Source: Liolophura sinensis (Eukaryota > Mollusca > Polyplacophora > Chitonida > Chitonidae). From it: a DNA stretch of 64,000 bases. Below the pieces are notes generated by a model. The model did no database searches and was not told the origin of the DNA. It was given only the letters and a program-made list of their open reading frames with translations. Positions 1 to 64,000 of this stretch are shown here, one piece after another. The position numbers and the translations under genes are program-made. The number at the start of each line of letters is the position of its first letter. Positions within the stretch are counted from its first letter, which is position 1. The stretch lies in NCBI RefSeq assembly GCF_032854445.1, contig NC_088299.1, positions 14,255,608 through 14,319,607 of the forward strand. Reading direction: 5' to 3'.

Positions 1-1470
1 ACCTAATTTGTCTCTTTTTTTTCTTACTCCAAAACTCACAATGAATATTCCAGACGACCAAACCTCCAGTCACGTGATTTCCGGTTTTAAGTTTCGTGGG
101 TCAGCCAGAGCTCCATTCAAGGATTGTTTGGCGGGAAATGAGTGCCTCTCGAGTCGCGGGGATTATTTGGCACGTCTCAAAGATGCTCTCCCGTTTCCGA
201 CGGCTTTCACAGATTTGTTTCCGAGTGCTTTTCTTGTCAACAGTGTTACTGTCGTAAAAAAGATACTGCATAAAGAAAGTCACTATGCCATAATTTAAAA
301 GCATTTAAGCAGTCCTTTTGCCCGCATGTCACGTGATACAGTTTTCGGAGAATGAACAACGGCTTGACGCTTATGAAAGAGAAAACTAAGATTCCCAGTT
401 ACATGCAGGTCACTGAGCCAAAGTTTCTGAAGATGACGTTAATTTACTGCTGGGGGAAACTCACTATGATTAGTATTTAATCATAGTGGATAACGGATAA
501 CAGGATTTACCTCCATGAATTTGTGTGCTCTTCCAGTCATTGTTTGTGGTGTTTTGTTTTGTTTTTTTTTTGGCGGGGGGGGGGGGTGTTTTTTATTTAT
601 TTATTGGGGTGGGAGAATTTCTTGAAAAAGGAGTGTATGTCAAGACTCAGAAGTAAAATGGGAAACCATTGTCTTGTGGTATTTCGCCCACCTGTAGTGC
701 TTAAACAGGTTTGTGTTGGACCAGTCTGTAAATTCCAAAATTATACACAGAATGTATCTTTAAAGTTGTTTGATTTTTCCCTTCGTTATTATTTTATAAT
801 CTTATGATCATATAATCACACATAGGGAAGCAAGCATTGTTAATGAAATAAAGTTCTGACTATATACTGTACATGTCTCAAAGACGCTGTGCACGCCATT
901 AGTGACGCTGCTGTATACTTCCTTAGACCTACGTGAAAGCCAGCAAAACTGTTTTAAGACTTAATACTAGATTTAATTTTAAGCCAGGTTTTTAATTTTG
1001 TACTTAGCTTGAAAAAAACTTGAGTAACAGTTTGCTAAATATAAGCTAAAACTGCTACTTTGACTATGACTTTGACTTTGGGCGATTGGATTGGCTGCTG
1101 ATTTGGCTAAAGTTTTAGATATAAAATATGAATTAATAACGGTATTAGCCAACACACTTTCGAACAACTGGGCACAGCGCGTTTTTCTATCAACAAGAAC
1201 TTTAACTATAAAATTAGTTTGGTAGGCGGCTTTATTCCTGAGAATATTTTGTAATAAGGTGTTTCGATTTAGGTTATTATAATCAACAATGACAAACAAT
1301 CATTATTTCAAGAAGAACAATACCCACGTTATCAACCCTGTATTCATTCCGCTAAACCTGTCGACTAAGCATCCCAAAATAGCTATTGAATATGTGTTCA
1401 AGGTTAGCCAGTTTATTAAATTTTTGTGTATATCATATGATAATCTCAGTATTTACACTCAGAAAATAAA
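1..1470. other. Intergenic, no supported gene
   Basis: Short open frames occur on both strands (for example 8-298 plus and 979-1299 minus), but none has a recognisable domain, splice context or codon pattern that sets it apart from its surroundings. A T-run followed by a G-run lies near 558-586. Nothing else is seen. Confidence 0.5.
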
Positions 1471-1690
1471 TCTCTTAAACTGAACAGAAAGTATTTTGTC
1501 TGGGTGATGCTAGAATGTATCGCAGCAGATTCATCTCTTACATATAACACAAACACTTTATTAGTTGAACGTAAAGATTCTATTGGACTAACACGATATT
1601 CTGTTGAATGTGACAGAATACTGTGGGATAAGAACAGAATACGTTCTAGCATCACACAGACGACAGACATCGACAGATTAATGTTTTGAG
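1471..1690. mobile_element. MITE, diverged copy 1
   Basis: The stretch starts with GAACAGAAAGTATTTTGTCT and a GATGCTAGAATG block, and ends with the inverse CGTTCTAGCATCAC block and a decayed outer arm. The same layout and interior words (CAGCAGATT, ATATAACACA, GACTAACA) recur in the better-kept copy at 58029-58275. Terminal inverted repeats, about 220 bp length and no coding capacity are the hallmarks of a non-autonomous DNA transposon. The small open frames on both strands here are by-products. Confidence 0.75.
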
Positions 1691-2335
1691 TGCAGGTGTA
1701 CGTGATATTATATGCTGGTTAAATATTGCTCAATGTATTAGATAATTTCTGGTCGCCTTTTTGTGATAACACGCTTACAACGTGACAAGTGACTGCTCTT
1801 TCTGTAGTTATTGTTATGCTACAAAAAACTGCTGTTTGCTGGTGGAAACAGCACAATCCTGATGGTATCCAAGCACAAACTATCCGGTAGTAAGACGATG
1901 AAGACTGGCATAGGAGGGTAACTGAAGTCCGCTTATATATCGGGATCTCTTAAATATTCCACAGCATGCTTACCCGTGTAATGCATCACTGAGGGCTGAC
2001 TGTATTCTGATTTGGTGAAACATAATATAATAGGACAGAAAATATAAATATAAAAGGAAAGAGATTTGGTTTGGCACAAACTCCCAATTCTTCTTTTCTC
2101 ATGGCATTTATTGCGGCACTATTGATTGATTCACAGTGACACATGTGAGGTTGCCAGCTACTCCATATTCAGATACACACCTTTTCGAACTCGAATTTAA
2201 CAAGGCTTATATGAAAGATGTCGTCGATGAAATACTATCCAGGTTTTCTATGATGCCCTTATATGTGTATTTATTTAAACTTCATCTCACCCCATGGTTG
2301 TAACATGTCACTTTTATCGTTGTGTATACGCCAAA

Positions 2336-2400
2336 CTACAATGGTTTTTCTTATACGATGGCGGCCAGTACATTATACGGTGGAGGAAATGGTTCAAAAT
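2336..2400 (-). mobile_element. SINE-A 3' fragment
   Basis: A decayed piece of the common SINE tail region in antisense: the words CTTATACGATGGCGGCCAG and GGTGGAGGAAATGG match the body of full copies such as 17405-17680. The AAATAAA tail and the tRNA-like head are missing. Confidence 0.55.
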
Positions 2401-3437
2401 AAACCACTGACTTGTGGCAAGTTTGACTGACAATTTTTTTACCTTCGGTGTTATATAAAAGTTAACATAATTAATAATCTTTTGTCTCATACATCGTGCA
2501 CGAAACTAAAACGCGGTATTTTTTATTTATGCCCTATTAGCGCGGTCAGAATATGGTCAAGCAAAAAGCAGCTTTGATAGCTCGTCGACCATGCCTCTTT
2601 TAAAATAGTCCATCCCATACTATAATCAGCATAGCGCCACTAAATGCTATGTAATAGCTTTTGCACATTAAAAATAGGAATGCTATGATAGACTAAGTAG
2701 GAGATTACAAACTACTGGTTGTTCAGAATAGCGATGTTGCTATCAGTTGCAATCTCCTAATGGCGGTCCGGGGAACCCATGAATAAATAACGCTCTTTGT
2801 TCATTGATATCGCTCCTAAAATCGGCTGATTTCGGGCGCCCTTCCACATTACACACAGAGCTTTGTCATTCGTACCTATTCATTTTGCAAGCCTAAAACA
2901 AGTGATGTCCCGGACGCAAAAAACGAGATAAAGTACAGCTGTATGGAATGCAATGTATAGTTATGGCAAATAATGCGCCTGAGGACACACAAAGTGAATC
3001 CAGGAAACAGTTGCATAGCAACGGCAGTTTCTTCCATACTCTTTAACTAATTAAACGAAGACAAAAACTGAAACGAAACTGGAAAGTAAATTAATCCCTA
3101 TGTATCCCATAAAGGTTGGGCCCAACTGTTTGATGAATTTCTTTATTCATGTGATTGGAGCTAAACGCCGTATACATGTACATTCTCGTGAAAATTCCAT
3201 TCATATGCCGTGGTAAGGTTTATGGAATAAAGAAACTGGTCACAGTCCGAGAGAAACCAGCTCTCCTAACCAGCTATTAAATCATTCAAGTCAAAATGTC
3301 TGCCGGATGAATGGGCCAAACAAAACCCAAAACGACATTGAGAATCAAGTATGAAAAGTAGGCTTAAAATATGACTCCGGGGTTATTTGGAGTATCTATT
3401 TCTTATGAAAGTTCAAACGTCACGCGCCAATACACAA

Positions 3438-3562
3438 ACAAGTCCATCAAAAGTTTAATCATGAGCTCTAGCACATGCGTATTACCGACGTCATCGTCAG
3501 ACAAGTCCATCGAAAGTTTAATCGTGAACTGTAGCACATGCGTATTACCGACGTCATCGTCA
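3438..3562. repeat. 63-bp tandem duplication
   Basis: Two head-to-tail copies of a 63-bp unit start at 3438 and 3501. Each contains AAGTCCATC, AGCACATGCGTATTACCG and ACGTCATCGTCA. They differ at a few bases. The unit carries a CRE-like ACGTCATCGTCA, so this may be a duplicated regulatory word, but no gene is close. Confidence 0.8.
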
Positions 3563-4106
3563 ACGAGCCAAGACAAAACACTGAACGCACTCTGTTTAGA
3601 TGTCTCGGTCAAACCGATGAGGAAATTTCTGCTATATTATTGGCGTGTTTAATGTCGTTGAAACATATCTGGCAAAAAACATAGGACGTTTTTTAGATTA
3701 GCACTATGAACATTCTTTCTTCGACTGAATCGTGGATACAGCAGTGGGGCTCAAAGATATTCTTGGCGCGCTATGAGTAGACCGTAGCATACCAGTTTGG
3801 CGAAGGTTTAATGTGCTCAGTACTGTATGACCATGGCTAGTTGGGCACATCGCTTGATGGAGGAATACGTATACTCCAATATGGTATAAGTATAACAGAT
3901 TCCAAGCAAACATGGTAAGAATTTGCCAAGCAGTTCGTAAGCATATCTGTGTTAGCTGTACAGAAATCGTGAACATATTCGCAGTTACTATAAGCTCTAT
4001 TGCCATATAAATGGGGCAAATTATAAGTATATTTAGTAATATACTTTACTATTGTGTGGTTTTATTATATACACAATGAAACAACAACAACAAATTTAAA
4101 GAGCAT

Positions 4107-4245
4107 AAATTAGACCCAGATTCGTTTTTCCTTATTCGACATTCGAATATCTTGCAAGCACCACATCAGTCATTCGAATACCGAATATCGTGCTAACAGC
4201 ACATTCCTTATTCGAAATAACGAAAAACGAATCTGGCGCTAATTT
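4107..4245. mobile_element. Short palindromic MITE-like element
   Basis: The left end AAATTAGACCCAGATTCG and the reverse complement of the right end, AAATTAGCGCCAGATTCG, match with two mismatches and both continue into TTTTTC. The interior also has inverted TTATTCGA/TTCGAATA words. At about 139 bp with matching ends it looks like a small foldback or MITE-type element with no coding capacity. I could not define a target-site duplication. Confidence 0.7.
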
Positions 4246-4319
4246 CTGGTGGCTCTAAGTTTACATGCATGTTGAACCACCACAGCTCTCTGGTGATCAT
4301 ATACTGAAGACTGGATATT

Positions 4320-4566
4320 TTGATTTATTTATTTTATTTATTTGATTGGTGTTTTACGCCGTACTCAAGAATATTTCACTTATACGACGGCGGCCAACAT
4401 TATGGTGGTAGGAAATCGGGGAAAACCCACGACCATCCGCATGCTGCTGACAGACCTTCCCATGTACGGCCAGAGAAGAAGCCAGGATGAGATGGACTTG
4501 AACTCACAGCGACCACATTGGGGAGAGGTTCCGGGTTATTACGCTGGGCTAGCGCGCTGGATATTT
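4320..4566 (-). mobile_element. SINE-A copy (antisense)
   Basis: Reads from the tail: a TTTATTTATT run, GATTGGTGTTTTACGCCGTA, AATATTTCACTTATACGACG, then the body (GACAGACCTTCCCA, GACTTGAACTCACAGCGACC) and part of the tRNA-like head (GCTAGCGCGCTGG). This is one of about 14 copies of the family in the window. Confidence 0.85.
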
Positions 4567-4767
4567 TTCGGGGTTGGAACGTGGTGCCACGAGAATGACA
4601 CTGACATAAAGCACCCTCTGTGCTCTTTTTGCATTAACACATTCGTATCACCAGACACGAGAACACTGCACCTGGGTTACACACTTACGTGTCTTCGAAT
4701 GCAGCCAGTGTAATTTCAGTCCCATGCATCATCGAACAGGCAATCTTTGAGAACCACCTCCTACCTT

Positions 4768-4980
4768 GAAGTCCGTGGCCGAGTGGTTTACCTGCCAGCG
4801 CGGCGCAGTGGCTCAGGAGCCTCCAAACAATGCAAGTCCTGCTCATGCTGGCTTCCTCTCCTGTCATGTGTTTGAAGGTCTTTCAGTAAACCTGCCGATG
4901 GTCGTGGATTTCTCCCCGTCATATAAGTGAAATATTCTTGAAAACGGCGTAAAACATCAACCAGGTATAAATAAATAAAT
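4768..4980 (+). mobile_element. SINE-A copy (sense)
   Basis: Sense copy with a tRNA-like head (CCGTGGCCGAGTGGTTTACC), body (CATGCTGGCTTCCTCTCC, GATGGTCGTGGATTTC) and tail (AAGTGAAATATTCTTG, ACGGCGTAAAACATCAACC, then AAATAAAT). It faces the antisense copy at 4320-4566, so the two form an inverted pair about 200 bp apart. Confidence 0.85.
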
Positions 4981-5854
4981 ATAGTGACAGACATGAATAA
5001 TGCTCTTCTGCAAAGTGGCGGTACACGATGGTTGAATCAGTCGAGGCTTAAATGCGATTAGGCCTATACAAGTTAGATGTGAAAAGATTGCACATTTCAC
5101 AAACCACCGTAACACTATCAGGAAGCCAACCAGTACCACAAATCCTATGTGCAAATAATTAAATTACAGTTCACATTAAAAAATACAGCTTAGCATTTAT
5201 ACAGACGCATTTCTTTGATGATATTACTACTAAAAGCGTAAAAGAAATTTATTCTTTAAAAATCGTTGTGAAATATTTCTTAACGATTTTTCCCCAGCAC
5301 TACAAAAAGATAGTTTAAAGTCTTTTAGGGATTCACCGCACCACTCACATGTCAATAGCGATAAAAGTGTTATTTTGCAAACTTTATAGATATCTCTTTT
5401 GTTTTTACATTTATGTATTTTGCACCCATACGCCATGACGTTGAAAAAGAAACATTTGTTACAAGACGTTCCCATCTGAGCTTAGCGCTATGACATCATT
5501 ATACATTTACAGTAAACTTTTACGTTTTCTACGTGACGAAACAATAAGAATCGAAGTCATACATAGGCAGTTTCTGCGTGGCCAAAGCTTCCCGTTGATT
5601 GATCTAAAATGCATGACCCCTGTGGCTGGAGTAAAACACAATGGCAGTATAAAATATGCAGTTTTTGCCACATTTTCTTCGTTTTGGGGGGTAGAATAGA
5701 CTTTAACACCTTCGTCTTGGTGTTTGTTGTGTATTTCGATACGGGTGGACCTTGTTTCGTACCGGATTTGATGAGGTACGAACAAGGTTCAGCGGTATCG
5801 GGTTACACAACAAACATCAAGACAACAGTATCAAACCCTTAATTATACACATGA

Positions 5855-5965
5855 ATATTTCCTCAAGGCTCTGCATGGTTTCCTCCCACCATAATGCTGG
5901 TCATATAAGTGAAATATTCTTGAGTATGGCGTAGAACACTGATCAAATAAATAAGTAAATGAATA
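5855..5965 (+). mobile_element. SINE-A 3' fragment
   Basis: Only the last third of the family is present: GGTTTCCTCCCACCATAATG, AAGTGAAATATTCTTGAGTA, a GGCGTAGAACACTG variant and a degenerate AAATAAATAAG tail. The 5' truncation is typical of reverse-transcribed insertions. Confidence 0.75.
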
Positions 5966-6157
5966 AACATACGTAAATAATTAGCACCATGCCGAAGACA
6001 CCAGACATCCCCAATCATTAACATTCGAATACGGCTCATGTTGTTTTGACTACAAAATTAGGCCAGGTACTTCACCATGTGCAGTTTTTTTCTCCTGGCT
6101 CTGGATTTCTCTTAATCATGATTTAAATATATATATATATACTATACAAGTTCTACA

Positions 6158-6252
6158 GTCTGTCAGCAACCTGTGAATGGTTTCCTCCCGTCGTCTAAGT
6201 GAAATATCCCTGAGTACGGCATAAAACTCAGATCAAACAAATAAATAACACA
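6158..6252 (+). mobile_element. SINE-A 3' fragment
   Basis: A diverged 3' piece with GTCAGCAACCTGTGAATGG, GTTTCCTCCCGTCGTC, AAGTGAAATATCCCTGAGTA and an AAATAAATAA tail. It lacks the tRNA-like head and the CCATAATGCTGG segment. Confidence 0.7.
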
Positions 6253-6499
6253 TTCATGATGTCTGCGTTGTTGTTGCAGTCATTTTCAATGTTACCACAC
6301 GTTAACCATAGTCTTAGCCAACGAAACCACAGTGGAGAGCAAAATCTGGAATAATAATTAATAGATTATGTGAATACTAGTGAATAAGTGACAAACCGGC
6401 AAGTTTAAAGATAAGCGTATTTATTTATCTATTTTGTTTACGTTGAACGTTGAACGCTGTATTCAGTTAGGACAGTCCGACGGCAATATGTGAATGCCT

Positions 6500-6825
6500 A
6501 GAGAACCAGTGTAGACCACCGCCAGAGACCTAACAGAGGCTGGAGTGTAAAGAGTCTGGAGTAATCCACGCCCAGAAACCTAAAAGAGGCTGGAGAAAAC
6601 CGAAGAGCGGTGTAAACCGCCGCCAGACACCTAACAGAGGCTGGAGAAAACCCGAGAGCCTGGTGTAAACCACCGCCAGATATCTAACAAAGACTGGAGA
6701 AAACCCGAGAGTCCGGTGTATACCACAGCCAGATACCTAACAGAGACTAGAGAAAACCATGCAGGGAGCCCAGAGTAAACCACCACCTGATACCTGACAG
6801 AGGCTGGAGAAAATCGGAGAACAAC
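6500..6825. repeat. Degenerate ~50-60 bp tandem array
   Basis: About six imperfect head-to-tail copies, each with CCTAACAGAGGCTGGAG, AAAACC, GTGTAAACC and CCGCCAGA words. Copy lengths vary by several bases. No gene overlaps it. Confidence 0.8.
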
Positions 6826-7016
6826 GATTTGTCGGACAAAGCCAAAGGCGGTTTTACATTATAAAAGACGAGAACAACACAGAGAGCAAAACCAGAGCAG
6901 CAAGGACAGGTGTCATAGGCAAATGGTCTAAGGTAAAATCTGGCCACTTGTCAATTTATCTCAGTTAGGGTTTCATTGTAACTGTTCGTGTATGCATGAG
7001 TATATACACGAGTGTG

Positions 7017-7215
7017 CTTGGGGTTTTACGTCGTACTTAACAACTCTTCAGTTATATATCGACAAGAAGTCATTAGGTGTGTGTACATCTATACTATGTC
7101 ATCTTGTGGCAGGGCGAGTCCATGCTGTCAAAGTGCTGCCGCCACTGAAGTATCATGCCGAAGACACCAGACATGACACCCCATCCAGTCACATTATAAT
7201 AACATTGGATTAACT
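7017..7215 (-). mobile_element. SINE-B-related fragment (antisense)
   Basis: Reads inward from the tail GGGGTTTTACGTCGTACT, through CAACTCTTCAGTTATAT and GTCATTAGGTGTGTGTACAT, to CCGAAGACACCAGACATGAC. It shares its tail with the SINE-B copies at 10360 and 34309 and is inverted relative to the relative at 7383-7670. Confidence 0.7.
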
Positions 7216-7361
7216 GGCCATATTTTCTTGCTCTGATCTCTCAGTGCTGGGCGCCACCTACCCGGGTTTGATCCAAGTCTCCCGATTTCGATGCAGGGGA
7301 CTCTATCCGGAGCGGTTTAAATGTTCGTGTAAATGCTTATAAAACAGTTGCAAATTACACT

Positions 7362-7382
7362 CCCCCCCCCCCCCCCCCCCCC
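7362..7382. repeat. Poly-C run (about 21 C)
   Basis: An uninterrupted run of about 21 C lies directly before the tRNA-like head of the next SINE. Its length is prone to sequencing error. Confidence 0.9.
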
Positions 7383-7670
7383 GCTTCAGTGGCCTAATGC
7401 TTAGAGCATCCGCCTCGAAGTCGGGAGACCCGACATCAAATGAAATACATACATGGTACTTCTTACCACTTCGCCTGACGCTCAACACTTAGATATCAGA
7501 GCAAGGAAACGGGATTGGGTGGCTTGGTGTCAGTATAATGTGACTGGGTGGGTTTTCATGTCTGGTGTCTCCTCACCCTGCCACAAGAAGACACATTATA
7601 CAAACACACACCTAATGACTCCTCGTCGTCATATAACTGAATAAGTACGACGTTAAAGTCAAAACATTCA
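7383..7670 (+). mobile_element. SINE-B-related copy (sense)
   Basis: The head has a tRNA-like layout (CAGTGGCCTAATGCTTAGAG as an A-box region, CGGGAGACCCGACATC near the B-box position). The body has GTGTCAGTATAATGTGACTG and CCTGCCACAAGAAGACAC, and the tail has TCGTCGTCATATAACTGA and TACGACGTTAAAGTC. It forms an inverted pair with 7017-7215. Confidence 0.75.
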
Positions 7671-8360
7671 TTCATCACATTTAAGATACAAACACATTAA
7701 ATTCACATGTCACTTCACGGGACAAATTCTGTAGTTCGCCCACAGGAAATTGGAGTGCCCCTAAACCTCGTTTGCTGAAAGGGACCCGTCAAAATTGTCG
7801 GGCAAAGTATTAAAATACACTTCCGAGACATTCAGAGACCTGGCGGGCTGAGCATTTCCAAATCAGCCAAATTTCTATCAGTTACAAATTTTGTGTTGTT
7901 GCGAGCTACATCAGAGCCAATGGTCTTCTGGCTGGCCTGACCACTACACAGCACAGAGCTAAAGGGTGTTCGGTTAGTTTCCTATCACTGCTGGTCAAAT
8001 ACGTGTCAATACTGGTATGAGTTTCTAGCATCCCAAAGCGCCCAGCCGTTCTCCCCTATAAGCGTTAACGTGCCAGACCCATTACACACAATAATATGTG
8101 GAGTCCAGATACCTGTATCTTCTGGGTCCGTATCTGCGCTGCGTCCAGTATATCGTGAGTCAACATTGTGCTGCGTAGTTTATCGAATATGCCATGCTAA
8201 TTATATTCTACACTGTCGTAAAGTATACCTGTGAAGCTTTTATTCTGCATATTGAATAAAAACTCATTTAATCGTTACGACACTGACGCTGTCAATTAAT
8301 TTTCTCGCATTTCGTGAACTAAAACAATATATCCACATGCTGGGCTTGCATGGGTATTAG
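7671..8360. other. Intergenic, nothing recognised
   Basis: No supported exon, RNA gene or repeat family was found on either strand. Confidence 0.45.
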
Positions 8361-8680
8361 ATTACATGTAACACATACGTGATTACGTGTAACACGGACG
8401 AGATTTCATGTAACACATACGAGATTACGTGTACCACAGACGAGATTTCATGTAATACAGATGAGATCAAATGTAATACAGATGAGATTACATGTCATAC
8501 AGATAAGGTACATGTCATACAGATGAGGTTACATGTAACACAGACGAGATTACATGTAACACAGACGAGATTTCATGTAATACAGACGAGATTTTACATC
8601 TCATACAGGCGAGAACTCATGTTATACGGACGAGGTTACATGTAATACAGAAGAGATTCCATGTAATACAGACGAGATGC
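8361..8680. repeat. 21-bp tandem array (~15 copies)
   Basis: Head-to-tail copies of a 21-bp unit with consensus close to ACATGTAACACAGACGAGA plus TT. Outer copies are more diverged than inner ones. The 88-codon open frame across it follows from a 3n period without stops and has no other support. Confidence 0.9.
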
Positions 8681-9372
8681 ATTATTGCAATATTTGGCAG
8701 AAGAACTATCTAAGAACACTGACTACGGTGCATCAGGGACCAGTGCAAGATGTACGGTAATGGAGACGATTGCATTATACGAAAGTGGAACATTGCATAG
8801 AAAAATACCAGAGTGCACTATAAAACAAAATGCGCTGTTTGCACCAGGGCCTATACATGATCACCATGAACAAGGCAAATACAAGTCTATACTCAAGGCT
8901 TTAAAGGGATACAAAATCGTGTTTGATTGGCTGGTGTGAGAGGTGGGCAAATCCTGGTTACGGCTATAGCCTATAAGCGGCAGTTTGGGTAAGGCTGACT
9001 TATTCAAGCGTACTCAAAGCTGCAGGATTTAACGCAGTAAACCTTTAAATATAGCTCCGCTCTCAGCCAATCAGCTTCGATATTGCATTCCTTCAAAACG
9101 TTAAAATCACTACATGTATGTTCCACCGAAACGTTAGATATGGGTTCGGGACAAAAATTAAAACAACGATGGCATCATAAATTTCAGGTCTGGCAAAGAA
9201 AACCAAGGAATCCCCCAGAGTGTTACGTTTCGGGATACGGAACCTTCACACTACAGTCTCTAAAGACTATTATTTCTAAGAGTTCAAGAAAACGAAATTT
9301 ATATCTCAGGTGTGTTGTGAAAAACACGATCATCCGCTTTACTGCAATTTAATATTTAATTCAGAGTGTAGA

Positions 9373-9443
<71 letters not shown>

Positions 9444-10359
9444 CAGGCCTCAAAAACATGGCTTTCTACAAGCATAAGGTGAGGTGTGTAAGACAGTACC
9501 CACGGAAGATTCTTTTGCAGTAACTGAATGTTCTTAATGCATAATCACATAGACTCATCAAGCAAACTGACGTCCCAACATAAGCGAATAAGACAGAGAT
9601 GTGACAAAAATTACGCTTGCTAAAGGTTTTGCATCTCGATTGTGCCTTCATTCGTCTACTTGTGTTGATAGGAGTAGATTCAAGAATAACACACAGTCAC
9701 CAGACAGGAAGATCCGGATCCGGAGTAAACCTTACAACAGGTACCTGTCTGACAAACCTCTTAATTTCAACCGCAGGCCAGGCTCTGTAAAGCATACTTG
9801 AAACGTTTGGTTTTTTATTTCTTCATACGAAGTTTATCATGTAGCCCATCACATAAAAGTACAAAAAAAGCTTCTCCGCTTTCCTCTTTGAGCGTAAAAA
9901 TGATTTTAAACTACAGTTTTTCTTTACGGGCCAGCGATAAGTCTGAAAGTTAAGTACCCTGCTGTGTGAGGACTTCACAGTGACAGCTGTCAAAGCGGGC
10001 TTTGTTAAGAGGGTGGGGGTGGGGGCAAAGCTAGTCCCGCGTTCCCCGTATGTTCATCGATGACGTCATTTCCGAATAATTCTGACCATTTAGGGAAAAT
10101 ATGCATAAAGTAGAGGGGTTATTAAAATATAAAATGTGCCTCAAAAATGAAAGTTTTTTTTATTTTCTTATATTATTTTTCTTTTTTGGCACACTTCTCT
10201 TCATGTTCTTTACAAGCATATTATTCGTTTTGTAGTACCTTTTCTCGTACCATTTAAGACGAACGGGGCGAATAGGCTACACTCGTCTCTCCGACACCGT
10301 TGTCACGTTTATTTGTCTACGAGATTTGAAGCTCTGGAGTTTTAAGAATATAGTTTACT
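8681..10359. other. Intergenic, no supported gene
   Basis: Open frames of 84 and 89 codons (8685-8939 and 9083-9352, plus) have no recognisable domain and no clear splice signals. A long AT dinucleotide run is listed separately. Nothing else is supported. Confidence 0.4.
9375..9442. repeat. (AT)n microsatellite
   Basis: About 34 TA dinucleotides without interruption. Confidence 0.95.
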
Positions 10360-10720
10360 AGCCCCGATAGCACAGTTGGTAGCTCGTCCGCTTCGGGGGC
10401 GGTAGATCCAGCGTCAATCCTGGGTCAGGTCACACCTAAGGCCTTTAAAGAAGTTCTAACTTCTTCGCTTGGCCTTCCACATTATAGTGCAACGACTGGT
10501 TGACCCGTATCAGTATAATCGCTCGGGTGGGGCGCCTTATTTGCCTTCGGGAAGTCATCTCAGTGAAGCAGTACTAGATAAAAATCGGTGGAAATCCGTC
10601 CTGCAACAAGGAGGCACATAACATATTCTATGGAATCCTTCATCGTCATGACTGAAAAATTCTTTGATACGGCGTTAAATACCAAGCACACACTCAATCT
10701 GAAATGTAGTCCGTTGATGT
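10360..10720 (+). mobile_element. SINE-B copy (sense)
   Basis: The tRNA-derived head starts GCCCCGATAGCACAGTTGGT (A-box region), with GTCAATCCTGGGTC at the B-box position. The body has CGACTGGTTGACCCGTATCA and CCTGCAACAAGGAGGCACAT. The tail has TCGTCATGACTGAAAAATTC and GGCGTTAAATACCAAGC. It is closely similar end to end to 34309-34678. Confidence 0.85.
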
Positions 10721-11704
10721 CGCGCTGTCAAGTTCACTGCAAGGGACAGAACAGAAAAATCCTTAAAACAGTAACTGAGTATTAGGTTGACTCCCTTGAT
10801 AAGCCGATTTCAAGCAAACGTCTCGCAACCTTTCGGTCTAGTGGGTTGGAACGACTAGAACGTTCATTCATTTATTGGATCATTGTTATGCGTTTATTAC
10901 CACTATATAATTTTGCTTGTTCCTATCATATCTAGCGCCGACTGCCTGTACATCAGGGGCTGTGAAAACATTCCCAAGGTGGGGACCATGTCCAGAGGCT
11001 TGCGAATGAAAAAAGCCGATCTAAGTGGAATGGGGAGGGTTTGACTTCATTAGGTTATCTCCCTTGGTTCAGTTCTGAGATGATGCGATTCGCCAGTGCA
11101 TCCGCCTTGTACTCTGAAATAACGGGTCTTCTACATTTACTCGATTAGGAAAGGATACAGCGTTGCCCATTATGAAAATAACTGGCAGCATATACTTCGG
11201 TATCCTGTCACACAGTTATTGTACACCAAGTAAAGTACGTACACGTCCTATACACAGAACTCCGGCCTCCTATATTTGACCAACACATGTAACCAGGTGT
11301 TTCACTTACAGAGCCCGAGCCTGGTTTATCTGACAGTAATAAATAATATTTGTTTGGCGTCGGCGTCACTTGGGTGAAGGTTTTGTCTTTTGTCCTGTGG
11401 ACACTACCGTCTTCAAAACTACTGTTTTCAAGTAGTTATCTAATTGACAACTTTAAGACTGACTTTATTGACGGTTTGACCTTGTCAAATAGATAAAAAG
11501 GTATGGAAAGAGGCAACCAACAACTGATGTTGGCACTTCAGGTTTTTTACCCGAACTTAATTTTGGGTAGTGTTTGCTTCTGAACCTCAGATGAGGGATC
11601 TGGGTGCAAGACATCAACTTTGCGAGAGCGTTTATACTGGGCACAGTCCACCATTCTGTGAGAGTGCACACCAAGTCTCGCTTTTTGATTCAAAATGGCA
11701 TGTG
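10721..11704. other. Intergenic, nothing recognised
   Basis: No supported exon, RNA gene or repeat family. It lies beyond the 3' end of CYC1. Confidence 0.4.
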
Positions 11705-11937
11705 CATGTAGAGGTTCTACAACAAATGAACACAGCCGTGAAGAAATTCTACAACAAATGAACACACCTGTGAAGAGGTTCTACAACAAATGAACACACC
11801 TGTGAAGAGGTTCTACAACAAATGAACACACCTGTGAAGAGGTTCTACAACAAATGAACACACCTGTGAAGAGGTTCTACAACAAATGAACACACCTGTG
11901 AAGAGGTTCTACAACAAATGAACACACCTGTGAAATC
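11705..11937. repeat. 32-bp tandem array (7 copies)
   Basis: Nearly perfect head-to-tail copies of a 32-bp unit containing GAGGTTCTACAACAAATG and AACACACCTGTGAA. It lies about 400 bp beyond the CYC1 stop codon, just past the likely poly(A) signal. Confidence 0.95.
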
Positions 11938-11967
11938 AAAAGATTTAACTCATTGAGGATAATGATA

Positions 11968-11973
11968 TTTATT
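11968..11973 (-). terminator. Possible CYC1 poly(A) signal
   Basis: TTTATT on the plus strand reads AATAAA on the CYC1 strand, about 360 bp after the stop codon at 12331. No closer AATAAA was seen on that strand. The assignment is by position only. Confidence 0.4.
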
Positions 11974-12330
11974 ACGATGCTGCTGTCACAACAAAGTCAC
12001 ATTTGAACAGAGACACACCAAACTAGAAAATAAATGTACAAAGTGTTCAATACGTAGCCTACCAACTCCAACCTACATGTTAATAATATAACAATGTATA
12101 TTCTCATGGCGGGAATTTTTTTTTAGCATTTTACAGTGTAACAGTGCAATTGTACAGTGCAACAAATAATTAAGTATTTTCAAAAGCACTTGTGTTGATT
12201 AATTTTTAAATATGTTTTTTCTTTTTTTTTTTCCCCCACTGCATTGCAACCTGGCTAAACTGTCATGAGTGTTGAGAGGAAAACAGCCTGCGACGAACAG
12301 TAATAGATGTATTTGTTAAAAACTACAGCA

Positions 12331-12432
12331 TCATCGTTTCCTGTATGCTAGTTGTCTGCTCTTGATGACCGTCCACTTGTGGCGCTTGAAATAATAAGCT
12401 GTTCCAAGGAGCAATGTGAAAAGGAACAAGGC
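12331..12432 (-). CDS. CYC1: CYC1 exon 8 (terminal)
   Basis: Codes residues 269-301 plus TGA. It holds the C-terminal membrane anchor ([13 protein letters not shown]) and the conserved matrix-side tail [19 protein letters not shown]. The acceptor is CCACAAG. Fourteen residues separate the exon start from FKRHKW, the same spacing as human as I recall it. Confidence 0.97.
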   Translation of the reverse strand, partial: ALFLFTLLLGTAYYFKRHKWTVIKSRQLAYRKR

Positions 12433-15400
12433 CTTGTGGAAGAGGAGAGAGAAAAAAAACATAGGTTAAAATCATTAAATGACTCTGGGCCGAGAGCGCT
12501 ACAAAGCTCTTGATGACACTGACAGCTATCTATCTTTTGCCATCTAACAATCTTTCAACATGGCAGATATCAATTTCATTTTGCATAACATTATAAGCCA
12601 CTAACATTGTCAAAGAACAACAAAGCTTTACCAATACATGTCCACTATCTGTTTGAGTTGTCATAAAAATGAGCATATCACTGATAAAATTATTTTCTGC
12701 TCTCTATCAGACAATCACCGCCTAAATTTATATCAATTCATGAAATATAAAACCTACCAGGCTTCTAAATGTAGTTTATTTATTCATTTATTTGCTTGGT
12801 GTTTTACACCATACTCAAGATGATTTCACTTATACGACCTGCTAAATGTAGTTTAAATCAGTGACTATTACATCATTTATTTATTTATTTGATTGGTGTT
12901 TTACGCCGTACTCAAAGAATATTTCACTTATACGATAGCAGCCAGCATTATAGTGGGAGGAAACCAGGTAGAGCACGGGGGAAACCCATGACCTCCTGCA
13001 GGTTGCTGACAGATCTTCCCACGTACGGCCAGAGAGGAAGCCAGCATGAGCTGGACTTGAACTTTGACTGGCATTTAATGCTCTTCTCTAAATTTTATTC
13101 ATTCATACACCTACGATCGGGAGCCTGGGTTTTTGCACTGGTCAGATTTAGAATTAAACTGCCTGAGCTGGGACTTTTATATAACAATTATATTTGTCAG
13201 TTTAGAAGAACTGAAGCAGAACTACTTATGGCTACACTCCACAGTTAATGCTTCCTGGTCAGGAATGTAGTCTCCTGCTATTTTCAAGCATATTTTCTTT
13301 TGTCCATGGGCTGCCCTTTTTCGTTTTTTTCTGCGTGTTTAGTCGTATCATTTCATGGCAGAGGCTTCAAAAGTTTCATTCTAGTTATAAATTTGTGTGT
13401 TTTTCTGAGAATGGTGGCAGATCCACACTAGGCAATAGTGAAAAGTCCTATCCCACTGGCCTCTGCCTGGTGGGTTTGACACCTTATCAGTTGTTAGTCA
13501 ATTCTATGAAAAATTTAATCGGTCAACCCCTATCAGGAATTTGACTGGAGTTGTGTCAGGGGGAGAGGATTATCAGGCCTAGAGCTTTCGGGGCTCAGAT
13601 TTCAGGGCCAGTGCTGCGAGGCCAAACGTTTACATGTAATTAAATGGAAACTTACAGGAGAAGAAAATTTAAATATGAATCAAATACCACTGAAAAGAGT
13701 ATGCATTTCCTTGCAGGTGCATGCCATAAAAAATTCTAATATGTACCTCAACTTGATAACTTAAAAATAAAGTCAGCACCAAAATCCGTTGTGGGGGACT
13801 CCATTTTGCTTAACTAGTCCTGAAGTCTTCTGTGCTAAGAGGAGAATTGCCATCTAAAACCGCCAAAGTGCAGTTTGTACATTTCCAGTAGAACTCTTCC
13901 TCCCAGAAGGTAGCGAACAGTACAGTTTTCTGCTTGACGGTCGGGAAACAGTTCCGAGTTTACACGAACAAGCCAGCAGTTTTAATAACTCTTATTGGCT
14001 GAGAGGCAACACACTCCCAGCATAAATTACAGGGTGTTAAAAATGGAGAATGCGATGGACTCAGCAATTTATGCCAGCTTTGCCATATTCAGTCTTTACG
14101 TGAAAAATCACAAAATTATGCAGCAGGCACCACCAGATAAATAAAAATGTGCTCTTTTCAGCCTATAGTGTCATGTTTTTAAGTTTTCTTCTCCATTAAT
14201 TGTGGTCTGTGGCCTTACTAAGCAAACTCAGGGGAGATAACCAAGTTGCATTACCTTCAAACCCAGTCTCTTCCTGGTATCGTGCTCTGGTTCACCCGCC
14301 CACCTCAAGAAAGTGCATACATCCTTGGACAACTGACTCTGTGTAGCTGGTGTACCTGAAGAACATGGGATGCATTTCCAGTGACTAATCTCGTATAACA
14401 GTCATGTCCTCAAGCTCAAAACCATTGCACTTCCAATTATAAGGCCAAACTTGGATACACCTGGCTCCAGGATCAAAAAGTGGTCTTAGAGTCTGATTTG
14501 GTCTCAACTACAAAATAATTTACTGCGTGGAAATATTGATTTGTGCTAGGTATTTTTATTTTTACACTTCGAGAAGTCTTAGATTTTACGACAAACTTGA
14601 AAATAACCATTTAAATTCAAATATAAGCTCAGAAATAAGCGAAAAGATCCTAAATACCATGGGACACAACCAGTTTTCAAAGGTGATTCTCATTTGTTTC
14701 ACTGTGGAATGTGTCTTTTGTCAGGTCAAATGATATTTTAAATCATCACTTTGGCCAGGTAGATATACATATATATTTTTATTCTGTTCACAACCTAATG
14801 GTCAATAGTCCAGTCTTCAGAAATTGACTTTTTACAGTTGTTGCAACTGGAAATAGTTTTGTATGTGACAGGTTTACTTATCTTTTCTCTGATGACAAAT
14901 ATATTATACCCAAGCGAACATACCATCTTCATACTCTATGATCTCATTGTAGAGAGCCTGGGCCATGGCTATAGCTCCACCCGGGAAGTATGGGTTATAG
15001 TAGAGGCCCTCTCGTAGATTAGTTCCCGCTGGAGCGTCCGTGTAGCCAGTTAGCAGAGAGAACACATAGTCCTAACAAACAAACACCAGTTTAACAGGTC
15101 ATACTAATATGAACTTATCATTTAAAAGAAAAGAACACATTTATACAACTTATACCTTAAATGAAAGCGCTGTACTTAAAATTAAATGAAATACCTCAAT
15201 TTTCTTCCTGCAGTACTTGTTATTTGAGTATTTAACATTTAAACATTATAGCCTTAGATGTCTCCTTTAGGCGGACATTTTAACAACATCCTGCTTAACT
15301 TTGCCCCGTGGTTCACATGTTGGCAGCCTACAGCCATTCATGTAGGCAATATGTGGCCCTTTAGTACTATTCATTTTTTGAGTTGGCTTTCACAGGCCCT

Positions 15401-18400
15401 AAAATCCAAGACTATCACTACATAGGTACATCCTTAGCTAGGATTGGAAATGCAGGTTAATCATATGGAAGGAGTAAACCCTTAAGCACATGTGACATCA
15501 CAATGAATATTCAAGAGGGGAAAATGAGGCTTTTCACAGGAACGAATGTGTTAGAACCATTAAACAGTACATGGGTTTAAGAAAGTAAAAAGAAGATGTT
15601 CTAATCTGATTATTTTTACTTATTTATTTAATGTCAACACTTTCTTTCATTAATGAATGCCAACTGATGAGAGAATCCTGTTGATCTGGCAAGATTTATT
15701 TATTTGATTTACTCCTCTAATATATTTAACAATATTTCTCTTATACCACAGCGGCCAGGCAGGCCTTCCCACGTACGACCGCAGAGGGGGAAGTCAGCTT
15801 GAGATGGCCTTGAACTCACAGTGATGGCATTTGTGAGAGGCTTGATCTGGTAAGAGTTATCCACCCTAATCTGATGATTACCTCCCTTCTATGATGTGTG
15901 ATCAGTTCAGGTGTGGACATCCTACAACCAGTTTTTAAATCAACCGAAGCCTCCACATCATGTAATCATAGGTTTCTATGATAGATGTTTGCATGTGTTA
16001 TATCACTGATCCATTAAGCTGCTGCAATACTATCACGAGGCCACTAGAATTGCACATTCCTTCTAATTTTTGGGACACTTGGTCTGCTCTTTTTAGCCAA
16101 TATACATAAAATTGTAGCAGGTAGATTTCCTCTTGGTCCACATGGTTAGTCCATCTAATGAAAAACATATTCATATCTTGACTTTTCAAAAAAACTTGTA
16201 ACTCATTGCTTTCAGCACAACTAATATCTGTCCTAAAAATTAGAAGAGTTAAAGTACATGTAAACTCCCAACATATGCATGCATGGTCTATACAGATCAT
16301 GACAGCACGTTTGAGATGATCTTACAGAGGAATAGAGATTTACCCTCGTAAGATCCAGTCAATTTTTCCTGTGCACAGTTCACAAGACTATTTGAAGCCA
16401 TAAACAAGTGGTATTCATAGGCATTTCATGAAATTCATTTTAACATGATTTTAAATTTGGAATCTTTTACGTAAAACATTTGAGTTTATTCCTTGTATCA
16501 GCATAATAGTTAGTCCCTTTCCTGGAGAACTTTTAATTTATTCCACGTACATGTATCTGTGTGAGAATTTTTTTTAGATTATTCCCTGTATCTGTGTGAC
16601 AAACTATGAACATTGTGTTTTACCTAAAGTTAAGCATTTTTCAAGTTCTGATAAATTCATCCACATCATAAGGCCACTTAAAAGTCTTTTGTGAAATTAA
16701 AATAATTTTTTCCAGAAATGTATGTGTTGGCATCAAAAGTATTATTTTAAAGCCTTTATCTGAAAGTTCCGTTTTTACATACTAAACTTCATGTGAAATA
16801 CACTATATTCCATGATCTGCCTGAAATTTGGAGTTTTCTCCTTTTCTTGCATGCTGTTACAAGACTCACCTCTCCTCCATGTCGAGCCAGAGTGATGTAG
16901 CTGAGGTCAGGAGGCAGGGCACCCTCATTAGCAGCTCGTGCAGCCTCTGGGTTGGGGTAAGGGTCAGGGAACCGGTCAGACAGCTTTCCAGGCCTCTGGA
17001 ACATTTTGCCTTCCTCGTCTGGACCATCAGTGACCATAACCTGAGATTTATTAAAGTAATAATAAATGCAGGAACAAGAGAAAGGTCAGTTTTATACAGT
17101 GCAAGATGAGTACAGAAGCAATACTAAAGCCAACCACTTATTGTCATCTGGGCTCATGTAAAGTGAGCCCCATGTCCAAAACCGGGGTGGACAAAGAATT
17201 CGGCAGATCTGGAGTTCTTTCCCTCACCTCAGCGGCCTCTGCCTTGGCCTCCTCCTCTGTGTGTGAGACACCGATCAGGTTCCTGTAGCAGAGGTATTCC
17301 ATGCTGTGACAGGCTGAGCATACCTGTTTGTACACCTGGTAGCCACGCCGAATACTGCAACAGTTTAGAACAGTGTCATTATTGACTTAATTTGTAATGA
17401 CCTGGGTTTGTTTATTTATTTATCTGATTGGTGTTTTATGCCGTACTCAAGAATATTTCACTTATACGACGGCGGTCAGCATTATGGTGGGAGGAAACCA
17501 AGCACAGGCTGGGGAAAACCCATGACCATCCACAGGTTGCTGGCAGACCGTCCCATGTACGGCCAGAGTGGAAACCAGCATGAGTTGGACTTGAACTCAC
17601 AGCGACTGCATTGGTGAGAGGCTCACCTCAGTCATTACGCTGCGCTAGCATGCTAACCAACTGAGCCACAGAGGCCGCGACCTGGGTTTAATGTGAGGTC
17701 ATCATTCTTATTTTAAGCTCTTGTCAAAACATGTGAATGGCAAAACATTTTAAACTCTAAGGCCCCATGATGGCAAACAAGTTTACAATGTATGTGGACG
17801 AAACCAGACGAAGCCCAGCTACACAACCAAACACCTTACCAGGATGCAGACAAATGCCAATCTAAAAACGACGACAAAAGCAACTTCATTGGTCCTGGGC
17901 TAGGAAACCTCTACCAGAAGTCATAAGCCTCTCTGGGCAATGGTTCAGTCATCCTGAAGAAAACACTAGCTCTGTCATTCTACTCAAATTTTTGTGCAGT
18001 TTCAGTGATGTTCAAAACAGCAACTCGGCATACGTACAAAATACATAACTAAACCATGGAGATCATTCAGGTATAGGTGTCATTTAGAAGATGGATTAAG
18101 CAACAGTATTATCGTTATTAGGGATTACACTTTCTGAATATAGCACAGATTCACACAAAACCTAATGTTTTCATAGTGCATGTTCATGATGCATATTCAC
18201 TGTAGAGTCTACTGGTCAACTACTTTCTATTTTAGAAGGCTTGCTCATTGAGTGGTCTAGACGGTTGACATGTATTGCTGGCGATTTGGTGCCTGACTCT
18301 GAGGTCGCTGCTTCGCAACCCGTAGCCAATTTTCAACACCCAAATCTGTGCAATGTTCAGGAAGTGAATCCTAATAACGATAATACTGTCGCAGAGATCA

Positions 18401-21400
18401 CTGTCATACACTTATTAACTTGTTGCCAACAGCTAAAGGCTAAGTCAGCTTGGTAGAGTCTGGCCAAGGGTTTTAATAGGGTTCATGACATTGACTCCAC
18501 CACAAGTTAATGACTGTTATAATACTAAGGTAAATATCATACAGGTTGTGTGGGGTGAGGCAGCATATTTTCTGATCCTGAAAGGTTGCGCTAGATTGGA
18601 ACCAGACATCAAGCCATCATAAAGTGTAAAAGTACAGCACAATGTCTACAATGTTTATACAATGTATCAATTTCTACTATAGCTTTGTTCTGTCTTCAAC
18701 GTTTAACATCAATGCAGGCTGGTGTTTCCTGGGTCTCCATTAGATGTAAGTCACACAAGACATATGTGGGCCTTCGTGGCCAAGGTGGTTAACATGCCAG
18801 CACAGCGCAATGATCCAGGAGCCTCTCACCAATGTGGTTGTTGTGAGTTCTTCCAGCTCTTGCTGGCTTCCTTTCCAGCCATACATGGAAAGGTTTGACA
18901 GCAACCTGCTGATGGTCGATCAAATAAATAAATAAACAAAATCTCAAGATTTATGGAGTTTCAAACTCAAATAAGTGAACCAGCTTAAAACCAGGCATGT
19001 CCATTTTTCAGAGAGCTGAGAGGTGCACCTTTGATGTAATATCCTCAGGATAATGAAATTAACAGTCAGTGAATGAATAAATGGCAGACACAAAGACGTG
19101 TGATCAAAATATTTACTTCACTGCTCATGTGCTGTCGACGTCAGGTGAAAATGTTGACTACGGATCTCACGTGAGCAAGTATCGCACACAAAGGGCGGGT
19201 TACTTTATGAAAAAATAATGACCCATCACAGAACGGACTGACCCAAGAAATATCAAGACAGGTTTATGAATATTCATGAGGTACAATATAATATTGCCTA
19301 ATACATGTGTATATGTACTGTAAATCTTCAACCTTTTCTACCTCTAAAGCACATTTTTTTCAGTGGGATTCTTGCATACAGTTATTGTAAAATGACCGTA
19401 AAATGATTGGTTTATTTCACTTAGGATGCTGGCTCCATAATACTGCTCAATTTAGGTCTCTGCACCCCAGAGTTCAATCAGAGGTTGCAGAGGCGGTTGA
19501 AAAGGTTGAAAGAATTAGAGTAATTAAGAACTAACCTGGCATGGTCCAAACTACTAAAAACTCCTCTGTGACTCCATGGGTATTTAGGGGGGTGGAGCAG
19601 TAGCTCAGCAGCACCAACAGCTGTTGTTAAGGCAACAGCCACACCCACACCTCCAGCTGCTACAGCACATGCCACCTGCAAGTCATAAAATGTTGTTCAA
19701 ATCTGAATTAGGATTTAAGGCGAGTAATAATTTTCTTCAAGATTGAAGTGCCATTTAATTTGTATAATTGGTACGAGTCTGATGTTAAGATTTATATCTG
19801 ATTTAAATAACTTTTTGCTTGATAAATTGCCAATTGCCAATTTTTTTTTTATGGCACACTACTATATACCGAAATGGAAAGTCTAATATTTCAGCTTGGC
19901 TTTGGAAAAGAATTATGAGTATTTCTTTTAAACTTGTTTAGAACTCTTGGCTTGTTGTGAATCAATTCGCATATAGTTATGAGGAGCCAAAACATAGCAT
20001 GAAAGATCTCTTCAGGGCTTACCGCTTTCTTCCCTTTTGAGAAATTTTTGAAAGATGATATATTGGCCTGCAAAGAAAAAAATAGAACATGTATGTAAGT
20101 TGAAATAAGACAACTAATACTACAACCTTGGATATTTTGCAAGAGGGGTGGAAACAAACATGCTTAATAACTGTATTAATCAATTTTTAAAATGTCTATC
20201 CAAGAATTTTTAGAAGGACATGAGATATACAATGTTAGAGTAACCAGGAACATGATGTCAAGTGACTCGTACCCCAATCTGACTGAAAATAGATGCGTCT
20301 GAAATAATTACTCGTAAGCATTTTCATTCTGCAACCGACTCACTTCAGTGATTTTCAAAATTTTAGTTGGGTCAGATGTTCCTGTGCTTGACCTCATGTT
20401 TGGGCAGATAAAGTTGGGAAAGATAGCGAAAACACCTAATAGTTTTTTTCATTAAATCCAAATCTTTTTTTACCCTTTTTATATTTAAATAAATCTCATC
20501 CTTGTTTATATCTTGGAAAAGTCAAATTCTATCACTCCCCCTTCCAGCACAAAGAGAAAATGTCTACTACTGCAACTATACCGGTCCGTTACATGCCCTG
20601 TCCTGATCGGAATTTTATGGAAAACTATTGGACAGAGAATCCTGCTACAATAAATATATATCATATATATGTGAAACATTTGTTCCTGGGGGGTATAATT
20701 TGACGTTTTCCTGAAGTAGATCTATTGTTGTCAAAACAAGGCCAAGTATGACGGTGGATGAAAACGTGGAGCCGAAGAATACATGTAGGAACAATCAGAC
20801 CAGCGCTGCGAGCAGTTCAGTGTGATCTCGGCTTCCATCAAGTTAAAGCATATTGAGTTTATAGGACTAGTCTGTTAAGGCTAACTCTAAGAATTGTGCA
20901 ATGACAATCCACAAGTTGCTGCTAGCCAAAATTTTCCCACTAGAAGTAGTAGCAGATATTGCCATAAGGCTGATGGTAGTTTTAGTCAGAAGTCGCTCCA
21001 TTTAAAATGATGGAGAGTTGCAGTGTTTATGATGTGTGTGACGTAAGCAATGGTGAGTACAAGTGAAAACATAAACAGAGAATAGGTATTGAAGACTTTT
21101 GTGTCAGAACTAACCAAGCAAATAACTAACCCTTGTAGACAAGGAGAGAATGATTGTTAGTCATGTTTGCACACGGATATAGGTGAAACAAGATAAGGTG
21201 GGTAATTTAGCGTTAGCAACTTTGTTTCGAAACTCTTAATTTTTTTAAAAAGGAGCAAATTCTAACAAAGAACTGCAGCAAGCCTCAGGCTTATCACAAT
21301 ATCTGCTGTAAGATCTAGTCAGAAAATTTGGACTAGTTGCTGCTGACCTTCCCACAAATTCACCAAGAATCTGCTTTTCACGTTCAATTAAGTTAAATGT

Positions 21401-24286
21401 TGAGGTCTATTTCCTCATATATGAAGTGTTGCATGGAATCGAAGGGTGAAACATGAGCCTTGTCCTGGTATACAAAGTCTTGCATGGAGTTGAAGGGTGA
21501 AACATGAGCCTTGTCCTGGTATATAAAGTCTTGCATGTAGTCGAATGGTGAAACATGAGCCATGTCCTGGTATATAAAGTCTTGCACGGAGTCTAAGGGT
21601 GAAACATGAGCCTTGTCCTGGTATATGAAGTGTTGAAACATGAGCCTTGTCCTGGTATATGAAGTCTTGCATGGAATCGAAGGGTGAAACATGAGCCTTG
21701 TCCTGGTATATGAAGTCTTGCATGGAGTCGAAGGGTGAAACATGAGTCTTGTCCTGGTATATAAAGTCTTGCACGGAGTTGAAGGCTGAAACATGAGCCT
21801 TGTCCTTGTATATGAAGTGTTGCATGAAGTCAAAGGGTAAAACATGAGCCTTGTCCTTGTATATGAAGCGATGCATGAAGTCAAAGGGTAAAACATGAGC
21901 CTTGTCCTTGTATATGAAGTGTTGCATGGAGTCGAAGGGTGAAACATGAGCCTTGTCCTGGTATATGAAGTCTTGGACGGAGTCAAAGGGTGAAACATGA
22001 GCCTTGTCCTTGTATATGAAGCGATGCATGAAGTCAAAGGGTAAAACATGAGCCTTGTCCTTGTATATGAAGTGATGCATGAAGTCAAAGGGTAAAACAT
22101 GAGCCTTGTCCTTGTAGATGAAGTGTTGCATGGAGTCGAAGGCTGAAACATGAGCCTTGTCCTGGTATATGAAGTCTTGCACGGAGTCAAAGGGTGAAAC
22201 ATGAGCCTTGTCCTGGTATATGAAGCGATGCATGAAGTCAAAGGGTAAAACATGAGCCTTGTCCTTGTATATGAAGTGTTGCATGGAGTCGAAGGCTGAA
22301 ACATGAGCCTTGTCCTGGTATATGAAGTCTTGCACGGAGTCAAAGGGTGAAACATGAGCCTTGTCCTGGTATATGAAGCGATGCATGAAGTCAAAGGGTA
22401 AAACATGAGCCTTGTCCTTGTATATGAAGTGTTGCATGAAGTCAAAGGGTAAAACATGAGCTTTGTCCTTGTATATGAAGTGTTGCATGGAGTCGAAGGG
22501 TGAAACATGAGCCTTGTCCTGGTATATGAAGTGATGCATGAAGTCAAAGGGTAAAACATGAGCCTTGTCCTTGTATATGAAGTGTTGCATGAAGTCAAAG
22601 GGTAAAACATGAGCCTTGTCCTTGTATATGAAGTGTTGCATGGAGTCGAAGGGTGAAACATGAGCCTTGTCCTGGTATATGAAGTCTTGCACGGAGTCAA
22701 AGGGTGAAACATGAGCCTTGTCCTTGTATATGAAGTGTTGCATGGAGTCGAAGGCTGAAACATGAGCCTTGTCCTGGTATATGAAGTCTTGCACGGAGTC
22801 AAAGGGTGAAACATGAGCCTTGTCCTGGTATATGAAGCGATGCATGAAGTCAAAGGGTAAAACATGAGCCTTGTCCTTGTATATGAAGTGTTGCATGGAG
22901 TCGAAGGCTGAAACATGAGCCTTGTCCTGGTATATGAAGTCTTGCACGGAGTCAAAGGGTGAAACATGAGCCTTGTCCTGGTATATGAAGCGATGCATGA
23001 AGTCAAAGGGTAAAACATGAGCCTTGTCCTTGTATATGAAGTGTTGCATGGAGTCGAATGGTGCTTCCTTGGAATTTTTATTTTAGTGACAGTCAGTGAT
23101 AGCTCGTCAAATCAATTACTTGATCCCTGATAAACTTTTGGCAGGAGAAAAATTATCCTTACACCTGACCACCCTATTTGTTTACTATGAGATGTCCCAA
23201 ACAGTACATTTCTGGCATCAAGTTTCACTTCCTCACAATGACTACTTGGCCTAGGCGATACACCCGTTAATCACTGGACTCATTTAATTCACAAACAGTA
23301 AATTCAGGTGGTATATTCAGTAATTGATTTCAAACATCTGCCTGCTCCCTATATAAAACTGATACATGTTCCAGCTTTTTATAGTTACACCAAGTACTTT
23401 GCACTGTACAATGTAGTTTTTGGATACCAAAGAATCAGTAAATCCTAAATACCACATCGCTTTACACATGCTTAGCAGTCAAGGCTAAGTATTCAGTTTT
23501 TAACTGAATTTTATCACCGAATACCGGGGTCTAAAATCGATGTGTATGAATCCCTGATAGCATGCGCGCATCTTCTTCATTTTCCATGTGGCCTCAGATA
23601 CAATCTGAATTTTGGAAACACCGCAATTTTGAAGACAGAAAAGACAACACTTCATCAGGTTTTTGCACATAACTAGTCTCAAATTGACTGAAAATTGCAG
23701 GAGTGATCGAAAAGATCCATCCCTTCTCAGTCCACACGAGAAATCGATGTGTGCCACAGTTTTGGAATACACTGAACTGACCACCGCAAAGTGCCTAGCG
23801 AAAATAGACCTACCGGGTTTTTGAATTCATAGATTAACCACTGAGCTAGGTAATATCAAAAGCTGTTGAAAATAGACCACAACGTTTAAATTTATTGAAC
23901 TACTTTTCACGATAAACGTCTAAAAAGTGGATCATCGACTAACAAATACATCAACCCTGTCTTTACAACTGCCATGTACTTCTGTCACCACAAACACCAA
24001 GGTGTCAACAACTGCTGTAAGTTGTGAACGATACGTTTACGTAAAAGCTACAGTGTTGTTGTTGTAAAGGTGCATGTCGAAAATCCAGTTGACCTCTGTT
24101 ACAATGTTCCTCAGAAATTGTTTGAGATCAATATTTTTTGACACACTCCCGATACCAAACTTTCCTGATGTTCTTTGGATGTCAGTGCATTGAAACATGA
24201 GCGGATAAACAAACCTGTGGAGGATGGATCACAGAAAAGGCTCTTAAAAGAGACCTATTTGGTGATCGGACACATATCGTCGCCAT
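12331..24286 (-). CDS. CYC1: Cytochrome c1, heme subunit of respiratory complex III (8 exons)
   Basis: This gene encodes the c-type heme protein of ubiquinol-cytochrome c reductase, which passes electrons from the Rieske protein to cytochrome c on the outer face of the mitochondrial inner membrane. Exons on the minus strand: 24286-24215, 20067-20023, 19675-19536, 17354-17228, 17040-16870, 15071-14924, 14355-14255, 12432-12331. They sum to 906 bp, all phases agree, and the product is 301 residues (human about 325). Visible features: an Arg-rich, acid-poor presequence (1-39), a hydrophobic sorting segment (about 40-60), the heme-attachment motif CSACH (98-102), [10 protein letters not shown] with the axial Met (221), and a C-terminal membrane helix (269-283) followed by FKRHKW. 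The start codon is the only ATG giving a basic leader in phase. Intron 1 is 4.1 kb and holds a 51-bp minisatellite. GPAA1 lies head to head upstream. Confidence 0.97.
12774..12842 (-). mobile_element. SINE-A 3' fragment (CYC1 intron 7)
   Basis: Antisense tail fragment: TTTATTTATTCATTTATTTG, then GGTGTTTTACACCATACTCA and TTTCACTTATACGACC. It is truncated after the tail domain, about 35 bp from a second copy in the same orientation. Confidence 0.75.
12876..13065 (-). mobile_element. SINE-A copy (CYC1 intron 7)
   Basis: Antisense copy from TTTATTTATTTGATTGGTG through GCATTATAGTGGGAGGAAAC and GGTTGCTGACAGATCTTCCC to GAGCTGGACTTGAAC. It lacks the tRNA-like head. Confidence 0.85.
14255..14355 (-). 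CDS. CYC1: CYC1 exon 7
   Basis: Codes residues 235-268. The segment with [17 protein letters not shown] and RKRLGLK is one of the most conserved stretches of cytochrome c1. The acceptor TTCAG and donor GTAATG are both visible, and the phase joins exon 6 to give EDGTPAT. Confidence 0.97.
14924..15071 (-). CDS. CYC1: CYC1 exon 6
   Basis: Codes residues 186-234 and the first base of Gly235. It contains [24 protein letters not shown] and AIAM, whose Met (221) is the sixth heme-iron ligand in this family. The donor is GTATGT. Confidence 0.97.
15685..15850 (-). mobile_element. SINE-A degenerate copy (CYC1 intron 5)
   Basis: A decayed antisense copy: TATTTATTTGATTTACTCC, AATATTTCTCTTATACCACA, GCGGCCAG, then CTTCCCACGTACGACC and CTTGAACTCACAGTGATGG. 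It has an internal deletion of the GGTTTCC segment. Confidence 0.7.
16870..17040 (-). CDS. CYC1: CYC1 exon 5
   Basis: Codes residues 129-185. It contains [40 protein letters not shown] and [14 protein letters not shown], diagnostic of mitochondrial cytochrome c1. The acceptor is CTCAG and the donor GTGAGT. Confidence 0.98.
17228..17354 (-). CDS. CYC1: CYC1 exon 4 (heme-binding motif)
   Basis: Codes residues 86-128. It contains [18 protein letters not shown], where CSACH (98-102) binds the heme covalently through both Cys and uses His as an axial ligand. The acceptor TTGCAG and donor GTGAGG are clear. A full SINE-A lies 51 bp upstream of the acceptor. Confidence 0.98.
17405..17680 (-). mobile_element. 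SINE-A full-length copy (CYC1 intron 3)
   Basis: The most complete copy: tail GATTGGTGTTTTATGCCGTA, body GGCGGTCAGCATTATGGTGG and GGTTGCTGGCAGACCGTCCC, B-box region GACTTGAACTCACAGCGACT, and A-box region CTAACCAACTGAGCCACAGA, all in antisense. The tRNA-like head and the conserved 3' half make it a tRNA-derived SINE. It sits 51 bp from CYC1 exon 4. Confidence 0.9.
18766..18937 (+). mobile_element. SINE-A copy with internal deletion (CYC1 intron 3)
   Basis: Sense copy with head CCTTCGTGGCCAAGGTGGTT, AGGAGCCTCTCACCAATGTG and CAGCAACCTGCTGATGGTCG. It then jumps to ATCAAATAAATAAATAAAC and so lacks the central tail domain. Confidence 0.8.
19536..19675 (-). CDS. CYC1: CYC1 exon 3
   Basis: Codes residues 40-85 and two bases of Ser86. 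The hydrophobic Gly/Ala/Val segment ([16 protein letters not shown]) is the inner-membrane sorting part of the bipartite presequence. It is followed by [12 protein letters not shown] and SSLDHA, the conserved start of the mature protein. The acceptor is CTTGCAG and the donor GTTAGT. Confidence 0.97.
20023..20067 (-). CDS. CYC1: CYC1 exon 2 (45-bp presequence exon)
   Basis: Codes residues 25-39, [15 protein letters not shown], a basic stretch without acidic residues, as expected for a mitochondrial presequence. The acceptor TTTGCAG and donor GTAAGC flank it and both ends are phase 0. FSKGKKA aligns in position with the basic residues before the hydrophobic segment in vertebrate CYC1. Confidence 0.88.
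21412..23060. repeat. 51-bp minisatellite in CYC1 intron 1 (~32 copies)
   Basis: Head-to-tail 51-bp units, each with GAAACATGAGCCTTGTCCT and GTATATGAAG words. Three unit types alternate over much of the array, giving a 153-bp higher-order period. The period is a multiple of 3 and the unit lacks stops in two minus-strand frames, so two overlapping open frames of over 540 codons run through it (21393-23018 and 21415-23049). I read them as by-products because they lie in an intron between firmly placed CYC1 exons. One unit near 21630 is shortened. Confidence 0.95.
24215..24286 (-). CDS. CYC1: CYC1 exon 1 (start and presequence)
   Basis: Codes residues 1-24, [20 protein letters not shown] then HPPQ. 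Three Arg and no acidic residue are typical of a mitochondrial targeting leader. The donor CAG/GTTTGT leaves phase 0, matching exon 2. The 4.1 kb distance to exon 2 is the main uncertainty. The leader character, the phase and the position facing GPAA1 support it. Confidence 0.85.
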
Positions 24287-24290
24287 TTTC
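24279..24290 (-). promoter_or_regulatory. TISU/YY1-like element over the CYC1 start codon
   Basis: On the gene strand the start context is GAAAATGGCGAC. The TISU element, known from vertebrate genes with very short 5' leaders, is SAASATGGCGGC and also binds YY1. This site matches 10 of 12 positions. If functional, transcription would start only a few bases upstream. Confidence 0.45.
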
Positions 24291-24416
24291 CTGAGCACCC
24301 AGTTCCTAGAGGCCTTGCCGTTAGCCGGTTCCCATACTCTGATGTTTAAGCACACAGCGAACTTGCTACCATGGGAGGGATCAGGAAAGAGGTTGACCGG
24401 CTTCCAAATGGTCTTG

Positions 24417-24435
24417 TGCGCAACCTAAGTGCGCA
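24417..24435. promoter_or_regulatory. Two TGCGCA words upstream of CYC1
   Basis: TGCGCA occurs at 24417-24422 and 24430-24435, 131-149 bp upstream of the CYC1 start codon. TGCGCA is half of the NRF-1 palindrome, a regulator of nuclear genes for respiration. The spacing does not give a full site, so this is only suggestive. Confidence 0.25.
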
Positions 24436-24631
24436 TTTACAGACCCTGTTCCGGTAGATAAAGGTGGCGTGAGATGTATGTTGTTGGTGGTGGTTATAGT
24501 TTTGACATTTGTAACGCTTACTCCTGTATAAGTAATTCATTTGCATGCTCAAAGACATGTATAATTTAATAACATTAGACTATGGTCTTAAATGAATGGA
24601 TTTTAATAACGATCAGTTTATAACGAGGGTA

Positions 24632-24785
24632 CTTTCATAGCACGGCGGTCGTGCATAGGAAGGTCTTCCAACAACCTGTGGATGGTCGTGGATTTTCCCC
24701 CGGCTTCATCCGGTTTCCTTCCACCATAATGCTGGCCTTCGTCGTTCAAGTGAGATATTACGGCGTAAATAACTAAATAAATACA
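24632..24785 (+). mobile_element. SINE-A 3' half (CYC1/GPAA1 interval)
   Basis: A sense 3' portion: GGAAGGTCTTCCAACAACCT, GGATGGTCGTGGATTTTCCC, CCACCATAATGCTGGCC, and a tail shortened to AAGTGAGATATTACGGCGTA and AAATAAATA. It ends just before the left arm of a large inverted repeat. Confidence 0.8.
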
Positions 24786-24792
24786 ACATAAC

Positions 24793-25075
24793 CGATACTC
24801 TGTAGTTGCCGAATGTAACTCTGAAATCGATCAACACGAGGTGTTGGGAGAGTTAAGGGAAATAACTGCTTCTAATGTGTCGCATTGACGGTAAGCCACA
24901 TTTACCGCATCTTCACACGCGCATTAAATCTTCCCTAGCATAAATCGATGTCAACCGAGTGGTTTCATAATCAGCTGATCTGTTCTGAGTTTCGCTGAAC
25001 CCAAATTGATCCATGACAATCACTGAAAATTCATAAAGTAAATACAGTTTCACAGACTACACCCACTGTTGAAAA
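24793..25075 (+). repeat. Left arm of ~280-bp inverted repeat
   Basis: Pairs with the reverse complement of about 25395-25690. Shared words include ATGTAACTCTGAAATCGA, GGTAAGCCACATTTACC, GCATTAAATCTTCCC, ATAATCA and ACTACACCCA. Identity is highest in the outer 150 bp and falls towards the loop. Confidence 0.85.
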
Positions 25076-25213
25076 AAGCCGTCTGTCACCATTTTGATCA
25101 CTTGTGAGAACAAATGAGACTGAATCGATTAGCGGCATTTGAGGACAGGCGAAGTGAACCAGCCAAATGGATGACTAGACTTGCCTAGTGTTACAATAAT
25201 GATTGCCATAAGT

Positions 25214-25336
25214 ATTATCTCGGTTTCCCCCGGGCTGTGCCCGGTTTCCACCCACCATAATGCTGGCCGCCGTCGTATAAGTGAAATATTCTTGAGTACG
25301 GCGTAAAACACCAATCAAAAAAAAAAAAAAAAAAAG
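25214..25336 (+). mobile_element. SINE-A 3' fragment in the loop of the inverted repeat
   Basis: Sense 3' part with GTTTCCCCCGGGCTGTGCCC, CCATAATGCTGGCCGCCGTC, AAGTGAAATATTCTTGAGTA and GGCGTAAAACACCAATC. It ends in a run of about 18 A rather than AAAT repeats. The tail is close to the family consensus, so the insertion looks recent. Confidence 0.9.
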
Positions 25337-25394
25337 TATTATCTCCCTTGAACGACCTTATTTATTTTTCTCACATCAATCATGTGACTTGTAT

Positions 25395-25690
25395 GTGTGA
25401 CTAGTGTGATGGGTGTAGTGTGTGAAAATGTGTTTTTTTTTGTGTGAATTTGTGCAGTTATTACGGATCGTTTTTGGTTGGGCAAGGCTCAGAGCAGACT
25501 AGTTGATTATTGGGACCATTCTATTGATTGATGTGCACGAGGGAAGATTTAATGCGTGTGTGAAGATGGGGTAAATGTGGCTTACCGTTGATCCTACATA
25601 TTGTTTAGAAGTAGTTATTACCTGTAACTCTCCTAACACTTCATGTTGGTCGATTTCAGAGTTACATTTCGCAACTAGATACTCTGTAGT
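25395..25690 (-). repeat. Right arm of ~280-bp inverted repeat
   Basis: Read in reverse complement it matches the left arm at 24793-25075. Outer words are TCGATTTCAGAGTTACATTT, GGGTAAATGTGGCTTACCG and GGGAAGATTTAATGCG. The two arms bracket a loop of about 320 bp that contains a SINE. Confidence 0.85.
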
Positions 25691-26180
25691 AGAGTTAAAT
25701 TAAATGTTAACAGAACAATTCTCTTATATTTCTCTCTTATGTCTGATATTAACATGTACCTGCCTCAACGTTCAAAATTTATTTGAAATATTGACTAGTA
25801 TAAGCCCAATCAGAGTTTCAGGGGTCTCGAGGTCACACAGATATTGGCGAGACAGGTGGAAAATCTCACAAACCACTGCAGCTAAAAGATGTCATTTTGG
25901 GTTAGGTGCCAAAAGCGCCATGTTATGTTAGGTGCCCAAGGGCTGTCGAATTAACAGACAGATATGTATTCAATGTAGCAACTACTGTAAAAATAACGCC
26001 TTTTATCTGTGTTAGTTTTCAAGAGCTTCCAATGAGACTGGAACTCTCCACATCCACACCTGAGAGGGGCTCCTGAGTTATGAGCTACACTAGTATGATA
26101 AAAACTCCGCCAAGGAGGCCTCTAACTGATTTTAATCATGTTAAATAATTATAAGCTTAAAAGATTCGTAAGTAAACAAT

Positions 26181-26202
26181 CCTTTTTTTTTTTTTTTTGC
26201 AG
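26181..26202 (+). promoter_or_regulatory. GPAA1: Likely splice acceptor in the GPAA1 5' leader
   Basis: A run of 18 T is followed by GCAG at 26199-26202, only 14 bp before the first ATG. This is a very strong 3' splice-site pattern, so the 5' leader probably starts in an untranslated exon further upstream. I could not place that exon. Confidence 0.6.
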
Positions 26203-26216
26203 ATTTGTAGTTTTAC

Positions 26217-26391
26217 ATGATGGGTCTTTTAACAGACACAAAGCAACGAGAGAAACTGTGCAACATTATTGTCAAGTTCAACTCTAAACTCTGTCTGGTG
26301 GGATACGTTGTTGGTTTTTGCTGGTTTCTTGCGTTAGGTTATCAGCCGTTTAATGCTGGTACATACTTCTCAGAAAATGCACTTCTGCCGG
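26217..26391 (+). CDS. GPAA1: GPAA1 exon 1
   Basis: Codes residues 1-58 and one base of Gly59. MGLLTD, the hydrophobic LVGYVVGFCWFLALGY and TYFSENALLPG match the family start, ER anchor and first luminal residues. The donor is GTATGT. Two consecutive ATG codons open the frame. Confidence 0.95.
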
Positions 26392-29300
26392 GTATGTATT
26401 CAATTTGAATATAGTACAGGGCTTACAAACAAGATTTGTGCAGTCCATGTAATGTAAGGAGAGCGCTATCAACTCTAAATTTTCTTGGCAAAAAGTAACT
26501 GGACATACATTTACTTGTAGTATCCTCTACCAAAAATATACCCGCTATATGTTAATATACTTAATTTACTTGTTTGATTGTTCAAAAGTTTAAAACCACA
26601 GTGGAAAAGCTTTCATTTATATACATGCAGTGGCAATCGGTTTTATGATTCGAGAAAACCAGAGTGCTTAGGATCATAAAGCTCATCATACAATCACAAT
26701 CATGTATAAATATGATGAGGATGGCTTTAAACAGTACATTATGCTATAGCCCCCACTTAGGCCGACAGGGTCTTGTGTTGTCAGAGTCATTACAATTGGT
26801 TGGTTGAATAGAAACTTACGAAGGAGGGATGGGGACTATGCTGATTTCATCCTGGATGTTTCAAACACATACACTGTGAGCAACTTGAGCACCTAGATGG
26901 ATGTTGATTTTCTGTTGGACAGGTATTGTTGACGCTGATTACTACCATCAAGCTGATTTTCATAGCAATTTCAAAGAGCTTGAGAAGGAGTTGGAAAGTG
27001 ATAAAAGGTAAGATTGATCTAACGTTGGAAGCAGTTTTGGGAAAGGAAAAGACGGAATGAATGACCTATAATGTAGTGAATTAGGTAGGTTAACGTTGTA
27101 TTGTGATTTATTCACCAATGTAAAAACATTTATGTCAAACTTAACAATGTTTTAGTCATATGAGGATGAGGAGACATTAGATGTGAATAGGGTTAAACAA
27201 TACAGCAGTTTTAAATAGGGCGGTTGTCTTAAACAGTTTTATCTGCTTGTAATCATCATCAGAATGTAATCATATTGTTGAAATTTGTTAAGTTTGAAAA
27301 GTGGGTTAAATGTGAAAATTACATGTATCAATTCCATGTCAGCAATTTATTACCTGACAAAATTGCCTGTTTCACTTCAATATGCTGATGTTTGCCAATC
27401 TCATTTTAATGTGACACTTTGCATTATTTTTCTTTATTTTGCAGGAAAGTACCAAAAGAATGGTTGTATAGAAAATTCCAGTCCCTAGGTTTAGACGTGT
27501 ACATTCAGAACTTCAGCATCAGATATCCTCTAAGTCTGTTACCTGAAGGACAGGTGAGTGGTCATAATGTCTGTATCAGACATCCCATAAGTCTGTTACC
27601 TGAAGGTCAGGTGAGTGGTCATAACATCTGTATCAAACATCCCATAAGTCTGTTAACTGAAGGTCAGGTGAGTGGTCATAATGTCTGTATCAGACATCCC
27701 ATAAGTCTGTTACCTGAAGGTCAGGCGAGTGGTCAGAACATCTCTATCAGACATTCACTGAAGGATAGGCGAGTGGTCATAACGTCTGTATCAGACATCC
27801 CATAAGTCTGTTACCTGAAGGTCAGGCGAGTGGTCAGAACGTCTGTATCAGACAGCCCATAAGTCTGTTACCTGAAGAATAGGTGAGTGGTCATAACGTC
27901 TGTATCAGACATCCCATAAGTCTGTTACCTGAAGGTCAGGTGAGTGGTCATAACGTCTGTATCAGACATCCCATAAGTCTGTTACCTGAAGAACGTGAGT
28001 GGTCTGAACGTCTGTGTCAGACATCCTGTAAGTCTGTTGTCTCTAAGTGTGTTACCTAGGGAACAGGTAATTGGTAAAAACCTGTTTCAAATGTCCCTAA
28101 ATCTTTAATCTGAAGGGCAGGTGAATGGTAAGAACCAGCTGTGCGAGGGACCTATAAACACATGTACATAAATGAAATGCTATACTTTCTGTTTTTAGTG
28201 TACCTTTCATTATAGTCTGACGTGGACATTTCTTGGAGGAAATTTTACATTTCCCCGAGAGCCTCCATGACTAAGGAGGTTAGCACACCAGCACGGCGCA
28301 ATGACCCAGAAGCCTCCCATCAGTGTGGTCGCTGACTTCCTCTGTGGCCGCACTTGGGAAGGTCTGGCATCAGCCTGCAGATGGTCGTGTGTTTCCTCCA
28401 GTCTTTTTCCAGTTTACTTTCACCATAATACTGGTCGCCGTCGTACAAGTGAAGTAGTTTTGAAGATGGCATAAAACATCAATCAAAGAAATAAATGAAT
28501 AATTCAGATATTCTCAAGGTCTGTTACCAGAAGGAGAAGTAAGTGGTCAGAAAGTCTGTATCAGACATCCCATAAGTCTGTCCGCCAAGTGTGTTACCTG
28601 AGGGACAGGTGAGTGGTCAGAACCTGTATCAGGTATCCCCCAAGTATGTTACCTGGGGTCAGGTCAGTGGTCAGAATCTGTATCAGATATCCCCCAAGTG
28701 TGTTACCTGGTGGACAGGTGAGTGGTCAGAATCTGTATCAGATATCCCCCAAGTATGTTACCTGAGGGACAGATGAGTAGTCAGAACCTGTATCAGATAT
28801 CCCCCAAGTGTGTTACCTGGAGAACAGGTGAGTGGTTAGAGCCTGTATCAGATATCCCCCAAGTGTGTTACCTGGAGTGAGTGGTCAGAATCTGTATCAG
28901 ATATCCCTAAATCTTTAATCTGAAGGGCAAGTGAATGGTAAGAGCCAGGTTTGCGAGGGACCTATAAACACATGTACACAAATGAAATGCTGTAGTTTGT
29001 ATGTCACGTGTGGTGCAGTTTGTATGTCACGTGTGGTGCAGTTTGTACGTCACGTGTGGGGCAGTTTGTATGTCACATGTGGGGTAGTTTGTATGTCACA
29101 TGTGGGACAGTTTGTACGTCACATGTGGGGTAGTTTGTACGTCACGTGTGGTACAGTTTGTATGTCACATGTGGGACAGTTTGTACGTCACGTGTTGGTC
29201 AGTTTGTATGTCACGTGGGGTAGTTTGTACATCACATGTGGGACAGTTTGTACGTCACATGTGGGACAGTTTGTATGTCACATGTGGGACAGTTTGTACG

Positions 29301-32300
29301 TCACATGTGGGACAGTTTGTACGTCACGTGTTGGGCAGTTTGTATGTCACGTGGGGTAGTTTGTAGGTCACATGTGGGACAGTTTGTACGTCACATGTGG
29401 GACAGTTTGTACGTCACATGTGGGACAGTTTGTACGTCATGTGTGGGGCAGTTTGTATGTCACATGTGGGGTAGTTTGTAGGTCACATGTGGGACAGTTT
29501 GTACCTCACGTGTGGGACAGTTTGTATGTCACATGTGGGACAGTCTATGTCACGTGTGGGGTAGCTTGTACGTTGTGTGGTGGTCTATACATCACATGGG
29601 GTAGTTTGTACGTCACGTGTGGGACAGTTTGTACGTCACATGTGGGACAGTTTGTACGTCACGTGGGGTAGTCTTTACGTCACTTGTGGGATAGTCTTTA
29701 CATCACATCTAGTTTGTATGTCACGTGTTGGTGAGTTTGTATGTCACGTGTGGAAGAGTTTGTACAATACATGTGGGGCAGTTTGTACGTCACATGTGGG
29801 GCAGTCTGTACGTCACATGTGGGGTAGTTTGTCAGTAACATGCTGAAGGACTGTGCTTTACCATGGGCACTACAGTTTCTTTTACTCATTAAACTGACTG
29901 CAACAGTATGAGTGACACATTCTTGAGCATAGAAATAAAATTCATCACACATATGTATCATTGAGAAGTTAGCTTCTTACACTTTTCAAATCTTGCCAAC
30001 AGGTAAAGAAAGTGATTGATGTGAGAAAATAAATCCCACCTTCTGATTGCCAATTTATGTTTATACCCTTGTGTTACTTTATTTTGTGTACTTGTGCAGG
30101 TTTTACCAGGTGAGAATGTGTATGCCATTCTGCGGGCCCCTAGGGCATCCAGCACAGAGGCTGTCGTACTGTCCTCCCTGTTCCGCCCTCTGGCCAGTCC
30201 TTACAGCAAAACTACAGCAGGCATTGCCCTCATGCTCGCATTAGCAAACAACTTCAGAAGTGAGTACATATACTAATCCTCTTTATTCACATATCTGAAC
30301 ATTGAATACTGTAATTAAGAATTTTTGTTGTTAGGCAAGAAAACAATGCTGACATGCTGTTAAATTCGCCATGGGTCCCTATTCATGGGTTTTGTTGATT
30401 CCTAAAGTCTAAAGTACAAAAGGACACGGAAACTACATGTACTGTATTTGAAGGCTAGGCACACTCTTACTACCTTTCCAGAAAGAATTTCTTCCCTAAA
30501 AGCTATATTTTTCATTTTTTTTTTTTTTTGGTAAAATCTGATTCAACGCCTATCTCGCCTAGGTTAAATTCACCTTTTTTCACCTTAGGGCTTTCCTGGC
30601 TCAGGCATCATGAAGCACACTTTACATGTAGCTAAATATTAAAAGCCCTAAACTACTATGACAGCACATGTTGTGGAGATATGTAGTGCTCTTAGCTAGA
30701 GGCTACTGCATACGACTACGTGTGCTTCATGAAGTTGACCTCTGGTCAGGTGCAGTTCGTCCATTAATATGTCACCTTTACGGTCCATTTGATAATGGAA
30801 AATTATCGTGTGCATGCTCTTTCAGTTATGTAGAAAGGCACAATTTACATCACCACTGCATCCCTCTTTCAGTTGTATAGAAAGGCGGAATTTACATCAC
30901 CACTGCGTCCCTCTTTCAGTTGTATAGAAAGGCGGAATTTACATCACCACTGCGTCCCTCTTTCAGTTGTATAGAAAGGCGGAATTTACATCACCACTGC
31001 ATCCCTCTTTCAGTTGTATAGAAAGGCAGAATTTACATCACCACTGCATCCCTCTTTCAGTTGTATAGAAAGGCGGAATTTACATCACCACTGCATCCCT
31101 CTTTCAGTTGTATAGAAAGGCAGAATTTACATCACCACTGCATCCCTCTTTCAGTTGTATAGAAAGGCGGAATTTACGTCACCACTGCGTCCCTCTTTCA
31201 GTTGTATAGAAAGGCGGAATTTACGTCACCACTGCGTCCCTCTTTCAGTTGTATAGAAAGGCGGAATTTACATCACTGCATCCCTCTTTCAGTTGTATAG
31301 AAAGGCGGAATTTACATCACCACTGCATCCCTCTTTCAGTTTTATGGAGAGGCGAAATTTACATCACCACTGCATCCCTCTTTCAGTTGTATAGAAAGGC
31401 GGAATTTACATTACCACTGCGTCCCTCATAATTTCTGATAGAGTGGCCTACAGACCACTGAAGTTTTTCCCTGATGGTGTTTTTGTTCCGATGAGTCAAA
31501 TTTTGAAATGCCGTATTTAAAAAGCTTTTCAGATAGCCAATGAGAATATTTGAAGAGTTGGATTTAAGATATGTGTAACATTTGCTTTTAAAACATTGAA
31601 GTTTAATGCTGAAGTATTTTCACTATACTGTAATTAAGAATTTTTGTTGTCAGGCAAGAAAACAATGCTGACATGCTGTTAAATTCAAGTTCTACAACAG
31701 AAATACTTCAATACAACATTAAACTCAAATGAGATAAATAAATCACTGCATTATTTTCAGAGCACACATACTGGGCCAAGGATATCATATTTGTTGTCAC
31801 AGAACAAGAGCAGGTGGGAATGCAAGCGTGGTTGGATGGTTATCATGGTTTCAGGCACTCAGAGTGTAAGTCTTGGCTGAAATCTCCTATTGAGCATCAA
31901 CACATTGTCATTCTGTAGGCAGTATTCAAACTACCCTGCAGCAAGGCAGACTGTTTTTCACAGCACAATATTAAAGCTTATGACCTAAAATATCACCCCC
32001 AAAAGGGCATTTGTAGGATATCATCGTACCTTCCAAACAACCCCCCCCCCCGAAAATCTGCGTAAGATCAATCCGTGAATCGGGTAAAATGTGCAGTGGA
32101 TGAGGTCATAGGTCATTCACTGTGTAGAGTATATGCATCTGACTCTTTTTTTTTTTTCCATACCCTTTAATATGATTAGTCATTGGGTTCAAAAGTGTGT
32201 TTTGTATGTGACAGAGATTACTCTTGTACTCTGTTTTGATCCAGAAGCTAGACCACTGCCTGAAGATTAATGTGAGATTTGACGATGGTACACAAAAAAT

Positions 32301-35300
32301 CCAAATTGCATTCGATCACATCATTGTTCTGTGACATTGCAGTGCTTGTGTACTACCGAGGTGTTCTATGAGCACACATACACCAATAATTGTGATGTAA
32401 TCAAGGTACAACCTAGATGTTTTATGAGCACACATACAACAATAATTGTGATGTAATCAAGGTACTACCTAGGTGTTTTATGAGCACATACACCGATAAT
32501 TGTGATGTAATCAAGGTACTACCTAGGTGTTCTATGCGCTCACATACACCAATAATTGTGATGTAATCAAGGTACTACCTAGATGTTTTATGAGCACACA
32601 TACACCGATAATTGTGATGTAATCAAGGTACTACCTAGGTGTTTTATGAGCACACATACACCGATAATTGTGATGTAATCAAGGTACTACCTAGATGTTC
32701 TATGAGCTCACATACACAGATAATTGTGATGTAATCAAGGTACTACCTAGGTGTTCTATGAGCACACATACACCAATAATTGTGATGTAATCAAGGTACA
32801 ACCTAGATGTTTTATGAGCACACATACAACAATAATTGTGATGTAATCAAGGTACTACCTAGATGTTTTATGAGCACACATACACCGATAATTGTGATGT
32901 AATCAAGGTACTACCTAGGTGTTTTATGAGCTGACAAACAACGGAGTTCTGCTCTGGATTTTTGTATTGATGCCAGTTCCAACATGGATGCATTGATGTA
33001 GCCTTGAGTACAGCATAAGTTATCTTTGTAATACAGGTAGTTTAATGTTTTAGGATGCAGTTCAATATTTCACAGCTATATACATTATATATCCATGCAT
33101 ATATTGATTTCTACTGATTATTGGTCATTTATGTTGTCTTTCACCTTGTCATTAAGAATGAAACTGTTTTCAACAAAAATGCATGTATAACCTGGCTTAA
33201 CAGAATAAAACTAGTATGTCATATATAATAAAAAAATTGTCCTAGACTATCAAAGCTGACAGTAAATTGCTACCCTGAACAAATTAAAATACCAAAAACT
33301 TCAGCAATTAAGAGTGTTGGGGAATAAATTTTATGTCTAGTAAGCACCTCAACCAATACAGTGGCATGGCTGAAAAAAGCACCTCTGTGGTTTAGAGACG
33401 AAAACACTTATGATAAGAAATCAGGAAGTTAAATCGGTGAAATTTCAAACAAAAACGAATACTAATTATAATTCCTGGGATGATAATGAATGAATTATTT
33501 GTTGCTATCATGACTTTTGTAAAGCTTATAATGGGTGAGAAATCAAGAAATTAATTCAGTGAATGTTGGTGGAAGGGTGCTTTATTTACATTTGTTATTA
33601 TTTATCCTTTAGATATCATGGCAGATGACTTGAAAGGTCGTGGGGGGGCCATCCAGGCTGCCATCAACCTGGAGATTGCTAATGACAAAAACACTCACCT
33701 GAACATTAAGATTGAAGGCCTGAATGGTCAGCTACCAAATCTTGACCTGGTTAACTTGGTGGTCAAACTGTGCCGCAGAGAGGGCATCCGACCAACTCTG
33801 CATAAAAGGGTAAGTATCCAATCCTTCACATGAGGCCGTATGAAATAAACAAACTGACACACAGGTAAGTTTTTGTAATTGCAGTTATGTCTTTAGCTCA
33901 CAAGCATGAAGAAACATTAAAGCAATGTCATGTTAGAAGTCATATCTTCTCAGAAGTAATAATTTGTAATAAAAATACAAAATGTTCTTAGTGTTTTTGT
34001 AATAAGGCTAAACTTTGCATCTTGCAAACTACTTGTTCACTGATGTTTATATTTCTTCATTTGATCATTTACATGTATTTGTATCATAGTAGTCCTGTGC
34101 CATGGCAAAGAATTACATTGAGAAGTTCACAACTAATTCTGTTCTGTACAGAATACAAACTGTGAGGTTTATCATTAATTCAACTAATGAATCAGTCAGT
34201 TTTTTGGACAGCATACATGCATATTTCTTTCTAAAAGTACAATACATATTTAAAGTTTTGGAGTTCTGTTTTGTGTGATTTGACTTATATGTTCACACAC
34301 ACCTGTACCGGCCCTGATAGCACGGTTGGTAGAGCGTCCACTTCAGGAACGGTAGATCCAGGGTCAATCCTGGGTCGGGTCACAGCTAAGACTTTAAAAG
34401 AGGAAGTTGTAGTTTCCGCGCTTGGCGTTCAGCATTAAGGAGATATTGCAGCGACTGGTTGACCCGTATCAGTATGATGGCTTATGCTGGACAACTTACT
34501 TGCCTTCAGTAAGTTGTCTCATTGAAGCAGCACTAGATAAAAGAGGAGTGGAATCTGTCCTGCTACAAGGAGGCACATTACATGTACGTACACTCTAAGG
34601 ATTCCTTCGTCGTCATATGACTGAAAAATTGTTAAGTACAACGTTAAACCCCAAGTACTCACTCACTCACACATCTCTGTAGGATGACCACAGGCGCCCG
34701 GAGAGCCAGGCCGGTTTCACACATACCCTGAAGACGATGTTTGCTATGATGTGGTCACAGGCCACAGGCATGGCATCCGGGAACCACGGACTGTTCCACC
34801 GCTATAACATCGAGGCTTTAACTCTGGAGGGATTCAGGAAGAAGAACCACGAGGCGAGAGACCTCAGCACCTTGGCACAGTAAGACCGCTGCATTCTTGA
34901 CTTTGTTCATGTTACTAGCCCCTTCCCTGTGCCTGTTGGAAGACTATGAGTTTACAAATGTACGTGATGTCCTTCAGCCCGTCATAAGACAACTTGTTTG
35001 AGTGGCATTTAGAAGTTGGGATGAAGTACACTGGACAAGGCATTCTTATGGATATACAACTTTGTGGTTTTATAACACAATGTTTCCATGTAGTTACCAA
35101 CATCTTGATATCAATGTCCAGTGTACATAATAAGACAGTTTTCCAAATTTGCTTTCATAACTCATCGTCGGATCGAATTGGAACTTGTTTCACGGCCTTA
35201 CCATAACAAATTTACAGATTATTTCGAGTTTTGATCCTTTTCATCCCTTTTGACACAAAATTAGAGTCCACTAAAGTCCTGTTTTGAAATCTAATCTTAT

Positions 35301-38300
35301 GTTACTATTAAGAATATTTTTGTAAAGATATATTTCCCTGCCTTGTTTTGTTGTTTGTGTATGCCCCCAAAGTATAATAGTGGTCTTGCTAACAGTTTGC
35401 ACCTCTCACTCCATTTAAAGACCACATGATAAAAAAAATGCATCAGTTTGATCATGAAATTAATTACTTGTTGGTTTCAGGTTGTTTTTGACAATAAAAA
35501 CAATTATGACGTAATAGAACCATTTGCACTGATGTTTTTGTCTGTCTCTATGTTTTTCAGAGTTGTGGAAGGAACATTCCGAAGTCTGAACAACCTCCTA
35601 GAGAGATTCCACCAGTCATTTTTCTTCTACATTCTTCCATCAACCAATCGTTATGTGTCTATTGGGTTGTACATGCCACCTCTGGCCCTGATGGTACTGC
35701 CGTGTCTCATCAAGGTATGCTTGTCTGATATCACATTATAATGTTGTCATGTGTCTATTGGGTTGTACATGCCACCTCTGGCACTGATGATACAGCCGTG
35801 TTTCATTAAGGTATGCTTGTCTGATATCATGTTAAAATGTTATCATGTGTCCATTGGGTTGTACATACCACCTCTGAAACTGATGATACAACCATGTCTC
35901 ATCAAGGTATGCTTGTCTGGTATCACATTATAATGTTGTCATGTGTCTATTGGGTTGTACATGCCACCTCTGGCACTGACAATACAGCCGTGTCTCATCA
36001 AGGTATGCTTGTGTGATATCATGTTATAGTGTCATCATGTGTCTGTTGGGTTGTACATGCCACCTCTGGCACTGACGATACAGCCGTGTCTCATCAAGGT
36101 ATGCTTGTCTGATATCATGTTATGATGGTATCTTGTGTCTATTGGGTTGTACGTGCTGCCACTGACAATTTCAGATCAAAATTTTCCAGAATCGAACTTG
36201 GTTATTCAATCATTAGTTACATTGTATAATGATAACTTGGCTATTCAGTGATCAGTTATGTTTTGTATTGACAACAAGGTTGTGTAATGACAACTGAATT
36301 TGTGTAATGACAACTAAGATCGTGTAATGACGACTTGGGTTGTGCAATGACGGCTTATGTTGTGTATTGACAAGCTAGGCTGTGTTATGACAACTTAGGT
36401 TGTGTAATGATAACTTGGTTGTTTAATGATCATTTACATTTTGTAATGACAACTTAAGTTGTTAAATAATAACCTAATGTAATAAAGTTTCCTGATATAG
36501 TGATGGCTCATTCATGTTACTCTTAACTTCTCACCCTAATGTAAAACATTTGACTGTAAACCAGGCTGTGGCCTTGTGGATTTTGGTGGGACAAAGAGAG
36601 AGGAAGAAATTAGAGGAGAAAGCTGAAGAGGAGAGTAAAAAGTCCACAGATGAAGGGGACAAAGTGAGTGGAGATGCAATGGGAGATACAGCTGCAAATG
36701 GAGACGATGACAGTGACTTTGAAGAAGAAGAGGAATCGGTAAACTGTTCTTACATCTCTTTCTTCTCAACAAATTTGTGTGAAATGAATTCTTGATATAA
36801 ACCTGGTCCTAAATAGTTTCCATAGCGATGCCTGTATTATTTTCCTTCCTGAATGTACCTTGTAACTGTCATATCTGTTTTCATGAGGGTGTTTTCGGGT
36901 GTTAAATCACACCATATTTTGAAAGAATTTTTAAAGTTTCCATTCCTTTGACTTTCTGGACCATGAAGTTTTTGAACGTCAAACATGTCAAATGAAAAGT
37001 AAGGGAATACATACACCTTTGCCATACATGCCACCACTGTGCCTTTATTTCATTTCACATGGTCAGTCAATTTGTGTATAGCCATGATGGCGTAGAGTCA
37101 TTGTTTTTTTTATTCTCCCTTTTCTTTCCAGGATCTCCAACAGTCCACCTGGGTGCAGATTGTGCCAATTATCTTAGTTTCCATGGTGATTGGTATGCTT
37201 GCCTACACGGGTCCAAACATCTTTGCAGCATCTGCCCAGTCCTTCCGACTGCTCACGGATGATGCTCTCACCTTTGGAATTCTCGCGCTGTTTTTAGCTG
37301 GATTATTTTTCCCAAATATTGTAGCAAAGTGAGTAAAGACTCAATTCTGAATATTAGAGATAATTATGAGATATTGGTAGATATCTTATTATGAGATAAT
37401 TCCCCCAGCATACACACATACCCATACATGTTTTTGTCATAGACAACAAAAATGGATGGAAGGAGTTGGAAATGGTGCTAGGTATCTGTTCTACATTCCA
37501 TCCATTCATTCAATGTACATTTTGAATGTGTTATCTGGAAAGCAACACTAGGGACTCTCTCTTCAAACTATAGAAGTAGCTTGTCATCAGTTAACTTCTT
37601 GGTCCAAGATTGGTGCCTTCCGTCATGTTAATTTGCATTCGGCTGTTTCCTTTCTGTAAATGCAATGTCTTGAAAACAAATGATGAAGTGGACTCCCATC
37701 GGCCATCTTTGATGTCAAGCAGAGGTGTTTCACATTCAGTTTCCCCTGTCATACATTTTGTCATCACCATAACATTGTATCATCAACATGACATTTTGCC
37801 ATCTCCTTGACATTTTGCCATCACTTTGACATTTGGCCATCACCTTGACATTTGGCCATCACCTTGACAATTATCATCACTAACATTTTCTCATCACCGT
37901 AACATTTTGGAAACTCATTTACATTTGTTCTCAATTTAACATTATCACCATGACATTTTGTCATCATCTTAACATTCTGTTATTGCCTTAACAGTTTGTC
38001 ATCACCTTGACAGTTGATCATCACCTTGACAGTTTATCATCACCATAGCATTTTCCCATCACCTTGACAGTCTGCCATTACAGTTTGACATTTTCCCATC
38101 AATGTAACATTTTGTGATGACCTTGATATTTTTGCCATTACCATAACATACTCCATGAGCTATTTTCTTCAAACAGCGTTGTTATTTCGTTTTCCAGGAA
38201 GTCTGAAGGGCTGCAGTTTAACTGGGAGGTTCTCAAATGTGTCACCCTCATCTATCAGAGCCTCTGGATATTCTCAGCAGCCCTTATGAACATCTCATTG

Positions 38301-39826
38301 GCTTATTTCCTAGCCGTTGTCATGGTGCCTGTCACAGTGATGGCTCATCCAATCAAAAACAGGTAAGCATTGATGTATTATTAGCTAGACTAAAAGTGGT
38401 TAAAGGAAAGATAAGGAGGTAACTGCAAATGGGTTGCAGTTGCTCTGTTTTCAGTATTGTTAGATGGAATTTTGTAAAAACAAACCACTGCTACAATTTA
38501 TCGCCTTGTCAGCTTAGAGATTTACTTTTTAGTACATATTCCCTTGTTGGAAATTGCACTCTGCATTAATTCCAGTCTAATTTATATCATGTTGTGGTTT
38601 GCTGCAGTTGTTGTGTCTAGCGGATGTTTAACTGTGGTTTGCTGCAGTTGTTGTGTCTAGCGGATGTTTAACTGTGGTTTGCTGCAGTTGTTGTGTCTAG
38701 CAGATGTTTAACTGTGGTTTGCTGCAGTTGTTGTGTCTAGCGGATGTTTAACTGTGGTTTGCTGCAGTTGTTGTGTCTAGCAGATGTTTAGCTGTGGTTT
38801 GCTGCAGTTGTTGTGTCTAGCGGATGGTTAACTGTGGTTTGCTGCAGTTGTTGTGTCTAGCAGATGTTTAGCTGTGGTTTGCTGCAGTTGTTGTGTCTAG
38901 CAGATGTTTAGCTGTGGTTTGCTGCAGTTGTTGTGTCTAGCAGATGTTTAGCTGTGGTTTGCTGCAGTTGTTGTGTCTAGCAGATGTTTAGCTGTGGTTT
39001 GCTGCAAATTAGAAATGCAAATGCATGAAATGATCATTCTTTGTTTCCACTTACGGTAACGTAAGTTTTGCTAGGAGGTTTAAAGGTTGAATTAAACTTG
39101 TTGTAGACTGCCATAATACAAAAGGTGCCACCATTTTTATATTGTGTTTTACAGGCGAACCAACACTAAGAAATTTTTTAAAAAACGAAATAAAAAGTTA
39201 AACTGAAAACCTGGTTTTCTTTAGTATTTTCCTTTTTTTTTCAAGGCTTTCTGATTGTGTTCAAGAGGAAATATTGTTGAAATAGTCTGGATTTTCCACA
39301 AATTAGATGATTTTTCAAATTTTTCACATCATCAAAAGATTTATTCTGCCCGTAAAAACTTGAATTGGTGTGACCTAATACAAACTGTTCTGGTACAAGT
39401 AGTGAAATTAATTCTGAGACTATAGATTACAAGGTGATCATTGTATTTGTAATGCACTTTGAAAGTTCTGATATGGGTCAAATACAGTAAGGAACCAGCA
39501 TTATGGGGTTGTGTTATTAAAAACTTCATTTTACTCATTGTCCACTTGGGTTCTGTTTCAGGTTATGTCACATGTTACAGATGCTCCTGATGTTGGCCGT
39601 CTCCCCGCCTGCTCTACTCTATATAGCCGCTCTTGTCGAGTCGTATGGTGGGAAACACTTCAGTTACAGCCTGTGGCCAGGGAAGGCTTGGGATGTCCTG
39701 AAACAGTCTTTGTTCCTGTCCATTCTTGACAACTATTTAATCGGCAACTGGATCTTCTCTTTCTTCAGTTTTGCTGTCATGCCAAGCTGGCTGATGTCCT
39801 GGGCAGTCACCAGAATAGGCAGATGA
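26217..39826 (+). CDS. GPAA1: GPI transamidase subunit GPAA1 (12 coding exons)
   Basis: GPAA1 is part of the ER membrane complex that attaches preformed GPI anchors to proteins. Exons: 26217-26391, 26923-27007, 27445-27553, 30100-30259, 31761-31865, 33613-33809, 34683-34879, 35561-35714, 36565-36738, 37132-37328, 38198-38362, 39562-39826. They sum to 1983 bp, all phases agree, and the product is 660 residues (human 621). Visible features: an N-terminal MGLLTD start and membrane segment (about 21-42), a luminal M28-peptidase-like domain with NVYAILRAPRASSTEAVVL, YWAKDIVFVVTEQ and EGLNGQLPNLDL, then LERFHQSFFFYILP and VSIGLYMPPLALM, followed by several membrane helices. A Lys/Glu/Asp-rich loop (about 404-452) in exon 9 accounts for part of the extra length. 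ATG-ATG at 26217/26220 leaves the start uncertain by one codon; the second gives the family's MGLL start. Introns are packed with minisatellites. Confidence 0.97.
26923..27007 (+). CDS. GPAA1: GPAA1 exon 2
   Basis: Codes residues 59-86 and two bases of Arg87: a short charged segment with FKELEKELESDK. The acceptor GGACAG and donor GTAAGA are clear and the phases fit exons 1 and 3. Confidence 0.93.
27445..27553 (+). CDS. GPAA1: GPAA1 exon 3
   Basis: Codes residues 87-123: VPKEWLYRKFQSLGLDVYIQ then NFSIRYPLSLLPEGQ. The acceptor is TTTGCAG. The donor CAG/GTGAGT at 27553 is the first of a tandem series of nearly identical donors spaced 57 bp apart, because the last 36 bp of this exon are part of a minisatellite unit. 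Confidence 0.93.
27518..28070 (+). repeat. 57-bp minisatellite spanning the GPAA1 exon 3 donor
   Basis: The first unit (27518-27574) consists of the last 36 bp of exon 3 plus 21 intron bases. About nine copies follow, each with AAGTCTGTTACCTGAAGG, a CAG/GTGAGTGGTCA donor word and CTGTATCAGACATCC. Donors stand at 27553, 27610 and 27667; the next copy, at 27724, has CAG/GCGAGT. Later copies carry indels. The frame stays open through the first units. Confidence 0.95.
28087..28185 (+). repeat. Segmental duplication, copy 1 (GPAA1 intron 3)
   Basis: AATCTTTAATCTGAAGGGCA, GAGGGACCTATAAACACATG and AATGAAATGCT recur at 28906-28995 with few changes. Both copies lie directly after a minisatellite of the same family, so a block of array plus flank was duplicated together. 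Confidence 0.85.
28258..28500 (+). mobile_element. SINE-A full-length copy (GPAA1 intron 3)
   Basis: Sense copy with head GAGCCTCCATGACTAAGGAG, AGCACACCAGCACGGCGCAA, GGTCTGGCATCAGCCTGCAG, CACCATAATACTGGTCGCCG and tail AATCAAAGAAATAAATG. It separates the two blocks of exon-3-derived minisatellite. Confidence 0.85.
28506..28915 (+). repeat. ~55-bp minisatellite, second block of the exon-3 family
   Basis: About seven copies of a unit related to the 57-bp array: TCCCCCAAGTGTGTTACCTG, ACAGGTGAGTGGTCAGAA, CCTGTATCAGATA. It shares the donor-like CAGGTGAGTGG but has diverged in length and sequence. With 28906-28995 it looks like a duplicated and then independently expanded block. Confidence 0.9.
28906..28995 (+). 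repeat. Segmental duplication, copy 2 (GPAA1 intron 3)
   Basis: Second copy of the 28087-28185 segment (AATCTTTAATCTGAAGGGCA, GAGGGACCTATAAACACATG). It runs directly into the 23-bp array. Confidence 0.85.
28996..29850 (+). repeat. ~23-bp minisatellite with E-box-like core (~37 copies)
   Basis: Head-to-tail copies near the consensus GTTTGTACGTCACATGTGGG plus ACA, some 1-3 bp shorter. Each copy carries CACGTG or CACATG, so the array holds dozens of E-box-like words. Several 80-140-codon open frames here are repeat by-products. Confidence 0.95.
30100..30259 (+). CDS. GPAA1: GPAA1 exon 4
   Basis: Codes residues 124-176 and one base of Lys177. GENVYAILRAPRASSTEAVV and TTAGIALMLALANNF belong to the M28-like luminal fold. 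The acceptor is TTGTGCAG and the donor GTGAGT. Confidence 0.97.
30301..30366 (+). repeat. 66-bp duplicated segment, copy 1
   Basis: TACTGTAATTAAGAATTTTT and AAGAAAACAATGCTGACATG recur at 31621-31688 with one or two changes. The two copies flank the 47-bp array in the same intron. Confidence 0.85.
30815..31430 (+). repeat. 47-bp minisatellite with splice-acceptor-like word (~13 copies)
   Basis: Head-to-tail 47-bp units: TCCCTCTTTCAG, TTGTATAGAAAGGCGGAATT and TACATCACCACTGC. Every copy contains a pyrimidine tract followed by CAG, which resembles a 3' splice site, in GPAA1 intron 4 upstream of the real acceptor at 31760. Confidence 0.95.
31621..31688 (+). repeat. 66-bp duplicated segment, copy 2
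   Basis: Second copy of 30301-30366 (TACTGTAATTAAGAATTTTT, AAACAATGCTGACATGCTG), downstream of the 47-bp array. Confidence 0.85.
31761..31865 (+). CDS. GPAA1: GPAA1 exon 5
   Basis: Codes residues 177-211 with YWAKDIIFVVTEQEQVGMQA and WLDGYHGF, typical of the GPAA1 luminal domain. The acceptor is TTTTCAG and the donor GTAAGT. Confidence 0.97.
32340..32940 (+). repeat. ~58-bp minisatellite (GPAA1 intron 5, ~10 copies)
   Basis: Head-to-tail units with TTTTATGAGCACACATACAC, AATAATTGTGATGTAATCAA and GGTACTACCTAGGTG. Each copy includes CAAGGTACT, a weak donor-like word. Confidence 0.95.
33613..33809 (+). CDS. GPAA1: GPAA1 exon 6
   Basis: Codes residues 212-277: GRGGAIQAAINLEI, IEGLNGQLPNLDLVNLVV and LCRREGIRPTLHKR. 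EGLNGQLPNLDL is a family signature. The acceptor is CCTTTAG and the donor GTAAGT. Confidence 0.98.
34309..34678 (+). mobile_element. SINE-B full-length copy (GPAA1 intron 6)
   Basis: Head GGCCCTGATAGCACGGTTGG with a good A-box, B-box region GGGTCAATCCTGGGTCGG, body CGACTGGTTGACCCGTATCA and CTGCTACAAGGAGGCACATT, tail CGTCGTCATATGACTGAAAA and ACGTTAAACCCCAAG with ACTC repeats. It ends only a few bases before the GPAA1 exon 7 acceptor at 34682, so the SINE supplies the sequence just upstream of that acceptor. Confidence 0.9.
34683..34879 (+). CDS. GPAA1: GPAA1 exon 7
   Basis: Codes residues 278-342 and two bases of Gln343: TLKTMFAMMWSQATGM, HGLFHRYNIEALTLEGF. The acceptor is CTGTAG, just past a SINE tail, and the donor is GTAAGA. 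Confidence 0.97.
35561..35714 (+). CDS. GPAA1: GPAA1 exon 8
   Basis: Codes residues 343-394: NNLLERFHQSFFFYILP and RYVSIGLYMPPLALMVLP, the most conserved part of the protein at the start of the membrane domain. The acceptor is TTTTTCAG. The donor AAG/GTATGC is copied in a 96-bp tandem array that begins inside this exon. Confidence 0.97.
35655..36175 (+). repeat. 96-bp minisatellite spanning the GPAA1 exon 8 donor
   Basis: Units start at 35655, 35751, 35847, 35943, 36039 and 36135 (partial), an exact 96-bp step. Each full unit copies the last 60 bp of exon 8, the AAG/GTATGC donor and 36 bp of intron. Donor copies stand at 35714, 35810, 35906, 36002 and 36098. Unlike the exon 3 case, the frame meets TAA at 35739 just past the first donor. 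Confidence 0.97.
36240..36480 (+). repeat. Degenerate ~20-bp array (GPAA1 intron 8)
   Basis: Loose repeats of TTGTGTAATGACAACT and GGTTGTGT words, about ten copies with much drift. Confidence 0.75.
36565..36738 (+). CDS. GPAA1: GPAA1 exon 9
   Basis: Codes residues 395-452: a short hydrophobic start (AVALWILVGQ), then a basic/acidic stretch (RERKKLEEKAEEESKKS) and an Asp/Glu run, likely a hydrophilic loop between membrane helices. Less conserved than its neighbours, but the splice sites (CCAG, GTAAAC) and the phase fit. Confidence 0.92.
37132..37328 (+). CDS. GPAA1: GPAA1 exon 10
   Basis: Codes residues 453-517 with two membrane segments: VPIILVSMVIGMLAYTG and FGILALFLAGLFFPNI. The acceptor is TTTCCAG and the donor GTGAGT. 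Confidence 0.96.
37740..38155 (+). repeat. Degenerate ~20-bp array (GPAA1 intron 10)
   Basis: Irregular repeats of TTTGCCATCACCTTGACA-like words, about 20 copies with insertions. It ends about 40 bp before the exon 11 acceptor. Confidence 0.8.
38198..38362 (+). CDS. GPAA1: GPAA1 exon 11
   Basis: Codes residues 518-572: NWEVLKCVTLIYQSLW and MNISLAYFLAVVMVPVTVM, a membrane segment resembling the family's NFSLGF-type region. The acceptor is TTTCCAG and the donor GTAAGC. Confidence 0.96.
38593..39006 (+). repeat. 40-bp minisatellite (GPAA1 intron 11, ~10 copies)
   Basis: Nearly perfect 40-bp units: TGTGGTTTGCTGCAGTTGTT and GTGTCTAGCGGATGTTTAAC, with alternating CGGATG and CAGATG variants. Identity between copies is very high, which suggests recent expansion. 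Confidence 0.97.
39562..39826 (+). CDS. GPAA1: GPAA1 exon 12 (terminal)
   Basis: Codes residues 573-660 plus TGA: MLAVSPPALLYIAALVES, the amphipathic KAWDVLKQSLFLSILDNYLI, and a last membrane helix (WIFSFFSFAVMPSWLMSW). The acceptor is GTTTCAG. The length and final hydrophobic segment agree with the family C-terminus. Confidence 0.97.
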
Positions 39827-40489
39827 GAAATTTGACTTTTCACAGAATAAATAATTGATTGTGATGTTTGTGAAAGCAGCGTTTTGGTGCTCCAGCAATT
39901 TGCTTGAGTCTGAAAACATTCCATGCTTTCCTACTGAAATAGAAATATGGGATTTTCTTGGAACTGTCAGAAAAGGTGGATTTTACGTTAAATTGTTCTG
40001 GCTCTACATTGCAGCGCTTCTGTATGCATTTTTATACATGTGCCTGAAATGATCCTGAACAATGGGTATTAAAATGGAGAAGTGGTTGATAGTTTTATGT
40101 TTTGATGCCGGTGATACAGGACTATCTTTTCAGTAATTCTTGTGGATTGTGAAGCTCCATGTGTGAAAGTGCACTCAGTCATCTGTTTGCGTTCCAAGCA
40201 TGGAATGAATGAATGAATGATTAGGGTTTAACACCATGTTGAGATCCAGTGTTGGGTGTATTTGGATGATGGTTTCTATGACTGAAAGCATAAGGACATC
40301 TCAGGCAGGGCCGTGGCATTGTATTTGAATAACATGTGTACAGTAACTCTTAACTCTTTGACCAGCAGTTTTTAAGTGGAATTTCCATACACAAATTTTT
40401 TTACTGTTTGAGACCTCAGGAGGACGTGCTGTAATGATGTGACGTTATGCATTAATCTGACCTTTTGCAACGGTTTCTTCATTATGCAG
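39827..40489 (+). other. Probable GPAA1 3' UTR and downstream DNA
   Basis: AATAAA occurs at 39846-39851, only 20 bp past the stop codon. No second AATAAA was seen in the next few hundred bases, so the true 3' end is unclear. A GAATGAATGAATGAATGATTAG run near 40204 may be a SINE tail remnant. Confidence 0.4.
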
Positions 40490-40770
40490 TGGTTCACAGT
40501 GATGAGATGTTTCACAGAGGCGTGACATGGCATTGTGATGTGATGTCGTAAAACAGTGTGACGTTTTATGGTGGTGTGATGTCACAAAGCAGTATGACAT
40601 GGCATTGTGGTGTGATGTCATGAAGCTGTGTGATGTGATGTGACGTCATGAAGTAGTGTGACATGGCATAGTGGTGTGATGTCATAAAGTAGTGTGACAT
40701 GGCATAGTGGTGTGACGTGACGAAGTAATGTGATGTGGCATAGTGGTGTAATGTTTTGTTGTGGTGTGAT
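40490..40770. repeat. Degenerate ~36-bp tandem array
   Basis: About seven copies with AGTGTGACATGGCATAGTGG and TGTGATGTCATGAAG words. Copy lengths vary. Confidence 0.85.
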
Positions 40771-41237
40771 ATCTGATGGTAGTGTAACTTTGCATGGTTT
40801 AAGGATAACCGCTGTGAAAATGCCAATTTACGCTACTCTAATTCAACCTTTTCGCATGTTTATAAGGTGTTTATTTAGGCACATTATGAAGACATTTTTC
40901 TGTGTCGACTGATAAAATTATGCGTTTTGTGAAGCCCTGAAATTGACCAATCCAACCAAAGTAGTTTTGTCTCCAAAATCAAATTAAATATGTGCATAAA
41001 TTGCACAGAAAGTTGCTCTATCATCTGCGACAAGTTTGAGGGATTAAGGTAGTTTTACATCTGCTTGTGGATGAATTTATATGTTAGGTTGGTTGCAGGG
41101 TGTCCGGGTGTAGAGGTGGTCTGTAAATCGCTAGGATCAGTCCCAGTCTGGGACACATGATGCTTACGATTATTCGTAAACACCGGTGTTGCCAGCTTAC
41201 GAGAACCTGTCATGTTACAGTAACGGTCAGACGGTCA

Positions 41238-41512
41238 GTATAATCAGAAGCGCCCACAGATTCTTTGATATTCTCCTACTTCTACTGTTCTTGGAGCTTT
41301 GGTGGCAAATAATCGCTCGACTGTGCTTCTAGGACCTATTACTGGGTCGATGCCTTCTACCAAGGCTGGAGACATCGGTGTTTCCGTATAATCAGAAGCG
41401 CCCACAGATTCTTTGATATTCTCCTACTTCTACTGTTCTTGGAGCTTTGGTGACAAATAATCGCTAGACAGTGCTTCTAGGGCCAATTAGTGGGTCGGTG
41501 CCTTCTACCAAT
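41238..41512. repeat. 148-bp-spaced direct duplication
   Basis: Two copies of about 127 bp start at 41238 and 41386. Both begin GTATAATCAGAAGCGCCCAC and contain TTCTCCTACTTCTACTGTTC, TTGGAGCTTTGGTG and GCCTTCTACCAA. Few mismatches. Function unknown. Confidence 0.9.
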
Positions 41513-41769
41513 ACGGCATACATTCAAGATTAAGCTGCAGGTGAGAAAGTATGTTAGTTGCTAGTCGGTGGTTTACTTTTGTTTCATTAGCCAGTGAAGC
41601 TGACTGTATGTATCAGTATGTGGAAAAGTATTAAACACAGCATTAAATACTGACCAAGTGAACAAAAATGTATTTTGGGTCGAGGATGTACTATGAGAGA
41701 ATTCCATTTTCAGCCCATTGACGATAATCTACTGACCTCTTTGGCTCATCCCAAAACCATGAACTATCT

Positions 41770-41918
41770 GGACTTTGAACGTGTTCATCTCACTTGTGAT
41801 GTGCTTGTGTTCATCTCACTTCTGATGTGCTTGTGTTCATCTCACTTGTGATGTGCTTGTGTTCATCTCACTTGTGATGTGCTTGTGTTTATCTCACTTG
41901 TGATGTGCTTTTGTCTAG
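41770..41918. repeat. 26-bp tandem array (~5 copies)
   Basis: Units of GTGTTCATCTCACTTGTGAT then GTGCTT, nearly perfect. Confidence 0.9.
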
Positions 41919-43784
41919 GATTTTAAACGTCATATTTATTTTATACTGGAAATTTTGTTTACAGATATAGTTGTAATTATTCATTCTTTTCCTGTTACAC
42001 GTTACTTTTTGGCTTGCCTGTACGAAGAATGCAATGTTCGTTTTGGAAAGGTGTGAAACCAGGTGAAATGTACAGTTATATATCTCGATGTAACCTGAAG
42101 ATTACTTTATGTTGAAAAAGAAAAATGATGAAGTCCCAGTCAAACAGCTTATTGGTAGCATATTCGTAAAATAATTATTTTTTCTGGCGAACTGTTCGAT
42201 ATCGAAGAAAATAACTGATAAATATTTACCAGAGAATTGCAGTTCTTAAGATGGTTGTACTTGTTTAAAAGTATAAGTTGGTGAAATTAAGAGCCAGTTA
42301 ATTAATTCTTGAATTAAGTACAATTTATTTTACTTGTTTGAGTACATGTATAAATAGGTCTATAACTCTATTTTTACCTCTGTCATTGAATTATAAACTG
42401 CAGGACTTTCATAAAATAATGGAGAGCTTCGATGGAGACAAAAAATGAAAATAAGCCAAGTCTGTTCATCTTCAAAAAGTACATAATAATTTATCACCAA
42501 GGCTTTCAAATAAGTGATATAGTGTCAAATAAATCCAAGCATTATAGTTTCAGAATTCAGATGTTGAACGATAATAAATGTCTTAGATGTCGCTTTATGT
42601 CCAAGAATAAGCACGTAAACACGAAGCAAAGCAAAATGGCAAATGCTTGGCGAAAAGGGACGCCACTCTGCAATGCCATAAGAATTAAATAGCCGTCAGC
42701 ATACATGCGTTTCTAAAATTTCAGAGGTACGGCGCCAATCTCCAGGGGAAAAAAATCAATGAATAACTTTTGTTTTGGTTAGATATGTAAATATATAAAG
42801 ATAGCACGTAAATACACTCACTCACACACACGCACGCACGCGCGCGCACACATAGTAGTGAGTAGAGATCGTGGATTGAGAGAAACCTGAAAACCACGTG
42901 TGTATATAAAAAGGCACATACACCGGGTAGACCTAACGATGTTACCATTATGAGGTCTAAATCTCGCACTTGGCCTTTGGTGTATTTTTAAAGTATATAA
43001 GGTTTGACAGCTTTGCACTTTTGTTACGTATTTTGTATACTAGTATACGATAACTTGTATAACGATGTCCGTTAGTCAAGTAATATATTTGTAACACGGC
43101 TGTGTTTAATGTGCCTTTGCTTGGGTGGTTTGGTCCATGTTTTGGCTCTGCTCTCGGTAGAGGTTTGGACCTGTTTTCTTGTAGTTTCAGTGGTAAGTGG
43201 AGTTAAAGTTATCTCAGATGTACAACTGTACATCGTATTTCTAAAACTTGTACTCTTTGAGAGCCCCCAGCTCCCTCAGCATGGGTGCTGTATAGGCTTG
43301 GTTGGTAATATGTGCTCCACATGTAAGAAAGTTTGGCATTTAGTAACCAAACGCTGATGGTGTATTCCAGGCCTTTCAGGTTCCATCCACGGATAGAACT
43401 GACCGCCGTCATAATAGTAAAATACCAACGATAGAGACAAAGTACTTGTTTTGCTGAGGTTTTAATGTTTTCAGCTTGGTCCAGTTTGTACTTCCTTATA
43501 ACTTAAGTCATCTTGGTGCTTCGTGTTGTCTGTAAACTGTGTGGTTTTCTTCATTCATGTAACCATGTGGCCCTCGGTGTAGTAATAAACTCATCCTCAC
43601 TCAAAATATGGATATGTGGGCATTTTTCAGCCCCCAGGTCCACACTTGTGTCGTCTCAATTCATCGTTGTGGTACAATACAATCGAGAGATATTTTAAAA
43701 GAGTGTGAGGAAACAGTTAAATCCATCTCAAGTCAGACTCTACACACCGCTACCAGTACGAACATTAGCCAGATACTGCTAGGC
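41919..43784. other. Intergenic, no supported gene
   Basis: Open frames of 60-86 codons occur on both strands without recognisable domains. A CA/CG-rich simple repeat lies at about 42810-42852. Nothing else is supported. Confidence 0.4.
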
Positions 43785-43975
43785 CTGGTGTCCGTATACT
43801 GTGACAAAATGGGGCGTCGTGTCTGCATGGTGTCTTCGGCATGGCGCTCCAGTGAGGCAGCATAATAAATATGTAGGCATTGGGTCCCACCTGCTGCAGG
43901 GAGACAACATCGTGATATGTCCGAAATAATGTTGAAAGACACATTAAACCACAATCAAAACCAAACAAACCCAGT
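43785..43975 (+). mobile_element. SINE-B-related fragment
   Basis: CTGTGACAAAATGGGGCG, GTGTCTGCATGGTGTCTTCG and GCATGGCGCTCCAGTGAGGC match the reverse complement of 7130-7200. It ends ATTAAACCACAATCAAAACC. The tRNA-like head is not recognisable. Confidence 0.55.
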
Positions 43976-45243
43976 ACTGACTTATCGCTAACTAAATCTC
44001 AAGTATAACAAGGTCGTCGGATATGCATCCAAACAGATTCTTGTTTAAGTCGGGAATTACTGAAGTCAATTCTTCACCACATTTCACTTCTGAGCAGTAA
44101 AGTGAGGTTTGACCTCTCCATTTGAATAGGTCCCATTGGACGTCACATCCATGACGTCACCGAAAGATTCCATGGATTCTGCTGGTGAACTTAGCATCCA
44201 CGAAGTCACAGAGCCATTTCAGACTTATCAAACATTGAAACCTTATCACAACGCTTAGTATTTGGTACTAAAAGTTGAAATTTGCCTGAAGGTAACTTTT
44301 ATGACGCAGTCAAAATTTTTATTTCTATAGCCTTGTCATAACCCATAAAGTCATATTTCAAATTTTTACTTCAGAAATGTCTGCGGAATCACCTCCATAT
44401 CTCTTTGCAGAGTTTTCGTGTGTTTTTTAATAAATGTGATTCAACGCAGCATTCCTGAATAATGCTTGACCGCGTAGTAACATCTAATAAATTGCAATGA
44501 ACAACGCAATGGATTTTACTAATTATGCCACGTTAGAAAGGGGGGGGGGGGCTAAGTTGCTATACTAATGAGGCACTTACTACAACAGTCGAAGAAAACC
44601 GCACCGTAATTAAGGTAAATTGACAAGAGGTCAACTATCACGCCGTCGTCGCTGCTCTAGTGTCACTCTCTATGCTGTCATGTTTTACATTCATGAATAT
44701 ACCTTGTTGTCAGCTAAATAATAATTAAAACAGAAAACGTGACAATTCCAGAATATATCATGTTAAGCATTGAATACAGGAATAAACAGATAAAATGACA
44801 ATGTTGAGCAAAACTATACATACGGAAAATGTGATTGACGAATATAATAAAAGCTGGGCAAGACTGGATGGGTCATTCTAGATCAAACAGTCCCCTCCGA
44901 TTTTTACACGTATGAAGTCAAATGTATCTGATGGAGAAAACATTACTGTCGGTTGAAAAATATACCATACCGTAATAATGTGAAAGGTGTGAGGAGAAGG
45001 AGGGGGGGGGGGAATTTTGCCACTTTGACGAACTTTTAAATTTTCAGCTATTTTTAAAGCTTTATAAATTTTGATAAATAAAGATAAAGACCTAAAATTG
45101 TCAGCATTAATCTACATGTTGATTTTGTACAGAAAAATATAAGAAAAATCTTTATTATATCATTCTACCCAACGGGAAAAGTCAAACTGACAATTTTACA
45201 CTCGCAAAGTTACAAAATGCCATTTGTGACCACCAGGAGCTCT
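43976..45243. other. Intergenic, nothing recognised
   Basis: No supported exon or RNA gene. G-runs at about 44540 and 45002 are homopolymer stretches. The rest is AT-rich. Confidence 0.4.
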
Positions 45244-45373
45244 GGGACCGCTTTCATGAAGCCTACTTAGTGTAAAGTTGCCCTTAGCTAAGTGCACTTT
45301 ATGTCTCTACAACATACGTTTTCATGGTAGTTAAGGGCATACTGAGCTAAGTAAGTTTCATGAATCCGGCCCC
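45244..45373. mobile_element. Short palindromic MITE-like element
   Basis: The left end GGGACCGCTTTCATGAA, continuing to CCTACTTAG, matches the reverse complement of the right end (GGGGCCGGATTCATGAAACT then TACTTAG). Inner words TTGCCCTTAGCTAAG and CTTAACTACCATGAAAACG continue the symmetry loosely. It is 130 bp long with no coding capacity. Confidence 0.7.
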
Positions 45374-45574
45374 AGGAACACCTGAAACTTAGCAAAAACT
45401 TGAATTGATATATTTAATATAACTTTTTTCGTGGGATGCATGTTGAGTTAAAATTTAAAAATTTTCAAAACATGCCCGCATTCCATGGGTAATAGAACCA
45501 TGTGAAATAGGCAGTATTCAAAAATAAAAAAAAATATTACGTGAAAGTTCAGACTTTACTGCATATTTTAAACT

Positions 45575-45950
45575 AACTTCATTTTCCTTGCGTGATAATA
45601 TTATCGAATTCCACCGCTCGTGACACACATTGCATGTCTGCTACTCACCTGTAATGAAGGCCATATCTGATGACCTTCCATATCTTGTACTAAATTCCAC
45701 ACACTGAAATAACTATCTCGAGACCGCTGCCAATGCTGGCTAGAGTGAGACTCGAACTCACGACTTGTCTAGCGCCACCTCTCTACCATCTGAGCGACCA
45801 AGCCATTTGGAAAACGGCTAGTCAGTTAGAGCCCGTGTCTTACAAGCAAGCCGAAGTTAGATCCTGCAATATCCGCATATGGCACACAGAATCAAGAAGT
45901 AAGAGAATATCCATATAGCCACGCTGAATGCAGAAATCATATAACCGTGG
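45575..45950 (-). mobile_element. tRNA-headed SINE-D (minus copy)
   Basis: On the minus strand a tRNA-like block reads GCTTGGTCGCTCAGATGGTA (A-box) and GTGAGTTCGAGTCTCACTC (B-box). Homology to the plus-strand copy at 49625-49965 extends about 150 bp on each side of the block (upstream GCCATATGCGGATATTGCAG; downstream AGTTATTTCAGTGTGTGGAA). The acceptor-stem halves do not pair well, so it is not a working tRNA gene. Confidence 0.8.
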
Positions 45951-46149
45951 GTATTTTACGTGTACCCATGGTATATCAGGAATTCTTGGACAGTTCCTGA
46001 CTATTTTAGGCAGATCTGCAGAACGATTATAGAGCCCTTAAGCGGACATTTGCTACTGTTTTCTTGTTTTATATTTTACAGAATTATATTTTACAACTTA
46101 TTTACAAAAATATATATAGTCACACAACTTCTATTTCATTTGTGATAAT

Positions 46150-46905
46150 AGATTGTTCTCTTTAATTTTATATGTGAAAAAATAATATGGATTATATATA
46201 AAATTGTTATTCTTTTAGGAGAAATATTTATTTCGGTATTTATACTAACAAAGGCTAGTTTTGGTATAAAAATAATGTGGTATAATAAAACAAAGAAATA
46301 TATTTTAGTTATTTATAGTAGGAAAGACTTTTAAGTAACAAAATGATGTGTGTATTTACATTTTCGTGAACAAAAACATTTATCACCGGTCTTCATAGTA
46401 ACAAATGATATTTTAAATTACTAAAAGTTGTGTGCTTTTATATTTTCACGAAAAAAAATAGTTATTTATGGTACATATAGTAACAAAGTCTGTTTTTAAG
46501 TTACAGAAAAATATTTACTTTGGGTATTTCTAGTCCAAATGCTGTTTTCTCTAACAATTTTTTTTTTAATTCTTGACAAAAAAATTGATATTTTGGGTAT
46601 TTATGGAAGCTGTCCATTTTAAGCACAAAAAAACTTGGTTTTATTTATTCACTGATGAAAAATGTTTATTTCAGGTATTTCTAGCAGCAAAGAGTATTTT
46701 AAGTAAAAAAAGGATTTGTGTTTTTGTTATATTTGCGTGAAGACAAATATGCATTTCGAGCATTTATAACAAACGCTATTTAATTTTTTAAAAAGATGTA
46801 GTTTTTCTTTGAGGATTTATGTATAGTAACAAAGGCATTATAAGTAACAAAAAAAATTACTTGAGGTATTTGCATGTACAGTAATACGTAACAGAAAAGA
46901 TGATA
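46150..46905. repeat. Degenerate AT-rich ~75-bp repeats
   Basis: Words such as GGTATTTATAGTAACAAAG, TTTTAAGTAACAAAA and TATTTTCGTGAA recur every 70-80 bp with heavy drift. A related stretch continues at about 47270-47500. It looks like an old, decayed satellite-like array. Confidence 0.7.
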
Positions 46906-47270
46906 CTATATTCAGAAAAACAAAAATAGATCTATTGTATACTGCCTTGGCGAATGCCACCCATAAGACGCAAGATACAGGGCCTGCTGGGTCCACCCAC
47001 ACAAAGCTGTCTTAACCCTGCGAGCAGGAATCTACCTTGGCCGTGTTACGCTTAAATGTGGTGCTGGTTGCCATGACAACTACGTGCATTTAACGCTATA
47101 ACAGGACTTGACGCAAGTAGACCTCATAGGGTTACCTTGCATGTAGCGATGATGACAACAAGCTCTGAATTTAAGCTTAACATCGCTATGTTATTTACAT
47201 TCGTGTATATAATGATGAGATGTTTGTGCGAGTGGTCCCAATCATGTAACTTAATGTCACAATAAAAAGC
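46906..47270. other. Intergenic, nothing recognised
   Basis: A less AT-rich stretch between two decayed repeat blocks. No supported exon. Confidence 0.35.
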
Positions 47271-47503
47271 CCACAATGTTAAATTATTAGAAAAAAGACT
47301 TCAAATATTGTTTACATAAATTTAAAAAATATACTTTTTCGGTACATATAACATTTTTTTTTCTCTCATATATATGGTTCGTTAATAATCTTGTTCCTAA
47401 AAATAGTAAATTTAAAAAAAAATACTGTCCTTTGCTTTATTACAAATACCCAAAGTAATTATTAAACACAGCCTTTTGTTACTAATATAACTATGTATTT
47501 AAA

Positions 47504-47606
47504 AACACACGCACATACACACACACACACACACGTACATACACACACACACACACGCACATACACACACACACGCGCACATACACATACGCACACACAC
47601 ACACAA
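47504..47606. repeat. (CA)n-rich microsatellite
   Basis: About 100 bp of CA dinucleotides interrupted by GTACATA and GCACATA. The Cys/Val-rich minus-strand open frame across it is an artefact. Confidence 0.95.
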
Positions 47607-47759
47607 AATATGACGCAAAAGTAGCAAACGTCCGCTTAGGGGTCCGTAAACAGTAGATAGATGTATTTATAAAGTTTTTTCTCTTATGATACCCAGTGTC
47701 TTTATATCCTATCGTGTCAACCAACATATGAATGAACCAAATGCTAAGCGCGTTGTCGC

Positions 47760-47965
47760 AGCTCAATGACGCAGTAGTCTCTCACCAATGCCTCCGCGAG
47801 TTCAATTGCAGCTCGTATTGGGCATGATCTTGCAGCAACTTGCAGGTGGTAGAGTTTTCCCACCGGGCTCTGCTCGGTTTCCTCCCACCGCTCGCCGCTG
47901 TTGTTTAAGTGAAATACTCTTGTGTACGGCGTAAAACATGAATCAAAAAACTAAATAAACGAACG
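47760..47965 (+). mobile_element. SINE-A copy (sense)
   Basis: GTAGTCTCTCACCAATGCCT, GAGTTCAATTGCAGCTCGTA, CAGCAACTTGCAGGTGGTAG, GGGCTCTGCTCGGTTTCCTC, AAGTGAAATACTCTTGTGTA and GGCGTAAAACATGAATC with an AAATAAAC tail. The head is degraded. Confidence 0.85.
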
Positions 47966-48119
47966 ATGTATTTTAGATGGAAAAATATTTTTAGAGTAAA
48001 CACACTGCTTATATAAATTTGTGGACTAACCCTACTTATGAAGAGCCACTGTCTTCAAGATGTGAATTGCAAAATGCAACAGTTACTGAACACGTCTGTC
48101 CCAACCATAAGAAAGACTC

Positions 48120-48325
48120 TACAATGCCGTCGCTGCGAGTTCAAGTCCAGCTCATGCTGTCTTCCTCTCCAGTCGTCCGTCGGAAGGTCTGTCAGCAACC
48201 TGTGGATGGTCGTGGGTTTTCCCCGGGCTTTGTGCGGTTTCATCCAACAATAACGGAGGCCACCGTCATATATTAAGTGAAATATTCTTGGGTACGGCGT
48301 AAAACATGAATCGGATAAATAAACA
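48120..48325 (+). mobile_element. SINE-A copy (sense)
   Basis: GCTGCGAGTTCAAGTCCAGC (B-box region), CTCTCCAGTCGTCCGTCGGA, GTCAGCAACCTGTGGATGGT, CCCCGGGCTTTGTGCGGTTT, and tail AAGTGAAATATTCTTGGGTA and GGCGTAAAACATGAATC. The 5' end of the head is missing. Confidence 0.85.
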
Positions 48326-48914
48326 TATAACCGTTGTATGTAAGATGCCAAACAAAGTCTGGTTGTAGATACACTATTTATACAAATTTCGGTATTTACT
48401 ATTCTAGAAAGGGGGATGGGATTTCTTGATAGACTGTGTATACTATATATGAACTATGCATATTTTTTAAGGAGTTACAAGTATTGAACTATGGTTAATG
48501 TGCAGTTCCAATTACCTTAGAAAATATTCCATGTATTTCATTTTGGTTCATGTAATCATATTTTGATTGTGAAAGAAATTCCCTCAGAAGAAAAGGCTTT
48601 AAAATCGAGAACTCTGCTTTTGACTTTTCTTTTTCCTACTAATAAAAAAAAAATCAAAGATCAAAATTTACTACTGCATCACCATGTGACTATTTCACAT
48701 ATAGTCACAAGTTGTCCTTTGTATAAATGGTGTATCCACTCACAAAATATGTTATCATTTGACATACATCATTTATATGTTAGCCAATAGTACAGGATGT
48801 AAAGGAACTGGGTATAACTATAGCAAAATCTCATGAATACAATGTAAATAAATCAATATATTGTCATCAACAAAATCTGTCGTCATCAACAGTGATCGTG
48901 GTTTTGCAGATCCG

Positions 48915-49075
48915 CATGTGTTAGTCCAAGAGCTAGCTGAGATTTATTTGACATGAGAGTTATAAAATCTTTAGCTGTTTGGTGACTCGGCGGTAAAGGT
49001 AGTCCACCTAACAATAGAACCCTTGTCTTAAGTGCGGTTAATGGTGAGGGGTTGTGAGGCTCTATCTAATTACTC
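48915..49075 (+). repeat. Left arm of ~160-bp inverted repeat
   Basis: CCAAGAGCTAGCTGAGATTT, GACATGAGAG, GCTGTTTGGTGA and CTTGTCTTAAG match the reverse complement of 49378-49545. A SINE lies between the arms. Confidence 0.85.
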
Positions 49076-49232
49076 CCTACGTTGGAAGGTCTTCCAGCAA
49101 CCTGCAGGTGGTCGTAGGTTACCTCCCGTCATAATGCTGTCCGCCGTCGTATCAGTAAAATATTCTTGAGTACGGCGTAAAACTCCAATCAAATAATTCA
49201 ATAAATAAGTAAATAAATAAATAAATAAATAA
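49075..49232 (+). mobile_element. SINE-A 3' half inside an inverted repeat
   Basis: CTACGTTGGAAGGTCTTCCA, AACCTGCAGGTGGTCGTAGG, CCGTCATAATGCTGTCCGCC, AAAATATTCTTGAGTACGGC, GTAAAACTCCAATC and an AAATAAATAAAT tail. Confidence 0.85.
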
Positions 49233-49377
49233 TCAATCACTAATAATAGTCCTTGTCTTAAGAGGCCTTTCCACTACAAAATTTTGTTTCAAGTTGCAGA
49301 TTCATAATTAGTATGACTTTCCTTATAATGTAGCATTGGTGTTAACTTTAAAGGCTCTAGGTGCAAACAAAAAAAAC

Positions 49378-49545
49378 CCCCGAATTTGGGAATTAATTTG
49401 AAAGAGCCCTTCCACCCTATCCATCACTGGCTGCTCTTAAGACAAGGATTCCTGTAGTCACGTGGGCTACCTCTACCTCACCAAACGGCCAAAGTTTTTA
49501 TTTCTCTCATGTCAATTAAATCTCAGCTAGCTCTTGGGCTATGTA
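49378..49545 (-). repeat. Right arm of ~160-bp inverted repeat
   Basis: In reverse complement it carries CCAAGAGCTAGCTGAGATTT, TTGACATGAGAG, GCCGTTTGGTGAGG and CCTTGTCTTAAG. With 48915-49075 it forms a foldback of about 630 bp. Confidence 0.85.
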
Positions 49546-49624
49546 AAACTATCTCAAAAATAGTCAGGAAATGTCCAAGAAATTCAGGTAAACCATGGTT
49601 ACATGTAAAAACATTCACGATGAT

Positions 49625-49965
49625 ATGGTTTCTGCATTCAGCGTGGCTATATGGATACTCTCTTGCTCCTTGATTCTGTGTGCCATATACAGTTATTGCA
49701 GGATCTAACTGGCTTGCTTGTAAGATACGGGCTCTAACTGGCTAGCCGTTTTCCAAATGGCTTGTTAGCTCAGTTGGTAGAGAGATGGCGCTAGACAAGT
49801 CGTGTGTTCGAATCTCACTCTCGCCAGCATTAACAGTTAGTCTCAAGACAGTTATTTCAGTGTGCGAAATCCAGCACAAGATATGGAATGTCTCCAGACA
49901 GAACCATCATTGCAGGTAAGTAGAAGGCATGTAATCTGTGCCACGAGTGGTGAAATTCGACATGG
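49625..49965 (+). mobile_element. tRNA-headed SINE-D (plus copy)
   Basis: The tRNA-like block at about 49761-49829 reads GGCTTGTTAGCTCAGTTGGT (good A-box) and GTGTGTTCGAATCTCACTC (good B-box). Flanks AGCGTGGCTATATGGATAC and AGTTATTTCAGTGTGCGAAA match the minus copy at 45575-45950. The cloverleaf acceptor stem is not complementary. It may keep a Pol III promoter but is not a tRNA gene. Confidence 0.8.
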
Positions 49966-50109
49966 CATTTTATAACTTTGCCAGTGTAAAATGGTCAGTT
50001 TTGACCCTTGCCGTGCAGGATAAAATAATACTACAGATAAAGATATTTTTTATACTGATCTGTACTAAACCTACCTATAAATTAATATCTATAGTTTCAG
50101 ATCTTTATC

Positions 50110-50115
50110 TTTATT
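50110..50115 (-). terminator. Possible poly(A) signal of the SH3-like gene
   Basis: TTTATT on the plus strand reads AATAAA on the gene strand, about 250 bp after the stop codon at 50365. Assigned by position only. Confidence 0.4.
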
Positions 50116-50317
50116 TAATTAAAATTTACAAAAGCTTAAAAATGCCTGAAATTTTAAAACGTCTGTCGTGGCCACAAAATTGAGGATACCAGCACCCCAT
50201 CAGTTCTTCAGCATAACTCTGAAGATAACTAAGTAATCAGTAATTAAGGAAGCCCTAGAATTTTGAATTTCGAATTTCTTCATTATGTACATTTGATTTC
50301 ATATGTGTAATAGGGGA

Positions 50318-50390
50318 CTCACTTCCAGCCTGTCATCCAGCTTGCCATCACTTCCAGCTTGCCATTACTTCCAGCTTGTCATCACTTCCA
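50318..50390 (-). repeat. 17-bp tandem repeat across a stop codon
   Basis: On the gene strand the unit is TGGAAGTGATGACAAGC, at 50390-50374, then 50373-50357 and 50356-50340, followed by shortened copies. The first copy is coding (EVMTS) and the second carries the TAA stop at 50367-50365. The array seems to have grown from the coding end of the SH3-like domain. Confidence 0.85.
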
Positions 50391-50501
50391 CGCAGGATTC
50401 AGGATAATACCCATAATGTTTGGGGGCCATCTTGTTGGCACGCTTCCAGCCAAAGGCCAGACCATCCTTGTTAACTGGTGCCTTCTGTTTCAGGATTTGG
50501 C
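50365..50501 (-). CDS. SH3-like gene exon 9 (terminal)
   Basis: Codes residues 347-391 plus TAA: ILKQKAPVNKDGLAFGWKR, YGYYPESCVEVM, then TSWK. GW and YYPESCVEVM sit where SH3 domains have their Trp and closing P-x-x-Y-V motif. The acceptor is TTCCACAG. The last codons and the stop lie in a 17-bp tandem repeat. Confidence 0.88.
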
Positions 50502-53500
50502 CTGTGGAATGAAAAGTAACAAAACTAGTCAGAACAAAAGGATTTCCCGTCAGCTTTGTGGCTCATCAAATCATTTTTTTGTCTTTTTTGTCTTTAGGAA
50601 ATGTTTCCTATTGAAATGGATACGTAGTCGAGTCCGCCATGACTGGTCGTACATCGACCTTCGGCGCAGACTATTTTTGTGATAAGAATCAAGTCAATCA
50701 ATACATTTCCAAAATACCTGACAAAGGTTATATCAGTTGAATATTCGTGAGAAAAGCGTTAAACGGAAATAATGTAGGTTCCAAAAACACACCAACTGTG
50801 ATTTCTGTCAAAACTAACTGTTTTACTGTTGTCATAATTATTTAGCTTTAAAATAAAACAAGTATAAATATGTCACGGATATGTCTTTCTACCTAGAGCC
50901 CGGTGTACACACTGACAAACCTTTGTGTTTCTTCACTACAGATTGGTACTCACCAACTTTGAGATTCAGATGTCCCTTCTGTTCACTCTTGTACTTTTGG
51001 ATAACCCTGACATGGACATTGTACCGGTCTTTTATAGGGGTATCCCTCTCGGTGGTGGCTGCGGGCTTGTCCTTGTCCTCCATAGTGTCCTCACCCACGA
51101 GGGACATGGTATCTGGGCTACTGCAGTCTTCTGACTCAGTGAAGGACGGGGTTCTAATGATGTCAGGAGAGAGAGTCTTCTCTACCGGGAAGTTTTGAGG
51201 TGCATCTGGGAGGAGAAAGATTTTTGATTTCAGCTTATAGTAAAACTTTACTGTTCAAGTTATACCATTGACTTCTTACCATATTGGCACATCAGGTTTC
51301 ATTACGGAAGTCTACAAACTGTATTGGCACATCAGACTTCATTACGGAAGTGTAGAAACCGTACTGGCATACCAGGATTCATTGCTGAAGTGTCCAAACC
51401 GTATTACCACATGAGGATTCATTACGGAAGTGCAAAAACCGTACTGGCACACCGGGATTCATTACAGAAGTCTACAAACCGTACTGGCACACCAGACTAC
51501 ATTACGGAAGTGTACAAATGGTATTGGTACACCAGAATTCATTACGGAAGTGTGCAAACCGTATGGGCACACCAGAATTCATTAAGGAAGTGTACAAACC
51601 GTATGGGCACATCAGGCTTCATTACAAGGTCTACAAACCCCATGATATGCCGTAAATAAAGGCATAAAGCCGTTCGCACGCATTACAACAATTCATAAAT
51701 TTACAACATAGATGAAATACTTAATTGGACGAGCACCACTAATTACACACTGTCGTCTCTCACCATGGACCCTGCTATCCTGAAGCAGTCCCCTCTCGTC
51801 ATCCATGACACCGACTTTGTTAGATGGTCGGAAGACTTTCTTGCAAATCATTTTCCTCAAGCCAGACTTCTTCCCTTTATTACCGCTGCTTGTCTCCTCC
51901 TTGTGTTTGTCTTCGACTTTTACCTCAGGCGCTTCTGTGACGGTGGCGCTAATGGTAGATATGTGACACAAATTATAATACACAAACGTAGCCTACAGCC
52001 TAACAGTTACACACAACCTAACAGCACCACAAACAAATACATACTCAGTGCGCACAGCCTAACAGCATTACCTACAAAACCATACTCGGTACAAACAGCC
52101 TAACATCATTATCTACACAAGCATATTCTGTACACACAGCCTAACAGCATAACCTTGATACACGTATCCCCCAACAATTATAACTTCGTAATCACAACTT
52201 AAGAACATGTATAAAGTACATTACTGTAAACTCTTGGCGCCAACGCCTACAGAATTTAATTAACATGACACTCACCACACAGTGTTAACCACTACTCACC
52301 ACACAGTGTTAACCACTACTCACCACACAGTGTTAACCACTACTCACCACACAGTGTTAACCACTACTCACCTCATAGTGTTAACCACTACTCACCACAC
52401 AGTGTTAACCATTACTCACCTCACAGTGTTAACCACTACTCACCACACAGTGTTAACCACTACTCACCTCACAGTGTTAACCACTACTCACCACACAGTG
52501 TTAACCACTACTCACCACACAGTGTTAACCACTACTCACCACACAGTGTTAACCACTACTCACCTCACAGTGTTAACCACTACTCACCTCACAGTGTTAA
52601 CCACTACTCACCACACAGTGTTAACATAACTGTAAATGTCAAATGGAAGACCACCAAACTTCACACTGTATAATTTCAGCAGCAAGGAATATGTTTATTG
52701 ATCCGCAATGATTAAAAAACACTGTTTTATTTTCGAGATTAAAACAGTGTCATTGTTTACTGCTTATGCAAAGCAGGGTGATTATCATTTGCCAGCATTT
52801 GTTGTTGTAAATTTACAAGTCTGTCAATACCACTTACAATCAACAAACTCGTTCAACTTAAATTCGTTCACTCATATTCTCTGGATGCATTTTTTTACAA
52901 ATGAAATATAACTGATTATACACGGACTAGAGTTGTTCAAAAGTCAGCTATTCAGTTAAGCTCGGCAAGTAAAATCGTTTTGTATTATAGGTCAAGTTAG
53001 CTTTATATACACTTTCAAAGAGTTGGTCATAGTAACTTAACCTTTGATACAGAATGGATGCACCATAACTTCACTTTATCACAGAATGGGTGCACCATTG
53101 GCTTCACTTTATCACAGAATGGGTGCACCATTAGCTTCACTTTATCACAGAATGGGTGCACCAATAGCTTCACTTTATCACAGAATGGGTGCACCAATAG
53201 CTTCACTTTATCACAGAATGGGTGCACCAATAGCTTCCCTTTATCACAGAATGGGTGCACCATTAGCTTCACTTTATCACAGAATGGGTGCACCATTAGC
53301 TTCACTTTATCACAGAATGGGTGCACCAATAGCTTCACTTTATCACAGAATGGGTGCACCATTAGCTTCACTTTATCACAGAATGGGTGCACCATTAGCT
53401 TCACTTTATCACAGAATGGGTGCACCATTAGCTTCACTTTATCACAGAATGGGTGCACCAATAGCTTCACTTTATCACAGAATGGGTGCACCATTAGCTT

Positions 53501-56500
53501 CACTTTATCACAGAATGGGTGCACCATTAGCTTCACTTTATCACAGAATGGGTGCACCATTAGCTTCACTTTATCACAGAATGGATGCACCAATAGCTTC
53601 ACTTTATCACAGAATGGGTGCACCAATAGCTTCACTTTATCACAGAATGGGTGCACCATTAGCTTCACTTTATCACAGAATGGGTGCAACATTAGCTTCC
53701 CTTTATCACAGAATGGGTGCACCATTAGCTTCACTTTATCACAGAATGGGTGCACCAATAGCTTCACTTTATCACAGAATGGGTGCACCAATAGCTTCAC
53801 TTTATCACAGAATGGGTGCACCAATAGCTTCCCTTTATCACAAAATGGGTGCACCAATAGCTTCACTTTATCACAGAATGGGTGCACCATTAGCTTCACT
53901 TTATCACAGAATGGGTGCACCATTAGCTTTACTTTATCACAGAATGGGTGCACCATTAGCTTCACTTTATCACAGAATAGATGCACCATTAGCTTCACTT
54001 TATCACAGAATGGGTGCACCATTAGCTTCACTTTATCGCAGAATGGGTGCACCATTAGCTTCACTTTATCACAGAATGGGTGCACCATTAGCTTCACTTT
54101 ATCACAGAATGGGTGCACCAATAGCTTCATTTTATCACAGAATGGGTGCACCAATAGCTTCACTTTATCACAGAATGGGTGCACCATTAGCTTCACTTTA
54201 TCACAGAATGGGTGCACCATTAGCTTCACTTTATCACAGAATGGGTGCACCATTAGCTTCACTTTATCACAGAATGGATGCACCAATAGCTTCACTTTAT
54301 CACAGAATGGGTGCACCAATAGCTTCACTTTATCACAGAATGGGTGCACCATTAGCTTCACTTTATCACAGAATGGGTGCACCATTAGCTTCCCTTTATC
54401 ACAGAATGGGTGCACCATTAGCTTCACTTTATCACAGAATGGGTGCACCAATAGCTTCACTTTATCACAGAATGGGTGCACCATTAGCTTCACTTTATCA
54501 CAGAATGGGTGCACCAATAGCTTCACTTTATCACAGAATGGGTGCACCATTAGCTTCAGTTTATCACAGAACGGGTGCACCAATAGCTTCACTTTATCGC
54601 AGAATGGGTGCACCATTAGCTTCACTTTATCACAGAATGGGTGCACCATTAGCTTCATTTTATCACAGAATGGGTGCACCAATAGCTTCACTTTATCACA
54701 GAATGGGTGCACCATTAGCTTCACTTTATCACAGAATGGGTGCACCATTAGCTTCACTTTATCACAGAATGGATGCACCATTAGCTTCACTTTATCACAG
54801 TCCTACAACTTACCTCGGACTCCAAAAATGTTTGATCAAACTGCATGTGCTCTCTACTGTCCTTCGGATCAAGTTTTTCACTTTTCTGTTTATGGAAATT
54901 TCCTTTGCCAGTTTCTGTGGACGACATGTTTATGTTAGATATAACTTATTAGATGTTTGGTAATCACAATAAGGATAAGGTCTAATAAGACAAGATTATC
55001 TCTTCCATATGGATCAAGCTCTACATAAATTCCTGCTGTCTTAAGGATTCATGGGCAAACACTTCTCTATTATGTGTACAGGTCTTGTATTTAAGAAGTA
55101 AATAAAGACATAAGTCAGATATTGTACAAACCACGGCCAGGAAAGGACACTGTTCTGCTTTAACAAATTAGTTACAAAGTTTAAACTTCGTATAGAGCAA
55201 AACACTTTAATTGTAGCCGTGTTTCGATTTGTGACTTCAGCCTTAAGATGCTAGATAAATATTGGCGCAGATCGCTGTTTTCATACAGATTCTACTATAT
55301 CAGTATGTTTCAACTCATTAATACGGCAAAATCTTGTTTTATCTTCCATATTGCATGACAATGACACGTATTTTCGCAAAGATGCAAAGGTTATTCTTCT
55401 CTTCATGTAGCCCTTGCATTAAGATGACGAGGAAGATATTATGGCGGCTAACTCACCAGGTCCAGACAGGCCATGGTCAGGATTTGGCGATTCATGGCAC
55501 GGTACAGTTTTGCCAATCGCCGGACCCCTTTGTTCATCTTGATCTTCTTTTTCCCACGCCCGAGAGACACCTCCTCCGTTGTGTCAAGCTCAGGTGTCGG
55601 TGTGGCGTATCTCTGTAACGACAACAACAACATATGTACATTACCCCTGCGGATAAATGGCTTGGATGAATGCGCGCATGTTAGACACCGGTACATCGGC
55701 AAGTCATCCTGATCCATTACATTGTGTAAACGCTGCAACAAGCTACCATTGTGGTTACGTTGTGATTTTGCCCTTCATAATACATTAGTCATTTTGGTAC
55801 TTCCGAGAAAATGTCAATCACGGTTAAGGTCAATTTCAAATATGGTGAATTTGTATTTTAAAGAAGAAATCCCCGTCATTATGCAAAACTATGCCACCTG
55901 GAAATTAAATGGACTTTTATTGTTTTCAGACATTGTCTTGCAAGATTTTTTAATGTCTTTTTTCATTTACTTTAAAACTTTTAGGGCAAATTGTAAATGA
56001 TGGAACAACTTGCTCGTTTGAGACCATCCCGATTTTCAGTAATAGGTTTTAAGTTTTAACTTCTAAGTTTAGTTAATTCTACATATAACAACCAACGACA
56101 ACTATATTACACGATTCTTCAGCTCATAAAACTGACAACCATCGTATAAGTGAAAAATCCTTGGGTATAGTGTCAAACAGCAACCCAAAATCACAACACA
56201 AAAGTAGAAAAATTAGTACAAGGCAAATGGTGCTCCTTGCTAGATATACGATGCAAACAGCAATACAATTACAACTTGACATATGCAGACATTGGGTTCA
56301 ACAACATTATCGCTACCGCATCTCTCTCCGCTTTGGTACTTGTTGAGGTGGAATGACCATCGCCATTAGCTGACCAGTTATCTCCTGAGATTTTCACCAT
56401 GGCCATTATCTGACCAGACATCTGCAGAGGTTTTGATCAAGGCCATTAGCTGACCAATGATCTGCAGAGGTTTTGACCATGGCCGTTAGCATTAACCTTT

Positions 56501-58705
56501 ACTTCGTTATTGACAGATGTCCAATAAAACGCGGCGTAACGACGCCACACTGTTCCCCTCTAACCAATTACAAGAGGCGTACCTTGACCATGGCTTTCAG
56601 CTGTTTCAGACCCTCCAGATGCTGTTTGAGGAGTTTACTGAGAGATGACGTCATCATCCCCTCCACATCTCTAAAGTCAAACTCATCATCGCTTGTGTTG
56701 CTGGACAACCTATACAATACGGAAATCATCGTGGCATGAGTTCAGGAGAAACAATTCTGGAAATGGGCGTTTGAAACTGAAAGCAAGGACAGTTCAATAA
56801 AGTTGTCACAAGTCATGGCAGAAAAGGAGAACCAACACATGTTAACAGCAGGTAATAAACTTTACTCAAATAGCCTTCTATGTTACAAAATGAAAGGTTA
56901 CATATAACAACATGCCCTGCTCTGAATTACCTCCCTTGTTACACGATGGAGGCTATGACGTCACGCGAGAGTAGTTTTTGAGGCCTGGAACTATAAAACC
57001 TTCAGTGTGCACACGTAGTCATGTCAGCGTAGTGACAAACATTTCCTTGGCAACAGAATTTTAAAAAAAGAATCATGATATCGGCCTTCCAGACTCGCTG
57101 AAATGTCAAGAGATCTTTAATAAAGTACATGTATTTTAACGTAAGAGTTTGCCAAAGCTGTCTATTGTATTTAATTAGGGCCAAGAATTTTAAAATATCT
57201 CCGTATGGATTAAAAGAAATACATAACATTTATCGTCAGTTTTCCAAACAAGTTTACAAACTTAAAATCTGTCTTGAAGCTTGGTCTTCAATTCAGTTAA
57301 GCCGCTTTAACCCCGCAACTTGCCATTAGTCAGTTTATAAGGTCCCACATAATCACAGCTTACTATTAAAAGCGTACCTTTCAAACGGGAGAGTGACCTT
57401 AAGGGAGGTATTTCATAGCGGCCCTATAGCGTTTTAAGAGACTGGCGCTTTTACAGTGAAAATATCTCTGTACTTCAGACGTGAAAGTTTAGTTACATTA
57501 TAGTGGATTTTCAAACAAAACCTTCATCGATCCCCTATTAATTGAACATCAGTACTGTGCATACAGAATGAAAAAGCTGTAAATTTACGATGTAATCCGT
57601 GTTGACACAATGTGATTAGTTATACTGGCTTATCGAATGGGGCTAAATGAAAAATGGAATGAAAATATAGAACAAATCCTGTTTATTTCGTTTGCTGCTT
57701 CCGACCTATATCGAAAGGAGGATTTTGCTACAGTCCATTCGACCAATCGCACAATAATAACGGGACCGTGTCTGCAACGAACAACACTAGATTACTGTAA
57801 ACAGTAGTCCTAACTTACTGCCTCATCAACCTGTCTGCATCGGTAAAATCTTTGTCTTCGTCTGCTGCGTCATCTCTCCTGATGATATCTTGAATGAGGC
57901 GGAATAGTTCCGAGGATTTTTTACCACCTGTGAAAAATATTTGCCAGTTGAAACCACGTGTGATAACGAGTTTAAACTTTCTGGTTGTTTTTCATATTTA
58001 TGTTTCGTATTGACATATTCATACATTCAAAAAATTAATGTGTTAAATTTAACAGAAAGTCTGTTACCCGAGTCATGCTAGAAGGTATTGTTTTATTGCA
58101 GCAGATTGTATCTGTTAGATATAACACACACGTTCTATTAATTCAACACAACTATTCTATCAGACTAACAGGACATTATCTTGAATATGACACAATATTG
58201 TGTTATTATAACAGAATACATTCTAGCATCTCTCAGACAACATACTTTCTGTTAATATTAACACATTATTTTTTGAGAGAAATTATCTGCGTAATGAATT
58301 CTTTTCAGAATCTGTAAATTTAATGCATAAAATGTATACTTGCCAAACTCGAAGATGAGGGATTTACGAATCCCAAGATATGCTCTGCTGGCATACTGGA
58401 TAAACCGTCTTTCAAGATTTATCCTATAAGAAAAAGAAACAAAGACTGAAAAGCGGGAATTTCAAAGTGGAGTATCTTTCTATCCCATTTTATAGCCGAT
58501 TAGCTGTAGTCATTGTACGGTGATAACTAAAACCTGCAATACGTTTACATTGTACTAGGAACGAACATGGCTCCTAATCATTGTTTTGCTTTTAGTGTAG
58601 CCATTTTTATAAACTTCTCTCAACTTCTGGGCACCTCATATAAACACATCATGTATTTCTACTGCAATATACTTACCGCTCAATTGTAAACTCATCAATA
58701 TCCAT
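50365..58705 (-). CDS. Unrecognised protein with C-terminal SH3-like domain (9 exons)
   Basis: I do not recognise this family. Exons on the minus strand: 58705-58677, 58423-58344, 57927-57819, 56709-56583, 55612-55457, 54914-54814, 51948-51764, 51205-50954, 50501-50365. They sum to 1176 bp, all phases agree, and the product is 391 residues. The N-terminal half is charged and probably helical (INLERRFIQYASRAYLGIRK, ELFRLIQDIIRRDD, LSKLLKQHLEGLKQLKAMVK, GVRRLAKLYRAMNRQILTM). Residues 201-322 are Lys/Glu/Ser/Thr-rich and look disordered. Residues about 324-387 resemble an SH3 fold: YNVHVRVIQKYKSEQKGHLN, LKVGQIL, FGWKR and the closing YGYYPESCVEVM, like the family's G-[YL]-F-P-x-x-Y-V-E end. An adaptor role is only an inference. 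Intron 2 must use a GC donor to keep frame. There is no signal peptide or membrane helix. Confidence 0.85.
50954..51205 (-). CDS. SH3-like gene exon 8
   Basis: Codes residues 263-346. The first part is Ser/Thr/Asp/Glu-rich (TPSFTESEDCSSPD), the second starts the SH3-like fold (VHVRVIQKYK, HLNLKVG). The acceptor is CTCCCAG and the donor GTGAGT. Confidence 0.9.
51280..51645. repeat. 40-bp minisatellite (~9 copies)
   Basis: Units with TTCATTACGGAAGTGTACAA, ACCGTACTGGCACACCAG. Lies in intron 7 of the SH3-like gene between exons at 51205 and 51764. Confidence 0.93.
51764..51948 (-). CDS. SH3-like gene exon 7
   Basis: Codes residues 201-262: a Lys/Glu-rich low-complexity start (VTEAPEVKVEDKHKEE), then GLRKMICKKVFRPSNKVG and MDDERGLLQDSR. 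The acceptor is CATTAG and the donor GTGAGA. The phase fits both neighbours. Confidence 0.85.
52000..52150. repeat. ~41-bp degenerate tandem repeat
   Basis: Three to four copies of GCCTAACAGCATTACCTACA with CATACTCGGTACAAACA, in intron 6 of the SH3-like gene. Confidence 0.8.
52266..52627. repeat. 24-bp minisatellite (15 copies)
   Basis: Nearly perfect units of GTGTTAACCACTACTCACCA then CACA, with a CTCA variant in several copies. In intron 6 of the SH3-like gene. The 115-codon Thr/His frame across it is an artefact of the 3n period. Confidence 0.97.
53044..54800. repeat. 33-bp minisatellite (~53 copies) beside a splice donor
   Basis: Highly uniform 33-bp units of ATGGGTGCACCATTAGCTTC then ACTTTATCACAGA, with an ATTAG/AATAG variant. 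The period is 3n and stop-free in two plus frames and one minus frame, so open frames of about 590-640 codons overlap it (53044-54963, 53058-54938, 53027-54790). It lies in intron 6 of the SH3-like gene and ends 13 bp from the exon 6 donor at 54813. Confidence 0.97.
54814..54914 (-). CDS. SH3-like gene exon 6
   Basis: Codes residues 168-200 and two bases of Ser201: KLAKEISINRKVKNLIRR and TVESTCSLIKHFWSP, a basic probable helix. The acceptor is CCACAG and the donor GTAAGT. Two frames are open here; the phases of exons 5 and 7 choose this one. Confidence 0.8.
55457..55612 (-). CDS. SH3-like gene exon 5
   Basis: Codes residues 116-167: RYATPTPELDTTEEVSLG, a basic run RGKKKIKMNKG, and VRRLAKLYRAMNRQILTM. 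The acceptor is GTTACAG and the donor GTGAGT, both phase 0. Confidence 0.88.
55613..56582 (-). other. Intron 4 of the SH3-like gene
   Basis: Holds a small tandem repeat at about 56345-56490 (three to four copies of GACCATGGCCATTAGCTGAC with TCTGCAGAGGTTT) and a weak SINE-A tail remnant near 56140-56185. Nothing else is seen. Confidence 0.6.
56345..56490. repeat. ~38-55 bp degenerate tandem repeat
   Basis: Three to four copies of a unit with CCATGGCCATTAGCTGACCA and ATCTGCAGAGGTTTTGA, of unequal length. Confidence 0.8.
56583..56709 (-). CDS. SH3-like gene exon 4
   Basis: Codes residues 73-115: SSNTSDDEFDFRDVEGMM then TSSLSKLLKQHLEGLKQLKA, an amphipathic helix that could form a coiled coil. 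The acceptor is TTGTATAG and the donor GTACGC. Confidence 0.9.
57819..57927 (-). CDS. SH3-like gene exon 3
   Basis: Codes residues 37-72: GKKSSELFRLIQDIIRRDD, AADEDKDFTDADRLMR. The acceptor is TTTTCACAG and the donor CA/GTAAGT. This frame is fixed by exon 4 downstream and requires exon 2 to end in phase 1. Confidence 0.87.
58029..58275. mobile_element. MITE, well-kept copy 2 (intron 2 of the SH3-like gene)
   Basis: The left terminus AAAAAATTAATGTGTTAA, TTTAACAGAAAGTCTGTT and GTCATGCTAGAA is mirrored at the right end (reverse complement AAAAAATAATGTGTTAA, ATTAACAGAAAGTATGTT, AGATGCTAGAATG). That gives terminal inverted repeats of about 55 bp in an element of about 247 bp. The interior matches the diverged copy at 1471-1690. 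No transposase is present, so it depends on another element. Confidence 0.88.
58344..58423 (-). CDS. SH3-like gene exon 2 (GC donor)
   Basis: Codes residues 10-36 and one base of Gly37: INLERRFIQYASRAYLGIRK, SLIFEF. The acceptor is CTTATAG. Ending at the only good GT (AA/GTATAC, 58340) would run exon 3 into a stop after two codons. Ending at 58344 with donor G/GCAAGT, the usual GC-AG pattern, gives the phase exon 3 needs. Confidence 0.75.
58677..58705 (-). CDS. SH3-like gene exon 1
   Basis: Codes residues 1-9 and two bases of Arg10: MDIDEFTIER. The start context is AAAACATGG, with a purine at -3 and G at +4. The donor is CG/GTAAGT. The short first exon rests on its strong donor and its phase match to exon 2. 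Confidence 0.75.
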
Positions 58706-58775
58706 GTTTTCCCCTTTCTGTAAAAACATTGTACGTCTCCGTGAGTCAGTCTGACCGCGAAGTCGCTTTGTTGTA

Positions 58776-58856
58776 TGACGTTTTACACGTTGTCAACGTC
58801 ACCGTCTCCATGACACCCACTTTCGGTGACGTAAGACACTGGTTTCGGTGACGTAG
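58776..58856. promoter_or_regulatory. Cluster of CRE-like TGACG sites upstream of the SH3-like gene
   Basis: Within 81 bp there are four CRE-like words: ATGACGTTTT, AACGTCACC (inverse), GGTGACGTAAG and GGTGACGTAGC. The last two are embedded in a direct repeat TTTCGGTGACGTA. The cluster lies 71-151 bp upstream of the start codon and is a plausible CREB/ATF-type proximal promoter. No TATA box is seen. Confidence 0.5.
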
Positions 58857-59188
58857 CTGACGCTCGCTGTATCCCAGGCATAGCTTATGTTCTATTGTAA
58901 CGTTGCAAATTTGCAGTATTGTTTACGACGTTTACTCGTGTAGACCGACAGTCTTCTTATTGTAAATGATGTTAGAAAATAGACCTTCGACAACAACAAT
59001 ATTCTATCGTAAAGTGTCATACCAAAGTCGATAAATGAGATAAAGTGCACTTTTATGCCACCCTTTTGTTATTTTTATGCACATCAAACTGAATTTTTTG
59101 TATTTTTCCTCTGACAGCCGACTTATGAAATTCCTTAAAATGGATCTGGGAATCTTGAGATTTTCTGTTTATAAGCAATATTGTTCGG
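58857..59188. other. Upstream intergenic, nothing recognised
   Basis: No supported exon on either strand. A minus-strand open frame at 59053-59280 has no recognisable domain. Confidence 0.4.
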
Positions 59189-59461
59189 CAAAGTTCGTGC
59201 AAACTGGATCCTCGCTTTTTATCCGTTCTCGGCGACAGCAGTTGTGACATCGTGCCGTCACATTTTCTGTTTTTAAGCAATATTTTTGTTCAGTACATCC
59301 AAGCAGAGCCAAATCGATATGACTGCAAAGTTACTGTATGCACGAAAATGACTGGGCACTTGCCATATATGAATGTAGGAGGCCGTTCGGCAAAGTCCGT
59401 GCAACTGGACGCTTGCTTTTTTCCGTTCTTGGCGAAAGCAGCTGTGAGATCGTGACGTCAC
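59189..59461. repeat. ~75-bp direct duplication
   Basis: 59189-59262 and 59388-59461 share GTTCGGCAAAGT, CGTGCAA, CTGGA, TTTTT, CCGTTCT, GGCGA, AGCAG and TGTGA words in order, ending near CGTGACGTCACA in the second copy. About 200 bp separates their starts. Confidence 0.85.
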
Positions 59462-60673
59462 AGAAAGATATATTGACCCATTAGCAACAATATTGATTAT
59501 GATGGGTCATATATGCGTGTTCTTGACTGACATTTCTGAAAACAGAACACCCTATAAGGTTAAGTATGGCTTGTGAACATTCATGGGAGCACTGTACTCG
59601 TGGAATTCATGGGACTATACGCATATGTATTGTCCCAAATCGATTTCATATGTACGGTTTGTAGCTTTGAAATAAAATCAAATCACTCTAGACACCGTGC
59701 GATTTGTTTGTGAACTTGTGCATGTTGATGCGACACCTATGCAGACAGGGCTTAGGCCTTCATCATTGTGTTGTCGGCTTAACAAAAAAATGGTGAGTGC
59801 ATGGAGCAGAGGGGTGGTATCCGATGTTATATCTCTTGTAAACATGGTGTTAGTGACATGTATGAGTGGTGGATACAGACCACAGTAAAACCACTTTGTA
59901 GACACGTATTTCCTTATTACAACCCCGCAAGGGTGAAAGCTGGATTCGAACAACTGACGTGATGTTCATGGGTTTCCCTTGCTTAAAACAAACTATTTCA
60001 ACGTTTTCCTTGACCCCTTCCTTTCTTCTCTGACAAACAACATAGGACAAGACCTGAGAAGTTGACTCGACTAAGAGAGTAAGCCTCCACAAGCCCTGGC
60101 CCAGGGACCACGAAGCGATCAGAGACTTAAGTGAAAATTTCAATCATTAAACTTGGTATGTCCCTTTCCGTTATTTTTTATCTGAAACTTTTTTCACAAT
60201 AACTTTACTTACAAATTTACTTCGGCAAGCAATATTTTAACCTTGCTACGTAAGAAATAACAATTTTAAACTCAACTAAAATTTTCAAAGATGGCTACGT
60301 GATCCCTGTGCCTGATCCCTTTTCATTGATTTAATGCCATGATATACAAAATGTGATCACATGTACAACTCAAAATGCTGAATATTTTCTTGACCAGTCA
60401 TGTCTATTAAATTGCAACTATCAACTCTGTACACTTCTGTCTAAGCCTTGGTGTTGGGGATACGTGCGTTACTACTTTTTAAGTATATACAAGTATGAAT
60501 AGTAGCTCATGAAGGTTGACAGATGGCCGGATTTCGTCAGTATGCGTGTGATCATTTGACAACTGTGACACCGTTGTCACTGCTCTGGTTTTGCACTCTA
60601 CTGTACTATTGATATTTATATTCAATACCAGTATAATGCAAGTCTTAGCGATACAGATATTGTTATTATACTT
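59462..60673. other. Intergenic, no supported gene
   Basis: Short open frames on both strands lack domains or splice context. Nothing else is seen. Confidence 0.4.
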
Positions 60674-60703
60674 ATTATACTGATCTAATAATAAGCATAA
60701 TAA

Positions 60704-60790
<87 letters not shown>

Positions 60791-60800
60791 TCAGTATAAT
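60674..60800. repeat. (AT)n microsatellite with inverted flanks
   Basis: A TA run of about 83 bp (60706-60788) is flanked by ATTATACTGATCT (60674-60686) and its exact reverse complement AGATCAGTATAAT (60788-60800). The whole can fold into one hairpin or cruciform. Confidence 0.93.
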
Positions 60801-62322
60801 AGGAGTTTTGAATCCTAACACTGAATGTTCAGGTAAAGGTGTGTTCGAAAGAAAAGTAATGTACGTGTAGAGCTCAGGGTTTGCATTCATGTAAAGCAGA
60901 ATGACACCAGGGGAATGTTCCATTCGTAATGGTCTGTGTGTATGTTAACTACCGGTAATTACAAATTGATGATTCTTGTAGGTGTATAAATGATGGTATT
61001 TCGAAAAGTAAGTTACTCAACTACTTTTTTGTATGCATGCAATGTTCCTTTTAGGAACACATATCCTACAGTTGTGCTTATTGTTGACTTTATATTATTT
61101 AACATAAGATAATTATAAAGAAAGAATGAATGCTTGGGGTATTACATCGCGGCAATCATAGGTGGTATCTCAAAAAGCACTGAGCTAAAGTTTGACAACG
61201 ATGTGCCTCCTTCAGGCGGGCTTGATACCAAATCTATTTTTAACGCACAGTTGGTCTAATACCCAACAGATTTTCTTCGAGCAAAATAACCCAAAGTGCG
61301 TTGTCCTAGGTTGTAATTTACTCCGGATGCGACATGACGACACAAAGTTCCCTATTTATAGCACTCACAGGAATACAGGTGTAATGTTATACCACAAGTT
61401 GGTGAGTTTTAGTTCGTTTAAAGGGCCTGTAAAGTTTTAGAAGCACAGGTACCACACGACGGTCTGAAGTAAGGGTAAGGGTATATGAACACCACGAACA
61501 ATAAGCACTGAAAAAATGATCGATGTTTTTTTGGGGGGGGGGTTTTGTAATTAAGGTTTTCAATCCGTCTTTTCATTTTGTTATCATTTCTACTTGCACT
61601 GACTAAAATTCGATTTGAGTGCAACTACAAAAACTAGAACATTGTACTCGTCATTATCACACAGCCCAGGTCTTTCTCCACGTGCTTTCCTCGACCCCGC
61701 CTTCCTCTTGGGTACACGAATATCACCATGGTAACCGATAAACATCCGGTTGACAAATAAGGGTATGAGCCGAGCGAACGATTCGTTATAATTCACCAAT
61801 CCCGGATTGTGTTTTATGCACGTGACTAATTGGAGTTGACCCCCAGCGTTCGAAAATCTCATTATATCTAATCGTTCCAAGCCTATCGGGTGTCCGTTAT
61901 ACGTGTAGGTGTGGGAAATAACACGGCCTTAAAATCTCCCTGGGCTTCACTTTAAATTTAATGGCCTTAATTAAAGAAACAATTTCTAATGTCGGTAACT
62001 TAAGATTATGACCGACAGAGGAATTAACCCCCTCCTGCTATCAAGTGAAGAAGCCTTACCGTAAATTTACACCACCCTGATTATTATATATGTGTTACCC
62101 AACATTGAGATTGAAGCCACAAAGCACATCTTCGGGATTTTGACATAGAAAGTTTGGGCTAAGAGCAAACTGTCCCTGGGAGCAGCGAAAGTATGGTATT
62201 ATAAGGTGGCTGTAAAATGCATTGTGAGCACGATAATTCAGTTATTTACGGTTATTTAGCGGGCACTGCCTATAAGACTAGGTTTGTGGAAGGTTTAACC
62301 TTTATCTCAAGCTAACTCCATC
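60801..62322. other. Intergenic, no supported gene
   Basis: Open frames of 68-96 codons (for example 61192-61440 plus and 61590-61880 minus) have no recognisable domain. A G-run lies near 61534. Nothing else is supported. Confidence 0.4.
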
Positions 62323-62389
62323 ATGACCAGAGCTACCCACTGGGTTACACTTGGGATTGGACTGACGTTAGGGATGATGATATATACAG
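62323..62389 (+). CDS. Candidate signal-peptide first exon
   Basis: ATG at 62323 opens MTRATHWVTLGIGLTLGMMI then YT, a basic N-end followed by a hydrophobic core, as in a secretory signal peptide. It ends at a possible donor ACAG/GTAAAA at 62389. Signal peptides are often coded by a short first exon. No following exon could be joined in the remaining 1.6 kb, so the gene is unproven and its product unknown. Confidence 0.35.
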
Positions 62390-63844
62390 GTAAAAGGTGT
62401 AGGTAATTCATACTCACATTGCCGGAATCTTTGAGAGCTTTTTTAATCGCTTTATATGTTACACTTGTGATGGGATTATCGTTAAGGATACAAGTACTGT
62501 AAAGTATTTATTATTCTCTGGACTTTGTTTTCGCGGATTTACTGCAAAAATATGTTCGCAGGATTTAATTTTCGCGTTTGTAATCAAGGGAATACTGAAA
62601 AAAATTCTGAAAACTGTTTAATTTCGTTGTTATAATATGGCCGAAAATATTCAAACAGGTATCATCATGGGTGGCTTTAATCCCATTTTGTTTCCTGCGG
62701 TATCATCTAAAAACTCTCCGCTATAGCCTTTTTCAAGACAAAGAAAACACTTAACATTAAGTATCTAAGTATTAAGAAAGGCTATTAAACATTTTCCACG
62801 TAAGTAGTTCGATATATTTTAACAATTTTTCCAACGGAGTGAAACGGTTTTAAAAGATCCGATTCTATGATGGTCTGTAGTGACCCAGATGGTATCAGAG
62901 AAGTCACAGTCTTAAATTTTACCTCAAATAGTTCGTTTTAAAGTTCATTCGGCGTATTAATTCATAGATTTTTATGTGCATTCTGAATAATGAAATCTAG
63001 CCGTCTAAATGTGTTAAGTGGAAAAATATTTCTTTGCTCGACGTCATTGGTTCCAATGTAGTCAGCAAAGGCCATCGTATAATCCAAATTTTGGAATGCA
63101 TTTTACTAGGTTGCAAAAATTTTTAAAAATATAATCGAACTATGGACAGTGTTTAACGGTCTTTCATCTGACATGTATGCTTCACGTTGGTGTTTTATTT
63201 GCTTTTAATACATTATAGTTATTAACATCACTGCCTTATAGACCGGTCGCCAGAGAGGAGCTCAACCTAGCTGGAACGTTAACCAATTTCTGACTATATG
63301 CCTAATCCATGCGCATGGCCAAACCTGCCGTGTATATTCTGTTGGGTGTGGCCAGCAAGGCCCAGCAAGGGGTCCAAAATTAAGCCCAGCGAAACACAGG
63401 ACACAGTCTGGCCGAGTTCCAGGTGTTTTGATTGATCCCTACCAGATATTTTTCGTGGTGGGCTGTGCCCACCAGACGTACATAATCGCTATTAAAAAAA
63501 TTGAGTTAGATCAGCTGATCAGTTAACCGGACGAAACCAAATAAAAAATGTTTGGCATAACCTCAGGTGTCAGTTGAAAGTGTTCAGTACAGCCCCATTT
63601 GTCATGAACAGCAACTTCCTGACATTTTCAGCGAAAGGCTGTGACGTGGACGCCCCCAATACCGCCTCCAAAAGGTAAGCTATCTTGACTATATCGTATA
63701 AGGAAATGTACATCAGCAAGAAAAAGCCAGAAGATGAGTAACAATATTTCTGACTACTCTTATTAAGACTGATAGAAGATGTGGTCAATTCCATGTAACT
63801 TGTTCACTTATGGTAATTGCATACTATTTGAAAAATCATGTTAC
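62390..63844. other. Intergenic or intron, no supported exon
   Basis: If 62323-62389 is an exon, this would be its first intron. A stop-free stretch at about 63241-63525 (plus) follows an AG but has the wrong phase for that exon and no recognisable domain. Confidence 0.35.
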
Positions 63845-64000
63845 AGTGAGTGAGTGAGTGCCTGGGGTTTAACGTCGTACTCAACAATTTTTCAGTCATA
63901 TGACGACGAAGGAATCATTAGGGTGCATGTACGTGTAATGTGCCTCCTTGTTGCAGGACGGATTTCCACCGCTCTTTTATTTAGTGCTGCTTCACTGAGA
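63845..64000 (-). mobile_element. SINE-B copy (antisense, cut by the window end)
   Basis: Starts with GTGAGTGAGTGAGTGCCTGG (tail), GGTTTAACGTCGTACTCAAC, TTTTTCAGTCATATGACGAC, TGCCTCCTTGTTGCAGGACG and AGTGCTGCTTCACTGAGA. This is the reverse complement of the 3' half of 34309-34678. The tRNA-like head would lie beyond the window. Confidence 0.9.

Follow-up and report, generated by a model that had tools for sequence, protein, structure and literature searches.

A minisatellite built from an exon end and its splice donor in GPAA1, and similar arrays in other genes of the same genome

The window analyzed here is a stretch of 64,000 nucleotides (C5:14255608-14319607) from a 609-Mb assembly. A GPAA1 gene lies on its forward strand, and a 12-exon model was built with a human GPAA1 sequence as the tblastn probe. 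Matches to PF04114 (Pfam) and to GPAA1 in the PDB agree with the model. Exon 3 is of phase 0, ends with the residues LLPEGQ at its donor, and was aligned to positions 87-114 of the human GPAA1 chain (PDB, E 0.013, weak taken alone), and exon 4 was aligned to positions 124-171 (E 9.6e-6). Exon 8 encodes the conserved HQSFFFYILP...VSIGLYMPP stretch. Exons of cytochrome c1 (CYC1) were found near GPAA1, on the reverse strand at 16792-17386 (PF02167, E 1.1e-20 and 2.9e-17); the human GPAA1 and CYC1 genes are near neighbours too. The features of the gene and of its repeats are as follows, all on the forward strand.

26220-39827, +: GPAA1 gene, 12-exon model from the ATG at 26220 to the coding end (exon-by-exon PF04114 matches, tblastn, sequence inspection)
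27445-27553, +: GPAA1 exon 3, of which the last 36 nt (27518-27553) are the first array copy (inspection and human GPAA1 alignment)
27518-28038, +: array 1, about nine 57-bp units (36 nt of exon end, then the donor within 21 nt of intron), one unit 13 bp short (TRF, direct repeats)
27551-27559, +: donor 1, CAG/GTGAGT, presumed main donor (sequence; protein length compared with human)
27608-27616, +: donor copy 2, CAG/GTGAGT, in phase, +19 aa (sequence)
27665-27673, +: donor copy 3, CAG/GTGAGT, in phase, +38 aa (sequence)
27722-27730, +: donor copy 4, CAG/GCGAGT, in phase, +57 aa, with less stable computed U1 pairing (sequence)
28067-28201, +: tail segment holding a decayed unit seen by eye, duplicated at 28877-29011 with 84% identity (direct repeats, inspection)
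28504-28930, +: array 2, a diverged sister of array 1 with 55-bp units in mixed phases (TRF, direct repeats)
30100-30259, +: GPAA1 exon 4 (inspection and human GPAA1 alignment)
35561-35714, +: GPAA1 exon 8 (human GPAA1 match, E 1.1e-13)
35653-36156, +: second minisatellite of exon end and donor, 96 bp x 5.2, frame closed (TRF, inspection)

The unit of array 1 comprises the last 36 nt of exon 3, ending in CAG, and 21 intron nt beginning with GTGAGT. TRF resolved two blocks of the 57-bp unit, 4.2 copies at 27518-27754 and 5.0 copies at 27758-28038, and the score of the array (760) is far beyond chance. Taken together, TRF (27505-28038), direct repeats and GPAA1 homology identify a head-to-tail array with the authentic exon 3 as its first copy, and its unit, like that of the exon 8 array, runs from the 3' end of the exon across the donor into the initial bases of the intron. 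The initial annotation of this DNA had proposed a 57-bp unit of this composition, and every coordinate checked agrees; the equivalent donors that it placed at 27553, 27610 and 27667, and the GC variant at 27724, are all present at 57-bp steps. It gave the extent as 27518-28070, and decayed units continue beyond 28070. In array 1 the CAG/GTGAGT word stands after 27553, 27610, 27667 and 27939, with the GC form CAG/GCGAGT after 27724 and 27825 and weaker forms after 27768, 27882 and 27994. The first three donors are one and the same 9-mer with an equal computed U1 pairing of -11.7 kcal/mol, compared to -7.3 kcal/mol for the GC donor after 27724. Because one unit lacks 13 bp, the donors at 27768 through 27939 are shifted out of phase. 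An assembly artefact is unlikely because the units differ from one another and a diverged sister array exists, although the copy number may still be wrong in a single assembly.

Two further arrays in the gene had escaped the initial annotation. Array 2, further down intron 3, retains the intact CAG/GTGAGT word after 28608, 28717 and 28827, and the duplicated tail segment (the copy at 28877-29011) is positioned at its 3' end. The array at exon 8 has a unit of approximately the last 62 nt of exon 8 followed by an AAG/GTATGC donor with about 34 nt of intron, and its donors stand after 35714, 35810, 35906, 36002 and 36098. Its period of 96 bp is also a multiple of three, yet an in-frame stop lies inside the first intronic unit; downstream donors keep the frame at exon 3 and do not keep it at exon 8. 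Arrays of this design are present at two of the 11 donor junctions of the GPAA1 model.

Recurrence of the design elsewhere in the genome was assessed with the donor word CAGGTGAGT. Three such words spaced 40-70 bp apart occur 787 times in the assembly, compared to 60 times for the reversed word. At least 20 CAGGTGAGT arrays were recognized by eye among the matches listed (about 100 rows, all on C1 up to 80.9 Mb), and for all 20 the 5' side was taken, the start was set by TRF and the upstream sequence was read. Frames for the Pfam scan were the longest open frame through the array start, a fixed rule, with three more picked by hand; 18 of the 20 loci were scanned, L7 and L12 being left out for a short or absent open frame. 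Seven donor loci, chosen because they were recognized, were compared with the PDB, and six of them matched, the exception being L21. Among the matches listed, seven of the 20 CAGGTGAGT arrays start within an exon that homology confirms:

L5: Mot1/BTAF1-like exon, E 1.8e-18
L9: Fe-hydrogenase C-terminal exon (Fe_hyd_lg_C), E 3.7e-13, which we take to be CIAO3/NARF
L10: OGDH exon, E 1.5e-20
L14: ABCC exon, E 9e-17
L15: CHT1 exon, E 5e-14
L18: SPT3 exon, E 7e-7
L23: cullin-1 (CUL1) exon, E 4e-14

In all seven, the homology runs up to the donor or a few residues past it, and 13-40 nt of the exon belong to the array. Loci L6, L11, L16, L20, L21, L22 and L24 are exon-like by an open frame with an acceptor or by a familiar sequence, but homology did not confirm them; L21 is presumably DERA-like, and L16 gave a RIBIOP_C match (E 0.0036) below the cut-off for that family. 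Agreement of the exon end with the next copy is poor in L6, L11, L16 and L22 (14-16 of 24 positions) and middling in L21 (18 of 24). Inspection by eye found no exon in L7, L12, L13, L17 and L19, and in L8 the array and the exon do not overlap. At E<=0.001, Pfam matched two of 18 donor-array loci and one of 14 control loci, the latter scanned from 17 reversed-word arrays after L53, L56 and L59 (under 20 residues) were left out; Pfam alone does not separate donor arrays from control arrays. The counts of seven in 20 donor arrays and one in 17 controls are not comparable as rates, the PDB searches having been made for donor loci only. The one matching control, L47, begins in a homeodomain exon (Pfam E 8.3e-23), and its array itself contains CAGGTGAGT. 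In this locus (C1:92959600-92961340) the end of the homeodomain exon (QIQVKTWYQNRRMKWKKQ) and its donor recur in a unit of 62-63 bp. No stop interrupts the first added unit, and a downstream donor, if used, would duplicate the recognition helix. Scaling the 20 arrays by 787 over the approximately 100 rows gives, as a rough guess, some 150 CAGGTGAGT arrays genome-wide, with or without exons. A more sweeping proposal is that exon-3'-end minisatellites are general in the genes of this species, at perhaps 100 junctions with the CAGGTGAGT donor alone, and that they provide competing donors in numbers that differ from one individual to another; repeat length would then tune which isoforms are made by GPAA1, OGDH, CUL1 and other housekeeping genes. 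We consider this improbable.

The array at GPAA1 exon 3 is probably a minisatellite founded on the exon end by tandem duplication, in which the first donor is the main one and the copies are passive or serve occasionally as alternative donors. Exon 3 is regarded as the source because the units carry GPAA1 codons; the exon codes for GPAA1 protein almost as far as the donor, and copies 2-4 are 83-89% identical to its last 36 nt. In the 609-Mb assembly, a 175-bp segment of array 1 has matches at its own locus alone (seven places within C5:14283112-14284440), and the exon 8 unit likewise matches only its own locus (four places), a privacy that holds at the sensitivity of a search that skips very common words. 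Tandem repeats of period 10 or more cover 10,743 of the 64,000 bases of the window, and with so high a cover chance hits on exon ends are therefore to be expected now and then. A local tandem duplication straddling the junction of exon 3 and intron 3 would have founded the minisatellite, and further duplication of units and blocks would have extended it into intron 3. Selection would keep the exonic copy only. Splicing would proceed mostly via the first donor at 27553, and the intronic copies would be largely passive, lengthening the intron, with the in-phase copies at 27610 and 27667, and less so 27724, perhaps used at a low level to place 19, 38 or 57 residues in a luminal loop.

With the first donor, eight residues separate the anchors that align with human positions 114 and 124, compared to nine in the human protein, and 27553 is likely the main donor because protein length is there close to human. 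Low-level use of 27610 and 27667 is plausible, since by sequence the next two donors are equally strong. Use of the first copy is no law, because in the human CBS 844ins68 allele, which duplicates the junction of intron 7 and exon 8, the more distal copy is strongly favoured according to the accessible text of PMC2630376. Regular use of the in-phase copies would make the array a source of GPAA1 isoforms with 19, 38 or 57 extra residues, tuned by copy number. Such isoforms, or else decoy donors, were what the initial annotation had proposed, and its proposal is partly supported. The initial annotation had stressed that the step is a multiple of three with an open frame, and rightly so: the frame of exon 3 stays open across three added units (VSGHNVCIRHPISLLPEGQ, VSGHNICIKHPISLLTEGQ, VSGHNVCIRHPISLLPEGQ) as far as 27805. 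Downstream donors would add 57, 114 or 171 nt in frame, and exon 3 would measure 109, 166 or 223 nt, all ordinary exon sizes; the identical strong donors at 27553, 27610 and 27667 and the human IFI6 precedent, in which downstream units act as donors (accessible text of PMC4526556), also argue for such a device. We nevertheless consider it unlikely. Within GPAA1 introns, a stretch of 21 nt is open in any one frame with a probability of 0.64, and an array would be in phase and open by chance with a probability of about 0.21 (1/3 for the period x 0.64). In the twin array at exon 8, a stop codon within the first unit closes the frame. Among the matches listed on C1, the main TRF period is divisible by three in seven of the 20 CAGGTGAGT arrays, which is no excess, and for the other eight exon arrays confirmed by homology (the seven loci and L47) the unit is divisible by three in three: L5 (48), L18 (45) and L47 (63, beside which some steps are of 62 bp). 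The first unit is open in only one of these three, L47. With a chance of approximately one in five, seven of 20 periods divisible by three and L47 alone open, there is, in these small numbers, no sign of selection for in-frame use of such arrays. As read from the sequence, copies 2 and 4 of array 1 agree at all 57 positions; one silent and three replacement changes set copy 3 apart from them, and the exon copy differs from copy 2 by two silent and two replacement changes. On these very few changes, the in-frame intronic copies show no coding constraint, and the pattern points to recent homogenisation. The open frame is best read as a side effect, the length of the unit simply falling on a multiple of three.

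The copies could instead act as an array of decoys, repeated U1 sites competing for U1 or shielding the intron, with GPAA1 splicing efficiency or premature polyadenylation shifting with copy number. Intact CAG/GTGAGT persists in seven of the 16 scored units of the exon 3/intron 3 arrays, the exonic unit included, but the exact word is lost in nine (GC forms, an altered exon side or a lost GT), as expected of neutral decay; this reading, drawn from sequence, seems to us quite improbable. Tandem copies that carry GT and AG at the border of an exon also recall the Rogers model, in which tandem duplication of an AGGT-bearing exon segment yields a new intron. That model, in the accessible text of PMC4974935, requires the exonic AGGT to create both new splice sites, whereas the unit here already holds 21 intronic bases and a complete donor, and the exon 4 acceptor is separate, lying before 30100 and outside the array. 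An intron bounded by duplicated exonic AGGT is thus not what is found at exon 3, and intron gain of this kind is extremely unlikely. Also weighed was whether minisatellites in this genome arise preferentially at donor sites through a mutational mechanism tied to splice junctions, for example one linked to transcription. The excess of CAGGTGAGT triples over the reversed word, on 10,097 compared to 2,731 single words (a triple rate per word of 7.8% compared to 2.2%), speaks for such seeding, as does the opening 5.3 Mb of C1, where at least three words are present at eight of the 59 CAGGTGAGT loci. Per word, however, the excess varies with how arrays are counted, from about 1.3 times by C1 arrays (the donor list reaching 81 of 96 Mb) to about 3.5 times by genome-wide triples. 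A different donor word, AAGGTAAGT, shows little (110 compared to 86 triples on 7,537 compared to 10,164 single words), and the arbitrary word GATGGTCAG of the same composition gives 326 compared to 78 triples, with single big arrays swinging the counts. For TTTTACAGG there were 193 triples compared to 70 for its reverse, on 12,205 and 12,293 single words. By eye, C1 holds at least 20 arrays of CAGGTGAGT (in 81 of 96 Mb), five of its reverse, five of GATGGTCAG, three of TTTTACAGG and three of AAGGTAAGT, and one of the five GATGGTCAG arrays sits inside the donor array of L17. Enrichment per word, compared across CAGGTGAGT and its reverse, TTTTACAGG, AAGGTAAGT and GATGGTCAG, was set aside as not robust, being dominated by a few very large arrays. 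Around 19 exons matching ABC transporters, no tandem array crosses either edge, a sample too small to bound the rate. Donors as special seeds are not established, and we think such seeding doubtful at best. The preferred reading remains a minisatellite founded on the exon end by tandem duplication.

Several other observations concern repeats near exon edges. As a proxy for acceptors, TTTTACAGG was rejected, being no commoner than its reverse (12,205 compared to 12,293) and saying little on acceptors; of at least 14 TTTTACAGG arrays listed, counted by eye, 11 3' ends were taken and 10 had a TRF array. One of these, a 28-bp array at L69 (C3:23766200-23767900), may by eye begin where an exon starts and be built from its acceptor side (CAG/GTTGACGG), a mirror case. 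In L35, the end of an ABC exon (FFDEPT) seems to recur after an AG some 60 nt downstream, perhaps as a copy of the acceptor side. The array of L37 starts about 10 nt past the likely donor of an ABC exon, and on the reverse strand of the window (54700-54830) a 33-bp x 53 array (53049-54800) follows by about 11 nt the likely donor GAG/GTAAGT of a predicted exon. Arrays may tend to abut donors, as in these two cases. A 51-bp array of at least 28 copies at 21418-23063 leaves reverse-strand frames of 572 and 555 aa open, likely just through a period divisible by three.

The exon-donor minisatellite of GPAA1 is real and unusual, and its design is already known from human CBS and IFI6; its recurrence in conserved genes of one genome is more interesting than the GPAA1 array itself. 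A natural gene with identical donors in tandem lends itself directly to testing how the spliceosome decides between equal 5' splice sites. Should the copies be silent, this would reveal how far the first donor, or exon definition, dominates. A genome that carries such arrays in a number of conserved genes would allow statistics where human CBS and IFI6 are single examples. A literature search, which covered titles and the starts of abstracts and lay mostly outside subscription papers, found no exon-donor minisatellites across a genome like this one.

The IFI6 (6-16/G1P3) minisatellite, whose repeat unit is short, was reportedly described with multiple splice donors by Turri et al. in 1995. Two downstream repeat units of human IFI6 serve as donors and give rise to three mRNAs, according to the accessible text of PMC4526556. 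Repeat units thus offer donors in both genes, but downstream use is reported there for IFI6, whereas the GPAA1 copies are candidate donors known from DNA. The human CBS 31-bp VNTR, by its name c.1444_1467+7(16_21), comprises the last 24 exonic nt and the first 7 intronic nt (accessible text of PMC2630376). An exon end and its donor are tandemly repeated in both CBS and GPAA1; the CBS unit of 31 bp is not a multiple of three and, as far as that text goes, is present in 16-21 copies and polymorphic in people, in contrast to a 57-bp GPAA1 unit with about nine diverged copies and a sister array, known from one assembly. Minisatellite expansions at exon-intron boundaries, the position seen in GPAA1, also alter splicing in human segmental duplications, with 27 intron modifications given in the accessible text of PMC2812944; those cases are recent paralogs with RNA support, while the present ones are conserved genes read from DNA. 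Tandem duplication near a splice site is likewise common to GPAA1 and the AGGT model of intron gain as set out in the accessible text of PMC4974935, but in GPAA1 no new intron was made, and an existing junction was instead copied into an existing intron.
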